Source of the DNA: a virus
DNA length: 47,573 nt
Virus record (IMG/VR): IMGVR_UViG_3300031951_000281
Coordinates: 1-47,573 of that record
Direction: 5' to 3' (one strand)
Part shown: piece after piece, positions 1-47,573 of the stretch
How the letters are laid out: the number at the start of each line of letters is the position of its first letter
Position numbering within the stretch: the first letter of the stretch is position 1
The notes under the pieces: generated by a model
Seen by the model: the letters and a program-made list of their open reading frames with translations, nothing else
The model's database searches: none
Told to the model about the DNA's origin: nothing
Position numbers and translations under genes: made by a program

Positions 1-15
1 GCGCGCCGACAGTTT

Positions 16-24
16 ATTGTACCA
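16..24 (-). promoter_or_regulatory. Possible leftward extended -10 promoter at window edge
   Basis: On the minus strand this reads TGGTACAAT, an extended -10-like element. It sits where the related module at 1922-2050 carries the TGGTATAAT that drives a leaderless gene. No ATG follows before the window edge, so any gene it serves lies outside. Weak on its own; the homology with the second module is the main support. Confidence 0.3.
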
Positions 25-76
25 CAAAAAACTGTTGTTTTTTAATCCCCTACAAAAAATATGTTATAAATATTTC

Positions 77-106
77 TTGACACGGGCACAATTATAATAG
101 TATAAT
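77..106 (+). promoter_or_regulatory. Module copy 1: rightward sigma-70-like promoter overlapping a dyad
   Basis: TTGACA at 77-82 and TATAAT at 101-106 are separated by 18 bases. The spacer and -10 form an imperfect dyad (CAATTATA / TATAATTG). Copies 2 and 3 at 1984 and 2668 have the same TTGACACGG start, the same 18-base spacer and a dyad over the -10. The predicted start near 112-113 coincides with the first base of a perfect hairpin. Upstream sequence from about 34 also matches copy 2. Confidence 0.65.
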
Positions 107-112
107 TGGCGC

Positions 113-193
113 GCCCGAAAACAAAAGTATTCATTTTTGGCCGTGAATACTTTTGTTTTCGGGCAATAAAAAAGCCCCTAATGGGGCTTTTAT
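113..193 (+). ncRNA. Predicted hairpin RNA of module copy 1, with terminator
   Basis: Directly downstream of the promoter lies a perfect 21-bp stem (113-133 with 144-164) and a 10-base loop. It is followed by a GC-rich terminator hairpin (171-178 with 183-190) with T-rich flanks. A transcript of about 80 nt made of two hairpins would result, with no convincing ORF. The sequence from 119 to about 139 is shared with copy 3. The RNA would end just inside the 3' end of the leftward SemiSWEET-like gene. Expression is inferred, not shown. Confidence 0.5.
168..193. terminator. Bidirectional intrinsic terminator
   Basis: An 8-bp stem AAAGCCCC/GGGGCTTT with loop TAAT is flanked by an A-run on the left and a T-rich tract on the right. 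It can end the leftward operon that finishes at 193 and also a rightward hairpin RNA from 113. Confidence 0.75.
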
Positions 194-444
194 TATCTTT
201 TGGGTTTTATTTTATAATACAAGATAATCGCAATAAATATAATGTTGGCAGTATAATTAAATATCAGTGGCCAATGCCATTTGGGGATAATGTAGATAAT
301 AGTGAATATCTCACCCATTCCCCACATTCCGAGAAAACCCCAAGTTAATCCATCTGAGTTTTTGGTTTTCCAAGATTCTATGGCTTGAGGTAATCCGCAA
401 AATGCCAATAAAATCGAACCAATCCAACCTATATATTCCATCAT
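193..444 (-). CDS. SemiSWEET-like PQ-loop membrane protein
   Basis: An 83-residue protein with three predicted membrane helices and a PQ-loop signature, GLPQ at 17-20 followed by a KTKNSDGLTW-like stretch. Length, helix count and motif fit SemiSWEETs, half-transporters that dimerise to move sugars across the inner membrane. Two adjacent ATGs exist; the one at 444 overlaps the stop of the upstream 38-residue ORF and has a GGAG ribosome site nine bases before it, so coupling is likely. It is last in a leftward operon after an exonuclease gene and ends at a terminator. Substrate is unknown; a role in feeding or altering the host membrane is inference. Confidence 0.72.
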   Translation of the reverse strand: MMEYIGWIGSILLAFCGLPQAIESWKTKNSDGLTWGFLGMWGMGEIFTIIYIIPKWHWPLIFNYTANIIFIAIILYYKIKPKR

Positions 445-557
445 TTGATTATCTCCGTGATTGTCTGAATTTGAAAAGGGTTTGTGTCGTATTTAGAATC
501 TAGCCGTTTTTCTTCTGCAAAATGCAAAACAAGGGCGATTATCCAAAGTGTTTTCAT
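441..557 (-). CDS. Small 38-residue hydrophobic protein
   Basis: The ORF begins ATG at 557 and ends TGA at 441, overlapping the SemiSWEET start. The product starts MKTLWIIALVLHFAEEK: a short hydrophobic N-terminus, then a charged tail, so it may be a membrane micropeptide or simply a coupling leader. A GGGG ribosome-site candidate lies about nine bases upstream. That site and the start codon sit inside an inverted repeat (533-542 with 558-567). It lies 15 bases after the exonuclease stop. Function not recognised. Confidence 0.5.
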   Translation of the reverse strand: MKTLWIIALVLHFAEEKRLDSKYDTNPFQIQTITEIIK

Positions 558-567
558 ATAATCGCCC
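533..567 (-). promoter_or_regulatory. Inverted repeat enclosing a ribosome site and start codon
   Basis: Perfect 10-base arms (GGGCGATTAT and ATAATCGCCC) flank a 15-base loop. On the leftward mRNA the upstream arm holds the purine-rich ribosome site of the 38-residue ORF and the loop begins with its ATG. Folding could limit translation of that ORF and of the coupled SemiSWEET-like gene. It could also act as a weak terminator after the exonuclease gene. Confidence 0.45.
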
Positions 568-572
568 CGATA

Positions 573-1271
573 TTAAGCTGGTTTAAAATGATCTTTGACC
601 TGAAATTGTTTCCAATTATAAGGAATCATTCTCTCGCGCCAGTCACGCTTATTAATAACCGCCTGCAAAATAGGCAATTCAAAATCGCGTGCATCTTCTA
701 AGGCAGTATGCGGCTCGATTTTAAATTCACCTGAAATAAACCCGCAAACTGATTCGGCAGTTGTTGAAAATGTCATATTGCCATTTTGAGTGGGTTTATT
801 AAAAAGGTGATTTTGCAAAACAAAATCACGATATTGTTTTTTATTGCAGATATTACCGATAGCGGCTTGCCACAAGCAAAACTTGCTAGTGAAACCCGAC
901 AAATCAATATCAGTATTTTGGCATTTGTCTAAATCGAAACTGAGATTATATGCAGTCAAAACTGGATTATATTTGCCAATGGCTTGATTAATCCAGCGAT
1001 TAATGGCATTAACCGATGCAAGCATACGAGTGCCATTATCTAGCATTTTGACATAATTGGCTTTGCGTTTTTCTAAACCCGCATAACCCCAAATATCATT
1101 GGCTTTTTTATCGTGAAACAATTCAAAATTGCCATAATGATTATTAACCAAAACAGCGCATTGATTATGGATTTTGCCTTGTCGGTCAACGATAATAATG
1201 GCAAAATCAGCCACAGTATTATTAATTGTGGTTTCAGTGTCAAGAATTGCAAAGAATTGTTTTTTAGCCAT
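573..1271 (-). CDS. DEDDh-family 3'-5' exonuclease (DnaQ/RNase T-like)
   Basis: A 232-residue protein with the DEDDh exonuclease motifs: DTET at 11-14 (ExoI), AYNLSFD ending in D113 (ExoII), and H188-x4-D193 (ExoIII). These residues bind two metal ions to hydrolyse nucleotides from 3' ends in DnaQ and RNase T relatives. Substrate, DNA or RNA, cannot be told. ATG at 1271 is chosen; a TTG nine bases upstream is less likely. A TATAAT at 1299-1304 with TTGATT upstream forms its promoter, giving a leader of about 20 nt without a clear Shine-Dalgarno. It heads the operon with the 38-residue ORF and the SemiSWEET-like gene. Confidence 0.85.
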   Translation of the reverse strand: MAKKQFFAILDTETTINNTVADFAIIIVDRQGKIHNQCAVLVNNHYGNFELFHDKKANDIWGYAGLEKRKANYVKMLDNGTRMLASVNAINRWINQAIGKYNPVLTAYNLSFDLDKCQNTDIDLSGFTSKFCLWQAAIGNICNKKQYRDFVLQNHLFNKPTQNGNMTFSTTAESVCGFISGEFKIEPHTALEDARDFELPILQAVINKRDWRERMIPYNWKQFQVKDHFKPA

Positions 1272-1298
1272 TTTGGTCAATCAGTTATTGAAGATTAG

Positions 1299-1326
1299 AT
1301 TATATCAGGTTTTTACAAAAAATCAA
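1299..1326 (-). promoter_or_regulatory. Leftward promoter of the exonuclease operon
   Basis: On the minus strand TTGATT (1321-1326) and TATAAT (1299-1304) are 16 bases apart, about 28 bases ahead of the exonuclease ATG. It overlaps the 3' end of the upstream membrane-protein gene. Confidence 0.6.
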
Positions 1327-1538
1327 AAGAAATTATTGTAAATACCCAAAAGGTTGGCAACGAAAAATGTACCATTTAGTACACCAAGCGATTTATCTTT
1401 GCGAACAAAAGCAACTGTCAACCAAGCCAGTGAACCAAAAGTAAACAAAACATAGCCCAATTTAAACATTGCGCTTGCAACTGCAAATGATCCGAGAATA
1501 CTTGCAACAGTACCGAACCAAGAAACAAAAGTAATCAT
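1323..1538 (-). CDS. Small three-helix membrane protein (71 aa)
   Basis: The product starts MITFVSWFGTVASILGSF and has about three hydrophobic segments in 71 residues. The layout resembles small half-transporter proteins of the SemiSWEET or PnuC type, but no PQ motif is visible, so this is only a fold-level suggestion. The start at 1538 overlaps the stop of the SprT-like gene as ATGA, indicating translational coupling. An upstream in-frame ATG at 1625 would lie wholly inside the protease gene and is rejected. Function unknown. Confidence 0.6.
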   Translation of the reverse strand: MITFVSWFGTVASILGSFAVASAMFKLGYVLFTFGSLAWLTVAFVRKDKSLGVLNGTFFVANLLGIYNNFF

Positions 1539-1915
1539 TTTCGTGAAATCTCCATTGTGTGATATGGGTTTGGGTCTAGCCCATATTCTAACATAATTTT
1601 TTGCCATTTTATGCCATGCCCGCAAATTTTTTCAGATTCTCCGAAAAGGTTAAAATCTGCTTGATGAATAATTTCATGCGGAAGTATTACATCTATCATG
1701 TAATTGAAGTATTCTGTTTTAGCTTTGAAAAATTTGTAACCCATTTGTATGCGGTTTTCTTCCTGAAAACACATTCCGGCAGTGCGCCAATTGTAAGGGT
1801 TAAGTTCTACCTTTGGCTCATTGTAGTGAACCAAAGGTGTATAAATTTCGCAAAGTGTATCCCAAATCATTACAGTTTCGCGTTGTAAGTGGGTTAATAG
1901 TGCTTTTTTGTCCAT
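1535..1915 (-). CDS. SprT-like zinc metalloprotease 1
   Basis: A 126-residue protein with the zinc motif HEIIH at 80-84 and a third ligand candidate in CGHGIKW (H100). This arrangement defines SprT/Spartan-like domains; Spartan cleaves DNA-protein crosslinks in eukaryotes, while the bacterial and phage roles are unclear. The ATG at 1915 follows the -10 TATAAT by exactly six bases, so the mRNA is probably leaderless. A longer ORF from 1957 would run through that -10 and is disfavoured. Coupled to the downstream 71-residue membrane protein. A second, different SprT-like gene lies at 2752-3072. Confidence 0.85.
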   Translation of the reverse strand: MDKKALLTHLQRETVMIWDTLCEIYTPLVHYNEPKVELNPYNWRTAGMCFQEENRIQMGYKFFKAKTEYFNYMIDVILPHEIIHQADFNLFGESEKICGHGIKWQKIMLEYGLDPNPYHTMEISRK

Positions 1916-1921
1916 ACGCGA

Positions 1922-1930
1922 ATTATACCA
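1922..1930 (-). promoter_or_regulatory. Extended -10 promoter of a leaderless gene
   Basis: On the minus strand this reads TGGTATAAT, then six bases and the ATG at 1915. Transcription should begin at or next to the start codon. No good -35 is visible, as is tolerated with an extended -10. Confidence 0.65.
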
Positions 1931-1983
1931 TAAAAATCCGTTGTTTTTTAAACACACACAAAAAATAAGTTATACGAAAAAAC

Positions 1984-2013
1984 TTGACACGGGCCAAAAT
2001 TATATGATATAAT
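1984..2013 (+). promoter_or_regulatory. Module copy 2: rightward promoter with perfect 27-base dyad
   Basis: TTGACA at 1984-1989, 18-base spacer, TATAAT at 2008-2013. A perfect palindrome runs 1993-2019 (13-base arms around G2006) and contains the -10, so a dimeric regulator bound there would block the promoter. The stretch from 1940 to the -35 matches 34-76 of copy 1 with a one-base length difference. Confidence 0.65.
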
Positions 2014-2019
2014 TTTGGC

Positions 2020-2065
2020 GCAAAAATTGAATACCTGAGTATTCAATTTTGTTTTGTTAACAAAA
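2020..2065 (+). ncRNA. Predicted hairpin RNA of module copy 2
   Basis: Starting at the expected transcription start, arms 2023-2034 and 2039-2050 form a perfect 12-bp stem closed by CTGA, with GTATTCA/TGAATAC at its top. A second palindrome, TTTTGTTAACAAAA at 2052-2065, follows. Rightward RNA would run into the 3' end of the HAD gene as antisense. Read leftward, the same hairpin could end the HAD transcript, so the two roles must be separated by experiment. Confidence 0.4.
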
Positions 2066-2068
2066 GGA

Positions 2069-2545
2069 TTAATGACCCTGTTTGCTTGGTACATATACTC
2101 CACGAATATTAAATCTGTCACAAACAGCTTTTAAATAAGTGGTATTATCTTCATAAAATGTAAATTCAGCATCTTTGAAATTTTTCAAATTGAAGAATTT
2201 AGCCAAACCAGCGATTTTTAATTTACCGCCTGATATAGTATCACCATCAGTGCGAGAAATAATATAATCTGGTTCGCCTAGAATATCGCGAATAAATGCA
2301 TTATCAGCATCCCGCAAAACCCTGGCAGTAGCAATAATAACAAAACAATTTTCATCTTTTAAATCCTTTCGATATTGTGCGGCTAATGGCAAAAGCGAAT
2401 CATCCATTGCACGATACTCATTTTCACGCCAGTAATTTAAATCAATACGTTCGCCATTTTCGTCAACAATAGTTCTATATCTGTGCAAACTGCAAACGAT
2501 AGTACCATCCATGTCGTAAATGCTAACTTTAGTAATCTTTGCCAT
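2069..2545 (-). CDS. HAD-superfamily phosphatase
   Basis: A 158-residue protein with all HAD motifs: DMDGT at 11-15 (nucleophile D11, general acid D13), T73 in ATAR, a lysine near 108-110, and acidic EDN at 132-134. Small phage HADs of this size often act as nucleotide or polynucleotide 3' phosphatases, as in the C-terminal half of T4 polynucleotide kinase; the exact substrate is not evident. The start has an AAAGGA ribosome site about ten bases upstream. It is flanked on both sides by promoter/hairpin modules. Confidence 0.8.
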   Translation of the reverse strand: MAKITKVSIYDMDGTIVCSLHRYRTIVDENGERIDLNYWRENEYRAMDDSLLPLAAQYRKDLKDENCFVIIATARVLRDADNAFIRDILGEPDYIISRTDGDTISGGKLKIAGLAKFFNLKNFKDAEFTFYEDNTTYLKAVCDRFNIRGVYVPSKQGH

Positions 2546-2572
2546 TTTGAAATCCTTTCAGTGTATGCACGA

Positions 2573-2578
2573 ATTATA
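2573..2578 (-). promoter_or_regulatory. Leftward -10 element of the HAD gene
   Basis: TATAAT on the minus strand, about 28 bases ahead of the HAD ATG, leaving a short leader that contains AAAGGA. The -35 region is poor. Confidence 0.45.
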
Positions 2579-2667
2579 CACGAATTTTCCCCGTTTGTCC
2601 CCGTTTCCCACAAATTTTCGATTGATTTTATTTATGGCCCCGATTGAAAAAATTAATGGCAAAACGC

Positions 2668-2697
2668 TTGACACGGCCAAATATTATATGCTATAAT
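2668..2697 (+). promoter_or_regulatory. Module copy 3: rightward promoter overlapping a dyad
   Basis: TTGACA at 2668-2673, an 18-base spacer and TATAAT at 2692-2697. The dyad arms are 2676-2688 and 2692-2703, perfect except for one extra A on the left. Upstream sequence differs from copies 1 and 2, but the core and the following GGCGC start region are conserved. Confidence 0.62.
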
Positions 2698-2702
2698 ATT
2701 GG

Positions 2703-2740
2703 CGCCCGCCTGCAAACAAAAGTATTCATTTTTGTTTGCA
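2703..2740 (+). ncRNA. Predicted hairpin RNA of module copy 3
   Basis: Arms 2711-2721 and 2730-2740 form an 11-bp stem with loop GTATTCAT. A 21-base stretch here (about 2714-2734) is identical to part of copy 1, yet folds differently: in copy 1 it is stem, here it is stem plus loop. Rightward transcription would be antisense to the SprT-like gene ending at 2752. Confidence 0.4.
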
Positions 2741-2751
2741 AACCTTGGTTT

Positions 2752-3072
2752 CTATTCTAAGTCTGTGCCTTTAATGTAAACATCACGCAAACCAAAATCA
2801 CGTTCTATTTTGTTTGCAAATTTAATAAAAGCAGGGCCATGTGTTTCCGTTTTTTTATTTTCTTCTTGCCATGCATGGATTAACTCATGTGCAATAAGGG
2901 TTTCAAAATCACGGGTTGCGTTCTTGGTGTAAACTGTAATAATGTGTTCACACAATTTGCCACGTTCTGAATACTCAGGTTCGTATTCAGCATCGCATTG
3001 TGAATTTTTACGGGGAAGAATCCGAATTGTAACGGGCTTCTTTAATTTGAGATAGTCTATAAAATGTTTCAT
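2752..3072 (-). CDS. SprT-like zinc metalloprotease 2
   Basis: A 106-residue protein with HELIH at 62-66 and a third ligand candidate H78 in TETHGPAF, the usual SprT-like spacing. It is only distantly similar to the SprT-like protein at 1535-1915, so the pair does not look like a recent duplication. The ATG at 3072 follows TGGTATAAT by six bases, predicting a leaderless mRNA. A strong terminator for the upstream HTH gene lies immediately before this promoter. Natural substrate unknown. Confidence 0.82.
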   Translation of the reverse strand: MKHFIDYLKLKKPVTIRILPRKNSQCDAEYEPEYSERGKLCEHIITVYTKNATRDFETLIAHELIHAWQEENKKTETHGPAFIKFANKIERDFGLRDVYIKGTDLE

Positions 3073-3078
3073 GTGTGC

Positions 3079-3087
3079 ATTATACCA
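3079..3087 (-). promoter_or_regulatory. Extended -10 promoter of a leaderless gene
   Basis: Reads TGGTATAAT on the minus strand, followed by GCACAC and the ATG at 3072. It is immediately downstream of the terminator at 3092-3116, so this gene is its own unit. Confidence 0.65.
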
Positions 3088-3091
3088 TAAA

Positions 3092-3116
3092 AAGCAGGGG
3101 ATTGTATCCCCTGCTT
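3092..3116 (-). terminator. Intrinsic terminator after the HTH gene
   Basis: A perfect 10-bp stem (AAGCAGGGGA with TCCCCTGCTT) and a 5-base loop, followed on the minus strand by a T-run. It lies just past the HTH stop codon. Confidence 0.8.
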
Positions 3117-3119
3117 AAA

Positions 3120-3443
3120 TCAGGCTTTTTCGGCCTTGATAAAATCTGCAATGGCTTTCAATGCAGTTTTGTTAGCTTTGGTTAGCGATTCTACATCAGC
3201 CTCACCCAAGCCAAGAGCTTCACCGATGTAGTCGGCAACAGCATCCTTTTTAACAACAGCTTCACCAGTTTTGGAAACATAGGTTTTAGCTACATAAACC
3301 TTTTCACGCGAGAGCTTTGCAACAACCGATCTCACAGTTTTGCCAAGTGTTTCAGCGATAGTTTCAACAGTTGCACCGGCTTGATAGTCGGCAACCATCC
3401 GAGCAGTCTGCTCGGGCGTATAGTTCACAGTCTTAGCAGTCAT
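3120..3443 (-). CDS. Small HTH-like DNA-binding protein (107 aa)
   Basis: Residues about 8-46 (YTPEQTARMVADYQAGATVE, then TIAETLGKTVRSVVAKL) look like a homeodomain-type helix-turn-helix with a recognition helix near TVRSVVAKL. A lysine-rich linker and an alpha-helical tail rich in Ala and Lys follow. Similar small proteins occur in marine T4-like phages (memory only) and are usually unannotated. Ribosome site AAAGGA precedes the ATG at 3443. It follows a 36-residue ORF in one leftward unit ending at a strong terminator. It is a candidate for the factor binding the AT-rich dyads, by proximity only. Confidence 0.6.
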   Translation of the reverse strand: MTAKTVNYTPEQTARMVADYQAGATVETIAETLGKTVRSVVAKLSREKVYVAKTYVSKTGEAVVKKDAVADYIGEALGLGEADVESLTKANKTALKAIADFIKAEKA

Positions 3444-3456
3444 TTCAATTTTCCTT

Positions 3457-3567
3457 TCAAGGTTTCATCACAAAAGCAAAGTATAACACAAAGGGCAGTG
3501 CAATGCAAGCCGCAAAGCCCAGGGCATCCAAAAATTCACGTTTAGTCATAGTGTCTTTCGTTGTCAT
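3457..3567 (-). CDS. Small 36-residue membrane protein, probably leaderless
   Basis: ATG at 3567, TGA at 3457. The product has a polar N-terminus (MTTKDTMTKREFLDALGF) and one hydrophobic segment ending in FVMKP. The ATG follows TATAAT by exactly six bases, as for both SprT-like genes. An alternative ATG at 3549 lacks a ribosome site. The stop lies 13 bases before the HTH start. Function unknown; the precise promoter fit is the main evidence that it is real. Confidence 0.5.
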   Translation of the reverse strand: MTTKDTMTKREFLDALGFAACIALPFVLYFAFVMKP

Positions 3568-3573
3568 GTATGT

Positions 3574-3601
3574 ATTATATCACAGTTTAGCAACTGGTCA
3601 A
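3574..3601 (-). promoter_or_regulatory. Leftward promoter of the 36-aa/HTH unit
   Basis: On the minus strand TTGACC (3596-3601), a 16-base spacer and TATAAT (3574-3579) preceded by TGA, giving an extended -10. The ATG at 3567 begins six bases after the -10. Confidence 0.7.
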
Positions 3602-3602
3602 C

Positions 3603-3794
3603 AATTTTCTGCAACTGTTACAAACTGTTACAATTAGCTAGTTCGTTCACAAATCGCTTAGGAAACAAAAGTACACAGACTAGGGGCGGTTAGTAGACTT
3701 AAAAATTCACACAGATCACTGCGCCCACCCACACGGCCTATTTATAGGACAAACTAAAAACAGGTAAGGTGCCAAAGCATTGATAAACTTAAAC
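3603..3794. other. Divergent non-coding control region
   Basis: No ORF of note. A perfect tandem 10-base repeat AACTGTTACA lies at 3613-3632, with partial matches on its left. The region separates leftward accessory genes from rightward packaging genes and ends in the promoter at 3795. Such a place could hold operators or the packaging start site; no cos or pac sequence can be identified by eye. Confidence 0.4.
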
Positions 3795-3823
3795 TTGTGC
3801 CCACCCTGCTGTCGTGGTATAAT
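3795..3823 (+). promoter_or_regulatory. Promoter of the HNH-AP2 gene
   Basis: TTGTGC, a 17-base spacer and TATAAT with TGG before it (extended -10). The following leader contains AAGGAG just before the ATG at 3846. Confidence 0.65.
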
Positions 3824-3845
3824 TTAACATATTCAAGGAGAATTT

Positions 3846-4307
3846 ATGAGCTTACACGACAAATTTATTTACGATGACGGACTATTGATCAATAAATCTA
3901 CAGGACATATTTATTCAAACATGCACGATAAAGGTTATATAAGAGTACAAATTTCTGGTAAACGCTATTACGCTCATCGTATTATATGGGAAATGTTTAA
4001 TGGACCAATACCTGAAGGCATACAAATAGATCATATCGACGGTGATCCCTATAATAACAGAATAGAAAATTTACGATTAGCTACTCAATCTCAAAATAGC
4101 GCAAATAGAGGAAAACAAACAAATCGTCCAAATGTATCTAAAGAATTACCTAAAGGGGTAAGCTATAATAAAGCTAGACGTTATGAGGCCAGAATAACGT
4201 ATAAAAATCAAGGACATTATTTAGGCAGCTATGATACACCCGAAGAAGCTTATGCGGCGTATATGGAAGCAGCAGAAATTTTACACGGCAAGTTTGTTCG
4301 ACCCTAA
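3846..4307 (+). CDS. HNH endonuclease with AP2-like DNA-binding domain
   Basis: A 153-residue protein. Residues about 40-90 carry the HNH core (HRIIWEMFNG, then IDHIDGDPYNNRIENLRLAT). Residues 103-150 look like an AP2-type three-stranded DNA-binding domain (GVSYNKARRYEARITY, then LGSYDTPEEAYAAY). This is the usual layout of free-standing phage homing endonucleases. It has its own promoter and AAGGAG site, and sits just before the terminase genes. It may be a mobile intruder or may assist packaging; the AP2 domain favours the former. Confidence 0.85.
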   Translation: MSLHDKFIYDDGLLINKSTGHIYSNMHDKGYIRVQISGKRYYAHRIIWEMFNGPIPEGIQIDHIDGDPYNNRIENLRLATQSQNSANRGKQTNRPNVSKELPKGVSYNKARRYEARITYKNQGHYLGSYDTPEEAYAAYMEAAEILHGKFVRP

Positions 4308-4395
4308 ACCAACCAAACCGACCCCAAGCCGCCCCAAACCGTCCCCAACTTCCCACACCACACAAAAATTCCCACTTGCCCATGTACACGCCCCC
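4304..4395 (+). terminator. C-rich, G-poor stretch, possible Rho-utilisation site
   Basis: Between the HNH-AP2 stop and the terminase promoter the plus strand is strikingly rich in C and poor in G, with CCAAACC/CCCCAA-type near repeats and little structure. That is the known composition of rut sites. It would insulate the endonuclease from the terminase unit. No intrinsic terminator is seen here. Confidence 0.45.
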
Positions 4396-4405
4396 GTGGT
4401 ATAAT
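4376..4405 (+). promoter_or_regulatory. Promoter of the terminase operon
   Basis: TTGCCC, an 18-base spacer, and TATAAT at 4400-4405 preceded by TGG. The leader carries AAAGGA before the ATG at 4426. Confidence 0.65.
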
Positions 4406-4425
4406 CCACCACAAAGGACCAACTT

Positions 4426-4902
4426 ATGACGCAAAATTTACCTGCTGAAACTCTCCAAATCGCCCCGGAAATGTTGGAAGTGGCCAACTGTTACCTGCAA
4501 CTGCAGGATAGTAAACGTGTGGCTGATGAACTAGACTTGCCTCCGGCTCTGGTCACTGAAATACTCTCCCGCCGTGAGGTAAAGGCGTACATCGACGCTG
4601 TATTCCGTGACACCGGATTCAACAACAAGTTTGAAATGCGTGCGGCCATGGATGCACTTATCAAACAAAAATTTCAGGAACTGCATGAATCACAAACTGG
4701 AAGCACTAAGGATATTGCTGACCTGCTACACCTTAGTCATAAAATGTCGATGGATTTGCTGGACCGCGAAATCCAACTTGAAAAACTGCGCCAAGGCCCA
4801 AGCGGCCCACAAAAGCAAGTTAACGTCCAAATCAACGAAGGCTTAGACGGGTCAAAGTATTCACAATTGGTGAGTAGACTTATAAGTGGCGAGGGTGTTT
4901 AA
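4426..4902 (+). CDS. Terminase small subunit (probable)
   Basis: A 158-residue helical protein with an N-terminal HTH-like region (SKRVADELDLPPALVTEIL, about 30-50), a helical middle, and a Gln/Val-rich tail. Small terminase subunits bind the packaging site and regulate the large subunit. The call rests on size, HTH and position: its stop overlaps the large-subunit ATG as TAATG. Sequence identity alone would not prove it. Confidence 0.75.
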   Translation: MTQNLPAETLQIAPEMLEVANCYLQLQDSKRVADELDLPPALVTEILSRREVKAYIDAVFRDTGFNNKFEMRAAMDALIKQKFQELHESQTGSTKDIADLLHLSHKMSMDLLDREIQLEKLRQGPSGPQKQVNVQINEGLDGSKYSQLVSRLISGEGV

Positions 4903-6188
4903 TGCTGACCATATCTCGAGCAGACGTAGAGTGTGATGCAATTGTTGATTTCTCACCCACCACACGGTTTATTAAACTGCCGATTACCAACTACCTTAAA
5001 CTACTAGGCATCTACGACACCATAAACCGACCCCAAATTGCACTAATCAATGCTGTCAACGACCCCAAGTACCGTTTTGTGTGTGCTGCGCTGGCCCGGC
5101 GCCTGGGCAAAACTTACATAGCCAACGTGGTAGGTCAATTGGTATCACTGGTACCTGGGTCTAACGTCTTAATCATGTCGCCTAACTATAACTTGTCAGG
5201 CATTTCGTTTGAACTGCAACGCCGGTTGATCAAACACTTTGACTTAGAAGTTGCGCGTGATAACTTAAAGGATAAAATCATTGAACTGGAAAACGGTTCA
5301 ACGATTCGTATGGGCTCGCTGTCAACCGTGGATAGTTGCGTTGGCCGATCGTATGACTTGATTATTTTTGACGAAGCTGCACTGGGTAGTGATGGCGAAG
5401 CAGCCTTTAACGTTGCGCTACGTCCTACCCTAGACAAGCCTGGTAGTAAAGCAATTTTTATTTCCACACCGCGTGGCCGCAACAACTGGTTTAGTCAATT
5501 TTATCAACGTGGGTTTGATCCTAACTTTCCAGAATGGATTAGCTTACAAGCGGACTATTCGGAAAATACTCGTATGGCTGAGTCGGATGTTGCCGAAGCA
5601 CGCAGGTCGATGAGTAAAGCAGAATTTGAACAAGAATACTTGGCTTCATTTACCGTGTTTGAGGGTCAGATTTATTCGCTGGCACCTAGTGATGTAATGG
5701 AACCGCCTATAAACTTGCTTGGTGAAGCCATAGCTGGCTGCGACCCTGGTTATCGTGACTACACAGCTTTTGTGGTAATCATCTACGACCAAACAACTGA
5801 TTGGTTTTGGATTGTTGACGAGTACTTGCAAAACGAAGCTACTACTGCCGAACACGCCGAAGCATTTAAAACCATGTGTGGTCGTTGGGGTGTGGAAACC
5901 ATTTTTATTGACTCGGCTGCAGCACAGTTTGCCTCAGACCTAGCATACATCTACGACTTGGCGTCAACCAAAGCCAAAAAAGATGTACTGCCTGGTATTG
6001 CGTACGTGCAAACACTAGTAGCCCAAGGCCGCTTAAAAGTAGCACCGCACTGCACACACTCACTGGCAGTGTTTGACCAGTATCGTTGGGATAATAAAGA
6101 AGGTTTACAAAAAGAACGTCCCAAGCATGATGAGTACTCCCACATGGCCGATGCTATTCGCTATGCCTTGTATACATATACACTGTAA
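4902..6188 (+). CDS. terL: Terminase large subunit
   Basis: A 428-residue DNA-packaging ATPase/nuclease. Walker A-like ARRLGKT ends at residue 71, Walker B LIIFDE is 153-158, and the coupling motif STPRG is near 189-192. The C-terminal RNase H-like nuclease has acidic residues at D281 (GCDPGY), D337 (IDSAA) and D417 (SHMADAIRY). It cuts concatemeric DNA and pumps it through the portal. Translationally coupled to the small subunit. A consensus leftward promoter just downstream could produce antisense RNA into its 3' end. Confidence 0.95.
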   Translation: MLTISRADVECDAIVDFSPTTRFIKLPITNYLKLLGIYDTINRPQIALINAVNDPKYRFVCAALARRLGKTYIANVVGQLVSLVPGSNVLIMSPNYNLSGISFELQRRLIKHFDLEVARDNLKDKIIELENGSTIRMGSLSTVDSCVGRSYDLIIFDEAALGSDGEAAFNVALRPTLDKPGSKAIFISTPRGRNNWFSQFYQRGFDPNFPEWISLQADYSENTRMAESDVAEARRSMSKAEFEQEYLASFTVFEGQIYSLAPSDVMEPPINLLGEAIAGCDPGYRDYTAFVVIIYDQTTDWFWIVDEYLQNEATTAEHAEAFKTMCGRWGVETIFIDSAAAQFASDLAYIYDLASTKAKKDVLPGIAYVQTLVAQGRLKVAPHCTHSLAVFDQYRWDNKEGLQKERPKHDEYSHMADAIRYALYTYTL

Positions 6189-6210
6189 ACGGTATTGTAC
6201 TTAATATTCT

Positions 6211-6239
6211 ATTATACACGAGTTTGGCTGAGTGTTCAA
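6211..6239 (-). promoter_or_regulatory. Leftward promoter facing back into terL
   Basis: On the minus strand TTGAAC (6234-6239), 17 bases, TATAAT (6211-6216). No plausible leftward gene follows, so it would make antisense RNA to the 3' end of terL. It lies about 60 bases from a rightward promoter pointing the other way. Confidence 0.5.
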
Positions 6240-6274
6240 GTACAAACACGCTACCTGCAACATAAATTCTGGTA

Positions 6275-6303
6275 TTGACTTTTTGTTGCATACCTTGTAT
6301 AAT
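6275..6303 (+). promoter_or_regulatory. Promoter of the HNH/portal unit
   Basis: TTGACT, a 17-base spacer, TATAAT. An AAGAAGG ribosome site follows before the ATG at 6335. Confidence 0.7.
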
Positions 6304-6334
6304 ACTAGTAATCTCAAGAAGGTCCAAATAAAAA

Positions 6335-6766
6335 ATGGCCAAGAACACAAACAAACGTATTCCTGTAAAGTGGGTACGTGATCGTGCCAAGGCGGCATAC
6401 GATAAAAAATCGCAGTGTTTTATTTGCGATACTACAAAAGACTTAGAGCTTCACCACCTACACTCAATTACAATACTACTAGAAACGTGGGCTGCGCGCA
6501 AAGGTTACGACATATCAACAGACGAAGGCATTTTAGCTGTTCGTGATGAATTTATTGATGAGCATCGAATAGAGTTATATGACAAAGTTTACACCCTTTG
6601 TAATCCGCATCATGTAGCGCTGCACTCGATTTATGGAAAAGCTCCAGCAGTAGGTTCCGAACCAAAACAGCAGCACTGGATTGAAACACAGCGCACAAAG
6701 CACGTTCATGGTGATAAAGCCGTTCCCCAAAGCACACACAACTCATTTTTCTCGCGGTTTATTTAA
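6335..6766 (+). CDS. HNH nuclease with zinc-binding cysteines, packaging-associated
   Basis: A 143-residue protein with CFIC (C28, C31), HHLH (40-43) and CNPHHVALH (C89, H92, H93, H97). This is the zinc-stabilised HNH layout seen next to terminase genes in many long-tailed phages, where such nucleases aid terminase cleavage (HK97 gp74 is the studied example). It lies between terL and portal, with its own promoter. The C-terminus is polar. Homing nuclease is the alternative, but position favours packaging. Confidence 0.75.
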   Translation: MAKNTNKRIPVKWVRDRAKAAYDKKSQCFICDTTKDLELHHLHSITILLETWAARKGYDISTDEGILAVRDEFIDEHRIELYDKVYTLCNPHHVALHSIYGKAPAVGSEPKQQHWIETQRTKHVHGDKAVPQSTHNSFFSRFI

Positions 6767-6774
6767 GGGCAAAC

Positions 6775-7959
6775 ATGAGTTGGATAACAAAATCATCTAG
6801 CTGGATTCGTGAAAAACTGAATCCGGCTCAAGTGCGTATTGCACAAGAAGAAGGCACACAAGTTGGCACTGATTCGAAAATCAGTTACTTTCAAAGCTTT
6901 CAAAAATTAGAGTCAGTTAACCGTTCAGTAAGTTTACTGGTTAACTCAGCGGCTTCACTAGACTACGATATAAAAGACAAAGTACACGACGGAGTTGTCA
7001 CAGGCGTTCGCCAAAAAACACTAAACACGCTGTTGAACTTTCGTCCAAATCCTTATCAGTCAGCACAAGATTTTCGCAGTTCGCTTTTTACTGATTTCGT
7101 CATAGAAGGCAACGCATTTGTACACTTTGATGGTACGTTTATGTACCACCTGCCAGCCAGCAAAGTGGAGATCATGACCGACGAAAAAACCTTTATCAAG
7201 GGTTTTCGCTACAATGGCATGGTAGACTTCAAAGAGTCTGAAGTTTTCTACTTCCGCGATTTAAGTTCAGAATCTATTTATCGCGGTGCAAGCCGACTGC
7301 AAGCAGCAGACAGGTCAATTAATTTGCTTTACTCAATGCAGCAGTTTCAAGAAAACTTCTTTGACAACGGTGCTGTGTTTGGTTTAGTACTAACAACTGA
7401 CAACACACTGTCACAAGTTGCAAAAGAAAAAACAATTCAATACTGGCTGCAAAAGTACAACGTTAAAAACGGCGGCAAGCGCCCAGTTATTTTGGATTCG
7501 GGACTAAAGCCACATCAATTGGCCGAAACCAATTTCAAAGACATGGATTTTGATACGTCAATTAAAACCCATGGTGAAAAAATAATGCAAGCTATTGGTG
7601 TCCCACCAATCTTGTTGCAAGGTGGCAATAACGCAAACATTTCGCCTAACCTAAGACTATTCTACTTAGAAACAGTACTGCCAATAAACCGCAAGTTTAT
7701 TAGTGCTGTTGAACGCTACTTTGGCTACGACGTTGAAGCTATTACCAGCTCCGTTTCAGCACTACAACCAGAATTAAAAGACATTGCCGCTTACCACGCA
7801 ACATTAGTAAATGGTGGTATTATTAGTCCAAACGAAGCTCGTGTAGAGTTGCGTTATGAACCAAAGCCTGGCAGTGATGATTTACGAATTCCTGCAAATA
7901 TTGCAGGTTCAGCCGCAAATCCTAGCACTGGAGGACGTCCCGCCTCCGCTCAGGAATAA
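6775..7959 (+). CDS. Portal protein (HK97 family)
   Basis: A 394-residue protein matching phage portals in length and pattern: KLESVNRSVSLLVNSAASL near the start, NPYQSAQDFRSSLFTDFVIEG, then a middle with LPASKV and the HGEKIMQAIGVPPILL region typical of HK97-type portals. Twelve copies form the ring through which DNA enters and to which the neck attaches. It starts nine bases after the HNH stop, with AAGGGC upstream. The C-terminal Pro/Ser-rich tail is probably disordered. Confidence 0.9.
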   Translation: MSWITKSSSWIREKLNPAQVRIAQEEGTQVGTDSKISYFQSFQKLESVNRSVSLLVNSAASLDYDIKDKVHDGVVTGVRQKTLNTLLNFRPNPYQSAQDFRSSLFTDFVIEGNAFVHFDGTFMYHLPASKVEIMTDEKTFIKGFRYNGMVDFKESEVFYFRDLSSESIYRGASRLQAADRSINLLYSMQQFQENFFDNGAVFGLVLTTDNTLSQVAKEKTIQYWLQKYNVKNGGKRPVILDSGLKPHQLAETNFKDMDFDTSIKTHGEKIMQAIGVPPILLQGGNNANISPNLRLFYLETVLPINRKFISAVERYFGYDVEAITSSVSALQPELKDIAAYHATLVNGGIISPNEARVELRYEPKPGSDDLRIPANIAGSAANPSTGGRPASAQE

Positions 7960-7973
7960 CACAAAGGGGTATT

Positions 7974-9902
7974 ATGGTAGATAAAAATAAAGTCCTGTTT
8001 TTAAACAGTTCTTTTACAAAGAGCACTCTACCTGCCGCAGACGACAACAACGAAAGCGTAACTATCGAAGGTTATGCATCCACTGTTGACGTTGATAGAC
8101 ACGGTGATATTGTTCCTGCCAGCGTGTGGGAAAAGGGCGTAGAGAATTACTTGAAAAATCCAGTAATTCTAGCGTACCACAATCACAGTGAACCTATTGG
8201 CAGGATGATTGAGCATCGCGTTGACGCAAAAGGTTTGTGGATAAAAGCACGGATTTCTAAAGCGGCTGGAGATGTTTACGATCTTGTAAAAGACGGCGTG
8301 CTAACCGCCTTTAGCATTGGTTTCCGTATCGCTGATGCGGAATATAATTCAGCCTTAGAGCTGTTTGTTGTAAAAGAACTGGAACTGCACGAAATCTCAG
8401 TTGTGTCTGTGCCAGCTAATCAAAATACACTATTTAGTCTTTCTAAGGCGTTTGACACAGCCGAAGAATTTAAAAGTTTCAAAATGCAATTTGCTAACCC
8501 AAGCGACTCAGCTAAAGGGCTAGAAGCCTCCGGCGAAGCAAAAAGCGATATCACAAAGGAATTGGAAATGACTCCAGAACAAGTACAAAAAATGTTGGCT
8601 GACGCTGCTACTGCTGCCGCCGAACAAGCCACTAAGTCCCTGCTAGAAGCACAAGAAAAGGCTGCTAAAGAAAAAGCTGCCGCTGCTGCAACTCAGGCTG
8701 AACTAGATGCAAAAATCAAAGCTGCTGTTGCTCTAGCAACACCAACTACAACTGGTGCAGAAGCACTATTGGCTGAAGTTGAGAAGCGTTTCGCTGCTCA
8801 AGCTGAAGAAACTAAGTCTGTTGTTGCAGGCCTAGAAGCTAGCCTAAAGGAAAAGGCTGCTGAACTAGAAGCTATCCAAAAGTCACGTATGCAATTCACA
8901 GACGGCAAAGCCGGTGAAATGTCTTACGCCGACAAGGAAAAGGCTGTTATCCTAGCTAAAATGGCTGGTAAGAGCTTAGCTGACACTAAGTTTGGTCGTG
9001 AAATGGTACAAAAGTACGGTGCTCACCTACCAAGCGACACATGGGAACTAGAAGTTTCTCTAAACATGGAAAACGAAGTTCGCCGTCGTTTAGTTGTTGC
9101 TCCTACCCTACGTGGCATTGCAATGCAAACTAACGTTATGACTATTCCTGTGAACCCAGAAGCTGGTGTTGCAACATGGATGGCTAACTCAGCATTTGGT
9201 ACAACAGCTTCCGCTGGTACTACAGCAACACACGCGCTAAAAGAAATTACTCTAAACGCGTACAAAGTTGCAACAAACGAATACGTTGCCTACGAAGAAG
9301 AAGAAGACAGCCTAGTTGCTATTATGCCTGTTATTCGTGATGCTATGGTTCGCCGTGTTGCTCGCGCAGTTGATCGCGCTATGCTACGTGGTGCAGGTTC
9401 CGGTAGCGACCCAGTTAAAGGTCTAGCAGCATACGACGCAGTAAGCGCTGTTACACTAGATATCAGCAATGCTGAAAAGACTACTGTTGCTAAGCTACAA
9501 GCTATGCGTCGTGACCTAGGTGCATGGGGTCTAGATCCAGCAGAACTAGTTTACATCGTAAGCACAGAAGGTTACTACGACCTACTAGAAGACACCAACT
9601 TCCTAACAGTTGACAAAGTTGGTAACGACAGAGCCACTCTGTTAACCGGTCAAATCGGTGCAATCGGTAACACACCAGTTCTTGTAAGTGCTGAATTTGC
9701 TGACAAGGCTGACGGTGCTGTTAACGCAATCTGCTTTGCACCAGGTAACTTCTTGGTTGGTAATCAGCGTGGTCTACGTGTAGACACACAAGACTTAGTA
9801 GAGACACAACGCCGTGTTATGGTAGCTAGCCTACGTACCGGTATGACTCAAGTTACAACTAACCTAGGACCAGCAGTTTCTGCCCTACGTTTTGTACCTT
9901 AA
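7974..9902 (+). CDS. Fused prohead protease, scaffold and major capsid protein
   Basis: A 642-residue fusion. Residues about 20-160 form an HK97-type prohead protease (H69 or H71 in YHNHSEPIG, S114 in FSIGF, acidic 137-140). Residues about 199-310 are a coiled-coil, Ala/Lys/Glu-rich delta/scaffold region. The rest is the HK97-fold capsid protein. Self-cleavage would free mature capsid. An in-frame ATG at 8568 (M199) has AAAGGA seven bases upstream, so separate capsid-only translation is likely. Leucine codons in the capsid part are mostly CTA, unlike E. coli. Strong hairpins follow the stop. Confidence 0.9.
   Translation: MVDKNKVLFLNSSFTKSTLPAADDNNESVTIEGYASTVDVDRHGDIVPASVWEKGVENYLKNPVILAYHNHSEPIGRMIEHRVDAKGLWIKARISKAAGDVYDLVKDGVLTAFSIGFRIADAEYNSALELFVVKELELHEISVVSVPANQNTLFSLSKAFDTAEEFKSFKMQFANPSDSAKGLEASGEAKSDITKELEMTPEQVQKMLADAATAAAEQATKSLLEAQEKAAKEKAAAAATQAELDAKIKAAVALATPTTTGAEALLAEVEKRFAAQAEETKSVVAGLEASLKEKAAELEAIQKSRMQFTDGKAGEMSYADKEKAVILAKMAGKSLADTKFGREMVQKYGAHLPSDTWELEVSLNMENEVRRRLVVAPTLRGIAMQTNVMTIPVNPEAGVATWMANSAFGTTASAGTTATHALKEITLNAYKVATNEYVAYEEEEDSLVAIMPVIRDAMVRRVARAVDRAMLRGAGSGSDPVKGLAAYDAVSAVTLDISNAEKTTVAKLQAMRRDLGAWGLDPAELVYIVSTEGYYDLLEDTNFLTVDKVGNDRATLLTGQIGAIGNTPVLVSAEFADKADGAVNAICFAPGNFLVGNQRGLRVDTQDLVETQRRVMVASLRTGMTQVTTNLGPAVSALRFVP
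8555..8570 (+). promoter_or_regulatory. Internal ribosome site and start for capsid protein
   Basis: AAAGGA at 8555-8560, seven bases, then in-frame ATG at 8568. Initiation here gives a 444-residue product (MTPEQVQKML...) that begins at the delta/scaffold coiled coil, close to an ordinary HK97-type capsid precursor, and lacks the protease. This would set a high capsid-to-protease ratio. Confidence 0.6.
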
Positions 9903-9909
9903 TTAATTT

Positions 9910-9967
9910 GACAAGGAACGAAAGTTCCTTGTCTTTTAATACGATTCTCAGAGTCGTATTAAAAGAC
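9910..9967 (+). terminator. Two overlapping hairpins after the capsid gene
   Basis: Hairpin A: 10-bp stem (9910-9919 with 9924-9933) closed by a GAAA tetraloop and followed by TTTT. Hairpin B: 14-bp stem (9931-9944 with 9954-9967). They share 9931-9933, so full A and full B exclude each other. Together they could attenuate transcription or protect the 3' end of capsid mRNA. Confidence 0.65.
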
Positions 9968-10002
9968 AATAATATGCCTATGCATTAAAAGGAGCCCTGT
10001 AC

Positions 10003-10578
10003 ATGGCAGTAACACAACTGATAACTAAAGCAGAGTATAAGGCGTATGCAGGTATTACTTCTACAAATCAAGACACAGAAATAGATACGCTAATTCCAAA
10101 AGTATCTCAACTAGTAAAAAGCTACTGCCGCAGATCTTTTGGCGATTTTGCCAACGACGCAAAAATCGAAGTATTCAACGGCGGTGACACAAAGTACTAC
10201 TTAAAAGAGTACCCGCTACTAACACTGCTGTCACTAGAATACAGCACTGACTACGGTCAAAATTACGTGTCTCTGGAAGAATTCAAAGACTTTGTTACAG
10301 ATTTGCAAGAAGGCAGCGTTGTTAGCTTAGATCCAAAAGGGTTTGTTTATGCTATCAATGGTTACACTGTTACTTACACAGCTGGATATGCTGTAATACC
10401 TGAAGATTTAAAACTTGCAGTAATGGACTTAGTTACTTATTACCGCAAAAATGACGCTGCAATTCACTCAACAAAAGCGCCTGGCACTAATGCCGTGCAA
10501 ATAGAATATATTTCAACTACTACCCTGCCAGCACATATTCGCAGAGTATTAGACCTATACGTAGCGGATTATACATAA
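10003..10578 (+). CDS. Head-tail connector (HK97 gp6-like)
   Basis: A 191-residue protein beginning MAVTQLITKAEYKAYAGI with an N-terminal helical bundle, as in gp6/gp15-like adaptors that bind under the portal. The middle has a beta domain (YTVTYTAGYAVIPEDLKLAVMDL is a hallmark-like stretch). Position after the capsid gene supports the call. AAAAGGAG precedes the ATG. The stop overlaps the next start as TAATG. Confidence 0.75.
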   Translation: MAVTQLITKAEYKAYAGITSTNQDTEIDTLIPKVSQLVKSYCRRSFGDFANDAKIEVFNGGDTKYYLKEYPLLTLLSLEYSTDYGQNYVSLEEFKDFVTDLQEGSVVSLDPKGFVYAINGYTVTYTAGYAVIPEDLKLAVMDLVTYYRKNDAAIHSTKAPGTNAVQIEYISTTTLPAHIRRVLDLYVADYT

Positions 10579-12068
10579 TGGCTATCGAGCAGTTTAGTGC
10601 GTTACTTCAAGACAAAGTATATAAAGACTGGCTCAAAAAAGCAAACAAAAATATTGTAACAGCAAGCGCACAAACTTTGCGTACTAAAGAACAAGCTGCT
10701 TCAAAAACCAGTTTTTATATAACCGAAGGTACTGTACAAAAAATGTACAAAACCATTACCGGTATTGATTTAGACAGCCTTGAAGCTTCACTGTTACTGG
10801 AAGAAATTAGACTTCCTACTGCTGCAAATGCTGATAGGTCACTGGTTGGTACTACTAAAAAAGTTGGCGGTCAAAATGCGGTATTCTTTAAAAATATTGG
10901 TTTTGACACAATTACAACCAAATTAAATCAAGCACTTGCTTTATACCCAGAAGTAGCACTGGCTTATGAAGAGGCTGAGCAAAAATATTATGATACTCAG
11001 TCTAAATTAGTTACTTCAAGCAAAGAGTATCAAACACTAAAGCCTAGCGAAAAACAACAAAAGTTAGACGAGATTAGTAAAGAAGCCAAGCGTAGAGCTT
11101 CTTTTGGTTTTTACTTTAACAAAGGTCACGTAGTAAGCGTGGCAGCAAACTTAGCAAGACAGTTTAAGCAAGATATAGAAAAGGCTAATAAGCTAGCCGA
11201 TAGTCAGCGCAAATTATTGGTTGATGTACTAGACAAGTACATCAATAAACTAATACAAGATGACTTAAACACTGCCAATTTACCCGATGCATTAAACCAA
11301 ACACTTTATGCCGAGTATATTAAAAGCAGTGACAAGTACTTAGTAGAAATTCAAGTAGCTACTGACAACATCGAAGCTGGTGCTTCCAGTATACCTATTG
11401 TTAAAGAATTACGTGATTTATTTTCTGGCAAAATACCAGAACAAGCATTACTAGAAACACTAAAGTCTTCTAAAGCCCTAGGCGAAGCCTTAGTAACAAC
11501 CGATGGTTCACCAAGTTTAGTAAAGCTAATAGAAGCAGACATTGTAGACATTTTATCTAACAATAAACCTAGCAAAAAGGTTTATAAGTCGCCAAGAGCA
11601 GAAATTGGATCTAACTCGCTGAAGCTAGCTAAGCCAAAAAAGAATACGGCTAAGATAGGAAAACTAAAGCAGTTAAAAAATAAAACTGCATCGGTTAAAG
11701 CAAACCCTAAAGCGGTGCAAGTTGGTTTAGCAGACAGCGAAGCTAATTTGGTTTCACTGCAAAATGTTTTAAACGCAGGACTAGTTGACGCCGTAAAAAG
11801 AAACATGGGCGACGGCACAAGCCGAAGCGTACTAAACCTGCAATCAGGAAGATTTGCAGAAAGCGTAGAAGTGGTTAGGCTAAGCGAAAGCCGGGCCGGT
11901 ATGATAACCGCTTTTTACAGTTACATGAAAAACCCATACGCAACCTTCTCACAAGGCGGTCGTCAGCAAAATCCACGGTCACGAGACCCTAAACTGCTGA
12001 TAAGCAAATCAATTCGTGAAATCGCCACACAACAAGTCGGCAATCGTTTAAGGGCCGTTAACATATGA
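10578..12068 (+). CDS. Neck or head-completion structural protein (496 aa)
   Basis: Not firmly recognised. The N-terminal 350 residues are helical, Lys-, Gln- and Glu-rich. A basic linker (KPKKNTAKIGKLKQLKNKTA, about 355-375) follows. The last 100 residues (LNLQSGRFAESVEVVRLSES onward) recall the small HK97 gp10-like neck fold. It lies between the connector and tail terminator, where head-closure or neck proteins are found. It may thus be a gp10-like domain with a long N-terminal extension; that is inference. Overlaps both neighbours, so it is in a tightly coupled unit. Confidence 0.5.
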   Translation: MAIEQFSALLQDKVYKDWLKKANKNIVTASAQTLRTKEQAASKTSFYITEGTVQKMYKTITGIDLDSLEASLLLEEIRLPTAANADRSLVGTTKKVGGQNAVFFKNIGFDTITTKLNQALALYPEVALAYEEAEQKYYDTQSKLVTSSKEYQTLKPSEKQQKLDEISKEAKRRASFGFYFNKGHVVSVAANLARQFKQDIEKANKLADSQRKLLVDVLDKYINKLIQDDLNTANLPDALNQTLYAEYIKSSDKYLVEIQVATDNIEAGASSIPIVKELRDLFSGKIPEQALLETLKSSKALGEALVTTDGSPSLVKLIEADIVDILSNNKPSKKVYKSPRAEIGSNSLKLAKPKKNTAKIGKLKQLKNKTASVKANPKAVQVGLADSEANLVSLQNVLNAGLVDAVKRNMGDGTSRSVLNLQSGRFAESVEVVRLSESRAGMITAFYSYMKNPYATFSQGGRQQNPRSRDPKLLISKSIREIATQQVGNRLRAVNI

Positions 12069-12502
12069 GTCGAAGAACTTCAATTTTAAACGCACTAACA
12101 GAAAAGCTAAAGTTAATAGACGGCAACCAACCTTATCAAGTAAACTTAAGTGGCAATGCGTATGCAAAACTAAAGTTCTGGGACGAAGTCGAAGACTTTC
12201 CGGCTGTGTACTGCACACCAGGCAGCGAACAGCGCGAGTATCATCCAGGTGGATTTGCTTGGGGTTACTTGGGTTTGTGCATAAAAGTTTATTGTCGCGG
12301 TGAAGAAGCGCAACTACAGCTAGAGCAGTTGCTGGAAGACATAGAGCACTGTGTAGATCGTAACCGTGTGCTTGTATACGACACAGCGAAAAACTACGAA
12401 ACAACTGAAATATTAGTTCAGTCAATTGTAACCGACGAAGGGCTATTAGCACCTTATGCAGTCGGAGAAGTTAACTTACAAGTGCGCTATGCCATAATGT
12501 AA
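12065..12502 (+). CDS. Tail terminator / tail completion protein
   Basis: A 145-residue protein starting MSRRTSILNALTEKLKLIDG. Size, alpha/beta pattern (FPAVYCTPGSEQREYHPGG, LCIKVYCRGEEAQ) and placement just before the tail tube gene fit the gpU-type tail terminator, which caps the tube and joins it to the head. The start overlaps the preceding stop as ATGA. Confidence 0.7.
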   Translation: MSRRTSILNALTEKLKLIDGNQPYQVNLSGNAYAKLKFWDEVEDFPAVYCTPGSEQREYHPGGFAWGYLGLCIKVYCRGEEAQLQLEQLLEDIEHCVDRNRVLVYDTAKNYETTEILVQSIVTDEGLLAPYAVGEVNLQVRYAIM

Positions 12503-12581
12503 GCCCCAGCGTTACAGCAACAGCAACAGATAAAAGTCTAGTTAAAGTGCTACAACGCCAAACTAAAAAAGGAAATGAAAT

Positions 12582-13718
12582 ATGTCATTTAATTTAATTC
12601 GTAATAGTCGCGTATTTTTCACGACTAACGTAAATGCTGAAACAGGTGTAGTAGCTGCAAGTGGTTTTTTACCAGCAAACACTCGCGAAATCCAAGTATT
12701 GGACGGTTTCTCATTCTCACAAAACACAACAGCTGAAACTGTTACACTAACCGAAGCAGGTGCAGCACCAGTTCGTGGTCAGCGTAGCTTTAACACAGCA
12801 CTTGAGCCAGTTGATTTCTCAATGTCAACTTATATGCGTCCTGCTGATGGTGGTACAAACATTACTGCTGAAGAATCAGTACTGTGGAACGCACTATTTG
12901 CAACAGCCCCTATTGGTGGCAGTGGAGCAGCTTGGACTGAAGGCGTAACAAACTGCGTATTAACAGCAGGTAACTCACAGTCACACCAACTACAAAAGTT
13001 TGGTTTGATTATTGTTATTGACGGCGTGTCTTACATTATCGACAACTGTGCTCTTGACTCAGCTACTGTTGACTTTGGCTTAGACGCTATTGCTATGGTT
13101 GCTTGGGCTGGTAAGGGTTCTATCCTACGTCAGATTGCTGGTTTAACTGCTACTACAGGTGGCACAGTTACATTTGGTGGTGGACTAACCGGAACTGCCA
13201 AAGGCAAAAATACAGCTGCACCGTTTATTGCTAACAAACTAAGCACACTAACCCTGAAGAAGGAAATTGACGGCACAGGCGCTACTTTCAACGTAGCAAT
13301 TACTGGTGGTTCACTAACAATCGCCAATAACCTAACTTACTTAACACCAGCTAACCTAGGCGTTGTTAACCGTCCGTTTACTTACTTTACAGGTACTCGC
13401 GCTATTACAGGTACACTAAACTGCTACCTACGTGCAGGAAGCTCAAACTCAGCAGGACTACTAGCAGATATGTTAGCAGGTTCTACAACTGATGTTGACC
13501 CAGCTTTCTCTGTGCAAGTTGAAGTTGGTGGCGTTGCAAATGCAACACGCGTTGAGTTTGAAATGCCAGCTGCTGTGTTGACAATTCCAACAGTTGCAAC
13601 TGAACAAGTTATTTCAACAACAATTAACTTTACAGCTCAAGGTAGTTCCGCAGGAGCTTTTGAGATTGGTGAAGCAAACGAATTAGAAGTTCGTTACTTT
13701 ACAACTAACGCAACTTAA
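12582..13718 (+). CDS. Major tail tube protein
   Basis: A 378-residue protein rich in beta strands, Thr, Ala and Gly, starting MSFNLIRNSRVFFTTNV. It is placed between the tail terminator and chaperone genes, carries a strong AAGGAAATG-type ribosome site and ends at a terminator, as expected for a highly expressed tube subunit. It is longer than many siphovirus tube proteins, so it may have an extra C-terminal domain. Only one tube gene and no sheath gene are present, which argues for a non-contractile tail. Confidence 0.8.
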   Translation: MSFNLIRNSRVFFTTNVNAETGVVAASGFLPANTREIQVLDGFSFSQNTTAETVTLTEAGAAPVRGQRSFNTALEPVDFSMSTYMRPADGGTNITAEESVLWNALFATAPIGGSGAAWTEGVTNCVLTAGNSQSHQLQKFGLIIVIDGVSYIIDNCALDSATVDFGLDAIAMVAWAGKGSILRQIAGLTATTGGTVTFGGGLTGTAKGKNTAAPFIANKLSTLTLKKEIDGTGATFNVAITGGSLTIANNLTYLTPANLGVVNRPFTYFTGTRAITGTLNCYLRAGSSNSAGLLADMLAGSTTDVDPAFSVQVEVGGVANATRVEFEMPAAVLTIPTVATEQVISTTINFTAQGSSAGAFEIGEANELEVRYFTTNAT

Positions 13719-13735
13719 TAAGCGTTATTTTTCAA

Positions 13736-13766
13736 GGTACCGGCTGATCCCCGGTACCGCTTTTTT
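13736..13766 (+). terminator. Intrinsic terminator after tail tube gene
   Basis: Perfect 8-bp stem GGTACCGG/CCGGTACC with a 7-base loop, followed by a run of six T. Readthrough is needed for the chaperone genes downstream unless they have their own weak promoter. Confidence 0.85.
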
Positions 13767-13794
13767 CCTTGTTTGATAACCATAAATATTACAT

Positions 13795-14202
13795 ATGTCA
13801 ATTTCCTTAAAAAACTTGTTAGTTCCTTCAAAATCTCTTGAGGTAGAATACCCAGGGATGCCGGACTTTAAAATTCAGATTGCTTTCTTGTCACGCGAAA
13901 CGCTGCAAACAATCCGTAAAAAGTCTACAAAAACCAGCTTTAAAAATCGTCAACCAGTAGAAGAGCTAAACGACGAACTATTCTTAGAACTATATGTCAA
14001 GAATGCAGTTAAAGGTTGGAGTGGTTTAAAGCTTAAGTACTTAGAGCAGTTAGCTCCTGTTGACTTAAGTGGTCAAGACGCAGATGCAGAGTTAGAATAC
14101 TCAGAAGAAAATGCACTGTACTTGATGAAGAATTCAACAAACTTTGACAGCTTTGTAAGTGAGCAGGTAACAGACCTGGGAAACTTTTCAGCGAGCAAAT
14201 AA
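13795..14202 (+). CDS. Tail assembly chaperone, short form (gpG-like)
   Basis: A 135-residue acidic protein between the tube and tape-measure genes. This is the constant position of tail assembly chaperones, which coat the tape measure before tube assembly. No good ribosome site is visible before the ATG. Seven codons before its stop lies the slippery heptamer GGGAAAC at 14178-14184, in the right phase for a -1 slip into the next frame. Most ribosomes should end here at 14202. Confidence 0.85.
   Translation: MSISLKNLLVPSKSLEVEYPGMPDFKIQIAFLSRETLQTIRKKSTKTSFKNRQPVEELNDELFLELYVKNAVKGWSGLKLKYLEQLAPVDLSGQDADAELEYSEENALYLMKNSTNFDSFVSEQVTDLGNFSASK
14178..14184 (+). promoter_or_regulatory. Programmed -1 frameshift site GGGAAAC
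   Basis: Reads CTG GGA AAC in the chaperone frame, i.e. X XXY YYZ. Lambda uses the close relative GGGAAAG. After the slip the new frame is open without a stop from 14184 to 14573 and passes through the ATG at 14253. Confidence 0.88.
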
Positions 14203-14573
14203 CTCTAGTACGTGATCAGCTTCGCAGGTATTTTCAAAATGCGGATGTTCGCATGACAAAGGACAGTTACTTTGAAATGTGCGAAATGATGGGCCATGAA
14301 CCCATTGAAGAAGAAATACCGGTTGAAGTCTCCGACTTTCCAGACTTAGTTCAGCAGTGTTTTATAATCTATGGAATACTTGCTGATAACTGGGATTCCA
14401 TGGGCGGCGGGTACATGGGTAAAGACTATTCCATAGTTTTTAACTTGTTCCAAGTATATAATATAACTGAAGCCGAAGAAATCTTACTTTGTTTAGATTT
14501 TCTTCAACACATGGACGGAGTACGTCAAAAGTTAATTGCCGAAAAAATAAAAGCAAAAAGCCCGCAGCAGTAA
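14184..14573 (+). CDS. Tail assembly chaperone, frameshift extension (gpT-like)
   Basis: The -1 frame adds 129 residues (LFSEQITLVRDQLRRYFQNA, then the stretch starting at M of 14253) to the first 130 codons, giving a 259-residue GT-type fusion. In lambda the T part recruits the tail tube subunit and the G part binds the tape measure. An ATG at 14253 exists but has no clear ribosome site, so independent translation is less likely. The stop codon lies inside the next terminator. Confidence 0.85.
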   Translation, partial: LFSEQITLVRDQLRRYFQNADVRMTKDSYFEMCEMMGHEPIEEEIPVEVSDFPDLVQQCFIIYGILADNWDSMGGGYMGKDYSIVFNLFQVYNITEAEEILLCLDFLQHMDGVRQKLIAEKIKAKSPQQ

Positions 14574-14592
14574 AGTGCTTGCGGGCTTTTTT
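14558..14592 (+). terminator. Intrinsic terminator after chaperone genes
   Basis: Stem AAGCCCGCA with TGCGGGCTT and a run of T. The gpT-like stop codon is in the loop region. The tape-measure promoter follows within 25 bases. Confidence 0.85.
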
Positions 14593-14611
14593 GTAGCTAA
14601 AAAAATTTGGT

Positions 14612-14640
14612 TTGACAAATTGTTGCCTGTGTGCTATAAT
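14612..14640 (+). promoter_or_regulatory. Consensus promoter of the tape-measure unit
   Basis: Perfect TTGACA, 17-base spacer, perfect TATAAT, with TGC before the -10 (extended). A leader of about 65 nt ends in TAGGAG before the ATG at 14707. Confidence 0.85.
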
Positions 14641-14706
14641 CGTGTTAACTATAAATCCCATTTTTGATTTTAAACCTGGGAAGGTGTACAGCTATTAGGA
14701 GAACAA

Positions 14707-17700
14707 ATGGCAACACAAAATGTAAATATTGGCATTAACGTAAGTGACAACGGAACCGCCAAAAAAGTTGTAAAAAGCTTTCAAGAAATAACTCAAGCTG
14801 CCACACAAGCTCAACGTGCTGCACAAGGTATTAATGCACCCGGTGGTGGAACAGGTGGTTCACGTATGGTAGCCGCACGTAGTGCACCTACTGGCTCACA
14901 GCGTATGATGGACAATGAAAGCTATGGTAGTGCGCGTGGTACTGCTGGCTTAACTGGTGCTAGTGCTCGTGACTTTGCAAACCAAGCACAGGGTCTTGGT
15001 GGATTAGTTCGTCTATACGCTACTTATGCCGCTAACGTATTCGCGGTTAGTGCTGCTTTTACTGCGCTAAGTAACGCAATGGATACTACCAATATGATCA
15101 GAGGTCTTGATCAGTTGGGAGCAGCTACTGGTCGTAATCTAGGTGGTTTAAGTAAGCGACTAGTAGAAATTACCGATGGCGCAATTAGTTTCAAAGACAG
15201 CATGGATGCTGTTGCTAAAACAACCAGTGCTGGTATGGCATCCAGAGATGTAGAGCGTTTAGCTATGGTAGCTAAAAACGCTAGCTTGGCCTTGGGCGTA
15301 GCAATGCCTGACGCTATGAATAGACTTAGTCGTGGTATTACAAAACTAGAACCCGAACTATTGGACGAACTTGGTATTTTTACTAAGATTGATCCAGCTG
15401 TGCAAGCCTACAGCCGAGCAGTAGGTAAAGCGGCTAGCCAACTAACGGACTTTGAACGTCGTCAAGCCTTTGCTAATGCCGTTTTGTTAGAAGGTGAAGC
15501 AAAGTTTGGAGAACTAGCTACAGCAGCAGTTAACCCTTACGATACTTTACTGGCTAGCTTAAAGAACGTAACACAACAAGCGTTGGAAGTAGTCAACAAA
15601 GTACTAACTCCAATGGTAAGCCTACTTGCTTCTAGCCCAGGTGCGTTAGCAGGTGCACTAGCTGTATTAGGTACGGTACTTTTACGCCAAGCAATACCAG
15701 CACTAACAGAATTTAAAGCCGGACTAGCTAGTGCGGCAGATACTGCTACTGACTTAGCTAAAAGCAAGGCAGAAGACGCCAAAGCCGCACGTGCCCGTAT
15801 TGACAAAGATATTCTTGCTGAAGTAGAATTACGAGCAGCCAAAGAAATTGACGCCGTAGATGCGGCTGAAGAAAAAATCAGAAAGCTACGTAAAGCTGGC
15901 TACAAGCAAGACAGCCTTGCCGCAAAACTACTAGCGCAAGACTTAGATGATATTCGCAACGAAGATTTAGCTAAGCAAGAGCGCGTAGCTAAAAGACTAG
16001 AAAGCCGAGCAAAACGCTTAGCAGACGATCCTACCACAGATCCTCAAGCATTACGAAATGCTCAAAGAGCAGCAGAAGCAAACCGAGAAGTAGTTACAAC
16101 ACTTACTGCTGCTAAAGCTGCACAACAAGATTATTTTGACACAGAAAAGCGTATTATTACGCAAACTGAAACGGCTGCAAAAGGCCGTAGTATTTATGGT
16201 TTAACAATCCAAGCATCTTTAAATGCACAAGATGCAGCCACAAAGAAAAATATTGTAAGCAACGCAGCTTATAACGCTAGTTTGATTGGTATGACAGGTG
16301 CGTTCCGATTAATGAACGCAGAAATTGCAAAAAGCGGTTTAGTATTAAACTTTTTCCAATTAGGTTTGTTAAAAGCCAAAGCTGGCGTAGCTATGCTTAT
16401 TGGTGTATTAGGTACACTAAGTGCTGTAGTTAATGGTGCTCTTGGTGCTCTTGGATTAGTTGCAGCCGTAGTAGGTGTACTTGATTCGGTATTTTCTAAG
16501 GGATCTAAAGAACTAGATAACTTTAACAGCGTGTTAACAAAAGTTGATGACGCTGCAGCTAATGCTGCCCGTACATTGGCTCACTTAGATAAAAAAGGCG
16601 GATACGCCAGCGCTACTATTGATGGTATTAGTGCTATGGCCAATGCTTTTGTAGAATTAGCTAGCTCTGCAAAAGAAGCCGTAGATTCCGCCACCCTAGC
16701 TCTAGCAAAAATGAGCACGTGGGACAGAATCAAAGATAATATATTTGGTTTCTTTGGCGGTGGTGTTGCTAACAATCTGGCAAAAGCACTAACTAAAGAC
16801 GTTACATCGGCTTTAGACTTATTAACAAAAGCTGGACTTGACAAAGAAGCTCGCGAAAAGTTTAAGGCAATTTTAGGTGTTGACTCCTTAGATACAGAAT
16901 CCGTTAACAAGGCGATCTTAAAATTATCTGACTCAGCAAAAAATAACTTGGTAACTGCATTAAGTGAAGCAAACGTTGCACTTAATAATTCCCAGTCTAG
17001 ACTACAGTCATTTAAAGCAGCCACTGAAGGAACAACAAAAGCTTATCAAGACTTCATCGTTTCTACTGCTAATACGAACCCAATCTTTAGAGTTGGCTCA
17101 AACCTAGAGAATCTTGGAAAAACCATGGAAACTCTTGCCACAGGAAGTATCCAAGAAATGGAAGCGGCAATGATTTCTTTAGCGGAATCGCCGCAGCAAG
17201 GTTTACTATTTGGCGGTGATTTTAGTAGTCAACTAGTTGCTTTACGAAAAGGTTTCCTAGATCAAAAAGCTGCAGTTACTGCATACGAAAATCAATTAAA
17301 AGAGCTAGATAAACAAATTGAAGTAACTTCCGCAAGAATGGATGAATTACGAGAAGGTACTCAAGCTAGAACTCTTGCAGGAATGGAATTGTCACAACTT
17401 AAAAAGGATCGTGACTTTTTATCTAAAGAAATAAACTTATTACCTCGTGAAAAGATAGCTGAAGCACGTGATCTTTTTAACAAGGGTATGGACAATGCTT
17501 TTAAAGAGGGCTCTCGTTTAATTAGTGTGGGTCTAGGGCAAGCAGCTGAAAAAGCGGCCTTAACAATTGCCAAAGCTAATCTTGGTGGCTTAACAGGCGA
17601 ACAGTTAGCTAGAGAACAACTTGCTTTAAATAAAAGAGATATTGAAATCCAGATACGTGCAATTGATACTAGTATTGGTTTAATACTTTCTCAAGAAAGA

Positions 17701-20700
17701 TTACGCGTAAGTATCGAAGAATCAAATGCTGCAGCTAACTTAGCACAAGCTAAAAGCGATAAGAGACCGCAAGAAGTAATAGAAAGACTAGAAGCAGCAC
17801 TGCTAGCATCACGTGGAATGTCCGCACTTCTAGGTCAATCAGGTACCCCAAATCTTACTGGTAGTGATAGTAATTTGGCTGCACGCGCTGGTGTAGAAGG
17901 CAATGCTGATGCACTTAGAATTTTAAAAAATCAAGTCTTAACTTTACGTGCACAACTTGGTGCACAACTTGCCTCACGTACTGAACAAGCCGGAGCTATG
18001 GAAGCCGCAGATATTACCGGTCAACGTGCAATACGTCAGGGACAATTACAAGATCTTGAAAGAACACAAAATCTTCAGCAAGCAATTCAAAAAGAAGAAT
18101 TAACAAGACTTGGTATTGTTAATTCTATAGCAGGCGTATCTTCAAGAGATTTTACTCTACAACAAAATGTTCTTGAAACTGCCCAGTTAATCAATCGCCA
18201 AAAACAAGAACAGCAGACCGCTGATCTGGCTATAGAAATTGCCAACGAAGGCGTTGCAAAGCAAAAACAAATAGAGTATAAACGTCTTATTACCTTAAGA
18301 CAGCAAGATGAACTTCGTAATCAAAGATTACAAGAGCGACAAAAATTATTACAAGCTGATTTAGATTTTATCGGTAGACGAGCTGAAGCAGAACGTTCTG
18401 CCGCTGAATTGCAAAACATACTTGCCCAAACTAGATTAGATGTTTCTGGACAAGAGTTAGCACTATATAGTTCCGCTTACGATATGTCCAAGCAAGTAGT
18501 AATTACTCAGCAAACAAATTTAGATATTCAGAAAGCTCAGCTAGAAACTAGTGCGGCGGTTGCTCAAGCAGAAGCTGCACTGCAAGTTAAAAGACAAGAA
18601 GCTCAGGCTCGTAAAAACGCTTTAACCGCAGAAGATATTGCTCAAGAAGCAGCTATTAATCTGGAACTAGAACGTCAAACTACGCTTACTGAAAACACCA
18701 TTGCTGGATTAAGAGCACAAGGTGATGCAAAAACCAATATATTGCAAAAAACTCGTGAAATTAACCTAGAACAAGAACGCTATAATTTGCTATTAGAAAA
18801 CAGCGGAAGATTAGCAGAAAGTTTAGGTACTATATTTGGTGATGTTGGAAGCAAGTTAGGTTCGTTAACAGAATTATTAACTAAAATTGCTATATCTACT
18901 GAGCAGGGTTCAAAAGCCTTGGAAAAGATTGGTAAAGATGCAGATGCTGCTTGGAGTTCTGGTAATATTGACCAAGCCATTCAACTAGAAAAAGATTACG
19001 AAGTACAAAAGAAAAAGAACGTTAGAACAGAATTAGACGGCAACATAAAAGCAATTAGCAGTACAAAAAATGTTTTCAAAGAAAAGACCTTTGCTTACAA
19101 AGCACTGGAAAAAGTTGAAAAGGTAATGCACATTTTCAGAATGACTTCTATGATAAAAGAAGTTGCTATGGACATTTGGAAAACAGGCAAAAGTGTAGCA
19201 AATAGTGCGATTCGTATTGGCAAAGCTGTAATAGAAGCAGGCGTAGACGGAGTCAAAGCTGTAGTTAAAGCTATTTCTAGTATGCCATTTCCGCTTAATA
19301 TTGCTGCGGGTGCGGCAACTGCCGCAGTTGTTAGTGGACTGTTAAGTCAAATCGGTGGTAAGGGTCCTAATTCCGGAGGTGGTGGAGGTAGTTTTGCACC
19401 AAGTGCAGAACAGCGCCAAGAAACTCAAGGCACTGCAATGGGTTACAATTCTAGCGGTGCCAAAATTCAAGTACGACGCGGAATATTTGGTGACACAGAC
19501 GCTAAATCGGAGTCAATTGCTAACTCACTAGTGATTCTAAAGGAAAATTCTGTAGACGGTTTAAGCTACAACAACCGCATGGTTGATTTGCTGGCTAGTA
19601 TTGATCGTGGTATTAATAATACTGCCAAAGGTCTATACGGTATTCAAGGCTTACGTTCAGGAAGCATGTTTGGTACTGTAACAGGATCTCAAACCGGTGG
19701 TGGATTTTTAGGCACCGGACTGTTTGGTAGTAAAACTTCGCGTAGTATTACCGACAGTGGTTTAATAATCGAAGGCACATTTGCACAATTAGCCAGCGAT
19801 ACTAACAAAGCAGTTATTGACTTTTTTGAGCAAGTAACTGTATCCAAGAGATCGTGGTATGGCAAAACCCGCACCTGGGTTGAAACGCAGCGAACAGAAA
19901 TTGACGATGCTACTTCAGAATTTTTCCAAGATATTTTCAGTAACGCTACTGAATTATTTATTGAAGTTGGAGCCAAAGCAGGTGTTGATGCCAGTGCAAT
20001 TAACCAAATTCTTGGCGGCATGGATGTTGGAAAGAACTTTACAAGTTTGCGCGGTTTAAAAGGTGAAGACTTTGAAAGGGAACTAAGCGCCGTTATCGGC
20101 ACTGTACTAGACGACGCAGCTTCTGCAATATTTAAAAGTTTTGAAGGTTTTGCTAAATTTGGCGAAGGTATGCTGGAAACAGTAGTGCGTGTTGTAGACA
20201 CAAATACCAAAATAAACCAACAAATTAAAAATATTGGCATAGATTCTACTGGGTTAAGTTTTGCAATAACTGAAACACTAGCTGAATTAGCTGGTGGCTT
20301 AGACAAATTCTTAGATCAATCTAACTTCTTCCGTGAAAACTTTTTAACTGAAGCCGAACGCTTGGCTCCAATTCAAAAAGCAGTAACAGCTGAAATGGCT
20401 AGACTGGGTTACTCAACTGTTGACACTCGTGAAGAGTTTAAACAATTAGTACAAAGCTTAGATCTAACTACCGACGCCGGTCGACAAAACTACCAAGCAC
20501 TAATGAATGTTGCTGATGGTTTTATAAAGGTAACAGCAGAAGCAGCTAAGCAAGCAGAGGAAGCTTCCAAACTAGCACAACAAGAAGCTGACGAGCGCAA
20601 AAACTTAGAGCAAAAATTATTTGAATTAACAGCAACACGCGAGCAATTGCGTGAACGTGAACTAGAAGGTTTGTTTGCTGGCAATCGCGAATTACAACGT

Positions 20701-21549
20701 GAAATTTGGTTAAGAGAAGATCAAGTTAATGCTGCAAAAGCATTACAAGCAAATTTAAAAGCTGTAACAAATACTATTAAGTCACAAGTACTAGCTCTTA
20801 AAGACTATAAAACTTCATTATTAAGTGGAGCCAATTCTACACTAACCGCTACTCAGCAATATCGTTTAGCTAAGTCAGAAGTAGAAGGTTTAGTAGCCAC
20901 TATTAGTAAGACAGCTACTACTCCAGAAGAAATAGAAGCTCGTAATATTGCATTAGGAAAACTAAGTTCAGTTAGCGATAAATTCTTGAACCAATCACGA
21001 AGTTTATTTGCTAGCGGCGCGCAGTATACAACTGACTTTAATACTATAATGAGTATTATTAACTCAGTTAGTGGCAGTTTAGAAAACCAGTTAACTGATG
21101 CTGAAAAGCAATTAGGAGCATTAGAAACTTCTAATAGCTATCTACAAAGTATTGATTCAGCAAGTAAAACTACTGCACAACTATTGCAAGCATATTTAAA
21201 TTTAGGCGGAACACCAATTACTACTCCAGGTTTTGCAGTTGGCACTAACTTCGTGCCGCAAGACATGGTTGCTCAAATCCATCGCGGCGAGCGTATTATT
21301 CCTGCTGCAGATAATTTGGAATTGATGTCGAGCATTGGCAATCGTAATAGAACCAATGAAGTACTAGTACTAGAAATCAAGAAACTAAATCAAAAAATAC
21401 AGTCACTAGAGCAAACTGTGGCACAAGGTGCTACTATGAATGCTCAAGCAACTGATCGCAATACAGCAGAAATTGCTCAAGCTGTTGTTGATAGTTCGGG
21501 CAAAGCTATACAAGCTAATAGGCTGCAGGCCAAAGCTGGTATAAGGTAA
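14707..21549 (+). CDS. Tape measure protein
   Basis: A 2280-residue protein, by far the longest here. Long coiled-coil stretches rich in Ala, Gln, Glu and Leu alternate with hydrophobic segments near residues 105, 300, 555-610 and 1535 (for example GVAMLIGVLGTLSAVVNG). A glycine-rich linker GGGGGSF follows at about 1560. The C-terminus has PGFAVGTNFVPQDMVAQIHRG, a motif common at tape-measure ends. It sets tail length and is ejected at infection. At about 1.5 angstrom per residue it predicts a tail near 0.34 micrometre, which is unusually long. It has its own promoter and a palindromic terminator. Confidence 0.95.
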   Translation: MATQNVNIGINVSDNGTAKKVVKSFQEITQAATQAQRAAQGINAPGGGTGGSRMVAARSAPTGSQRMMDNESYGSARGTAGLTGASARDFANQAQGLGGLVRLYATYAANVFAVSAAFTALSNAMDTTNMIRGLDQLGAATGRNLGGLSKRLVEITDGAISFKDSMDAVAKTTSAGMASRDVERLAMVAKNASLALGVAMPDAMNRLSRGITKLEPELLDELGIFTKIDPAVQAYSRAVGKAASQLTDFERRQAFANAVLLEGEAKFGELATAAVNPYDTLLASLKNVTQQALEVVNKVLTPMVSLLASSPGALAGALAVLGTVLLRQAIPALTEFKAGLASAADTATDLAKSKAEDAKAARARIDKDILAEVELRAAKEIDAVDAAEEKIRKLRKAGYKQDSLAAKLLAQDLDDIRNEDLAKQERVAKRLESRAKRLADDPTTDPQALRNAQRAAEANREVVTTLTAAKAAQQDYFDTEKRIITQTETAAKGRSIYGLTIQASLNAQDAATKKNIVSNAAYNASLIGMTGAFRLMNAEIAKSGLVLNFFQLGLLKAKAGVAMLIGVLGTLSAVVNGALGALGLVAAVVGVLDSVFSKGSKELDNFNSVLTKVDDAAANAARTLAHLDKKGGYASATIDGISAMANAFVELASSAKEAVDSATLALAKMSTWDRIKDNIFGFFGGGVANNLAKALTKDVTSALDLLTKAGLDKEAREKFKAILGVDSLDTESVNKAILKLSDSAKNNLVTALSEANVALNNSQSRLQSFKAATEGTTKAYQDFIVSTANTNPIFRVGSNLENLGKTMETLATGSIQEMEAAMISLAESPQQGLLFGGDFSSQLVALRKGFLDQKAAVTAYENQLKELDKQIEVTSARMDELREGTQARTLAGMELSQLKKDRDFLSKEINLLPREKIAEARDLFNKGMDNAFKEGSRLISVGLGQAAEKAALTIAKANLGGLTGEQLAREQLALNKRDIEIQIRAIDTSIGLILSQERLRVSIEESNAAANLAQAKSDKRPQEVIERLEAALLASRGMSALLGQSGTPNLTGSDSNLAARAGVEGNADALRILKNQVLTLRAQLGAQLASRTEQAGAMEAADITGQRAIRQGQLQDLERTQNLQQAIQKEELTRLGIVNSIAGVSSRDFTLQQNVLETAQLINRQKQEQQTADLAIEIANEGVAKQKQIEYKRLITLRQQDELRNQRLQERQKLLQADLDFIGRRAEAERSAAELQNILAQTRLDVSGQELALYSSAYDMSKQVVITQQTNLDIQKAQLETSAAVAQAEAALQVKRQEAQARKNALTAEDIAQEAAINLELERQTTLTENTIAGLRAQGDAKTNILQKTREINLEQERYNLLLENSGRLAESLGTIFGDVGSKLGSLTELLTKIAISTEQGSKALEKIGKDADAAWSSGNIDQAIQLEKDYEVQKKKNVRTELDGNIKAISSTKNVFKEKTFAYKALEKVEKVMHIFRMTSMIKEVAMDIWKTGKSVANSAIRIGKAVIEAGVDGVKAVVKAISSMPFPLNIAAGAATAAVVSGLLSQIGGKGPNSGGGGGSFAPSAEQRQETQGTAMGYNSSGAKIQVRRGIFGDTDAKSESIANSLVILKENSVDGLSYNNRMVDLLASIDRGINNTAKGLYGIQGLRSGSMFGTVTGSQTGGGFLGTGLFGSKTSRSITDSGLIIEGTFAQLASDTNKAVIDFFEQVTVSKRSWYGKTRTWVETQRTEIDDATSEFFQDIFSNATELFIEVGAKAGVDASAINQILGGMDVGKNFTSLRGLKGEDFERELSAVIGTVLDDAASAIFKSFEGFAKFGEGMLETVVRVVDTNTKINQQIKNIGIDSTGLSFAITETLAELAGGLDKFLDQSNFFRENFLTEAERLAPIQKAVTAEMARLGYSTVDTREEFKQLVQSLDLTTDAGRQNYQALMNVADGFIKVTAEAAKQAEEASKLAQQEADERKNLEQKLFELTATREQLRERELEGLFAGNRELQREIWLREDQVNAAKALQANLKAVTNTIKSQVLALKDYKTSLLSGANSTLTATQQYRLAKSEVEGLVATISKTATTPEEIEARNIALGKLSSVSDKFLNQSRSLFASGAQYTTDFNTIMSIINSVSGSLENQLTDAEKQLGALETSNSYLQSIDSASKTTAQLLQAYLNLGGTPITTPGFAVGTNFVPQDMVAQIHRGERIIPAADNLELMSSIGNRNRTNEVLVLEIKKLNQKIQSLEQTVAQGATMNAQATDRNTAEIAQAVVDSSGKAIQANRLQAKAGIR

Positions 21550-21553
21550 GTGT

Positions 21554-21583
21554 AATAAGTGCCAAGCATGCTTGGCACTTATT
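21554..21583 (+). terminator. 30-base perfect palindrome acting as terminator
   Basis: Two exact 15-base arms meet without a spacer, just after the tape-measure stop, followed by TTTTAT. As RNA it folds into a long hairpin with a short GCATGC tip. It overlaps the first codons of a longer version of the next ORF, which is one reason to start that gene at 21598. Confidence 0.8.
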
Positions 21584-21597
21584 TTATAAGGGTACGT

Positions 21598-22413
21598 ATG
21601 TCAAATCTAAGAATAATTTATAATAATGCGGCAGATATTGCAACTATAACAGCTAGTACTACTGCTGCAGGTTTTAGTGTAAATAATTTAAAGAGTACGC
21701 AAAAAACCCAAGTACATCGTAGTACTGGTAACACAGTAGCTTATACACTAACTTGGAATACTGCTCAAAAAATAAGTGCAGTAGCTTTACCTGCTACTAA
21801 TTTAATAGCTGGAGCTACTATACGTGTACAAGCGTATACAGAGCTTTCAGATACAGATGTAATTGCAGATACAGGTAATTTAACGGCCTGTAGAAATCGT
21901 CCTAATATATTTGAAAACACAGCTGGCACACCTACTTACGTAGATTTTGGTTTTGGCGGAGCTACAAAAACCAGTGTATGGCTAACACGAGTACTTACAG
22001 TAAAGAAACTAGTTATAACCATAACTAATGCACATATTATTGACTGTTCAAGAATTGTGTGTGGTACATATTGGGAAAGTTCGCGACAAGCAAGTAACGG
22101 CATTACATTGGATTTTTCCGATCCAAGTGAAGTAATTACTACTCGCAGCGGTAATACTTATGTAGACAGAAAACCTATTTCAGACTCTATGAATCTAAAT
22201 TTAGAGTATATATCAGATAAAGACCGTATTGAATTACTAGATATAATGAGAAAGCTAGGCTCTAGTGGTTTAATTTATTTATGTGTATTTCCAGACAACA
22301 CAAATCCAGAAATAACACAAGCTTATAGCATATACGGTAGAAGTCAAAGTAATAGCGTTCAATATCAGTTGTATAGTCTATACAATACTAACCTTATTCT
22401 TAATAGTTGGTAA
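21598..22413 (+). CDS. Distal tail-like structural protein
   Basis: The product starts MSNLRIIYNNAADIATITAS and has 271 residues with a beta-sandwich-like pattern. Position right after the tape measure matches distal tail or minor tail proteins that form the tail-tip ring. An in-frame ATG at 21559 lies inside the terminator hairpin; AAGGG before 21598 supports the shorter form. Family membership is not certain from sequence alone. Confidence 0.6.
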   Translation: MSNLRIIYNNAADIATITASTTAAGFSVNNLKSTQKTQVHRSTGNTVAYTLTWNTAQKISAVALPATNLIAGATIRVQAYTELSDTDVIADTGNLTACRNRPNIFENTAGTPTYVDFGFGGATKTSVWLTRVLTVKKLVITITNAHIIDCSRIVCGTYWESSRQASNGITLDFSDPSEVITTRSGNTYVDRKPISDSMNLNLEYISDKDRIELLDIMRKLGSSGLIYLCVFPDNTNPEITQAYSIYGRSQSNSVQYQLYSLYNTNLILNSW

Positions 22414-22415
22414 TA

Positions 22416-23894
22416 ATGAAAACAGTACAAGATATAGTAACTTGGTTAAACACGCAAGAACATATTAAATGTATTTTGGTAGATATTTCCGAAATAGGTA
22501 ATTCTCCAGAATCTGAACTATACTTGTCAAGTATGCCTTATACTTATGACAATAAAGTTTATAATGCCATAGTAACAGGCGGGCTTAGTTTCTCTGAATC
22601 ATTGAGCATAGATGGATCTCCAAGCATGGGATACGGAAGCTTGGAAATAACTAATGTTGGTGGTATATACGATGCCTACATAAGTTATGTGTGGAATAAG
22701 CGCCCTATAAAAATATACTTAGGCGACCCTACTTGGGCAAAGTCCGATTTTATACTAATTTTTGACGGACTAATACAAGAGCTAACAGCCCCAAACGAGT
22801 CCAGCCTAAGTTTTAGTGTATTTGATAAACTACAACGTTTAAATAATCCACTAAGTGAGAAAACATTAAAAAATACCAACTACTCACAGAATACACAAGA
22901 CAATGTGTTACCACTACTTTTTGGTGAATGTTTTAACGTAACCCCGCTACTCGTAGACAACGGCAGTACCAATAATGGTGGTCAAGTTTATATGTTGCAC
23001 GATGGCGCCATTGCTGGCATTGTTGAAGTGCGTGATAATGGTATACCAATTGCAGTTGAGCCGAATTTAGCTACCGGCACTTTTGAGCTGCTTACTCAAC
23101 CTTATGGGACAATAACCTGTAGTGCACAAGGCGATACGCCTTATACCAACACGGTATCTGGAATAGTGCAAAAACTAGTTACTGAGTATGGTACAGCTGA
23201 AAACAGATTTCAAGTTTCGGAACTTGCATTTGGTGATTTCACCAATACTAGCCCAGTAGGATTATATTGCTCGGAAAGACGCAATGTACTAGAAGTTTGC
23301 ACAGAGTTAGCAAAAAGTGTTAACGCAAATTTAGTATGCCCTGCTGTTACTGTAAACAACGGTACAGTAACTACCAGTAAACTCAAATTAGTTGAAATAA
23401 AGCAAGCAACTGGAACACCGGTTTACTACTTAAATGACAATAATATGCTGGTAGACTCACTGTCTATTAGCGAAATGTTTCCAGTAAAGCCAAGTATTAA
23501 ACTAGCTTACTGTAAAAATTACACTCCACAAAACACAGTGGCCGCAGGACTAAATCCTGTTAGTAAGTTTGAAGATCCATATATTTTTGTGTCTGCAATA
23601 AATGCTGCTGCTAAAACACTTTACCGTGATAGCGGTGACACAGCCGAGGAAGAAACTCTATTAATAGCTACTACAAGTGCTCAATCAGAAGCAAACAAGC
23701 GATTACAATTATGGCAGCAACAAAGATTTATTGTTACCGCCAACTATCTACCTGAGTTAATATTTGCCCAGCTAGGTGATGTAGTACAAGTTCAAACATC
23801 AAGATTTGGTTTAGCCAATGGTAGACTAGGCATGGTTTATTCAATTACCAGGGATTGGGTAACTGGGTTTGTAACTATAGGAGTTTTAATATAA
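22416..23894 (+). CDS. Tail hub / tip protein
   Basis: A 492-residue protein starting MKTVQDIVTWLNTQEHIKCI. It alternates beta-rich domains, with LGDVVQVQTSRFGLANGRLG near the C-terminus, a pattern seen in hub proteins of siphovirus tail tips. The ATG at 22416 is used; a TTG nine bases upstream is less likely. It begins just after the preceding stop and ends two bases before the next gene, suggesting a hub and central-fibre pair. Confidence 0.6.
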   Translation: MKTVQDIVTWLNTQEHIKCILVDISEIGNSPESELYLSSMPYTYDNKVYNAIVTGGLSFSESLSIDGSPSMGYGSLEITNVGGIYDAYISYVWNKRPIKIYLGDPTWAKSDFILIFDGLIQELTAPNESSLSFSVFDKLQRLNNPLSEKTLKNTNYSQNTQDNVLPLLFGECFNVTPLLVDNGSTNNGGQVYMLHDGAIAGIVEVRDNGIPIAVEPNLATGTFELLTQPYGTITCSAQGDTPYTNTVSGIVQKLVTEYGTAENRFQVSELAFGDFTNTSPVGLYCSERRNVLEVCTELAKSVNANLVCPAVTVNNGTVTTSKLKLVEIKQATGTPVYYLNDNNMLVDSLSISEMFPVKPSIKLAYCKNYTPQNTVAAGLNPVSKFEDPYIFVSAINAAAKTLYRDSGDTAEEETLLIATTSAQSEANKRLQLWQQQRFIVTANYLPELIFAQLGDVVQVQTSRFGLANGRLGMVYSITRDWVTGFVTIGVLI

Positions 23895-23895
23895 T

Positions 23896-26358
23896 ATGAC
23901 TACGCCAATTAATGCAAGAGATATAGCCTTGCAACAAACAGTTCCGCGAGTACTTGGTATTGCTAGTAATTATATTACTATAGTATCTCCGAACTTAGAA
24001 GCCAGATATGGTGCAGACAATTTACCAGTACCAAGCATATTAGAGTTAACTGTAGTAATGTCTGGGTCTTTGCAAGGTACACCTTACTTTGAAGTTACTG
24101 GACTACTACCAAATACACAGTTAACTTTACAAAACAATAAATTACTATTAAATCCACAAACTTTTGCACAAGATTCTGTACTTGTTACTGCCAAATTAGA
24201 TTTTGAAGGTGTAACCTATACATCTGTACCAGTTACAGCATTTAAAACATTCTCAGCTGTAACTGCTAGACTGTCTAGAAACTTTGATCTAGTACAAGCC
24301 GACTCAAACGGTAATAGCTATGTTTTACCAGCAGCTAATTTTTTAGAACTATTTAACGGCACAAACAAGCTAACAGCAGGTGTAACATTTGGTCCACTTA
24401 CACAAACAAAATTTGGGCTAACCTGCGCTGTTAACAGCACTACCGGACAAATTACACTATCACAAAGCGCCCCCGATACTTGGACCAGTGATTACGAAAC
24501 ATTTACACTAACAGCTACACGTAACTTTGTAGCTTATACAGTCTCATATACAGTTAGCAAGGTTCGTGAAGGTGGAACAGGCATTGACTTAACGCCTCCG
24601 CCAACACCCACAGGTTTTACAGCCACTGCAGGTATAAACACAGTATTAATTCAGCATGATCAACCTGTGTATACTCAGGGCAGTGGGCATAGTCACACTG
24701 TGCTATACGGCAGGCAGTTTAATACTGGTGATTTAGTTACACCATTTAATTCGGCTGATAAACTAGCAGAGTTTACAGGAACAGTATATACTTTACCAAG
24801 TAAGTTTGGTAGTAACTGGCGACTATGGATAAAGTGGGTATCAAAAGACGGTGGTATAACTACCGTACCTGCCGGCGGCACAAATGGTTTAGTAGTACAA
24901 ACAGGTTTAGTTGGTTCCAGCGATTTATCAGATGCTATTATTACAGCAGCAAAAATTGTTGACGGTTCAATTAACCTAGGTGGTTCAAAAATAACAGGCT
25001 TGTTAGCTAATGCAAACATGGCAGTTATTACAGATCCTACAAAGATTGCTGACTCTTTAATTTCAAACACAAAGCTCGCAGCTCTAGCAGTTACTGCTGA
25101 AAAAATTGCTTCTGGAGCAATACAACTTACTAAATTTGCAAGTGGTATTGAGCCAGTTACCATTGCTACCGGCTCACTACCAACAACTAAAAGCACGGAA
25201 ACGCTGACATTTAATGGGAAGCTTTATCGTTGGAATGGTACAGCTTATGTAGCTACAATACCTACCTCAGACTTAACTGGTACTATTACAGATGCACAAG
25301 TTGCTGGCCTTGCCGCTTCAAAAATAACAGGACAGTTAACTAATGCACAAATTGCAGATCTTGCAGCTACAAAAGTAACAGGGCAATTAACTAATGCACA
25401 GATCGCAGATGTTGCAGCTGCAAAGCTTACTGGACAGATTACCAGTACTCAAATCACCGATGATGCTATTAGCACTCCCAAGCTAGCGGCTGGTGCAATT
25501 ACAGCTGCAAAGATTGCTGCTAATACGATAGTTGCCAGTAATATTGCTGCTGGAGCTATTACAGCTACAGAAATTGCAACTGGAACTATTACGTCAGCAA
25601 AAATAGCGTCTAATACCATAGTTGCCAATAATATTGCGGCTGGAACAATTACAGGTACAGAAATAGCGGCTGGTGCAATTACAGCAGCAAAGATCGCTGC
25701 CGGTACAATACAAGCTAGTAATATAGCTGCTGGAACAATCACAGGTGATCGATTACTGGCTAACACAATCACCTCAAGTCAGATTGCAGCAGACACGATT
25801 ACGGCTGCTCAAATTGCCGCAGGTGCGATAACTGCTTCTGAATTGGCAGCAGGTGCTATTACTGCCGGAAAAATTGCAGCTGGTGCTATTGTTGCTGGTG
25901 ATGGGGTTATTGGTAATGCTGCAATAACCAGTGCGCTGATTGCCAATCTTGCAGTTGGTTCTGCACAAATAGCTGACTCTGCTATTACTTCAGCTAAAAT
26001 CGGTGTAGCTTCTATAGGTGCTGCTGCTATCCAAGATTTAGCGGTTACCAACGCAAAAATTGCTAACCTTTCCATTGACAGTGCAAAAATTGCTGATCTG
26101 GCCGTAACCAATGCAAAAATTGGCAATCTTGCTGTTGATGACGCCAAGATTTCTAGTTTAAATGCTACTAAGATTACTGCAGGATTTATTAATGCAGACC
26201 GTATACAGGCCGGCAGTATTGCAGCAGGTAAATTAAGTGTTACAGATTTATCCGCAGTTAGTTCCAACATGGGAACAATTACTGCAGGTAAAATGCAAAG
26301 TGCTGACGGTAGATTTGTTATTGACTTGACCAATAAGTTTATTAGTATAACCGTATAA
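23896..26358 (+). CDS. Tail tip / central fibre protein with AAKIA repeats
   Basis: An 820-residue protein. The N-terminal half has beta-sandwich and fibronectin-like parts (PPPTPTGFTATAGINTVLIQ near 235). Residues about 460-780 hold some twenty repeats of about 14 residues of the type GAITAAKIAAGTI, predicted to form a beta-helical trimeric stalk. The end (MGTITAGKMQSADGRFVIDL) resembles the C-terminus of lambda gpJ-like host-specificity proteins. It is a likely receptor-contact component. A terminator follows. Confidence 0.75.
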   Translation: MTTPINARDIALQQTVPRVLGIASNYITIVSPNLEARYGADNLPVPSILELTVVMSGSLQGTPYFEVTGLLPNTQLTLQNNKLLLNPQTFAQDSVLVTAKLDFEGVTYTSVPVTAFKTFSAVTARLSRNFDLVQADSNGNSYVLPAANFLELFNGTNKLTAGVTFGPLTQTKFGLTCAVNSTTGQITLSQSAPDTWTSDYETFTLTATRNFVAYTVSYTVSKVREGGTGIDLTPPPTPTGFTATAGINTVLIQHDQPVYTQGSGHSHTVLYGRQFNTGDLVTPFNSADKLAEFTGTVYTLPSKFGSNWRLWIKWVSKDGGITTVPAGGTNGLVVQTGLVGSSDLSDAIITAAKIVDGSINLGGSKITGLLANANMAVITDPTKIADSLISNTKLAALAVTAEKIASGAIQLTKFASGIEPVTIATGSLPTTKSTETLTFNGKLYRWNGTAYVATIPTSDLTGTITDAQVAGLAASKITGQLTNAQIADLAATKVTGQLTNAQIADVAAAKLTGQITSTQITDDAISTPKLAAGAITAAKIAANTIVASNIAAGAITATEIATGTITSAKIASNTIVANNIAAGTITGTEIAAGAITAAKIAAGTIQASNIAAGTITGDRLLANTITSSQIAADTITAAQIAAGAITASELAAGAITAGKIAAGAIVAGDGVIGNAAITSALIANLAVGSAQIADSAITSAKIGVASIGAAAIQDLAVTNAKIANLSIDSAKIADLAVTNAKIGNLAVDDAKISSLNATKITAGFINADRIQAGSIAAGKLSVTDLSAVSSNMGTITAGKMQSADGRFVIDLTNKFISITV
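25300..26200 (+). repeat. Tandem 14-codon repeats in the tail-tip gene
   Basis: About twenty degenerate 42-base repeats encode A-I-T-A-A-K-I-A-type units. The DNA copies have diverged at synonymous and non-synonymous sites, so repeat number can change by recombination. Confidence 0.75.
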
Positions 26359-26393
26359 AAAATACCCAGGACTAAACACCCTGGGTATTTTTT
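26358..26393 (+). terminator. Intrinsic terminator after the tail-tip gene
   Basis: A 13-bp stem around ATACCCAGG/CCTGGGTAT with a 9-base loop and a long T-run. A promoter follows immediately. Confidence 0.9.
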
Positions 26394-26397
26394 TGCA

Positions 26398-26426
26398 TTG
26401 ACAATGCCATGCCCTTGTGGTATAAT
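26398..26426 (+). promoter_or_regulatory. Promoter of the adhesion gene cluster
   Basis: TTGACA, 17 bases, TATAAT preceded by TGG: a full consensus extended -10 promoter. The leader of about 120 nt contains a second TTGACA at 26461 but no matching -10. AGGAG precedes the first gene at 26552. Confidence 0.85.
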
Positions 26427-26551
26427 AGTACAAATTCTTTAAAGGTGAGTTAATTTTTACTTGACAAACTTAAAACGGCTTAAAGCTTACTACCACCCTA
26501 AACCGTAGCAGGCCGCATATATTATTAAATAATACTAACAGGAGCATCTTT

Positions 26552-26887
26552 ATGCTAAGCAATATAACAGATCAGACAGTACAAGGTCTGGGCATGGTGG
26601 CCTTGGCGGTTATAGCGGTTTTTATTGGAGCACAAAAAATCTTAAAAGACTGGCGTAGCACTGCTGCAGAAACAAATGTAATAACCCTTATGCATTCGGA
26701 ACTAGAACGTATGAGTCAGCAAAATTCACTATTAAGCAATGAGTTAGGTAATTTAAACTCTCAGATAATCAATCTTAGACAAGAACTACATAACTTAACA
26801 CTAGAAAATCAACGGCTGCATACCGAAGTAGTAACCTTAACAAACGAAGTTAGTAGGTTACAAGCAGTACTGGCTATGGGAGCATAA
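26552..26887 (+). CDS. Membrane-anchored coiled-coil protein
   Basis: A 111-residue protein: one membrane helix (GLGMVALAVIAVFIGAQKIL, about 12-31) and then a long leucine-zipper-like coiled coil (heptads from about 46 to 108). The topology is like an inner-membrane spanin, but it lies at the head of the fibre cluster, far from the lysis genes. Alternatives are a holin partner or a superinfection protein. It is first after a consensus promoter and overlaps nothing. Function not assigned. Confidence 0.55.
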   Translation: MLSNITDQTVQGLGMVALAVIAVFIGAQKILKDWRSTAAETNVITLMHSELERMSQQNSLLSNELGNLNSQIINLRQELHNLTLENQRLHTEVVTLTNEVSRLQAVLAMGA

Positions 26888-26888
26888 T

Positions 26889-27476
26889 ATGTCATCACCA
26901 GTTAGATTAAATTTTCAAATATACCAAGGCGGTACTTTTAAGCAATTGTTACGTTGGGAGTCGGGTACTAAAAACTATGTTCCTATCACAGCTATAACAA
27001 AAAGCGCTCCAGTAAGCATAACCGCTGCCAACCACGAAATACCTCCTGGTTGGAGGGTAAAAATAACCAACGTACTGGGTATGAAAGAAATAAACAACCC
27101 AGATACTTACTACCAAGCAACAGTTGTAACGGATAACTTAATAGAGTTAAATAGTGTTGTTAGTTTAAACTACTCTACTTATACCAGTGGAGGTATAATT
27201 GAGTACAACTTGCCAGTTAACTTAGCTGGATATACTGCCAAGCTAACTCTTGCAGATAGTGTTAATAGCACTGAGCCGCTTTACGAAACAACTTCCGAAC
27301 AGGGCGGTATAGTTTTAGATAACAACAACCATACAATTACTATAAACATACCTGCAACGGCCACCAAAGATTTTACTTTTTCCAAGGCAGTATATGACCT
27401 TAGTTTAAAGCTAGGGTCAGAAATAGTGCCATTTGCAAGCGGTTTAATGTTTTTAACAAAGGGGGCTAGCGTATAA
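26889..27476 (+). CDS. Baseplate/fibre-base beta-sandwich protein
   Basis: A 195-residue beta-rich protein (MSSPVRLNFQIYQGGTFKQL). The opening and the final segment DFTFSKAVYDLSLKLGSEI, then PFASGLMFL, resemble N-terminal domains of upper baseplate or fibre-adaptor proteins. It may link the fibres to the tail tip. It starts just after the coiled-coil gene and its stop overlaps the next ATG as TAATG. Confidence 0.45.
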   Translation: MSSPVRLNFQIYQGGTFKQLLRWESGTKNYVPITAITKSAPVSITAANHEIPPGWRVKITNVLGMKEINNPDTYYQATVVTDNLIELNSVVSLNYSTYTSGGIIEYNLPVNLAGYTAKLTLADSVNSTEPLYETTSEQGGIVLDNNNHTITINIPATATKDFTFSKAVYDLSLKLGSEIVPFASGLMFLTKGASV

Positions 27477-27721
27477 TGGAAAGCGTAGTAGTATCCTCAA
27501 CAGAAGTAGTAGTTATTGAAACAGACACTAGCAATACAGTTACTACTGGAACTTTGCTGGGTGGTGGAACAGGTAACGGTATATCTTCTATTAGCCAGGC
27601 AATAGATTTAGACGCCACTGAACTAACTAGTGGTTCAATGCTTGTATATAATGCTATAAATGCACAGTGGAAAGCCACTAAACTGTTGCAGCAACAAACA
27701 ATAGAGTGTGGTCAGTTCTAA
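27476..27721 (+). CDS. Small fibre-associated protein (81 aa)
   Basis: An 81-residue protein with a Thr/Gly/Ser-rich beta start and the stretch GSMLVYNAINAQWKATKLL. That stretch recalls the phrase [16 protein letters not shown] in the collagen-like fibre at 33607, so this may be a detached fibre-type module. Ends 12 bases before the first long fibre gene. Function unknown. Confidence 0.45.
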   Translation: MESVVVSSTEVVVIETDTSNTVTTGTLLGGGTGNGISSISQAIDLDATELTSGSMLVYNAINAQWKATKLLQQQTIECGQF

Positions 27722-27733
27722 AAGGAATTTATA

Positions 27734-29683
27734 ATGTCTTCAACAATTAAGATAAAAAGATCCGAAGTTGCAGGTAGTCCTGCGGTTTTAGGAGCAGGTG
27801 AGCTGGCCTATTCTGCTTTAGCAGACAATGGGTCTAACGGTGGTGATCGCTTATACATTGGTATGGGTATAGAAACTGCAGGAAATGCAGTTAATCGTGT
27901 AGTTATTGGTGGTAAGTTTTTCACAGACATGCTGGACCATACACGCGGAGTGCTAACAGCAAACTCTGCACTTGTGGCGGACAGCAATAGAAAACTAGAT
28001 CAATTACTAGTAGACAATATTGATGTTAATGGTAATACTATTGGTGCTACCAACTTAAACGGTGACTTAGGTATTACTGGTAGTGGAAGTGGTCGAGTAT
28101 TTGTGTCGAACGCTTACAAACTACCTAATGCTGATGGTACCTCTGGTTATGTGTTAACCACTGATGGTAGTGGTAATGTTACTTGGAATGCAGCAGCTAC
28201 TGCGCTAACACTTTTTGGTAACACAGGTACCGATACCCTAAATTTATTAACTGATTCGCTGTATATAACTGGTTCTGGTGCCGTTACTACTGCACTAAAC
28301 CCAGGTACAAATACGCTAAGTATTTCCGTTGGTTTAGCAACCGACACAGCAGCAGGTATCGCTAGCTTTTCTAGTAACACTTTTGATGTAACTAATGGTG
28401 CTGTAAGCTTAAAATCTAATGTAATAAACGACGCAATATCTTCTGCAGTAGCAGGTGGTATAGAGTCCGGTATTAGTGTACAGTTCAACCCAGTTAATAA
28501 TAAACTAAACTTCGTTGTAGATGACTTAAGCGTAAGTTTAACAGGAGCAGTTACTAGTACTGTAACTAGTACAGGCCCTAATACCAGCGTATTAAATGTT
28601 AGTATTCCAGATGGCACTATTGCTAATGCAAAACTAGCTAACAGCGCAATTACTATTGGTACCACACAAGTTGCACTAGGCACTTCAGCATTAACACTAG
28701 CCGGTATACAAAGCTTAGACGTTGACAATATTAATATTAACGGAAACACAATTGGTGCCACAGACACAAACGGCAACTTAAGCCTGGCAGCTAACGGTAC
28801 AGGAACAATTGCTGTTAACAACTTCCGTATTACTGGGCTAGCAGAGCCAGTAAATGCCAACGATGCAGCCACCAAAGCTTATGTTGACGCTCGTAGCGCA
28901 GGCCTAGACCCTAAGGCGTCAGTAAGAGTAGCAACCACAGAAAACGTAGCACTAACAGGCACACCAAGCATTGACGGTGTTTCTATTATTGCCGGCGACC
29001 GTGTATTGGTTAAAAATCAAACAAACGCAACACAAAACGGTATTTATGTTGCAGCTGCTGGAGCTTGGAGTCGCAGTAGTGACTTTGACCAAGATCAAGA
29101 AGCCACATCTGGTGTGTTTTTCTTTGTTGAAGAAGGCGTAACAAACGGCGACGCTGGTTTTGTACTAACAACAAACAATCAAGTAACAATTGGTGTAAGT
29201 GAACTAACCTTTACACAATTCTCTGGTACTGGCCAAATTATTGCTGGTGCTGCTTTGCAGAAAACCGGCAATGAACTAAGTGTAAACGTTGCTGGTTCAG
29301 GTGGCATTGAAATTGTTGCTGATAGCCTACAGTTAAAGAGTTCGCTAGCTGGTGCTGGTTTAACTTATGTAAACGGCGTGCTGGACCTGGTTGGAACCAG
29401 TGGTCGCATTACAGTAAATGCCGACAGCATTGATATTGCTGCTGGTTACGTTGGTCAAAGCTCTATTACAACACTGGGTACAATTACAACTGGTGTTTGG
29501 AATGGCACTGCTGTTGGTGTTCAGTATGGTGGTACTGGCTTAACGTCACTTACAACTGGTGACTTATTGGTTGCCAATGGCACAACCAGCTTTGCTAAAC
29601 TAGGCTTGGGTGCTAACGGAAAAATCTTGCAGTCAAATGGCACTGCACTGGTATACGCCGACATAGACGGTGGAATTTACTAA
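27734..29683 (+). CDS. Tail fibre protein
   Basis: A 649-residue beta-rich fibre. The N-terminus (SSTIKIKRSEVAGSPAVLGAG) is a typical virion-attachment segment and is related to that of the collagen-like fibre at 29726. The middle has NIDVNGNTIGATNLNGDLGI and a second copy, NININGNTIGATDTNGNLSL. The C-terminus ends with a YGGTGLTSLTTGDLLVANGT block common in phage fibres. AAAGGAAT precedes the start. Presumed host-recognition protein. Confidence 0.8.
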   Translation: MSSTIKIKRSEVAGSPAVLGAGELAYSALADNGSNGGDRLYIGMGIETAGNAVNRVVIGGKFFTDMLDHTRGVLTANSALVADSNRKLDQLLVDNIDVNGNTIGATNLNGDLGITGSGSGRVFVSNAYKLPNADGTSGYVLTTDGSGNVTWNAAATALTLFGNTGTDTLNLLTDSLYITGSGAVTTALNPGTNTLSISVGLATDTAAGIASFSSNTFDVTNGAVSLKSNVINDAISSAVAGGIESGISVQFNPVNNKLNFVVDDLSVSLTGAVTSTVTSTGPNTSVLNVSIPDGTIANAKLANSAITIGTTQVALGTSALTLAGIQSLDVDNININGNTIGATDTNGNLSLAANGTGTIAVNNFRITGLAEPVNANDAATKAYVDARSAGLDPKASVRVATTENVALTGTPSIDGVSIIAGDRVLVKNQTNATQNGIYVAAAGAWSRSSDFDQDQEATSGVFFFVEEGVTNGDAGFVLTTNNQVTIGVSELTFTQFSGTGQIIAGAALQKTGNELSVNVAGSGGIEIVADSLQLKSSLAGAGLTYVNGVLDLVGTSGRITVNADSIDIAAGYVGQSSITTLGTITTGVWNGTAVGVQYGGTGLTSLTTGDLLVANGTTSFAKLGLGANGKILQSNGTALVYADIDGGIY

Positions 29684-29701
29684 GTATAGTTTTTACTATA
29701 C
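29684..29701 (+). promoter_or_regulatory. Small intergenic hairpin
   Basis: GTATAGT and ACTATAC are separated by four T, directly after the fibre stop codon. It has no strong U-tract after it, so an RNA-end or processing element is as likely as a terminator. Confidence 0.4.
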
Positions 29702-29725
29702 AAAACTACCTTTTTAGGAAAAAGT

Positions 29726-31972
29726 ATGTCAAACAAAATTATATTAAAAAAATCTTCGGTTACAGACAAAGCGCCTGTTGCCGGTGACTTGAGTTTTGGA
29801 GAATTAGCACTTAACTATGCTGATGGTAAACTATACTACAAAACTCCAACAAACGAAATTGACTACTTTTTATCAGGTGATTTGATAGTTGGACCAACAG
29901 GACCGCAAGGTCCTGTTGGCGCTACTGGAACTCAGGGTTTGCAAGGACCCCAAGGTGTTACAGGCCCCACAGGAGCGCAAGGTATTGTTGGACCAACCGG
30001 TGCTACAGGTGCTGACTCAACAGTAGCAGGTCCCACAGGTGCACAGGGTATTCAAGGCGTTCAAGGTGTAGCAGGCCCCACAGGTGCTCAAGGTGACACA
30101 GGTCCTACTGGACCTCAGGGTGCACAAGGACCTCAAGGACTACAAGGTGTTGCAGGCCCAACAGGTGCTCAAGGTATTGCAGGTCCTACTGGACCACAAG
30201 GCACACAAGGTATTCAAGGTGAGGCTGGACTACAAGGTCCAACAGGTGCTCAAGGTGCTGCGTCCACAGTAGCAGGACCCACAGGTGCACAGGGTCCACA
30301 AGGCCAAACAGGTGCTGGTTTTCGTATTGCCAAAGTATATGCCAGCGTTGCAGCTTTATTAGCAGACACCAGTCCTACAGGTATTGCTGCTGGTGAGTTT
30401 GCCTTGGTTGACACAAACGATACACAAAATCCAGACAACAGTAAACTGTACCTGTGGACTGCACAAAACACTTGGTTTTTTACCAACGATCTAAGCGGTG
30501 CTGCAGGTATTCAAGGACCACAAGGTCCTACAGGCACACAAGGTGATGTAGGACCCACAGGTCCGCAAGGCACACAAGGTGTAGCAGGTCCAACAGGTGC
30601 ACAGGGTGCACAGGGTACACAAGGTGTAGCAGGTCCAACAGGTACACAGGGTGACACAGGCCCTACCGGTGCACAAGGTGCACAAGGCATACAAGGTGCG
30701 GCAGGACCCACAGGTCCACAAGGTATTCAGGGTATTCAAGGCGTTGCAGGTCCCACAGGTGCACAAGGTATTGTGGGCCCTACAGGTGCACAGGGTACAC
30801 AAGGTGTAGCAGGCCCCACAGGTGCCCAAGGTGAAACCGGCGTGCAAGGTATACAAGGTGTGCAGGGTGTAGCAGGCCCAACAGGTGCACAAGGCACACA
30901 AGGCGTTCAAGGTGTGCAGGGTGTAGCAGGCCCCACCGGTGCTGTAGGCCCCACAGGTGCACAAGGCAGCACAGGTGCAGCTGGTCCCACAGGACCACAA
31001 GGCCCACAAGGTCCACAAGGACTTCAAGGCAATCAAGGCCTGCAAGGTGTTGCAGGCCCAACAGGTCCACAAGGTGTAGAAGGGGCAGCCTCAACAGTAG
31101 CAGGCCCCACAGGACCAACCGGTCCAGTTAATAGCTCTAGCGTATACACAGGTATTGAAGTAGATACTTTTACTTCCAACGGATCTACAACCAGCTATAC
31201 ACTAAGCTTACAGCCAATAAGCAAAGATTATGTACTAGTAATGTTGCAAGGTACCTTGCAACCTCGCAGTATTTATTCAGTTAGTGGATCCACACTAACA
31301 TTTACTGAAGCACCAACAGCAGGTGCCCTAATAGAAATTACCACGTTTACAGCAGCACAAGATGTTGTTGTTGGTCCCACAGGACCGCAGGGCACACAAG
31401 GTGTGCAAGGAATTCAAGGCAGCACAGGTGCCACAGGCCCAACTGGCAGTGTGGGTCCCACAGGACCACAAGGTGTAGCAGGACCCACAGGTGCTACTGG
31501 TGCTAACTCAACAGTGGCGGGCCCCACAGGCGCTCAAGGACCACAAGGAGTACAAGGACCCATAGGTACGGCAGGGCCCACAGGACCACAAGGTGTTCAA
31601 GGCCCACAAGGTATTCAGGGTATTCAAGGTGTAGCAGGCCCCACAGGCCCAGCAGGTAGTGGTGGAAGTACAGGGTTACAAGAAAACACACGAACTTCCA
31701 GTTATCAGCTAACAGCATCGGATAATGGCAAGTATATTAATATTAGTAATGGTGGTGTAACAGTTCCTGTTAACACATTTATTGCAGGTAATACTATTTC
31801 TATTTATAATAATTCAGCAGCTTCACAAACAATTGTTCAAGCTGCAGGCGTAACAATTTATTTAATTGGTACTAGTATAACTGGCAGCAGAACACTAGCA
31901 CAACGAGGTTTAGCTACACTACTATGTGTGGCTAACAACGAATTTGTGATTACTGGCGGAGGTTTATCCTAA
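29726..31972 (+). CDS. Collagen-like tail fibre 1
   Basis: A 748-residue protein. An N-terminal attachment segment ([20 protein letters not shown]) leads into long Gly-X-Y tracts, mostly GPTGPQG and GAQGIQG, interrupted by two globular inserts. The first (about 205-250) resembles small carbohydrate-binding-like domains found in other fibres; the second (about 470-545, [20 protein letters not shown]...) is a beta module. A C-terminal beta knob follows ([19 protein letters not shown]). Gly-X-Y tracts form triple helices, giving a rigid trimeric stalk. Its stop overlaps the start of a beta-propeller gene (TAATG). Confidence 0.88.
29890..31665 (+). repeat. Collagen-type tandem repeats 1
   Basis: Dense imperfect 9- and 18-base repeats encoding Gly-X-Y triplets, split by two non-repeat inserts (about 30320-30505 and 31130-31370). 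Such DNA is prone to length change and to assembly error. Confidence 0.85.
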
Positions 31973-33579
31973 TGTCAGTTATTCAACTATTTTTTGCATA
32001 TATAAGTGATTTAGTTTCGCCATATGCTTGGAGTATTATCAGAGCAGTTTGGCCTAGCACAGGTAGTTCTGGTATTTTTAGTGTTGCTGCTCAAGAAACT
32101 TCAGCGTCTGGGGTGTTTTTTAAACCAGATGGTACTAAAATGTACGTTTTAGGCACTTCAGGTGGAGACGTAAATGAGTATAATTTAGCCACGCCCTGGG
32201 ATGTTACAACCGCTAGTTTTGTACAATCCCAATTCCAAGGCCTTCCTAGTGAGAGTACACCAACAGGTATATTTTTTAAACCAGATGGTTTAACCATGTA
32301 TTTAATTGGTCAAAGCAATGATTTTGTTGCCCAATATACACTAACAACTGCTTGGGATATAAGCACATTTAGTTTTACTACAAGATTTAGCATTAACGCT
32401 CAAGAAGGTAGTTCAGAAAGCGTATTTTTCAGCACAGACGGTACAAAAATGTACGTAATAGGCACTGGAGGAGATGATGTAAATGAGTATACATTATCTA
32501 CTCCTTGGAGTGTGACTACAGCTAGTTACACACAAGTATTTAGCGTTGTCGCGCAAGAAGCAGTCCCTAAAGCGCTGTTTTTTAAACCAGACGGTACTAA
32601 AATGTATGTAAGCGGTAATAGTGAAAAAATACATGAGTACACACTAACAGCGCCTTGGAATCTTTCCAGTGCTAGTTTTACAAGAAGTACAATATCTCTA
32701 GGTGAGTTTAGATCAAGCATAACTGTAGGGTGTATATTTATAAAACCAGATGGCACAGAACTGTACGTTGCAAATGGTTTAGCAGATGATGTTACTACTT
32801 TTACAATGCTGACCCCTTGGGATGTTTCCAGCTTAGTAATAAAAAGACCTACTTACAGTGCTAGTACACAGCCACAATTTACAACTGCACACGATTTGTT
32901 TTTTCACCCAGACGGAACAAAAGTGTTTATCTTAGGGCAATCCCTTAGTTTTGTGGTTTGCTATGATCTTTTAGAACCTTGGCGTATACAAACTATTAGA
33001 TATGTTAATGAATTTAATGTAGGTACTCAAGAGAGTTCGCCTACCGGTTTATTTTTTAGACCCGACGGTTTAAAAATGTACGTAATTGGAACCAACAGTG
33101 ACAGAGTACAAGAGTACAATTTATCAACAGCGTGGAACGTTACCACAGCAGTATTCAGTCAGAATTTTAGCGTAGGAGCGCGAGACTCTACTCCTGATGG
33201 ATTGTTTTTTACACCAGACGGTCTAACAATGTACGTAGTTGGAAACAGAGTATATCAGTTTGTATTAACAACAGCTTGGAATATTAGTACTGCAAGTTAT
33301 GTTAGAGAGTATAACACAAGCCTACAAGATACTTCGCACCACGCTATATACTTTAAACCAGATGGTTCGAGAATGTACACTGTAGGTACTAGCAATGCCG
33401 CAGTATATGAATACTTATTAACAACACCTTGGAACGTAGGTACCGCGTCTTATGTTCAAAACTTTAGCGTAACTGCCCAGCAAACTAATCCACGTGGTAT
33501 AAGTTTTAAACCAGACGGTACTACAATGTATATAGTGGGTGCAGGTGTTAATTCGGTGCACGAGTATGTTATTCAATAA
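31972..33579 (+). CDS. Beta-propeller fibre-tip candidate 1 (about 10 repeats)
   Basis: A 535-residue protein made almost wholly of ten about 50-residue repeats of the form FFKPDGTKMYVxG...VxEYxLxTPWxVxTASY. The N-terminal strand (GIFSVAAQETS) matches the linker strand of later repeats while the last repeat ends early. That is the known velcro closure of propellers. Ten blades would be rare; one 7-blade ring plus three repeats is the alternative. No signal peptide. It is translationally coupled to collagen-like fibre 1, so a stalk-and-head pair is likely. Glycan binding is inference. Confidence 0.7.
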   Translation: MSVIQLFFAYISDLVSPYAWSIIRAVWPSTGSSGIFSVAAQETSASGVFFKPDGTKMYVLGTSGGDVNEYNLATPWDVTTASFVQSQFQGLPSESTPTGIFFKPDGLTMYLIGQSNDFVAQYTLTTAWDISTFSFTTRFSINAQEGSSESVFFSTDGTKMYVIGTGGDDVNEYTLSTPWSVTTASYTQVFSVVAQEAVPKALFFKPDGTKMYVSGNSEKIHEYTLTAPWNLSSASFTRSTISLGEFRSSITVGCIFIKPDGTELYVANGLADDVTTFTMLTPWDVSSLVIKRPTYSASTQPQFTTAHDLFFHPDGTKVFILGQSLSFVVCYDLLEPWRIQTIRYVNEFNVGTQESSPTGLFFRPDGLKMYVIGTNSDRVQEYNLSTAWNVTTAVFSQNFSVGARDSTPDGLFFTPDGLTMYVVGNRVYQFVLTTAWNISTASYVREYNTSLQDTSHHAIYFKPDGSRMYTVGTSNAAVYEYLLTTPWNVGTASYVQNFSVTAQQTNPRGISFKPDGTTMYIVGAGVNSVHEYVIQ

Positions 33580-33606
33580 CATTATTAATCTACTAAAGGT
33601 AATTAA

Positions 33607-36159
33607 ATGAGCATTTTAAAATTAAAGCCGTACAGCTTAGACCAAGCGGCGGAATATACTTTTGGTAGTATTACAGTTACCGGTCTAAGCAACCTGGGTA
33701 ACCTAAGCAACATTGTAATTGCTGACGGTACGACAGGTCAAACCGTAATCAAAAACGCACTAGGTGGATTAACTTGGACTACACCTTTTAGTGGCAGTTA
33801 CAACGATCTAACAGACAAGCCAACGCTTACTGTAGGCCCAACAGGTCCCACAGGCCCTATTGGGGCTACTGGAGCTGCAGGCCCCACAGGTGCACAAGGC
33901 ATACAAGGTGTGCAAGGCGTTGTTGGCCCAACAGGGCCGCAAGGCGTACAAGGATCACAAGGCGATACCGGAGCACAGGGTGCTCAAGGTCCAACAGGCC
34001 CACAAGGCATTCAAGGCACAGCAGGCCCAACAGGTACACAAGGTATTGTTGGTCCAACAGGCACACAAGGTGTTGCAGGTCCAACAGGTGCTCAAGGTGA
34101 ACAAGGAATTCAGGGTACGCAAGGTGTAGTAGGCCCCACAGGTGCTCAAGGCATTCAAGGTATCCAAGGCGTACAAGGTGCTGTTGGTCCCACAGGTGCT
34201 CAAGGCACACAAGGTGCTCAAGGTGAAACAGGTCCTACAGGTGCTCAAGGAGCACAAGGCATAGCAGGTCCTACAGGTCCAACAGGTGCTCAAGGTATTC
34301 AAGGTGACACAGGTCCAACAGGTGCAGCCTCTACTATAGCTGGTCCTACAGGTCCACAAGGTGCACAAGGTCCACAAGGTGTTTCAATTAACTTGCAAGG
34401 TGAAGTAGCAAACGTAGCCAGCTTACCTGCAACCGCTAGTTTAAACGATGCATACATTGTATTAGCTGATGGTAATTTATGGGTTTGGAATGGCAGTGGT
34501 TGGACAGATGCTGGTCAAATTGTTGGACCACAAGGTCCAACAGGTGCAGCCTCAACCGTAGCCGGTCCAACAGGTGCACAAGGTGTTGCAGGTCCTACAG
34601 GACCAACAGGTGCTCAAGGTATTCAAGGTGACACAGGTCCAACAGGTGCACAGGGTACGCAAGGCGTCGCAGGCCCAACAGGCCCACAGGGCACACAAGG
34701 TGCTCAAGGAGTTCAGGGCCCAACAGGTGCACAGGGCATTGAAGGCATTCAAGGGCCACAAGGCGTAGCAGGTCCAACAGGTGCCCAAGGAGCTGTCGGA
34801 CCTACAGGAGCACAAGGTGCTAATGGTACCAGTGTTACACTAAAAGGCTCTGTGAGTCTTGTAAGTGACTTAAATTCAATCTCATCACCCCAGCAAGGCG
34901 ATTTATATGTTGTTTTAGACGATGGAAACGGTTACGTTTATAGTGGCTCTAGCTGGAATAGTGTAGGTGCTATTAGAGGTCCACAAGGGCCAACAGGCAC
35001 ACAAGGTGTTGCAGGTCCTACAGGACCAACAGGTGCTCAAGGTATTCAAGGTGACACAGGTCCAACAGGTGCACAAGGCATACAAGGCACACAAGGTGCT
35101 CAAGGCACACAAGGTATTCAAGGCGTCGCAGGCCCAACAGGTGCACAAGGTGATGTAGGTGCTCAAGGCGTTGCAGGGCCAACAGGTGCTCAAGGTGCAC
35201 AGGGTATTCAAGGCGTTATTGGCCCAACAGGCCCGCAAGGTGCCCAAGGTTCCGCAGGTGCTCAAGGTGATACAGGTGCAGCAGGTCCCACAGGACCAAC
35301 AGGTGCACAGGGTGTTCAGGGTGATCAAGGAGTTGCAGGCCCTACAGGAGCGCAAGGTATTCAAGGTGCTGCAGGTCCAACAGGGCCCCAAGGCATACAA
35401 GGCATCCAAGGTGTTCAGGGAACACAAGGCGTCGCAGGTCCAACAGGTGCACAGGGTATTCAAGGTTTAACAGGTGATCAAGGTGTAGCAGGACCAACAG
35501 GAGCACAAGGCGTTGCAGGTCCAACAGGTGCTCAAGGTGATCAAGGTGCAGCAGGTCCAACAGGTCCAACAGGTCCAGGAAGCACTGTGGCAGGACCTAC
35601 AGGCCCTACGGGTGCTCAAGGTATAGCAGGTCCAACAGGTCCAGGAAGCACTGTGGCAGGACCTACAGGCCCAGCAGGCAGTGGCAGCTCAACGCTATCT
35701 ACATTAACTGATGTTGACTTAACCACCGCAGCCACAAACGGCCAAGCACTAGTATACGATACTACATCCAGCAAGTGGAAACCTGGCAGCGTTGCTACTT
35801 TAGCCGATACACAAACTTTAACCAACAAAACTCTTACAAATGTTGTGTTTGATGGTAACTACACTGAAGAAGTGTTTACCATCACTGATGGTGCTTCGGT
35901 AGATTTAAACCCATCCAACGGCACCGTTCAGCTGTGGACGCTAGCAGCCAGTAGAAGTCCTACAGCAACGAACTTTGCTTCAGGTCAGTCTATGACTTTG
36001 ATGATTGATGATGGTGCGGCTTATGCCATCACATGGCCTTCGGTAACGTGGGAAACTAATGGGGGTCTTTTACCACCACTTAGTACTACTGGTTATACTG
36101 TAATACAATTATGGAAAGTCGGTACTGTTTTATACGGTGCACGAGTAGGAGACGCTTGA
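33607..36159 (+). CDS. Collagen-like tail fibre 2
   Basis: An 850-residue protein. A beta N-terminal segment ending LTDKPTL leads to Gly-X-Y tracts with two inserts, about 258-300 ([20 protein letters not shown]) and about 413-457 ([19 protein letters not shown]), that are homologous to each other. The C-terminal about 150 residues form a globular knob starting [25 protein letters not shown] precedes the start. The stop overlaps the next propeller gene as TGATG, repeating the layout of the 29726/31972 pair. Confidence 0.87.
33832..35690 (+). repeat. Collagen-type tandem repeats 2
   Basis: Imperfect 9- and 18-base repeats like those at 29890-31665. Several long near-identical stretches recur within it and between the two collagen genes, giving substrate for recombination between fibres. 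Confidence 0.85.
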
Positions 36160-38213
36160 TGCTTGCTACAAAAATAAGAGCTGCTGCTGCAACGGGATCA
36201 GCTCTGTCCTCTACTCCACAAACGTTGGTAGTAGCCCACGCCAATTCTCCATTTATTACCGCCTACTCTTGGGGTCCAAGTGGGTTTGGTGCAACATATT
36301 CTAGCCCTGGCACTCTTCCAACAGGCATTGGCAACGGCGTAGCGTTCAGTCCTGACAATGCTGCTATTGCTGTAGCACATAGCACTACTCCCTATATCTC
36401 TGTGTATCCTTGGTCAAGTTCTGGTTTTGGTACAAAATATGCCAATCCCACTACACTTCCTAGCGGGATTGGCAACGGTGTAGCGTTCACCCCCGACGGA
36501 AATGCTATTGCTGTAGCACACAACACTACTCCCTATATCTCTGCATATCCTTGGTCAAGTTCTGGTTTTGGCACAAAATATGCCAATCCCACTACGCTTC
36601 CAGCAGGCACTGGCAACGGTGTAGCGTTCAGCCCTGACGGAAATACTATTGCAGTGGCTCAAATCACTACTCCCCGTATCACCGCCTACCCCTGGTCAAG
36701 TTCCGGGTTTGGTACAAAGTACGCCGACCCGGCCACGCTTCCTCCAGCCAGCGGCAGCGGTGTAGCCTTCAGTCCTGACGGAAATGCTATTGCTGTGGCT
36801 CACGAGATTACTCCTTTTATCTCTGCCTATCCATGGTCGAGTTCTGGTTTTGGCACAAAATATGCCAATCCAGCCACGCTTCCTGCAAGCGTCGCCTGGA
36901 GTGTAGCGTTCAGCCCTAACAGTGCTGCTATTGCTGTTGGCCATAATTTGTCTCCTTTTATTACCGCCTATCCTTGGAGTAGTTCCGGGTTTGGTACAAA
37001 GTATGCCAATCCCACCACGCTTCCAACAGGCAACGGCCTTGGAGTAGCGTTTAGTTCTGACGGGTTGAATATTGCTGTAGCTCAAGGCAATGGTTCTCCT
37101 TTTATTTGTGCCTATCCTTGGAGTAGTTCCGGGTTTGGAACAAAATATGCCAATCCTGCCACGCTTGCCACAGGTGCTGGCAACGCAGTGGCGTGGAGCA
37201 CTGTGGGCAGTGTGCAATATCCGCAGTACATAGCTGTGGCCCACACTACTAGCCCTTTTCTTACCACCTACCTCTGGTCAGACAATGGCTTTGGCACAAA
37301 GTATGCCAATCCCGCCGCCCTTCCAGCAGGCACTGGCAGGGGAGTAGCGTTCAGTCCTGATGGGGCGAGCATTGCAGTAGCGCACTCTACGAGCCCTTTT
37401 GTTACCGCCTACCCCTGGTCAGGGTCTGGTTTTGGTACAAAGTATTCGAATCCAGCCACTCTTCCGACAAGCAATGCAACCGGAGTGGCGTTCAGTCCTG
37501 ATGGGGCGAGCATTGCAGTAGCGCACTCTACGAGCCCTTTTGTTACCGCCTATCCATGGTCAAGTTCTGGTTTTGGCACAAAATATGCCAATCCCACTAC
37601 GCTTCCAGCAGGCAACGGCAACGGTGTAGCGTTCAGCCCTGACGAAAATGCTATTGCAGTGGTTCACGATACTACTCCCTATATCTCTGCCTATCCTTGG
37701 AGTAGTTCTGGTTTTGGTACAAAATATGCCAATCCCTCCACTTCTCTACCAAACACAAGCAGGGGAGTGGTGTTCAGTCCTGATGGGGAGAGCATTGCAG
37801 TAGCGCACGCTACGAGCCCTTTTGTTACCGCCTACCCCTGGTCAGGGTCTGGTTTTGGTACAAAGTATGCCAATCCCACCACCCTTGCAAACTCGGGCAA
37901 CGGAGTAGCGTTCAGTCCTGATGGGGCGAGCATTGCAGTAGCGCACTTTACGACTCCGTTTATCACCGCCTATCCTTGGTCAGGGGCTGGTTTTGGTACA
38001 AAGTACGCCGACCCGGCCACTCTCCCGGCCAGCACAGGTAACGGAGTAGCCTTCAGTCCTAGCGGGACAAGTATTGCAGTAGCGCACTCTACGACTCCCT
38101 TTATCACCGCCTATCCTTGGTCAGCTTCCGGTTTTGGAGCAAAATATACCAATCCAGTCTCTCTTCCAACAGGCATTGGCAACGGCGTAGCGTTCACGCA
38201 AATCATTTCTTAA
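36159..38213 (+). CDS. Beta-propeller fibre-tip candidate 2 (14 repeats)
   Basis: A 684-residue protein, start MLATKIR. After about 20 residues it consists of 14 repeats of about 45 residues, IAVAHSTTPFITAYPWSSSG / FGTKYANPTTLPxGxGNGVAFSPDG. Fourteen is exactly two seven-bladed rings. The last repeat lacks the closing PDG-type end, fitting closure by the N-terminus. Repeats are highly alike at DNA level, which suggests recent expansion. Coupled by TGATG to collagen-like fibre 2. The longer ORF start at 36111 overlaps the fibre and is rejected. Ligand unknown. Confidence 0.7.
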   Translation: MLATKIRAAAATGSALSSTPQTLVVAHANSPFITAYSWGPSGFGATYSSPGTLPTGIGNGVAFSPDNAAIAVAHSTTPYISVYPWSSSGFGTKYANPTTLPSGIGNGVAFTPDGNAIAVAHNTTPYISAYPWSSSGFGTKYANPTTLPAGTGNGVAFSPDGNTIAVAQITTPRITAYPWSSSGFGTKYADPATLPPASGSGVAFSPDGNAIAVAHEITPFISAYPWSSSGFGTKYANPATLPASVAWSVAFSPNSAAIAVGHNLSPFITAYPWSSSGFGTKYANPTTLPTGNGLGVAFSSDGLNIAVAQGNGSPFICAYPWSSSGFGTKYANPATLATGAGNAVAWSTVGSVQYPQYIAVAHTTSPFLTTYLWSDNGFGTKYANPAALPAGTGRGVAFSPDGASIAVAHSTSPFVTAYPWSGSGFGTKYSNPATLPTSNATGVAFSPDGASIAVAHSTSPFVTAYPWSSSGFGTKYANPTTLPAGNGNGVAFSPDENAIAVVHDTTPYISAYPWSSSGFGTKYANPSTSLPNTSRGVVFSPDGESIAVAHATSPFVTAYPWSGSGFGTKYANPTTLANSGNGVAFSPDGASIAVAHFTTPFITAYPWSGAGFGTKYADPATLPASTGNGVAFSPSGTSIAVAHSTTPFITAYPWSASGFGAKYTNPVSLPTGIGNGVAFTQIIS
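36220..38200 (+). repeat. About 135-base tandem repeats of the propeller gene
   Basis: Fourteen copies of an about 135-base unit. Some neighbouring units share long identical stretches (for example around 37370 and 37500, and 37790), a sign of recent duplication or gene conversion. Confidence 0.85.
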
Positions 38214-38223
38214 AAGGAAAATC

Positions 38224-38484
38224 ATGGAAAAAGAAACCACACCACAAACACGCGAAGAAATCTTAGCTGCATCTTTGGACGCACGAATCCAAGAGGTCAT
38301 GCTCTACCAGATCAACATTGACAACTACGCTATTGCGCTGGAAGAAATCGGCAACTTGCCTCCAGACGAACGTGCTGAACTGTCAGCCTTCACCGATCAA
38401 CTGCGCACGCTGTTAGCCAGCGAAAAGCTGGAGCAGAAAAAGGCCCAGATCATGCTGTCTGTTATCAAACGCCAAGTAGAATAA
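38224..38484 (+). CDS. Small helical protein, fibre-cluster (86 aa)
   Basis: An 86-residue soluble, highly helical, charged protein (EEILAASLDARIQEVMLYQI, then DNYAIALEEIGNLPPDE). It has AAAAGGAAAATC before the ATG and lies between the propeller gene and a tail-fibre assembly chaperone candidate. A chaperone-like or capping role is plausible by position; family not recognised. Confidence 0.5.
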   Translation: MEKETTPQTREEILAASLDARIQEVMLYQINIDNYAIALEEIGNLPPDERAELSAFTDQLRTLLASEKLEQKKAQIMLSVIKRQVE

Positions 38485-38487
38485 ACT

Positions 38488-38943
38488 ATGCACGCATTAA
38501 TTGAAAACAGCGTTGTTACGCAGTACCCGTACAGCCTTGAGCAGTTAAAAAGAGCCAATCCCAATACCAGCTTTCCCAAACAAGTTAATGATAATTTGCT
38601 GGCCTCGTTTGGTGTGCAACGTGTATTTTTTTCGACTCAACCACAACTAACTAACTCACAAGTGCTAGAAGAAGGTACTCCAGTATTTAGCACAGAAGAT
38701 CAACGCTGGACTCAGGTGTGGACAGTGCGTGATATGACCGCTGAAGAGATCACAAATCGGGATCAGAGTCAAGCTGCCAGTGTTCGTGAAGTGCGGAACA
38801 CTTTACTGGTTGAGTCAGACTGGACACAAGTTGCGGACTCTCCTGTAGACAAAACAGCCTGGACAACATACCGACAAGCACTGCGCGATATTAGTACACA
38901 GCCTGAATTTCCTTGGGCAGTGGCCTGGCCTCAGCGACCTTGA
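38488..38943 (+). CDS. Tail fibre assembly chaperone (probable)
   Basis: A 151-residue protein. The C-terminal third, RNTLLVESDWTQVADSPVDK then WTTYRQALRDI and FPWAVAWPQRP, is the recurring signature of a phage tail-fibre assembly family in which the SDWT and YRQALRDI stretches are conserved. The N-terminus is beta-rich. It is the last gene of the fibre cluster, immediately before a terminator, the usual place for such a helper. Confidence 0.75.
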   Translation: MHALIENSVVTQYPYSLEQLKRANPNTSFPKQVNDNLLASFGVQRVFFSTQPQLTNSQVLEEGTPVFSTEDQRWTQVWTVRDMTAEEITNRDQSQAASVREVRNTLLVESDWTQVADSPVDKTAWTTYRQALRDISTQPEFPWAVAWPQRP

Positions 38944-38962
38944 TATAGACTCTATCCAACAC

Positions 38963-38996
38963 AAAAAATACTGGCTTGCAAAATCCAGTATTTTTT
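38963..38996 (+). terminator. Terminator sharing DNA with the next promoter
   Basis: A 12-bp stem AAAAAATACTGG/CCAGTATTTTTT with a 10-base loop. The loop contains the -35 TTGCAA of the glycosyltransferase promoter and the right arm forms its spacer, so ending one unit and starting the next use the same bases. Confidence 0.75.
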
Positions 38997-39004
38997 GATA
39001 TAAT
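38976..39004 (+). promoter_or_regulatory. Promoter of the glycosyltransferase/lysis unit
   Basis: TTGCAA, 17 bases, TATAAT with TGA before it (extended -10). A leader of about 20 nt follows without a Shine-Dalgarno match. Confidence 0.7.
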
Positions 39005-39031
39005 GGTATTTTCCAACCAATAAACCAACCA

Positions 39032-40087
39032 ATGAAAATCGCAGTTTACGCAATATCAAAAAATGAAGAACAATTTGTTGAGCGCTTTTGCCACAGTGCA
39101 AAAGACGCAGACTATGTTGTAATTGCTGACACAGGATCAACAGATCGCACAGTAGAATTAGCACAGCAAATGGGTGCACAAGTGCACCAAATTTCAATTA
39201 AACCCTGGCGGTTTGATCGTGCACGAGATGCTGCACTAGCACTGGTTCCTGGCGATGCAGATGTTTGTATTAGCTTAGACTTGGACGAGGTCTTAGAACC
39301 TGGCTGGCGAGCCGAAATTGAACGTGTGTGGAAGTCCGATACCACACGACTGCGTTATAAATTTGACTGGGGCAGTGGTATCAGTTTTTACTACGAAAAG
39401 ATTCACCACCGTATTGGTTACCACTGGCATCACCCTTGCCACGAATATCCAGTGCCGGATGCACGCACACAAGAAGTGTGGGCACACACGGATATGTTGT
39501 TGGTAACACACCACCCAGACAACACCAAGTCACGTGGTCAGTATCTTGACTTATTACAACTGGCTGTTACCGAAGACCCACACTGCCCACGCAATGCCTT
39601 TTACTACGCACGTGAATTAAGCTTTTATAAGCACTGGCAGCAAGCAATTGATGAGTGCAATCGTTACTTAAAGCTGCCTGCAGCAAACTGGAACAATGAA
39701 CGTGCTTATGCATATCGCGTTATGAGTGACTGTTATAGTGCACTTGGCGATGTGGGTGCGGCACTCAAGCATGCACGACTCAGCTGTTGTGAAGCACCCG
39801 GCACTCGTGAGCCTTGGGTAACACTAGCCATGTTGTGCTATCAAACCCAAAACTGGCCTGAATGCTATGCAGCAGCAAAAAATGCGTTGAGTATTGTCAA
39901 CAAAGAGCTGGTGTACACAATGGACCCTAAAGTGTGGACAGCACTGCCACACGACTTGTGTGCAATCAGTGCATACTACCTGGGTTTGAATGCCGAAGCA
40001 CTGCAACAAGTTGAGCTGGCACTAACACACGAACCACACAACCCACGATTGCTGCAAAATTATCAGGTGTTCAAAGGACAAGTATGA
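39032..40087 (+). CDS. GT2 glycosyltransferase with C-terminal TPR-like repeats
   Basis: A 351-residue protein. The GT-A domain starts MKIAVYAISKNEEQFVERFC, with ADTGSTDRT at 32-40 (nucleotide-sugar binding) and the metal-binding DLD at 83-85. From about residue 190 helical pairs (ALGDVGAALKHARLSCCEAP, then NAEALQQVELALTHEP) look like TPRs. It would transfer a sugar from a nucleotide donor. Targets could be virion proteins, phage DNA or host glycans; none is shown. Own promoter; no Shine-Dalgarno. Its stop overlaps the next small ORF (ATGA). Confidence 0.85.
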   Translation: MKIAVYAISKNEEQFVERFCHSAKDADYVVIADTGSTDRTVELAQQMGAQVHQISIKPWRFDRARDAALALVPGDADVCISLDLDEVLEPGWRAEIERVWKSDTTRLRYKFDWGSGISFYYEKIHHRIGYHWHHPCHEYPVPDARTQEVWAHTDMLLVTHHPDNTKSRGQYLDLLQLAVTEDPHCPRNAFYYARELSFYKHWQQAIDECNRYLKLPAANWNNERAYAYRVMSDCYSALGDVGAALKHARLSCCEAPGTREPWVTLAMLCYQTQNWPECYAAAKNALSIVNKELVYTMDPKVWTALPHDLCAISAYYLGLNAEALQQVELALTHEPHNPRLLQNYQVFKGQV

Positions 40088-40221
40088 CCACACAAATCTC
40101 TGACGCCAACTTTCAAACCGCCACGCTAGATCAGCTAGGCTCTGGGCCGCGTATTACTTCTGGTACGGCACGCTATACCACTAACTTTACTCCAGCTACC
40201 ACTGCATTTAACACAAAATAA
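40084..40221 (+). CDS. Small 45-residue protein overlapping the glycosyltransferase
   Basis: ATG at 40084 overlaps the glycosyltransferase stop as ATGA, implying coupled translation. The product (MTTQISDANFQTATLDQLGS, then GPRITSGTARYTTNFTPATT and AFNTK) is Thr-rich, with no membrane segment. The opening recalls short motifs in fibre proteins of aquatic phages, but I do not recognise a family. It could be a small structural or acceptor protein for the glycosyltransferase, given many Ser/Thr; that is speculation. Confidence 0.5.
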   Translation: MTTQISDANFQTATLDQLGSGPRITSGTARYTTNFTPATTAFNTK

Positions 40222-40223
40222 CC

Positions 40224-40247
40224 CTCAGCCGGGGCAACCTGGCTGAG
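40224..40247 (+). promoter_or_regulatory. Hairpin before the lysis cassette
   Basis: Stem CTCAGCC/GGCTGAG with a 10-base loop, ending three bases before the ATG at 40251. The only purine-rich ribosome-site candidate (GAG) lies in the right arm, so folding may delay lysis-gene translation. The short T-run makes it a poor terminator. Confidence 0.5.
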
Positions 40248-40250
40248 TTT

Positions 40251-40676
40251 ATGAAAGCACATATGTTTTGGATTTTTAAATTCACACCAGATTTTTTCTG
40301 GTATCTACTTCCACTTCTAGGGCTAGTCTCACTGGGCTTAGCCCGTGTGAGACTGCTGTATGCCTACAAAACTCCACTAAATATTGGTGGCACAGTGGTG
40401 TTGGCACTAGGACTGTTTGTGTTAGGCATGCTGTATGCAGATAATACCTGGCAGCAGGCTGCCAGGGAACTGCAAGCCAAAGTCGAAGTTGCTGAGGCTA
40501 AATCGCAGGTAATCAATGAAGTTGTCAAAGAGAAGTTGGTAACACAAACCAAAATTATTCGTCAGCGTGGTGAAGAAACTGTTAGGTACATTGACCGTGA
40601 GGTAGTTAAACTGGACGAACGTTGTACAATTCCACCAGAGTTTGTAAATGCACATAATAAGGCAGCTACACGATGA
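40251..40676 (+). CDS. Inner-membrane spanin-like protein (i-spanin/Rz-like)
   Basis: A 141-residue protein with two hydrophobic segments (about 13-32 and 45-63) followed by a coiled coil (about 65-115) that would face the periplasm. Classical i-spanins have one N-terminal helix; the extra segment could add holin-like activity. The next gene is a short lipoprotein, overlapping by four bases, the usual i-spanin/o-spanin pair. Translation may start at 40251 or at 40263; no strong ribosome site is free. Confidence 0.7.
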   Translation: MKAHMFWIFKFTPDFFWYLLPLLGLVSLGLARVRLLYAYKTPLNIGGTVVLALGLFVLGMLYADNTWQQAARELQAKVEVAEAKSQVINEVVKEKLVTQTKIIRQRGEETVRYIDREVVKLDERCTIPPEFVNAHNKAATR

Positions 40677-40939
40677 AAATTATACTACTTAGCTTAACAC
40701 TGTTACTAACTGGTTGCACCACAGTTGTGCCAGTTCAACAAACTTGGCCCGAGCCGCCAGGCTTGCAAAGCATGCAACGGTGTCCCGAACTCAAACAGCT
40801 TGAAGCTAACCCCAAGCTCAGTGATGTTGCCCGAACAGTTACACTCAACTACTCAGAGTACTACAGCTGCTTGGTTAAACTAGAAGCCTGGCAGGAGTGG
40901 TATAGCAAGCAACAAATTATCTTTAAAGGACTAAAGTGA
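40673..40939 (+). CDS. Outer-membrane spanin lipoprotein (o-spanin/Rz1-like)
   Basis: An 88-residue protein with a signal peptide and lipobox LLTGC, lipidated cysteine at residue 15, followed by Pro-rich sequence (PVQQTWPEPPG), as in Rz1. It would span to the i-spanin and fuse the two membranes at lysis. Overlaps the upstream gene as ATGA and the endolysin as GTGA. It is longer than many Rz1 proteins. Confidence 0.75.
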   Translation: MKIILLSLTLLLTGCTTVVPVQQTWPEPPGLQSMQRCPELKQLEANPKLSDVARTVTLNYSEYYSCLVKLEAWQEWYSKQQIIFKGLK

Positions 40940-41562
40940 CTCAACTAACTTTACCCCAACTACAGCAATTGATTCCTAAAAATCCTTATGTCAAGCAGTG
41001 GCACGGTGCGCTAGCTCAGCTGCTTCCTGACTACGAAATCAATACACCACAACGTATTGCTGCTTTTGTTGCACAGTGTGCACACGAGTCTGGTAATTTT
41101 ACTGCACTGCGTGAAAACTTAAACTACAAGGCGGTGACACTTCGCAAGATTTTTCCCAAGTACTTTCCCACAGATGAGCTGGCACAGCAGTATGCCAGCA
41201 GACCTGACAAGCAGCAGGCAATTGCAAACTTAGTATACGCCAACCGCATGGGCAACGGACCTCCAGAAAGTGGCGATGGCTGGCGTTTTGCTGGCAAAGG
41301 ATTAATTCAGCTTACAGGCCGTGACAACTATACTTGGTTTGCAGCTAGCCTGGAGATTAGTGTTGAAGAGGCTGCTGAATACTTAGAAACCTTTGAAGGT
41401 GCTGCACAGTCAGCTTGTTGGTTTTGGGAAACAAACAAACTTAATACGTGGGCTGATCGTGGCGATATCTTAACACTAACCAAACGCATCAACGGTGGTA
41501 CTATTGGTTTAGATGACAGGATCAAGCACTACAATCATGCACTGCATGTGCTAGGAGTTTAA
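40936..41562 (+). CDS. Endolysin, GH19 (chitinase-like) glycosidase
   Basis: A 208-residue protein with the GH19 signature: CAHESGNF (catalytic E51 candidate), a second acidic residue in ALRENLNY (E60), then FAGKGLIQLTGRDNY and KRINGGTIGLDDRI. GH19 endolysins cut the glycan strands of peptidoglycan. No signal peptide, so a holin must release it. Start is GTG at 40936, overlapping the lipoprotein stop. Confidence 0.92.
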   Translation: MTQLTLPQLQQLIPKNPYVKQWHGALAQLLPDYEINTPQRIAAFVAQCAHESGNFTALRENLNYKAVTLRKIFPKYFPTDELAQQYASRPDKQQAIANLVYANRMGNGPPESGDGWRFAGKGLIQLTGRDNYTWFAASLEISVEEAAEYLETFEGAAQSACWFWETNKLNTWADRGDILTLTKRINGGTIGLDDRIKHYNHALHVLGV

Positions 41563-41563
41563 A

Positions 41564-42649
41564 ATGGTTAAAACGGTTTTAGCAGGTTTGCTTATTTTTA
41601 CTATCAGTGGAGCAGGTGCTCAAACTTTAATTAACCAAGGAAGTTACGACTCCAAAACACTGGTAGATACCAACTCTACCAGTGTTTCTACCAGTACTGT
41701 AAATACCACAAACACAACAAACAGCACTAGCACTGCTACAAGTAATTCGACTGTAAACAGCACAAATACAAACAACAATACATCAACAAGCACAAACACA
41801 AACAACAACATTCAAAGCGGTACTGTTACAAATAACAACAATAATGTTAATTCAGGAACAGTTACCTACAACAACAATAATGTTAACAGTGGAACGCTTA
41901 CTTACAACAACAATAACAACAGTACGTCAACTAATACAAACCACAACATTAATAGTGGAACTATGACGTACAACAATAACAACGTCAGTACCTCTACAAA
42001 CACAAACAACAATCACAACACCGGCGATATGACAAATCGCAACATTAATACAACCACTAGCACAAACAACAATATTCAGTCAGGTTCGCTAACCAACATC
42101 AACCAAAACACCAGTGCTTCAACCAGCACAAACACCAACAACAATACAAACACCAGCACAGCGGTAAATCAAAACATTCAGTCGGGTGAAATGACCAACC
42201 GCAACATAAACGACACTAACATCACGCAACGTGTTATACAGCCACCACCAACTGCTATAGCCCCAACAATGATGAGTGGTGGCAATGCAGATCTTTGTAC
42301 AACCGGCACGTCGGGTTCAATACAAACACAAATTTTTGGTGTAAGTGGCGGTGGTACTGTGCGTGACTTAAACTGCGAGCGTTTAAAACTGTCAAAAACT
42401 CTTTACGACATGGGCATGAAAGTAGCGGCTGTGGCTACAATGTGCCAAGATCGTCGTGTATGGGATGCAATGCAAGCAGCCGGCACACCTTGTCCGTATG
42501 AAGGCCGTATCGGTGAACAAGCTCGTGAACTGTGGAATCAAAATCCACACAAAGTACCACAATTGGAAAAACCGGAGAAACTAGATGCAACTGCTAAAAA
42601 ATTGGGTATTGGGGCTTTGTTGGGCATTGTTGTGCATAAGCTATTCTAA
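41564..42649 (+). CDS. Secreted Asn/Thr-rich repeat protein with conserved C-terminal domain
   Basis: A 361-residue protein. A signal peptide (MVKTVLAGLLIFTISGAGAQ) is followed by about 200 residues of near-repeats with NNNN runs and SGTVTYNNNN-type units. From about 235 a compact domain with four cysteines follows (CTTGTSG, VRDLNCERLKLSKTLYDMG, MCQDRRVWDAMQAAGTPCP). That domain recurs in proteins of aquatic phages, to my recollection, without assigned role. The repeats could form a beta-solenoid or fibre at the cell envelope. TAGGAG precedes the ATG. The last 65 bases overlap the next gene. Confidence 0.65.
   Translation: MVKTVLAGLLIFTISGAGAQTLINQGSYDSKTLVDTNSTSVSTSTVNTTNTTNSTSTATSNSTVNSTNTNNNTSTSTNTNNNIQSGTVTNNNNNVNSGTVTYNNNNVNSGTLTYNNNNNSTSTNTNHNINSGTMTYNNNNVSTSTNTNNNHNTGDMTNRNINTTTSTNNNIQSGSLTNINQNTSASTSTNTNNNTNTSTAVNQNIQSGEMTNRNINDTNITQRVIQPPPTAIAPTMMSGGNADLCTTGTSGSIQTQIFGVSGGGTVRDLNCERLKLSKTLYDMGMKVAAVATMCQDRRVWDAMQAAGTPCPYEGRIGEQARELWNQNPHKVPQLEKPEKLDATAKKLGIGALLGIVVHKLF
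41690..42225 (+). repeat. AAC/ACA-rich tandem repeats encoding poly-Asn units
   Basis: The plus strand is dominated by AAC, AAT and ACA triplets with recurring about 45-base units. The strand is purine- and C-rich with little T in places. Prone to slippage. Confidence 0.75.
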
Positions 42650-44216
42650 CTCGCAAGTATTAGAACCAGGTGTAACCTACGCCACACCAGATATAACAAA
42701 TAACTCAGCTTGGTTTGGGGCCGTGTATCAGCAAAACTTAACGTGCTGGCGTGCTGGTGATCCAGGCTACTGTGGTCCGCAACCAATTGTGCGACCAGGC
42801 GGAAATATTAACTTTAGCTATGGCAGCAGCTATACTTTCCAGCAACATAATCCCAGTACATTTTTACCACAAGCCACAGGCCTGCAAGTAAGTGGTTTTA
42901 ATTTTAGTTTTACAGCCAAAAACGGCAATGGCTGGGACGACGGCAGAACAGATCAATTAACCGCACTGGTACGCTTTTGGGATACCACTGGTGGCCGTGG
43001 CGTAAACAATGTGCTTTACCGTACAGAGTATAACTTAAACTACAAGTTTAACTGGACAAACTTTAACTATTCCGAAACGTTTACGCAACCACTTAATGCA
43101 AGTAGCATAGGCACTGTGCAGTACGGATTTATTGGTCGTGACAACAACGGCTGGATGGGACCATACGGTCCTGAAATCAACAATGTGCAGTTTAACTTAC
43201 GTTACAGCGTTGACCCTTGTGTGGCAAACCCACTACACGCACCAACTTGCTCAGGCTACTTAGCTGCACTAGCACAACTAGCACCTAAACCTGTGCCCCA
43301 AGCAGCAGTCAGTGAACCAACACCTGCGGCTGTACAGCCGGTTGCAGAACAAACAGCTGCCACACAACAAACCGCACCTCAAGTTGCAGCAACCACAACA
43401 ACAGCACCAGCAACAGTGGTAAGCGCAACACCAACAGCATCACCAACACCAGTGGCTTCGGAAAGAACCAGCAGTGGTGGAGGTAACCTAAGTTTAGCAC
43501 TTAATTTAATTAGTCGCAATGCCGAACGCGAACGTGGATTTCAGCAACAAGCAGTAGCCAGTGCCACAACCGAAGCACAAGCCGCAGGCGATCGTGCATT
43601 AACAGTAGGCAGTGCCACAAGCAGCACCAGCAGTAGTGCTAGTTTAAGTAGTGAGGCAGGCACTAATACACAAGTAACACAGGCTGCACAAACCAGCACG
43701 CAAACCCAACAAAGCACCGCTGCTGCCACAACCGTTCAGGCAGTTACAACAAACACACAACAGCAAGCCACACAACAAGTTGCTGCCCAACAGTTATTGG
43801 CACCTGTTACTCAGGAACTTCAGCAAACTCGTCAAACTCAGAGTTTTGGTACGCAAACACAGTCCACACAAGACATAGACTTGCCACAGCAGCTAGCAGG
43901 CTTTATAACAGACAGTGCTAACCCACTTCGTGAAATGCTGCTACCACCACAACAGTCTGCACAACCACAAGCAGAAGCACGACCACTTAATCGAGGTGTG
44001 GAAAACAACTCAGCAGCAGGTGGTGTTGGTTTAGAAGGTTTAATGGCTGTGCCACAAAATTACGCATCTTACACACAATTGGTGTTACGGGATGCACCAG
44101 GTTATCCACCACGAGAAGTTTACCGTGGTCAAACGGTTGTTGATAACCGTCAAGCTTTACGCGGTTTAGGGTCTGATCGTAAGCATCAAGACTTAGTAAA
44201 CTTGCAATATAAATAG
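42585..44216 (+). CDS. Secreted beta-domain protein with Gln/Thr-rich tail
   Basis: A 543-residue protein. Signal peptide (MQLLKNWVLGLCWALLCISY), a globular beta domain to about 215 (CWRAGDPGYCGPQPI, NGNGWDDGRTDQLTALVRFW, VQFNLRYSVDPC), then about 270 residues of Ala/Gln/Thr/Ser-rich low complexity, and a conserved-looking end (PREVYRGQTVVDNRQALRGL). I recall relatives in aquatic phages, uncharacterised. The first 65 bases, coding the signal peptide, overlap the preceding gene in another frame; GGAG eight bases before the ATG supports this start. Possibly a periplasmic or virion-surface protein. Confidence 0.65.
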   Translation: MQLLKNWVLGLCWALLCISYSNSQVLEPGVTYATPDITNNSAWFGAVYQQNLTCWRAGDPGYCGPQPIVRPGGNINFSYGSSYTFQQHNPSTFLPQATGLQVSGFNFSFTAKNGNGWDDGRTDQLTALVRFWDTTGGRGVNNVLYRTEYNLNYKFNWTNFNYSETFTQPLNASSIGTVQYGFIGRDNNGWMGPYGPEINNVQFNLRYSVDPCVANPLHAPTCSGYLAALAQLAPKPVPQAAVSEPTPAAVQPVAEQTAATQQTAPQVAATTTTAPATVVSATPTASPTPVASERTSSGGGNLSLALNLISRNAERERGFQQQAVASATTEAQAAGDRALTVGSATSSTSSSASLSSEAGTNTQVTQAAQTSTQTQQSTAAATTVQAVTTNTQQQATQQVAAQQLLAPVTQELQQTRQTQSFGTQTQSTQDIDLPQQLAGFITDSANPLREMLLPPQQSAQPQAEARPLNRGVENNSAAGGVGLEGLMAVPQNYASYTQLVLRDAPGYPPREVYRGQTVVDNRQALRGLGSDRKHQDLVNLQYK

Positions 44217-44224
44217 GAGTTATT

Positions 44225-44803
44225 ATGGCACAAGACTTAAACAAAAAAGTAGATGAGCTAGAAGCTGCTGCCAAGCAGTACGCAAGCAAAGATACTGTTA
44301 TTAGTATTGGAGGCTACGAATTTACTCCTGCTAAACTAATGGTAGCCTTTACACTGGTAAGTTCACTACTAGGCGGTCTTTATGGTGCTTTTGAAGTCTA
44401 CAAAGACTATCAAAACATGAAAAAGAAAATTGCAGCCTACGAAGCACCGGACTTATCAGAGTTTGACAAGCGTTTAGCAGTTATTGAAGAAAACTCGTCA
44501 AAAACAACAGACTATACACGCGACATTAAAAATGATCTAAAAACCGATATCCGCAGAAACGAATCAGTAACAGAGCAAGTCGAGCGTAGTGTAAAGCAAG
44601 CACAGCGTGAAACTGAAGCTGAAATGCGTCAAGCACGTAAAGACGTTCGTGAAGACTTAGACAAAGCAAGAACAGAAGTCAATGCCATCCGCAAAGAAAT
44701 GGCTGACGCTCGCCGTGAAATATCTCGTGAAGTTGAAACACTTAAAAAAGAAGTTGACAACAAAATACAAAAAGCCATTGATAACCCACTAGCAGGTAAA
44801 TAA
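44225..44803 (+). CDS. Membrane protein with long C-terminal coiled coil
   Basis: A 192-residue protein: one hydrophobic segment (LMVAFTLVSSLLGGLYGAFE, about 38-57) and then about 110 residues of highly charged coiled coil (ETEAEMRQARKDVREDLDKA). AGGAG precedes the ATG. The stop overlaps the next gene as TAATG. It may form a rod at the membrane or partner with the next protein, which has a C-terminal membrane helix. No function known. Confidence 0.6.
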   Translation: MAQDLNKKVDELEAAAKQYASKDTVISIGGYEFTPAKLMVAFTLVSSLLGGLYGAFEVYKDYQNMKKKIAAYEAPDLSEFDKRLAVIEENSSKTTDYTRDIKNDLKTDIRRNESVTEQVERSVKQAQRETEAEMRQARKDVREDLDKARTEVNAIRKEMADARREISREVETLKKEVDNKIQKAIDNPLAGK

Positions 44804-45309
44804 TGGATCCACTAGCACTAATAGCAACGGTAAATGCAACTTTTAACGGTGTAAAAAAATTAGTGGCTGTTGGCAGAGAAGCCCAAGATGTAATGAAGCA
44901 ACTTGGCAAGTGGGCAGATGCCGCTTCTCAGCTACACGGATACATTAATAAACACGAAACACGTAAACCTGGTATATTTGAGAAAATAGGTTTTAAAGGT
45001 TCAGAAGGATCGGAAGCTCTAGATATAATGGCTGCGAAGCAGCGATTAAAAACTATGGAAGCTGAGATTTATCATATGTTCTTATACGGAGAACTTCAAG
45101 ACTTAGGTTCTGCTGGCTACAGCGAATTTGTTCAGTTGCGAAAAAAGATTCGTGAAGACAGAGAAAAAGCACTGCGAGACCAAGCTCGTAGAAGACTAAA
45201 ATTTATAGAAAACAGTTTTGCAGCACTAATTGTAAGCACATTTTTAGCAGTATCTATTTATTTTAGTGTGGTAATATATGATCTTGGTAAACAAGCCGGC
45301 AAATGGTAA
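44803..45309 (+). CDS. Helical protein with C-terminal membrane anchor
   Basis: A 168-residue protein. A helical soluble part (ATFNGVKKLVAVGREAQDVM, then KQLGKWADAASQLHG) is followed by a basic stretch and a single C-terminal membrane helix (FAALIVSTFLAVSIYFSVVI). Tail-anchored topology is unusual among phage lysis proteins. Coupled to the upstream membrane coiled-coil gene by TAATG. Function unknown. Confidence 0.6.
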   Translation: MDPLALIATVNATFNGVKKLVAVGREAQDVMKQLGKWADAASQLHGYINKHETRKPGIFEKIGFKGSEGSEALDIMAAKQRLKTMEAEIYHMFLYGELQDLGSAGYSEFVQLRKKIREDREKALRDQARRRLKFIENSFAALIVSTFLAVSIYFSVVIYDLGKQAGKW

Positions 45310-45319
45310 AGGAATATAA

Positions 45320-45589
45320 ATGAATCATGACTTAAGATTGTTTAAATGGCTAGGGTTACTAATTATACTACCTGTAGCACTAGCTTTTTTTGGAGGAGAC
45401 CGTTTTCGTTATCCTTGCCAAAACCCAGAAAACTGGGATACACCCCAGTGCAAGCGACCAATTTGCGATGTAACACGCACTTGTCCAGACCATGTGTTTA
45501 AAGGCCAACGCGACCCAAGACTTGACCCGCAAGCCACACCAACCTCACCAACCCCAACCACAACTTCAGGAGTAGCCTGTGGAAAATAA
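45320..45589 (+). CDS. Small membrane-anchored Cys-rich periplasmic protein
   Basis: An 89-residue protein with an N-terminal hydrophobic segment (WLGLLIILPVALAFFGG) and a following region with four conserved-looking cysteines (RYPCQNPENWDTPQCKRPIC, then DVTRTC). A Pro/Thr-rich tail follows. The cysteines suggest disulfides in the periplasm. No lipobox is evident. The end overlaps the next gene by 11 bases. Role unknown. Confidence 0.6.
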   Translation: MNHDLRLFKWLGLLIILPVALAFFGGDRFRYPCQNPENWDTPQCKRPICDVTRTCPDHVFKGQRDPRLDPQATPTSPTPTTTSGVACGK

Positions 45590-46034
45590 TAACTCGATAT
45601 TATATACCGACGACCAGTTAATGGCTCGTTTAAAGTTTTTTATAGGCATTTGCTTAGCCCTTACACTAACAGGTATTGTATTTGTTGTGCTTTACTCACT
45701 TATTTTTGTAACACAACCACTAAACGCTATTTCACCAATTGATCAAAAGTTCTTTGAATTAATTGTGCCTATTGCTACATTTTTAACTGGTACACTAAGT
45801 GGTATTATGTTAGCTGGTGGCAGCAAAGAAGAAGTTGATGCCAGTATTGCACTAATGAAGCAAGCGCAAGAAAATGCGGCTGCAGCAGCTAAAACAAGTT
45901 ATGTGCCAAAACAAGAACCTACATTTAATCCCGGCTTTTCTACTACACCAGGATTTAATGGCACAACCACAGCAGAAATACGTTTTATAAATGGTAAGCC
46001 TGCACCTCAACAAGCCCCACAACCGGAGATTTAA
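45579..46034 (+). CDS. Two-helix membrane protein, holin candidate
   Basis: A 151-residue protein beginning at GTG 45579, with AGGAG six bases upstream. Two membrane segments (FFIGICLALTLTGIVFVVLY about 18-37, and FFELIVPIATFLTGTLSGIM about 58-77) are followed by an Ala/Pro-rich tail. Two helices with a soluble C-terminus suit a class II-like holin, and no other clear holin is present. However, it is 4 kb from the endolysin, so the call is tentative. Confidence 0.5.
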   Translation: MENNNSILYTDDQLMARLKFFIGICLALTLTGIVFVVLYSLIFVTQPLNAISPIDQKFFELIVPIATFLTGTLSGIMLAGGSKEEVDASIALMKQAQENAAAAAKTSYVPKQEPTFNPGFSTTPGFNGTTTAEIRFINGKPAPQQAPQPEI

Positions 46035-46235
46035 ATGAAACAACCACTAATTGTGTTAGCAACAGTTTTATGCTTATTGGCGCCACCAACAGTTTTTGCT
46101 GCCGCAGAAACCAAACGTGTATGTGTTGATCAGGTAGATCCTAAAACAAAGCAAGTAAAAGAAGTTTGCAAAACCATTACTGTACATAAAAAGCTAGAAG
46201 GTACGCCAGTGCCGCCACCAAAACAGGGTAAATAA
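46035..46235 (+). CDS. Small secreted protein with paired cysteines
   Basis: A 66-residue protein with a signal peptide (MKQPLIVLATVLCLLAPPTV, then FAAAE, cleavage likely after Ala). The mature part is a short basic segment with CVDQVDPKTKQVKEVC and a Pro-rich end. The two cysteines may form one disulfide. It starts directly after the preceding stop and is the last gene before the PhoH promoter. Function unknown. Confidence 0.6.
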   Translation: MKQPLIVLATVLCLLAPPTVFAAAETKRVCVDQVDPKTKQVKEVCKTITVHKKLEGTPVPPPKQGK

Positions 46236-46243
46236 ATTTTTAT

Positions 46244-46272
46244 TTGACACCTAAGACACGGGGTGGTATAAT
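46244..46272 (+). promoter_or_regulatory. Consensus promoter of the PhoH unit
   Basis: TTGACA, 17 bases, TATAAT with TGG before it. The leader contains AAGGAAG ahead of the ATG at 46313. No terminator is seen before it. Confidence 0.85.
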
Positions 46273-46312
46273 AAATGCTTACCCCGGATTTTATAAACCA
46301 ACAAGGAAGTAC

Positions 46313-47068
46313 ATGGCAAGAAATAGTGGTAAATCACATCGCACCTTTCCAGCAAAAAAGTCTAGCAGACCTTCTCAAGAAGAAAAGTCTAGGCTGCGTC
46401 AAAGTAAGCAAGAGGGTTTTGAAGAGCCCCAGCCTCAACGTAACTACTCTTTTAAAGAAGTTCAACCACTAAACTTCGTACAAGGAGAATATCTAGATGC
46501 GATTGAGAACAATGACGTTATATTTGGAATAGGAAGTGCAGGCACTGGTAAAACTTATATTGCAGCTAATTATGCTGCCAGAGAACTATACTACAAACGA
46601 GTTGATAAAGTTATTTTAACCAGACCAAACATTGAAACTGGTAGAGGGCTTGGGTTTTTACCAGGCACGCTGGAGGAAAAGTATGCTCCTTACTTGTTGC
46701 CTTTTGATGCAATTTTTACAAAAGCATTAGGCAAAGGTTTTTATGAGTACTGCTTAAAGGCAAAAGATATAGACCCTACTCCACTGGGATTTTTGCGCGG
46801 CACTACGTTTGACAACTGCATTGTGTTAGTAGATGAAGCACAAAACTGCACACGTGAAGAAATGAAAATGCTGCTTTCACGTATTGGCAAAAACTGCAAA
46901 ATGATTTTTTCAGGAGATACTGAGCAAAGTGACATTCCGGATAGCGGTCTTGAAGACGCAGTTGAGCGACTAGAAGGTATTGACGGCATTGAAGTCGTAG
47001 AATTCTTGGACGAAGACATTGTACGATCAAAGATGTGTAAACAAATTATTATGGCTTATAGAAATTAA
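46313..47068 (+). CDS. phoH: PhoH-like ATPase
   Basis: A 251-residue protein. After a basic N-terminus, Walker A GSAGTGKT is 74-81 and Walker B VLVDEAQN is 171-178; RPNIETGRGLGFLPGTLEEK is the typical PhoH middle. PhoH proteins are P-loop NTPases, common in aquatic phages, with suggested roles in RNA or phosphate stress that are not settled. The start at 46313 has a good ribosome site; a longer frame from 46244 would begin inside the promoter. Confidence 0.92.
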   Translation: MARNSGKSHRTFPAKKSSRPSQEEKSRLRQSKQEGFEEPQPQRNYSFKEVQPLNFVQGEYLDAIENNDVIFGIGSAGTGKTYIAANYAARELYYKRVDKVILTRPNIETGRGLGFLPGTLEEKYAPYLLPFDAIFTKALGKGFYEYCLKAKDIDPTPLGFLRGTTFDNCIVLVDEAQNCTREEMKMLLSRIGKNCKMIFSGDTEQSDIPDSGLEDAVERLEGIDGIEVVEFLDEDIVRSKMCKQIIMAYRN

Positions 47069-47070
47069 TT

Positions 47071-47573
47071 ATGGCAAAAACATACAAACCAACAACCGGC
47101 ATGGCAACTGCCGCTAAACGTGCCTTGAAGTGGAAAGAAGAAGGCAAGCCAGGCGGTACACTAGTTGGTTTGGCTCGTGCTAATCAATTAAAAGACCGTG
47201 AACCGCTAAGTGAGAGCGTTGTGTTACGAATGTACTCGTTTTTTGCAAGACATGAAGTAGACAAAAAAGCAACTGGCTTTCGCAGCGGCGAAGAAGGTTT
47301 TCCAAGCAAAGGTCGTGTAGCTTGGGATTTGTGGGGCGGTGATGGTGGCTACTCATGGAGCACAGCCAAGCGTAATCAAATTATGCGTGCACGTGAAGCT
47401 AAAGCACTGCACTTGGTAACTGTAACCAAATCGCAAATTCCACACACAATGTTAATGGCTGCTGCACAAACGCTAGAAGACTACGCCAACGAGTACATTT
47501 CCGAAGAACTGGATGCTTTTGGTCAGTTTATGTACCACGCACAGCTGCTACGTAACAACCATTTGGATACTTA
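47071..47573 (+). CDS. Conserved phage protein, truncated at window end
   Basis: An open frame from ATG 47071, two bases after the PhoH stop, that runs off the window; 167 codons are visible. The start is MAKTYKPTTGMATAAKRALK. A block VVLRMYSFFARHEVDKKATG with GRVAWDLWGGDGGYSWS resembles a domain found in many phage proteins that I cannot name with confidence. A later helical part follows (MLMAAAQTLEDYANEYISEE). It may be structural or a DNA-related factor. Confidence 0.65.
   Translation, partial: MAKTYKPTTGMATAAKRALKWKEEGKPGGTLVGLARANQLKDREPLSESVVLRMYSFFARHEVDKKATGFRSGEEGFPSKGRVAWDLWGGDGGYSWSTAKRNQIMRAREAKALHLVTVTKSQIPHTMLMAAAQTLEDYANEYISEELDAFGQFMYHAQLLRNNHLDT

Follow-up and report, generated by a model that had tools for sequence, protein, structure and literature searches.

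Modules at the Left End of the Window

What purpose might be served by three strong promoters that fire into the 3' ends of their neighbours? The question arises at the left end of the window, that is, the whole 47,573-nucleotide stretch analysed here (IMG/VR record IMGVR_UViG_3300031951_000281). The initial annotation had described one element recurring at 77, 1984 and 2668, and direct reading bears this out: TTGACACGG occurs exactly three times in the window, on the plus strand only. An 18-base spacer (also read directly in copy 1) separates TTGACA from a TATAAT lying within a dyad, which in copy 2 is a 27-base palindrome (1993-2019; 13 bp arms, one central base). GGCGC follows, and then come stems of 21, 12 and 11 bp; the resemblance of copies 1 and 2 further upstream is likewise visible. 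All three promoters point rightward, against neighbouring genes that run leftward. A strict pattern built for copies 2 and 3 matched exactly twice in the window and never in 100 shuffles. The features are as follows.

1..4, plus strand: GCGC at the contig 5' end, putative interruption site; the cut would directly precede base 1
77..112, plus strand: module copy 1; -35 TTGACA 77-82, dyad arms 89-96 and 101-108, TATAAT 101-106, GGCGC 108-112, putative cut between 108 and 109
113..164, no strand: inverted repeat downstream of copy 1, 21 bp arms
174..187, no strand: GCCCC-TAAT-GGGGC, bidirectional terminator-like repeat separating copy 1 from the leftward PQ-loop gene (direct reading)
193..444, minus strand: PQ-loop gene, 83 aa (Pfam PF04193), 3' end towards copy 1
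1984..2021, plus strand: module copy 2; TTGACA 1984-1989, TATAAT 2008-2013, GGCGC 2017-2021, putative cut between 2017 and 2018
2023..2050, no strand: hairpin downstream of copy 2, 12 bp arms, CTGA loop
2069..2545, minus strand: homolog of the T5 pre-early gene dmp (PHROG 415), stop codon just right of copy 2
2668..2705, plus strand: module copy 3; TTGACA 2668-2673, dyad arms 2680-2688 and 2692-2700, TATAAT 2692-2697, GGCGC 2701-2705, putative cut between 2701 and 2702
2711..2740, no strand: hairpin downstream of copy 3, 11 uninterrupted pairs (12 when a single mismatch is tolerated)
2752..3072, minus strand: SprT-like gene (Pfam PF10263), 3' end towards copy 3

The terminator-like repeat at 174-187 had not been listed in the initial annotation. 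We also considered a leftward promoter hidden in the dyad, whose left arm reads TATAAT leftward; it was set aside, as the window copies have no consensus -35 by eye and other leftward -10s occur elsewhere.

Conservation among Uncultured Relatives of T5

The gene at 2069..2545 matches T5 dmp (37% over 86 aa, E 4e-13), the sole significant match in the T5 stretches searched, and a dmp homolog is present in 44 of 83 loci. T5 A1 was not found in six records, in a search run without a positive control, nor was A2 in the loci where dmp homologs were sought. The phage collection held no near DNA match to window positions 1-20000 and no tblastn match to the gene at 1535-1957. The source group consists of uncultured relatives of phage T5, and the modules probably lie in the pre-early part of a T5-like genome, the part that is injected first.

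The promoter-plus-dyad units are a real family, kept in relatives and reaching far beyond the window. All 15 related records searched (a subset of the 80 related loci found) contained four to eight matching promoters, confined to a single strand within each record, with no control matches; promoter and GGCGC are conserved in them, and their dyads covary. Across 81 sequences, 207 of 207 same-strand matches lie 1.4-9 kb upstream of terminase. In the common layout TTGACA is followed, after a spacer of 17 or 18 bases, by a -10 and then by GGCGC, usually with an inverted repeat across the -10 in spacer-18 copies (this dyad was absent from the 20 spacer-17 copies tested) and, in most modules, a second one directly 3' of GGCGC. 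Rough ORF calling places a leftward gene to the right of the module in 183 of 207 contexts; the promoters point at the 3' ends of genes and do not drive adjacent ones. Slots before orthologous genes are occupied by different modules with different palindromes. An exact module pattern gave no match in bacterial genome contigs, for which it was perhaps too strict; an exact pattern run on viral contigs gave none either, and we judge that one too strict because looser local patterns found many modules.

Other repeats were seen in the same genomes: GNATACNNNNGTTTKC occurs one to six times per record in five of five records, GCAC repeats resembling injection-stop repeats adjoin modules, and some relatives carry exact parS 16-mers and Fur-box-like palindromes.

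A Probable GGCGC Core and Base-Exact Contig Ends

The core of the module is probably GGCGC. Among 245 dyad promoters collected without requiring GGC, 243 have it within 5 nt, and it is near-invariant despite its variable distance from the -10. The same bases recur at contig termini: in a set of 151 contigs, for part of which strand was assigned on the assumption that the query gene runs leftward, GCGC begins 10 of 142 promoter-strand 5' ends (0.37 expected; Poisson 9e-12) and 0 of 104 ends of the other strand. The window's own 5' end is GCGC on the promoter strand, at a place where there is no promoter. In related sequence (L004/L240) the place matching the window start reads ...TTTTTG^GCGCGCC, and at homologous or paralogous places ..TATAATTTTG or similar stands immediately 5' of GCGC; G precedes GCGC at places that match contig ends. 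These ends fall on a single exact base of a single strand in contigs with differing flanks.

GGCGC fits the core annotated at T5 interruptions, NPu^pGCGCN. The T5 record lists five interruption features, representing four distinct sites, all on the minus strand and three of them noted as NPu pGCGCN; T5 terminase is also on the minus strand (as read over T5 outside 45,001-71,999). The T5 stretches read do not mark the loci of the nicking genes sciA and sciB. At the site in the terminal repeat (9748/121279) a palindrome follows directly, with an arm of 9, longer than after any other of the 83 minus-strand RGCGC sites inspected. The other three sites have arms of 4-5, as do most RGCGC sites, and a palindrome therefore fails as a general rule for T5 nick sites. 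According to passages of PMC3517423, the major T5 nicks follow a longer consensus, R/GCGCRGG, and the heptamer occurs five further times on the un-nicked strand. The modules do not share this consensus: varied bases follow their GGCGC.

Covarying Dyads

Both dyads vary in sequence yet remain self-complementary, the -10 hexamer included. Where the -10 is not TATAAT, its exact complement is found in the spacer in 55 of 72 cases (shuffle mean 7.2, maximum 15; 1000 shuffles), and the bases 3' of the -10 are also matched across the dyad in 127 of 128 (mean 71, maximum 82; 2000 shuffles). In 116 stems of 123 modules, the downstream repeat shows only 55 mismatches in 1585 pairs, of which G-T accounts for 8 versus 12 for A-C. 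Hence there is no G-U bias on either strand, and the strand that would be transcribed lacks the G-U intermediates by which a structured RNA keeps its stems; folding energy does not differ between strands (56 versus 57 stems, p=0.71). Because the second repeat lacks such a bias, it is better explained as symmetric DNA, or as a hairpin that works in either direction, than as a small RNA. The hairpins themselves, said at first to carry GTATTCA, are real; GTATTCA is not constant, and we rejected this loop as a conserved recognition element since many relatives lack it.

Alternative Explanations

The proposal that the modules encode a family of regulated small hairpin RNAs is one that we now consider improbable. 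Short rightward RNAs, regulating phage or host or silencing the leftward genes, would be served by a strong promoter, a hairpin about 10 nt or less from the expected start, a stable predicted fold (median -17.2 kcal/mol for 162 modules versus -8.6 for nearby stretches) and the terminator-like repeats of some copies, such as copy 1. However, neither stem sequence nor loop is conserved across relatives, Rfam gave no match at gathering scores, the pairing statistics do not favour a rightward RNA, and the first dyad, upstream of the expected start, would lie outside the transcript. The suggestion of antisense or insulator units survives in its second half, insulation being plausible for promoters that fire against leftward genes. 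The least probable of the readings is that dimeric repressors, be they a phage HTH protein or host factors, bind operators over each promoter. Dyads spanning the -10, a nearby HTH gene (3120-3443) and the parS and Fur-box-like sequences would suit it, but one dimeric operator would have constant half-sites at fixed spacing; here the arms differ and covary, the loop ranges from 3 to 6, and the same slot is filled by different palindromes. Such variable spacing argues against a single shared operator, and the idea of one regulator reading all dyads is not supported.

A layout of this kind is not without precedent, contrary to what had first been supposed: besides the T5 interruptions, the promoter-early stem-loop (PeSL) cassettes of the T4-type phages RB49 and phi1 come close. 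PeSLs serve as promoters of early genes and as terminators; like the modules, they occupy intergenic slots and pair a strong sigma70 promoter with a stem-loop, as seen in some RB49 examples. The modules differ in pointing at converging genes and in carrying the GGCGC end site. Most of the downstream hairpins listed have no T-run when read by eye, and some copies have separate terminator-like repeats beside them. A PeSL-like cassette without a nick, isolating its neighbours and permitting cassette recombination, with GGCGC merely a discriminator or regulator site, is rather unlikely in our judgement. Adjacent or overlapping repeats at some RB49 promoters and the exchange of modules before orthologous genes agree with it, whereas the modules face converging genes instead of driving them, GGCGC is nearly invariant though its distance from the -10 varies, and the excess of contig ends is base-exact and one-stranded. 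These ends could conceivably be assembly breaks at the 30-40 bp common to modules, the dyads being palindromes perfected by template switching, and polymerases can stall at hairpins. We regard this as highly improbable: repeats so short seldom break assemblies, and the ends agree in base and strand among contigs with unlike flanks.

A Putative Nick Site within a Promoter

The reading that we favour, and hold to be moderately probable, is that each module is a T5-type strand-specific interruption site, G^GCGC, embedded between two DNA inverted repeats in the region where a strong host-sigma70 promoter would start transcription. The contig ends at GCGC would then mark nicks in phage DNA, on the coding strand of terminase, and the dyads may help the nickase pick its site. 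The broken strand would serve the leftward genes as template, and leftward transcription of incoming DNA might therefore run off just beyond a 3'-terminal hairpin; for the rightward promoter the broken strand would be the non-template strand, and initiation could still take place. With sealing and re-nicking, the module would become a one-way, resettable insulator, and insulation of transcription is perhaps the function of the family.

The T5 and BF23 single-chain interruptions share with these putative sites the NPu^pGCGCN core, the restriction to one strand, that of terminase (here read from contig ends), the T5-like phage that carries them and, at the terminal-repeat site, a palindrome directly after. 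They differ in that the putative sites here are embedded in intergenic promoters with covarying dyads on either side, occur several to a few kilobases, and lack the RGG that follows GCGC at major T5 nicks; the T5 feature tables examined show no annotated promoter overlapping any of the four distinct sites. Motif-bound, one-strand nicks are also described for phiKMV-like and tf/LUZ24-like Pseudomonas phages, with motifs unrelated to GGCGC and, in the passages drawn on, no promoter or dyad (PMC3517423, PMC11780129); of the 542 nick motifs in the tf-like group, 88% overlap genes wholly or in part (PMC11780129). For T5 and other phages alike, the same passages state that the function of localized nicks is unknown. 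Among the open-licence papers that our searches listed, none joined nick sites to promoter-dyad modules.

The nicks of T5-like phages, known since the 1960s, have long been a puzzle. A clade that combines putative nicks with promoters and covarying dyads connects this puzzle to transcription. The modules hint at site-marking features beyond GCGC, a point to be compared with the un-nicked occurrences of the T5 heptamer (PMC3517423), and counting 4-mers at contig ends may reveal nick sites in further uncultured phages. One could go further, tentatively and with considerable doubt, and envision the site-specific nicks of T5-like phages as transcription gates: a nick at a promoter start between DNA hairpins would permit one-way initiation on incoming DNA while opposing genes run off, and the pre-early program would be reset once ligase had sealed the nick and the site had been cut anew ahead of packaging. 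If true, this would give the long-unexplained nicks of T5-like phages a function.

Results

Direct reading of the sequence bore out the three copies of the promoter-hairpin module proposed in the initial annotation, apart from minor corrections. In 15 records, taken from 80 loci found via terminase and including G001, a near-identical relative of the window, the pattern TTGACA-N15-19-TATAAT-N0-6-GGCGC has 4 to 8 matches per record in all 15, on a single strand in each, and its reversed control has none across the same records. A looser pattern gave 211 matches in the 80 loci and the window; four minus-strand matches were excluded as dissimilar. The 207 retained are spread over 50 of the 81 sequences; every one is aimed at terminase from a position 1.4 to 9.0 kb upstream of it. 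In one record, G004, the modules stand at the far end of the contig, consistent with circular permutation. Crude ORF calling places a leftward gene to the right of 183 of the 207 modules and puts 54 of them inside some called ORF. GGC lies 46-49 nt from the stop of the leftward gene at the 10th to 30th percentiles, pointing to tightly packed slots, and in the slot of the SprT-like gene the arms and hairpins differ between phages. From a wider, sequence-deduplicated set of 347 overlapping loci came 565 candidates with a terminal GGC. In 518 of them GC comes next; the remaining 47 include many with a poor -10 that, judging by the first 14 viewed, look like chance matches. A search that left GGC free and asked for TTGAC, a spacer of 18 bases and a -10 whose exact complement is also present gave 245 sequences, and 243 of these carry GGCGC at most 5 nt away.

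Copies with the 18-base spacer read GCC-X'-ATTATA-loop-TATAAT-X-GGC, with a loop of 3-6 and X' complementary to X, the bases between -10 and GGC (mostly absent, T, TT, ATT or TTT). There are 154 such modules; setting aside 26 whose left arm could not be recognised or whose X was long, the arm matches X in 127 of the 128 tested (an empty X scoring as a match; shuffle mean 71, maximum 82) and matches perfectly, GG included, in 71 (mean 25, maximum 41; 2000 shuffles each), all such counts being inflated by shared descent. Where the -10 itself is altered, most often to TAAAAT, the left arm shows the corresponding change in 55 of 72 cases, against a mean of 7.2 and a maximum of 15 in 1000 shuffles. 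Since arm changes occur within orthologous slots and inside the hexamer, these sequence patterns argue for repeated compensation. Pairing anchored on GG reaches at least 8 pairs in 358 of 486 modules (73.7%; 32 of the 518 were left out of the scoring, 28 of them read in a shifted register), compared with 30.6% when left parts were swapped between modules and 0% when spacer letters were shuffled. Copies with a 17-base spacer have at most 4 such pairs in 20 of 20.

The T5 record annotates five major single-chain interruptions at four distinct sites, one lying within both terminal repeats. All share the minus strand with the T5 terminase gene; three carry the note NPu pGCGCN, and GCGC opens all five sequences. 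In the module-bearing clade, an initial comparison found GCGC first at 6 of 126 contig ends, all on the promoter strand. An enlarged set of 151 contigs, which leaves out loci short of a contig end and a few later-found contigs, gave GCGC at 10 of 142 promoter-strand and 0 of 104 opposite-strand 5' ends. The promoter-strand expectation from 4-mer frequency is 0.37 (Poisson 9e-12); no other 4-mer opens as many ends there as GCGC (the runner-up has 4), and three additional promoter-strand ends lie 1 to 3 bases off GCGC. We sought orthologous or paralogous places matching these 10 exact and 3 near ends. For one locus, L165, neither kind was found; for another, L048, the matching place aligned with an offset of one base; in the places matching the remaining exact ends a G directly precedes GCGC. 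A module promoter stands upstream of seven exact ends (and of L048, with its offset). The start of the window itself falls in TTTTTG^GCGCGCC, on the downstream side of a spacer-17 promoter.

Among matches listed, the terminase large subunits of T5-like Vibrio phages (Demerecviridae) share about 50% identity with that of the window, a 47,573-base IMG/VR virus record, and the window's portal shows 35-42% identity to the nearest twenty. Rightward head, tail and lysis genes come after the terminase region; small leftward genes occupy the first 3.5 kb. One of these, at 2069-2545, is homologous to T5 dmp (37% over 86 aa, 4e-13), which matches 44 of 83 loci, the window counted as one. Other observations in the module regions are these:

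Window 573-1280 (-): DTET-containing protein of 235 aa, by eye resembling a DnaQ-type exonuclease; no Pfam match
Window 1927, 2578, 3084, 3579 (-): leftward -10s, no clear -35 by eye; an ATG lies 6 bases past those at 1927, 3084 and 3579
Locus L004 3105-3416, 4371-4730, 8219-8542 (-): three look-alike small genes, paralogous by eye; the last encodes the HTH-like protein also present at window 3120-3443

The close ATGs at these -35-poor leftward promoters suggest leaderless mRNAs or a phage factor.

Repeats in related loci (L-numbers) and T5

L016 3931-4050, L014 2773-2890, L041 2039-2160: one-strand cluster of TTTTGCACTTGAC and CACTGGCGCA, beside promoter
T5 AY543070 about 9552-9709 (L087): Fur-box-like palindromes (at most 4 mismatches), injection-stop region
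L044 2810, 3844, 5219, 5970, 6845, 7695; L073 337; L004 3858: Fur-box-like palindromes (at most 4 mismatches), in or near module hairpin slot
L044 3874, 5250, 5993, 6869; L045 18, 944, 1820: exact 16-mer TGTTTCACGTGAAACA, near module hairpins
L048 51, 75, 2056; L054 1186, 2949: exact 16-mer TGTTTCACGTGAAACA, near module hairpins

Discussion

The excess of contig ends at G^GCGC is the strongest new support, albeit indirect, for a T5-type break site built into these promoters. The initial annotation had instead taken the modules for a family of small hairpin RNAs or for antisense/insulator units. Arms of at least 9 bp occur within the downstream 60 nt in 347 of 486 modules, against 8 of 486 letter shuffles. 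Selection on RNA from one strand is expected to favour G-U on that strand; the hairpin-RNA reading is not supported here, the 116 downstream stems (123 modules) being near-perfect, with 55 mismatches in 1585 pairs, G-T (8) no commoner than A-C (12), and no energy difference between strands. Lacking either bias, the downstream repeat fits better with symmetric DNA, or with a hairpin needed in both transcripts. In the first dyad, mismatches opposite the fixed GG (A 27, G 15, T 13) likewise show no wobble preference. A further 38 G-T pairs there would count in favour of a rightward RNA, or of the promoter itself; 30 of them sit at the innermost pair, beside the TG of the extended -10, and we read them as promoter-driven. 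The rival explanations of the modules are not all mutually exclusive, so their probabilities need not total one.

Promoters joined to a stem-loop (PeSL) are a known kind of element. Some RB49 early promoters share this pairing with the modules, having a repeat that follows or spans the -10 (e.g. TTGACA..TATAATGGCGGGTGT..ATACCCGCC), so that promoter plus stem-loop is not new in kind; most of the 14 promoter-like RB49 sites examined lack an unusually stable fold. In the literature searched, no description was found that joins a promoter to both a nick-type site and a pair of covarying dyads.

The modules probably lie in a pre-early region, given the dmp homology, dmp belonging to the T5 terminal repeat, and the T5-like repeats nearby. 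Relatives carry one-strand clusters, such as those of TTTTGCACTTGAC and CACTGGCGCA, left of the modules; these resemble the repeats of the T5 injection-stop region, which holds six GGATT(T/C)GCACA repeats, one nick and Fur-box-like repeats. Relative to terminase, the leftward dmp homologue runs opposite to dmp in T5. T5 A1 was not found in six records, in a search run without a positive control, nor A2 among the loci. The 16-mer TGTTTCACGTGAAACA, present with one mismatch in six other loci, is the chromosomal parS consensus, and host ParB binding near the modules is possible.

From this arrangement we infer a mechanism. The strand ending at G^GCGC serves as template for transcribing the leftward genes, and for the rightward promoter it is the non-template strand. 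Polymerases moving leftward on incoming DNA that is nicked would run off at G^GCGC, leaving mRNAs that terminate shortly beyond a hairpin, and rightward initiation would still be possible. In phikF77, nicks are reportedly repaired early and back again late (PMC3517423); by analogy, early repair and late return of the nicks could time such a gate.

Follow-up and report, generated by a model that had tools for sequence, protein, structure and literature searches.

Phages are known to carry several kinds of exported or membrane-bound gene sets that act at the host envelope. In two-component spanins (Rz/Rz1; PMC6139136), a membrane-anchored coiled coil, the i-spanin, belongs to a complex that crosses the periplasm and is encoded in a lysis neighbourhood. 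Class II holins and antiholins, like the two-TMD lysis proteins of actinobacteriophages (LysF1a; PMC13056207), have two helices and an endolysin or holin gene beside them. Type VIII secretion (curli) modules of pelagiphages are multigene exported cassettes with a repeat-rich exported protein, which have moved between distant SAR11 phage families and for which an effect on the infected-cell surface has been proposed (PMC9599517). Each of these systems shares features with a locus in a 47,573-nucleotide stretch of freshwater phage DNA (IMG/VR record IMGVR_UViG_3300031951_000281; the window), where seven consecutive plus-strand genes, g1 to g7, occupy positions 41564–46235. The region consists of two separable conserved blocks, block I (g1-g2-g3, often with g4) and block II (g5-g6). 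Literature searches found this module described nowhere.

Hydropathy analysis gave every one of the seven products an N-terminal hydrophobic core or a membrane helix, with signal peptides in g1, g2 and g7, confirming what a preliminary description had read from the DNA. The tight spacing noted there was equally evident, the intergenic distances from the endolysin to g7 being +1, −65, +8, −1, +10, −11 and 0 bp. That g1–g7 are real genes is shown by pairwise comparison with relatives, which gives dN/dS values under 0.35 except where dS is saturated, and by an out-of-frame g1/g2 overlap of 65–74 nt that persists in 82 of 91 loci; in a variant locus described below, gene b1 overlaps g1 by 62–65 nt in 22 of 22 cases. 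Profile searches of Pfam, NCBIfam and PADLOC returned nothing specific for g1–g7, no member matched a family of known lysis function, and a DNA-level search of phage records gave no match.

The genes belong to the same operon as three upstream plus-strand genes. These encode an i-spanin-like protein whose N-terminus bears an additional membrane helix (40251..40676; two hydrophobic helices and a coiled coil; phrog_4952 'signal peptide motif'), found immediately 5' of the o-spanin in relatives, an o-spanin lipoprotein (40673..40939; lipobox LLLTGC; Rz-like spanin phrog_456 and phrog_812) and a GH19-like endolysin (40936..41562; phrog_181 endolysin, E 3e-75). On the distal side, a plus-strand sigma-70-type promoter (46244–46272; TTGACA-17-TATAAT, 12/12 consensus, extended −10) begins 8 bp past the g7 stop, a placement shared by many relatives; near-perfect promoter sites number 4 in the window against 0.37 expected. 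Since the promoter occupies 46244–46272, the probable start of phoH (46313..47068, plus strand; Pfam PhoH, E 8e-66) lies near 46313 rather than at the TTG codon at 46244. With this conserved promoter of its own, phoH is a separate transcription unit outside the exported unit, which the promoter closes.

Block I opens with g1 (41564..42649; 361 aa), which has a signal peptide, Asn/Thr/Ser-rich repeats, a helical four-Cys domain and a short hydrophobic C-terminus. The Asn-rich repeats have a period of 12 residues, the protein varies in length among relatives, and its match is phrog_20531, a family of unknown function. Alignment of the four-Cys domain revealed 41 invariant columns, and AlphaFold2 modelled its helical core with a pLDDT of about 80, for which Foldseek returned no significant match. 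Chromosomal Asn-rich proteins of Hyphomonadaceae share with g1 a signal peptide, Asn-rich repeats and this Cys domain, but are encoded by single genes with no adjoining g2 or g3 in the loci read, and one of them, unlike g1, is fused to a peptidoglycan-binding OmpA domain.

The g2 product (42585..44216; 543 aa; 65-nt start overlap with g1) consists of a signal peptide, a head predicted to be a lectin/CBM-like beta-sandwich, and a long Gln/Thr-rich tail. The AlphaFold2 model of the head (pLDDT 84) matched FBS1 (E 9e-6) and CBM61 (E 6e-4) in Foldseek, matches of a predicted fold with modest TM-scores of about 0.4, and a weak profile match likewise hints at FBS/CBM likeness. The same beta-sandwich is predicted as in FBS-type domains, which bind sugar (GlcNAc), and in CBM16, CBM61 and phloem lectin PP2, whereas identity is only 10–15 percent and g2 is a phage-exported protein with a long tail. 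Queried at full length, g2 found no match in phage records. A C-terminal motif, HxxMVxxQY or HxxLVxxQY, ends 85 of 100 g2 and 19 of 22 b1 proteins, compared with 1 of 2733 others.

The third gene, g3 (44225..44803; 192 aa), encodes one N-terminal membrane helix, a long coiled coil and a C-terminal NPLAGK; C-terminal NPL is found in all 116 g3 proteins and in 46 of 47 marine equivalents, against 5 of 7034 other ORFs. Its matches to Pfam, NCBIfam and PADLOC profiles were coiled-coil noise only. The facultative member g4 (44803..45309; 168 aa), with relatives in Limnohabitans phage DC31 and in phages of Roseobacter, CRP-1 to CRP-7 among them, has a soluble N-terminal domain, placed in the cytoplasm by positive-inside charge, and a C-terminal membrane helix. 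The opposite topology first ascribed to g3 and g4 agrees with the charge flanks in freshwater phages, while marine g3 points the other way. Profile comparison succeeded between freshwater g2 and b1 (91 percent); marine and freshwater proteins could not be aligned in this way, either for the g2 heads or for g3, and the link between them therefore rests on position and C-termini. As a membrane-anchored coiled coil g3 resembles an i-spanin, but the charge flanks give it opposite topology in the freshwater and marine families; the tether that block I presumably forms would likewise cross the periplasm. Block I nevertheless differs from the spanins in its three exported parts, in the conserved NPLA tip and in lying beside a spanin pair that is already present; g1, g2 and g4 lack a lipobox, and the o-spanin of the window is a separate gene.

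Block II comprises g5 (45320..45589; 89 aa), a small periplasmic protein with an N-terminal anchor, four Cys invariant in the alignment and the motif RYxCQxPxNW, and g6 (45579..46034; 151 aa; phrog_25359, unknown function), with two membrane helices and a conserved loop, FVTQP..D..FF. The two are obligate neighbours (73/73), with a holin-family gene and/or an endolysin within 2.5 kb in 34 of 47 cases; their profiles found no solved relatives. Being small, with two membrane helices and in a lysis cassette, g6 is built like a class II holin, and profile searches of the window ORFs scanned revealed no other clear holin. Unlike class II holins and LysF1a-type proteins, however, g6 has an obligate four-Cys partner and no sequence match to a Pfam or NCBIfam holin family. 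The pair also occurs in phages of actinobacteria, where g1 is absent; g5 is a lipoprotein in such phages, for example DSL-LC01, and a separate holin-family gene adjoins the pair, so the holin in these phages may be a protein other than g6. Actinobacteria are monoderm and have no outer membrane, and this distribution fits a location of g5-g6 at the inner membrane and of g1-g3 in the outer envelope. The last gene, g7 (46035..46235; 66 aa), encodes a small secreted protein with two Cys and is found in close relatives only. Like the d1/d2 genes, it has the look of a loosely attached local addition.

Synteny was strong, extending over hundreds of IMG/VR loci as well as cultured phages, among them those of SAR11 and Roseobacter, and members travelled as blocks, not singly or scattered. 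The g1-g2-g3 trio is complete and in order in all 32 marine loci with enough downstream sequence, complete in all 58 sufficiently long CRP-810-type (Roseobacter-phage) loci, and present in HTVC023P as gp45, gp46 and gp48; block I order and the hallmark C-termini recur in SAR11 and Roseobacter phages and in freshwater T4-like contigs. The proposal of a conserved but undescribed envelope module of aquatic phages is thus borne out by the synteny and the silence of the literature. That all seven genes form one machine is not, since g1-g2-g3(-g4) and g5-g6 each occur without the other in whole lineages, many alternative gene sets replace one another as cargo in the interval from endolysin to g5, and g7 is so restricted. 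The idea of one unit survives in part: although the blocks occur apart, the order g1-g2-g3-g5-g6-endolysin is found in 47 of 58 loci of the distant CRP-810 lineage, and their union is therefore not accidental. In another arrangement, g1-b1-b2-b3-b4-g3, extra exported genes are present; we dropped a pilin/chaperone reading of b2/b3, made from their appearance, as no profile or PDB match was obtained. The trio recurs in phages of some of Earth's most numerous bacteria, including the very abundant HTVC023P-type ocean phages, and cultured phage–host pairs make its function testable now.

Among the functions first suggested for the genes (exclusion, lysis control or virion exit, none of them proved), lysis has the most genomic support. 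A GH19 endolysin adjoins the genes in the window and lies within 1.5 kb of g6 in 43 of 43 CRP-type loci, an M15 endolysin accompanies half of the marine loci, a Peptidase_S11 D,D-carboxypeptidase lies within 5 kb in 10 of 17 T4-like loci, and a spanin-like pair (TM/coiled-coil protein and lipoprotein) lies 5' of g1 in 60 of 76 CRP-type loci. We favour, at a probability of roughly 45%, the reading of g1–g7 as a late envelope/lysis apparatus of accessory nature, in which block I would act in the periplasm or the outer envelope, and block II would act at the inner membrane. The region would then be the distal half of a late operon running from i-spanin through o-spanin and endolysin to g1–g7, and block I a portable exported-protein set. 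Sec would take g1 and g2 to the periplasm, where the lectin-like head of g2 may bind an envelope glycan, most simply peptidoglycan, its long flexible tail bearing the conserved C-terminal hook; g1 would add a repeat stalk and the four-Cys helical domain, and g3 an inner-membrane coiled coil tipped with NPLA. Such a trans-envelope tether might hold or weaken the envelope during virion maturation and help the outer layers yield once endolysin and spanins act. In block II, disulfide-rich periplasmic g5 and two-helix g6, built like a holin or antiholin, could form an inner-membrane pair that sets lysis timing. Block I is dispensable for lysis, because some relatives keep spanins, endolysin and g5-g6-g7 without g1-g3. 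If the lysis role is true, the envelope parts that oligotrophic phages use go beyond the holin–endolysin–spanin scheme. A bolder proposal, that g1-g2-g3 is an undescribed trans-envelope machine shared by SAR11, Roseobacter and freshwater phages and serving lysis or exclusion as a third type of apparatus in addition to that scheme, is offered only tentatively.

The main rival to the lysis reading is superinfection exclusion, in which block I, perhaps with block II, would coat or cross the envelope and stop rivals' adsorption or DNA entry. In its favour, block I is cargo of an optional, movable and changeable kind lying between genes that stay in place, with an exported repeat-rich g1 of variable length and a variant gaining exported genes. 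In freshwater T4-like phages, moreover, 30 loci have block I as an opposite-strand neighbour of DNA polymerase and not with lysis genes, a site beside replication genes that suggests independent, possibly earlier expression. The g5-g6 lipoprotein and membrane partner also resemble known exclusion lipoproteins in general build. Against this, the genes adjoin late lysis genes in three lineages, g5-g6 stays in holin/endolysin surroundings, and no PADLOC anti-phage defence model matched g1–g7 beyond the g3 noise. We consider exclusion possible but doubtful; if true, aquatic phages would have in it a widespread weapon against competitors.

It is improbable that g1 and g2 make up an adhesin or fibre on the cell surface by which sticky infected cells or debris help progeny reach new hosts, even though the 12-residue Asn-rich repeats and the lectin-like g2 head would suit it and the transferred curli modules (PMC9599517) are a precedent. 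Those modules consist of different proteins with different neighbours, and in 32 records, some of them fragments, neither CsgG (positive controls were recovered) nor curlin repeats (PF07012) were found (0/32 each); the block has no recognised outer-membrane exporter, and the OmpA fusion of the cellular g1 homologue points to the periplasm. That the proteins belong to the virion or to a structure for its exit is highly improbable: the late neighbourhood and a potentially structural coiled-coil protein would allow it, but tailed virions assemble in the cytoplasm, from which signal peptides remove g1, g2 and g7, the cluster adjoins lysis and not head or tail genes, and no structural PHROG matched above coiled-coil noise. 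Chance clustering of unrelated genes for exported proteins, to which only g7 and d1/d2 would lend themselves, can hardly account for strict co-occurrence and order in distant phages, purifying selection, and a P of about 2.7e-4 for at least seven exported genes in a row, obtained by shuffling 38 simple hydropathy labels with the tape-measure protein excluded. Elsewhere on the plus strand, the same labels marked just one structural-region gene and the two spanins.

The seven genes g1-g7 (41564-46235, plus strand) belong to a 47.6-kb virus record whose gene content is siphophage-like. It encodes a terminase (4902-6188), a head protease/major head protein (7974-9902), a major tail protein (12582-13718) and a tape measure (14707-21549), as well as collagen-like and repeat fibres reaching up to 38.2 kb; these are followed in order by a beta-1,4-glycosyltransferase, i-spanin, o-spanin, endolysin, g1-g7 and phoH. 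The product of 36111-38213 is built from tandem repeats of 141/282 bp, the 282-bp unit being present 6.6 times, and is likely a repeat-rich fibre or propeller. The beta-1,4-glycosyltransferase-like gene (39032-40087; phrog_13126, E 2e-99) lies immediately upstream of the spanins and possibly encodes a host surface modifier, and the i-spanin candidate (40251-40676) has an extra N-terminal membrane helix, the usual i-spanin having a single one.

As proposed in the preliminary description, all seven products of g1-g7 have a signal peptide or membrane helix (topologies derived from charge and hydropathy only), and label shuffling gave P of about 3e-4 for a run this long. All seven genes, short ones included, are under purifying selection against relatives wherever dS is not saturated. 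The g1/g2 overlap of 65-74 nt is kept in 82 of 91 loci, which together with the gene spacing supports the suggestion that g1-g7 are translated as one unit. The placement between lysis genes and phoH held as a position but not as membership, since a perfect extended sigma-70-type promoter lies 8 bp downstream of g7, with the same site in many relatives, and phoH is therefore probably transcribed separately. Perfect or near-perfect TTGACA-17-TATAAT promoters occur at 46244-46272, 26398-26426, 14612-14640 and 6275-6303 (four against 0.37 expected) and apparently punctuate the phage's transcription units.

Two IMG/VR scans that used the g2 head and g6 as seeds yielded 159 related loci, whose genes were mapped by HMM; within each scan, here and in those described below, the loci are kin, so their counts are not independent. 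The mapping revealed that g1-g2-g3, then often d1-g4-d2 (d1 and d2 being extra genes of relatives), form one block, block I, which was also found far from lysis genes and, on freshwater T4-like contigs, beside DNA polymerase on the opposite strand. With or without block I, g5-g6 (block II) and g7 come after the spanins and endolysin. In the 56 loci that reach from endolysin to phoH, many different cargoes stand in front of g5, most commonly g1-b1-b2-b3-b4-g3 (20), d1-g4-d2 (11) and g1-g2-g3 (6), while two loci have none. In locus L081 (5027-7150) and its relatives, four small exported genes, b1-b4, replace g2; b1 is a short g2, and all four encode signal peptides and could be assigned to no family whose function is known.

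Seeding with g6 of Actinomycetia phage DSL-LC01 gave 80 further loci, in 73 of which g5 lies upstream of g6, the other seven contigs starting too near g6 to show whether g5 precedes it; the g1 motif was absent from all these g5-g6 loci. Four Cys are among the 12 invariant positions of g5, which in actinobacteriophages is a lipoprotein, and the loop between the two helices of g6 is conserved. In 34 of 47 cases, block II has a holin-family gene (phrog_443), a VanY or GH25 endolysin, or both at a distance of no more than 2.5 kb. Block II is also carried by a phage that infects a monoderm host, so it can do without an outer membrane. Where the host of a phage is known, block I was found only with diderm hosts.

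The g1 Cys domain matches Pelagibacter phages HTVC115P, HTVC202P, HTVC023P, HTVC033P, Baldr and Mosig, Roseobacter phages CRP-207 and CRP-810, and spring-water phages. In the matched phages inspected, the gene after g1 encodes a large exported protein, annotated as 'putative carbohydrate binding' in one of them, and next comes a membrane coiled coil with NPL, or a variant of it, at its C-terminus. The g1-g2-g3 trio was complete in 32/32 loci of the marine scan (those with at least 3.5 kb downstream) and in 58/58 of the CRP-810 scan, where g5-g6 come next in 47 of the 58 and g6 has a GH19 endolysin no more than 1.5 kb away in 43/43. Two distant lineages therefore have blocks I and II linked in one and the same order, and other lineages have them apart. 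The C-terminal signature HxxMVxxQY was found in 85/100 g2, in 19/22 b1 and in a single one of 2733 other ORFs, namely the g2 of HTVC115P; C-terminal NPL was found in 116/116 g3, 46/47 marine g3 and 5 of 7034 other ORFs, two of these being at the g3 position of CRP-810 and of a spring-water phage. The two C-termini are diagnostic for g2 and g3, and the freshwater-marine link of these genes is based on gene order, architecture and C-terminal motifs rather than on alignment of profiles. In CRP-810-type phages (L166:5552-5812 and L385:5801-6016), an o-spanin-like lipoprotein upstream of g1 has a short motif like half of the g1 Cys domain.

The g2 head was confidently predicted as a beta-sandwich (pLDDT 84). 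Among solved structures, it best matches the GlcNAc-binding FBS1/FBS2 domains, followed by CBM61, CBM16, an alginate-binding module and phloem lectin, all with modest TM-scores. The g1 domain was modelled as a small helical bundle, for which structure comparison gave no significant match. Hyphomonadaceae chromosomal homologues have the same build as g1, with signal peptide, Asn-rich repeat and Cys domain, and one cellular homologue ends with an OmpA domain (Pfam E 2e-16). The g2 fold and this OmpA-bearing homologue both suggest a location in the periplasm and at the cell wall. The chromosomal loci (L357-L373, Hyphomonadaceae and other alphaproteobacteria) are single genes whose products combine Asn-rich repeats with the g1 Cys domain, one of them the OmpA fusion.

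Blocks I and II have conserved order and domain build, and lie in neighbourhoods of lysis genes and peptidoglycan enzymes. Relatives exist without block I, so lysis can proceed in its absence, and its role should therefore be to adjust lysis or to change the envelope of the infected cell. In such a mechanism, g2 may bind cell-wall glycan, g3 would be anchored in the inner membrane, g1 would bridge outward, and g5-g6 would set lysis timing at the inner membrane. Close behind the lysis reading comes superinfection exclusion as the role of the cargo, because the cargo is portable and variable and T4-like phages keep it with replication genes. In freshwater T4-like phages, exported Peptidase_S11 D,D-carboxypeptidase genes also occur within 5 kb of block I in 10 of 17 loci, located after g3 in L053, L058, L061, L067, L068, L073 and others.
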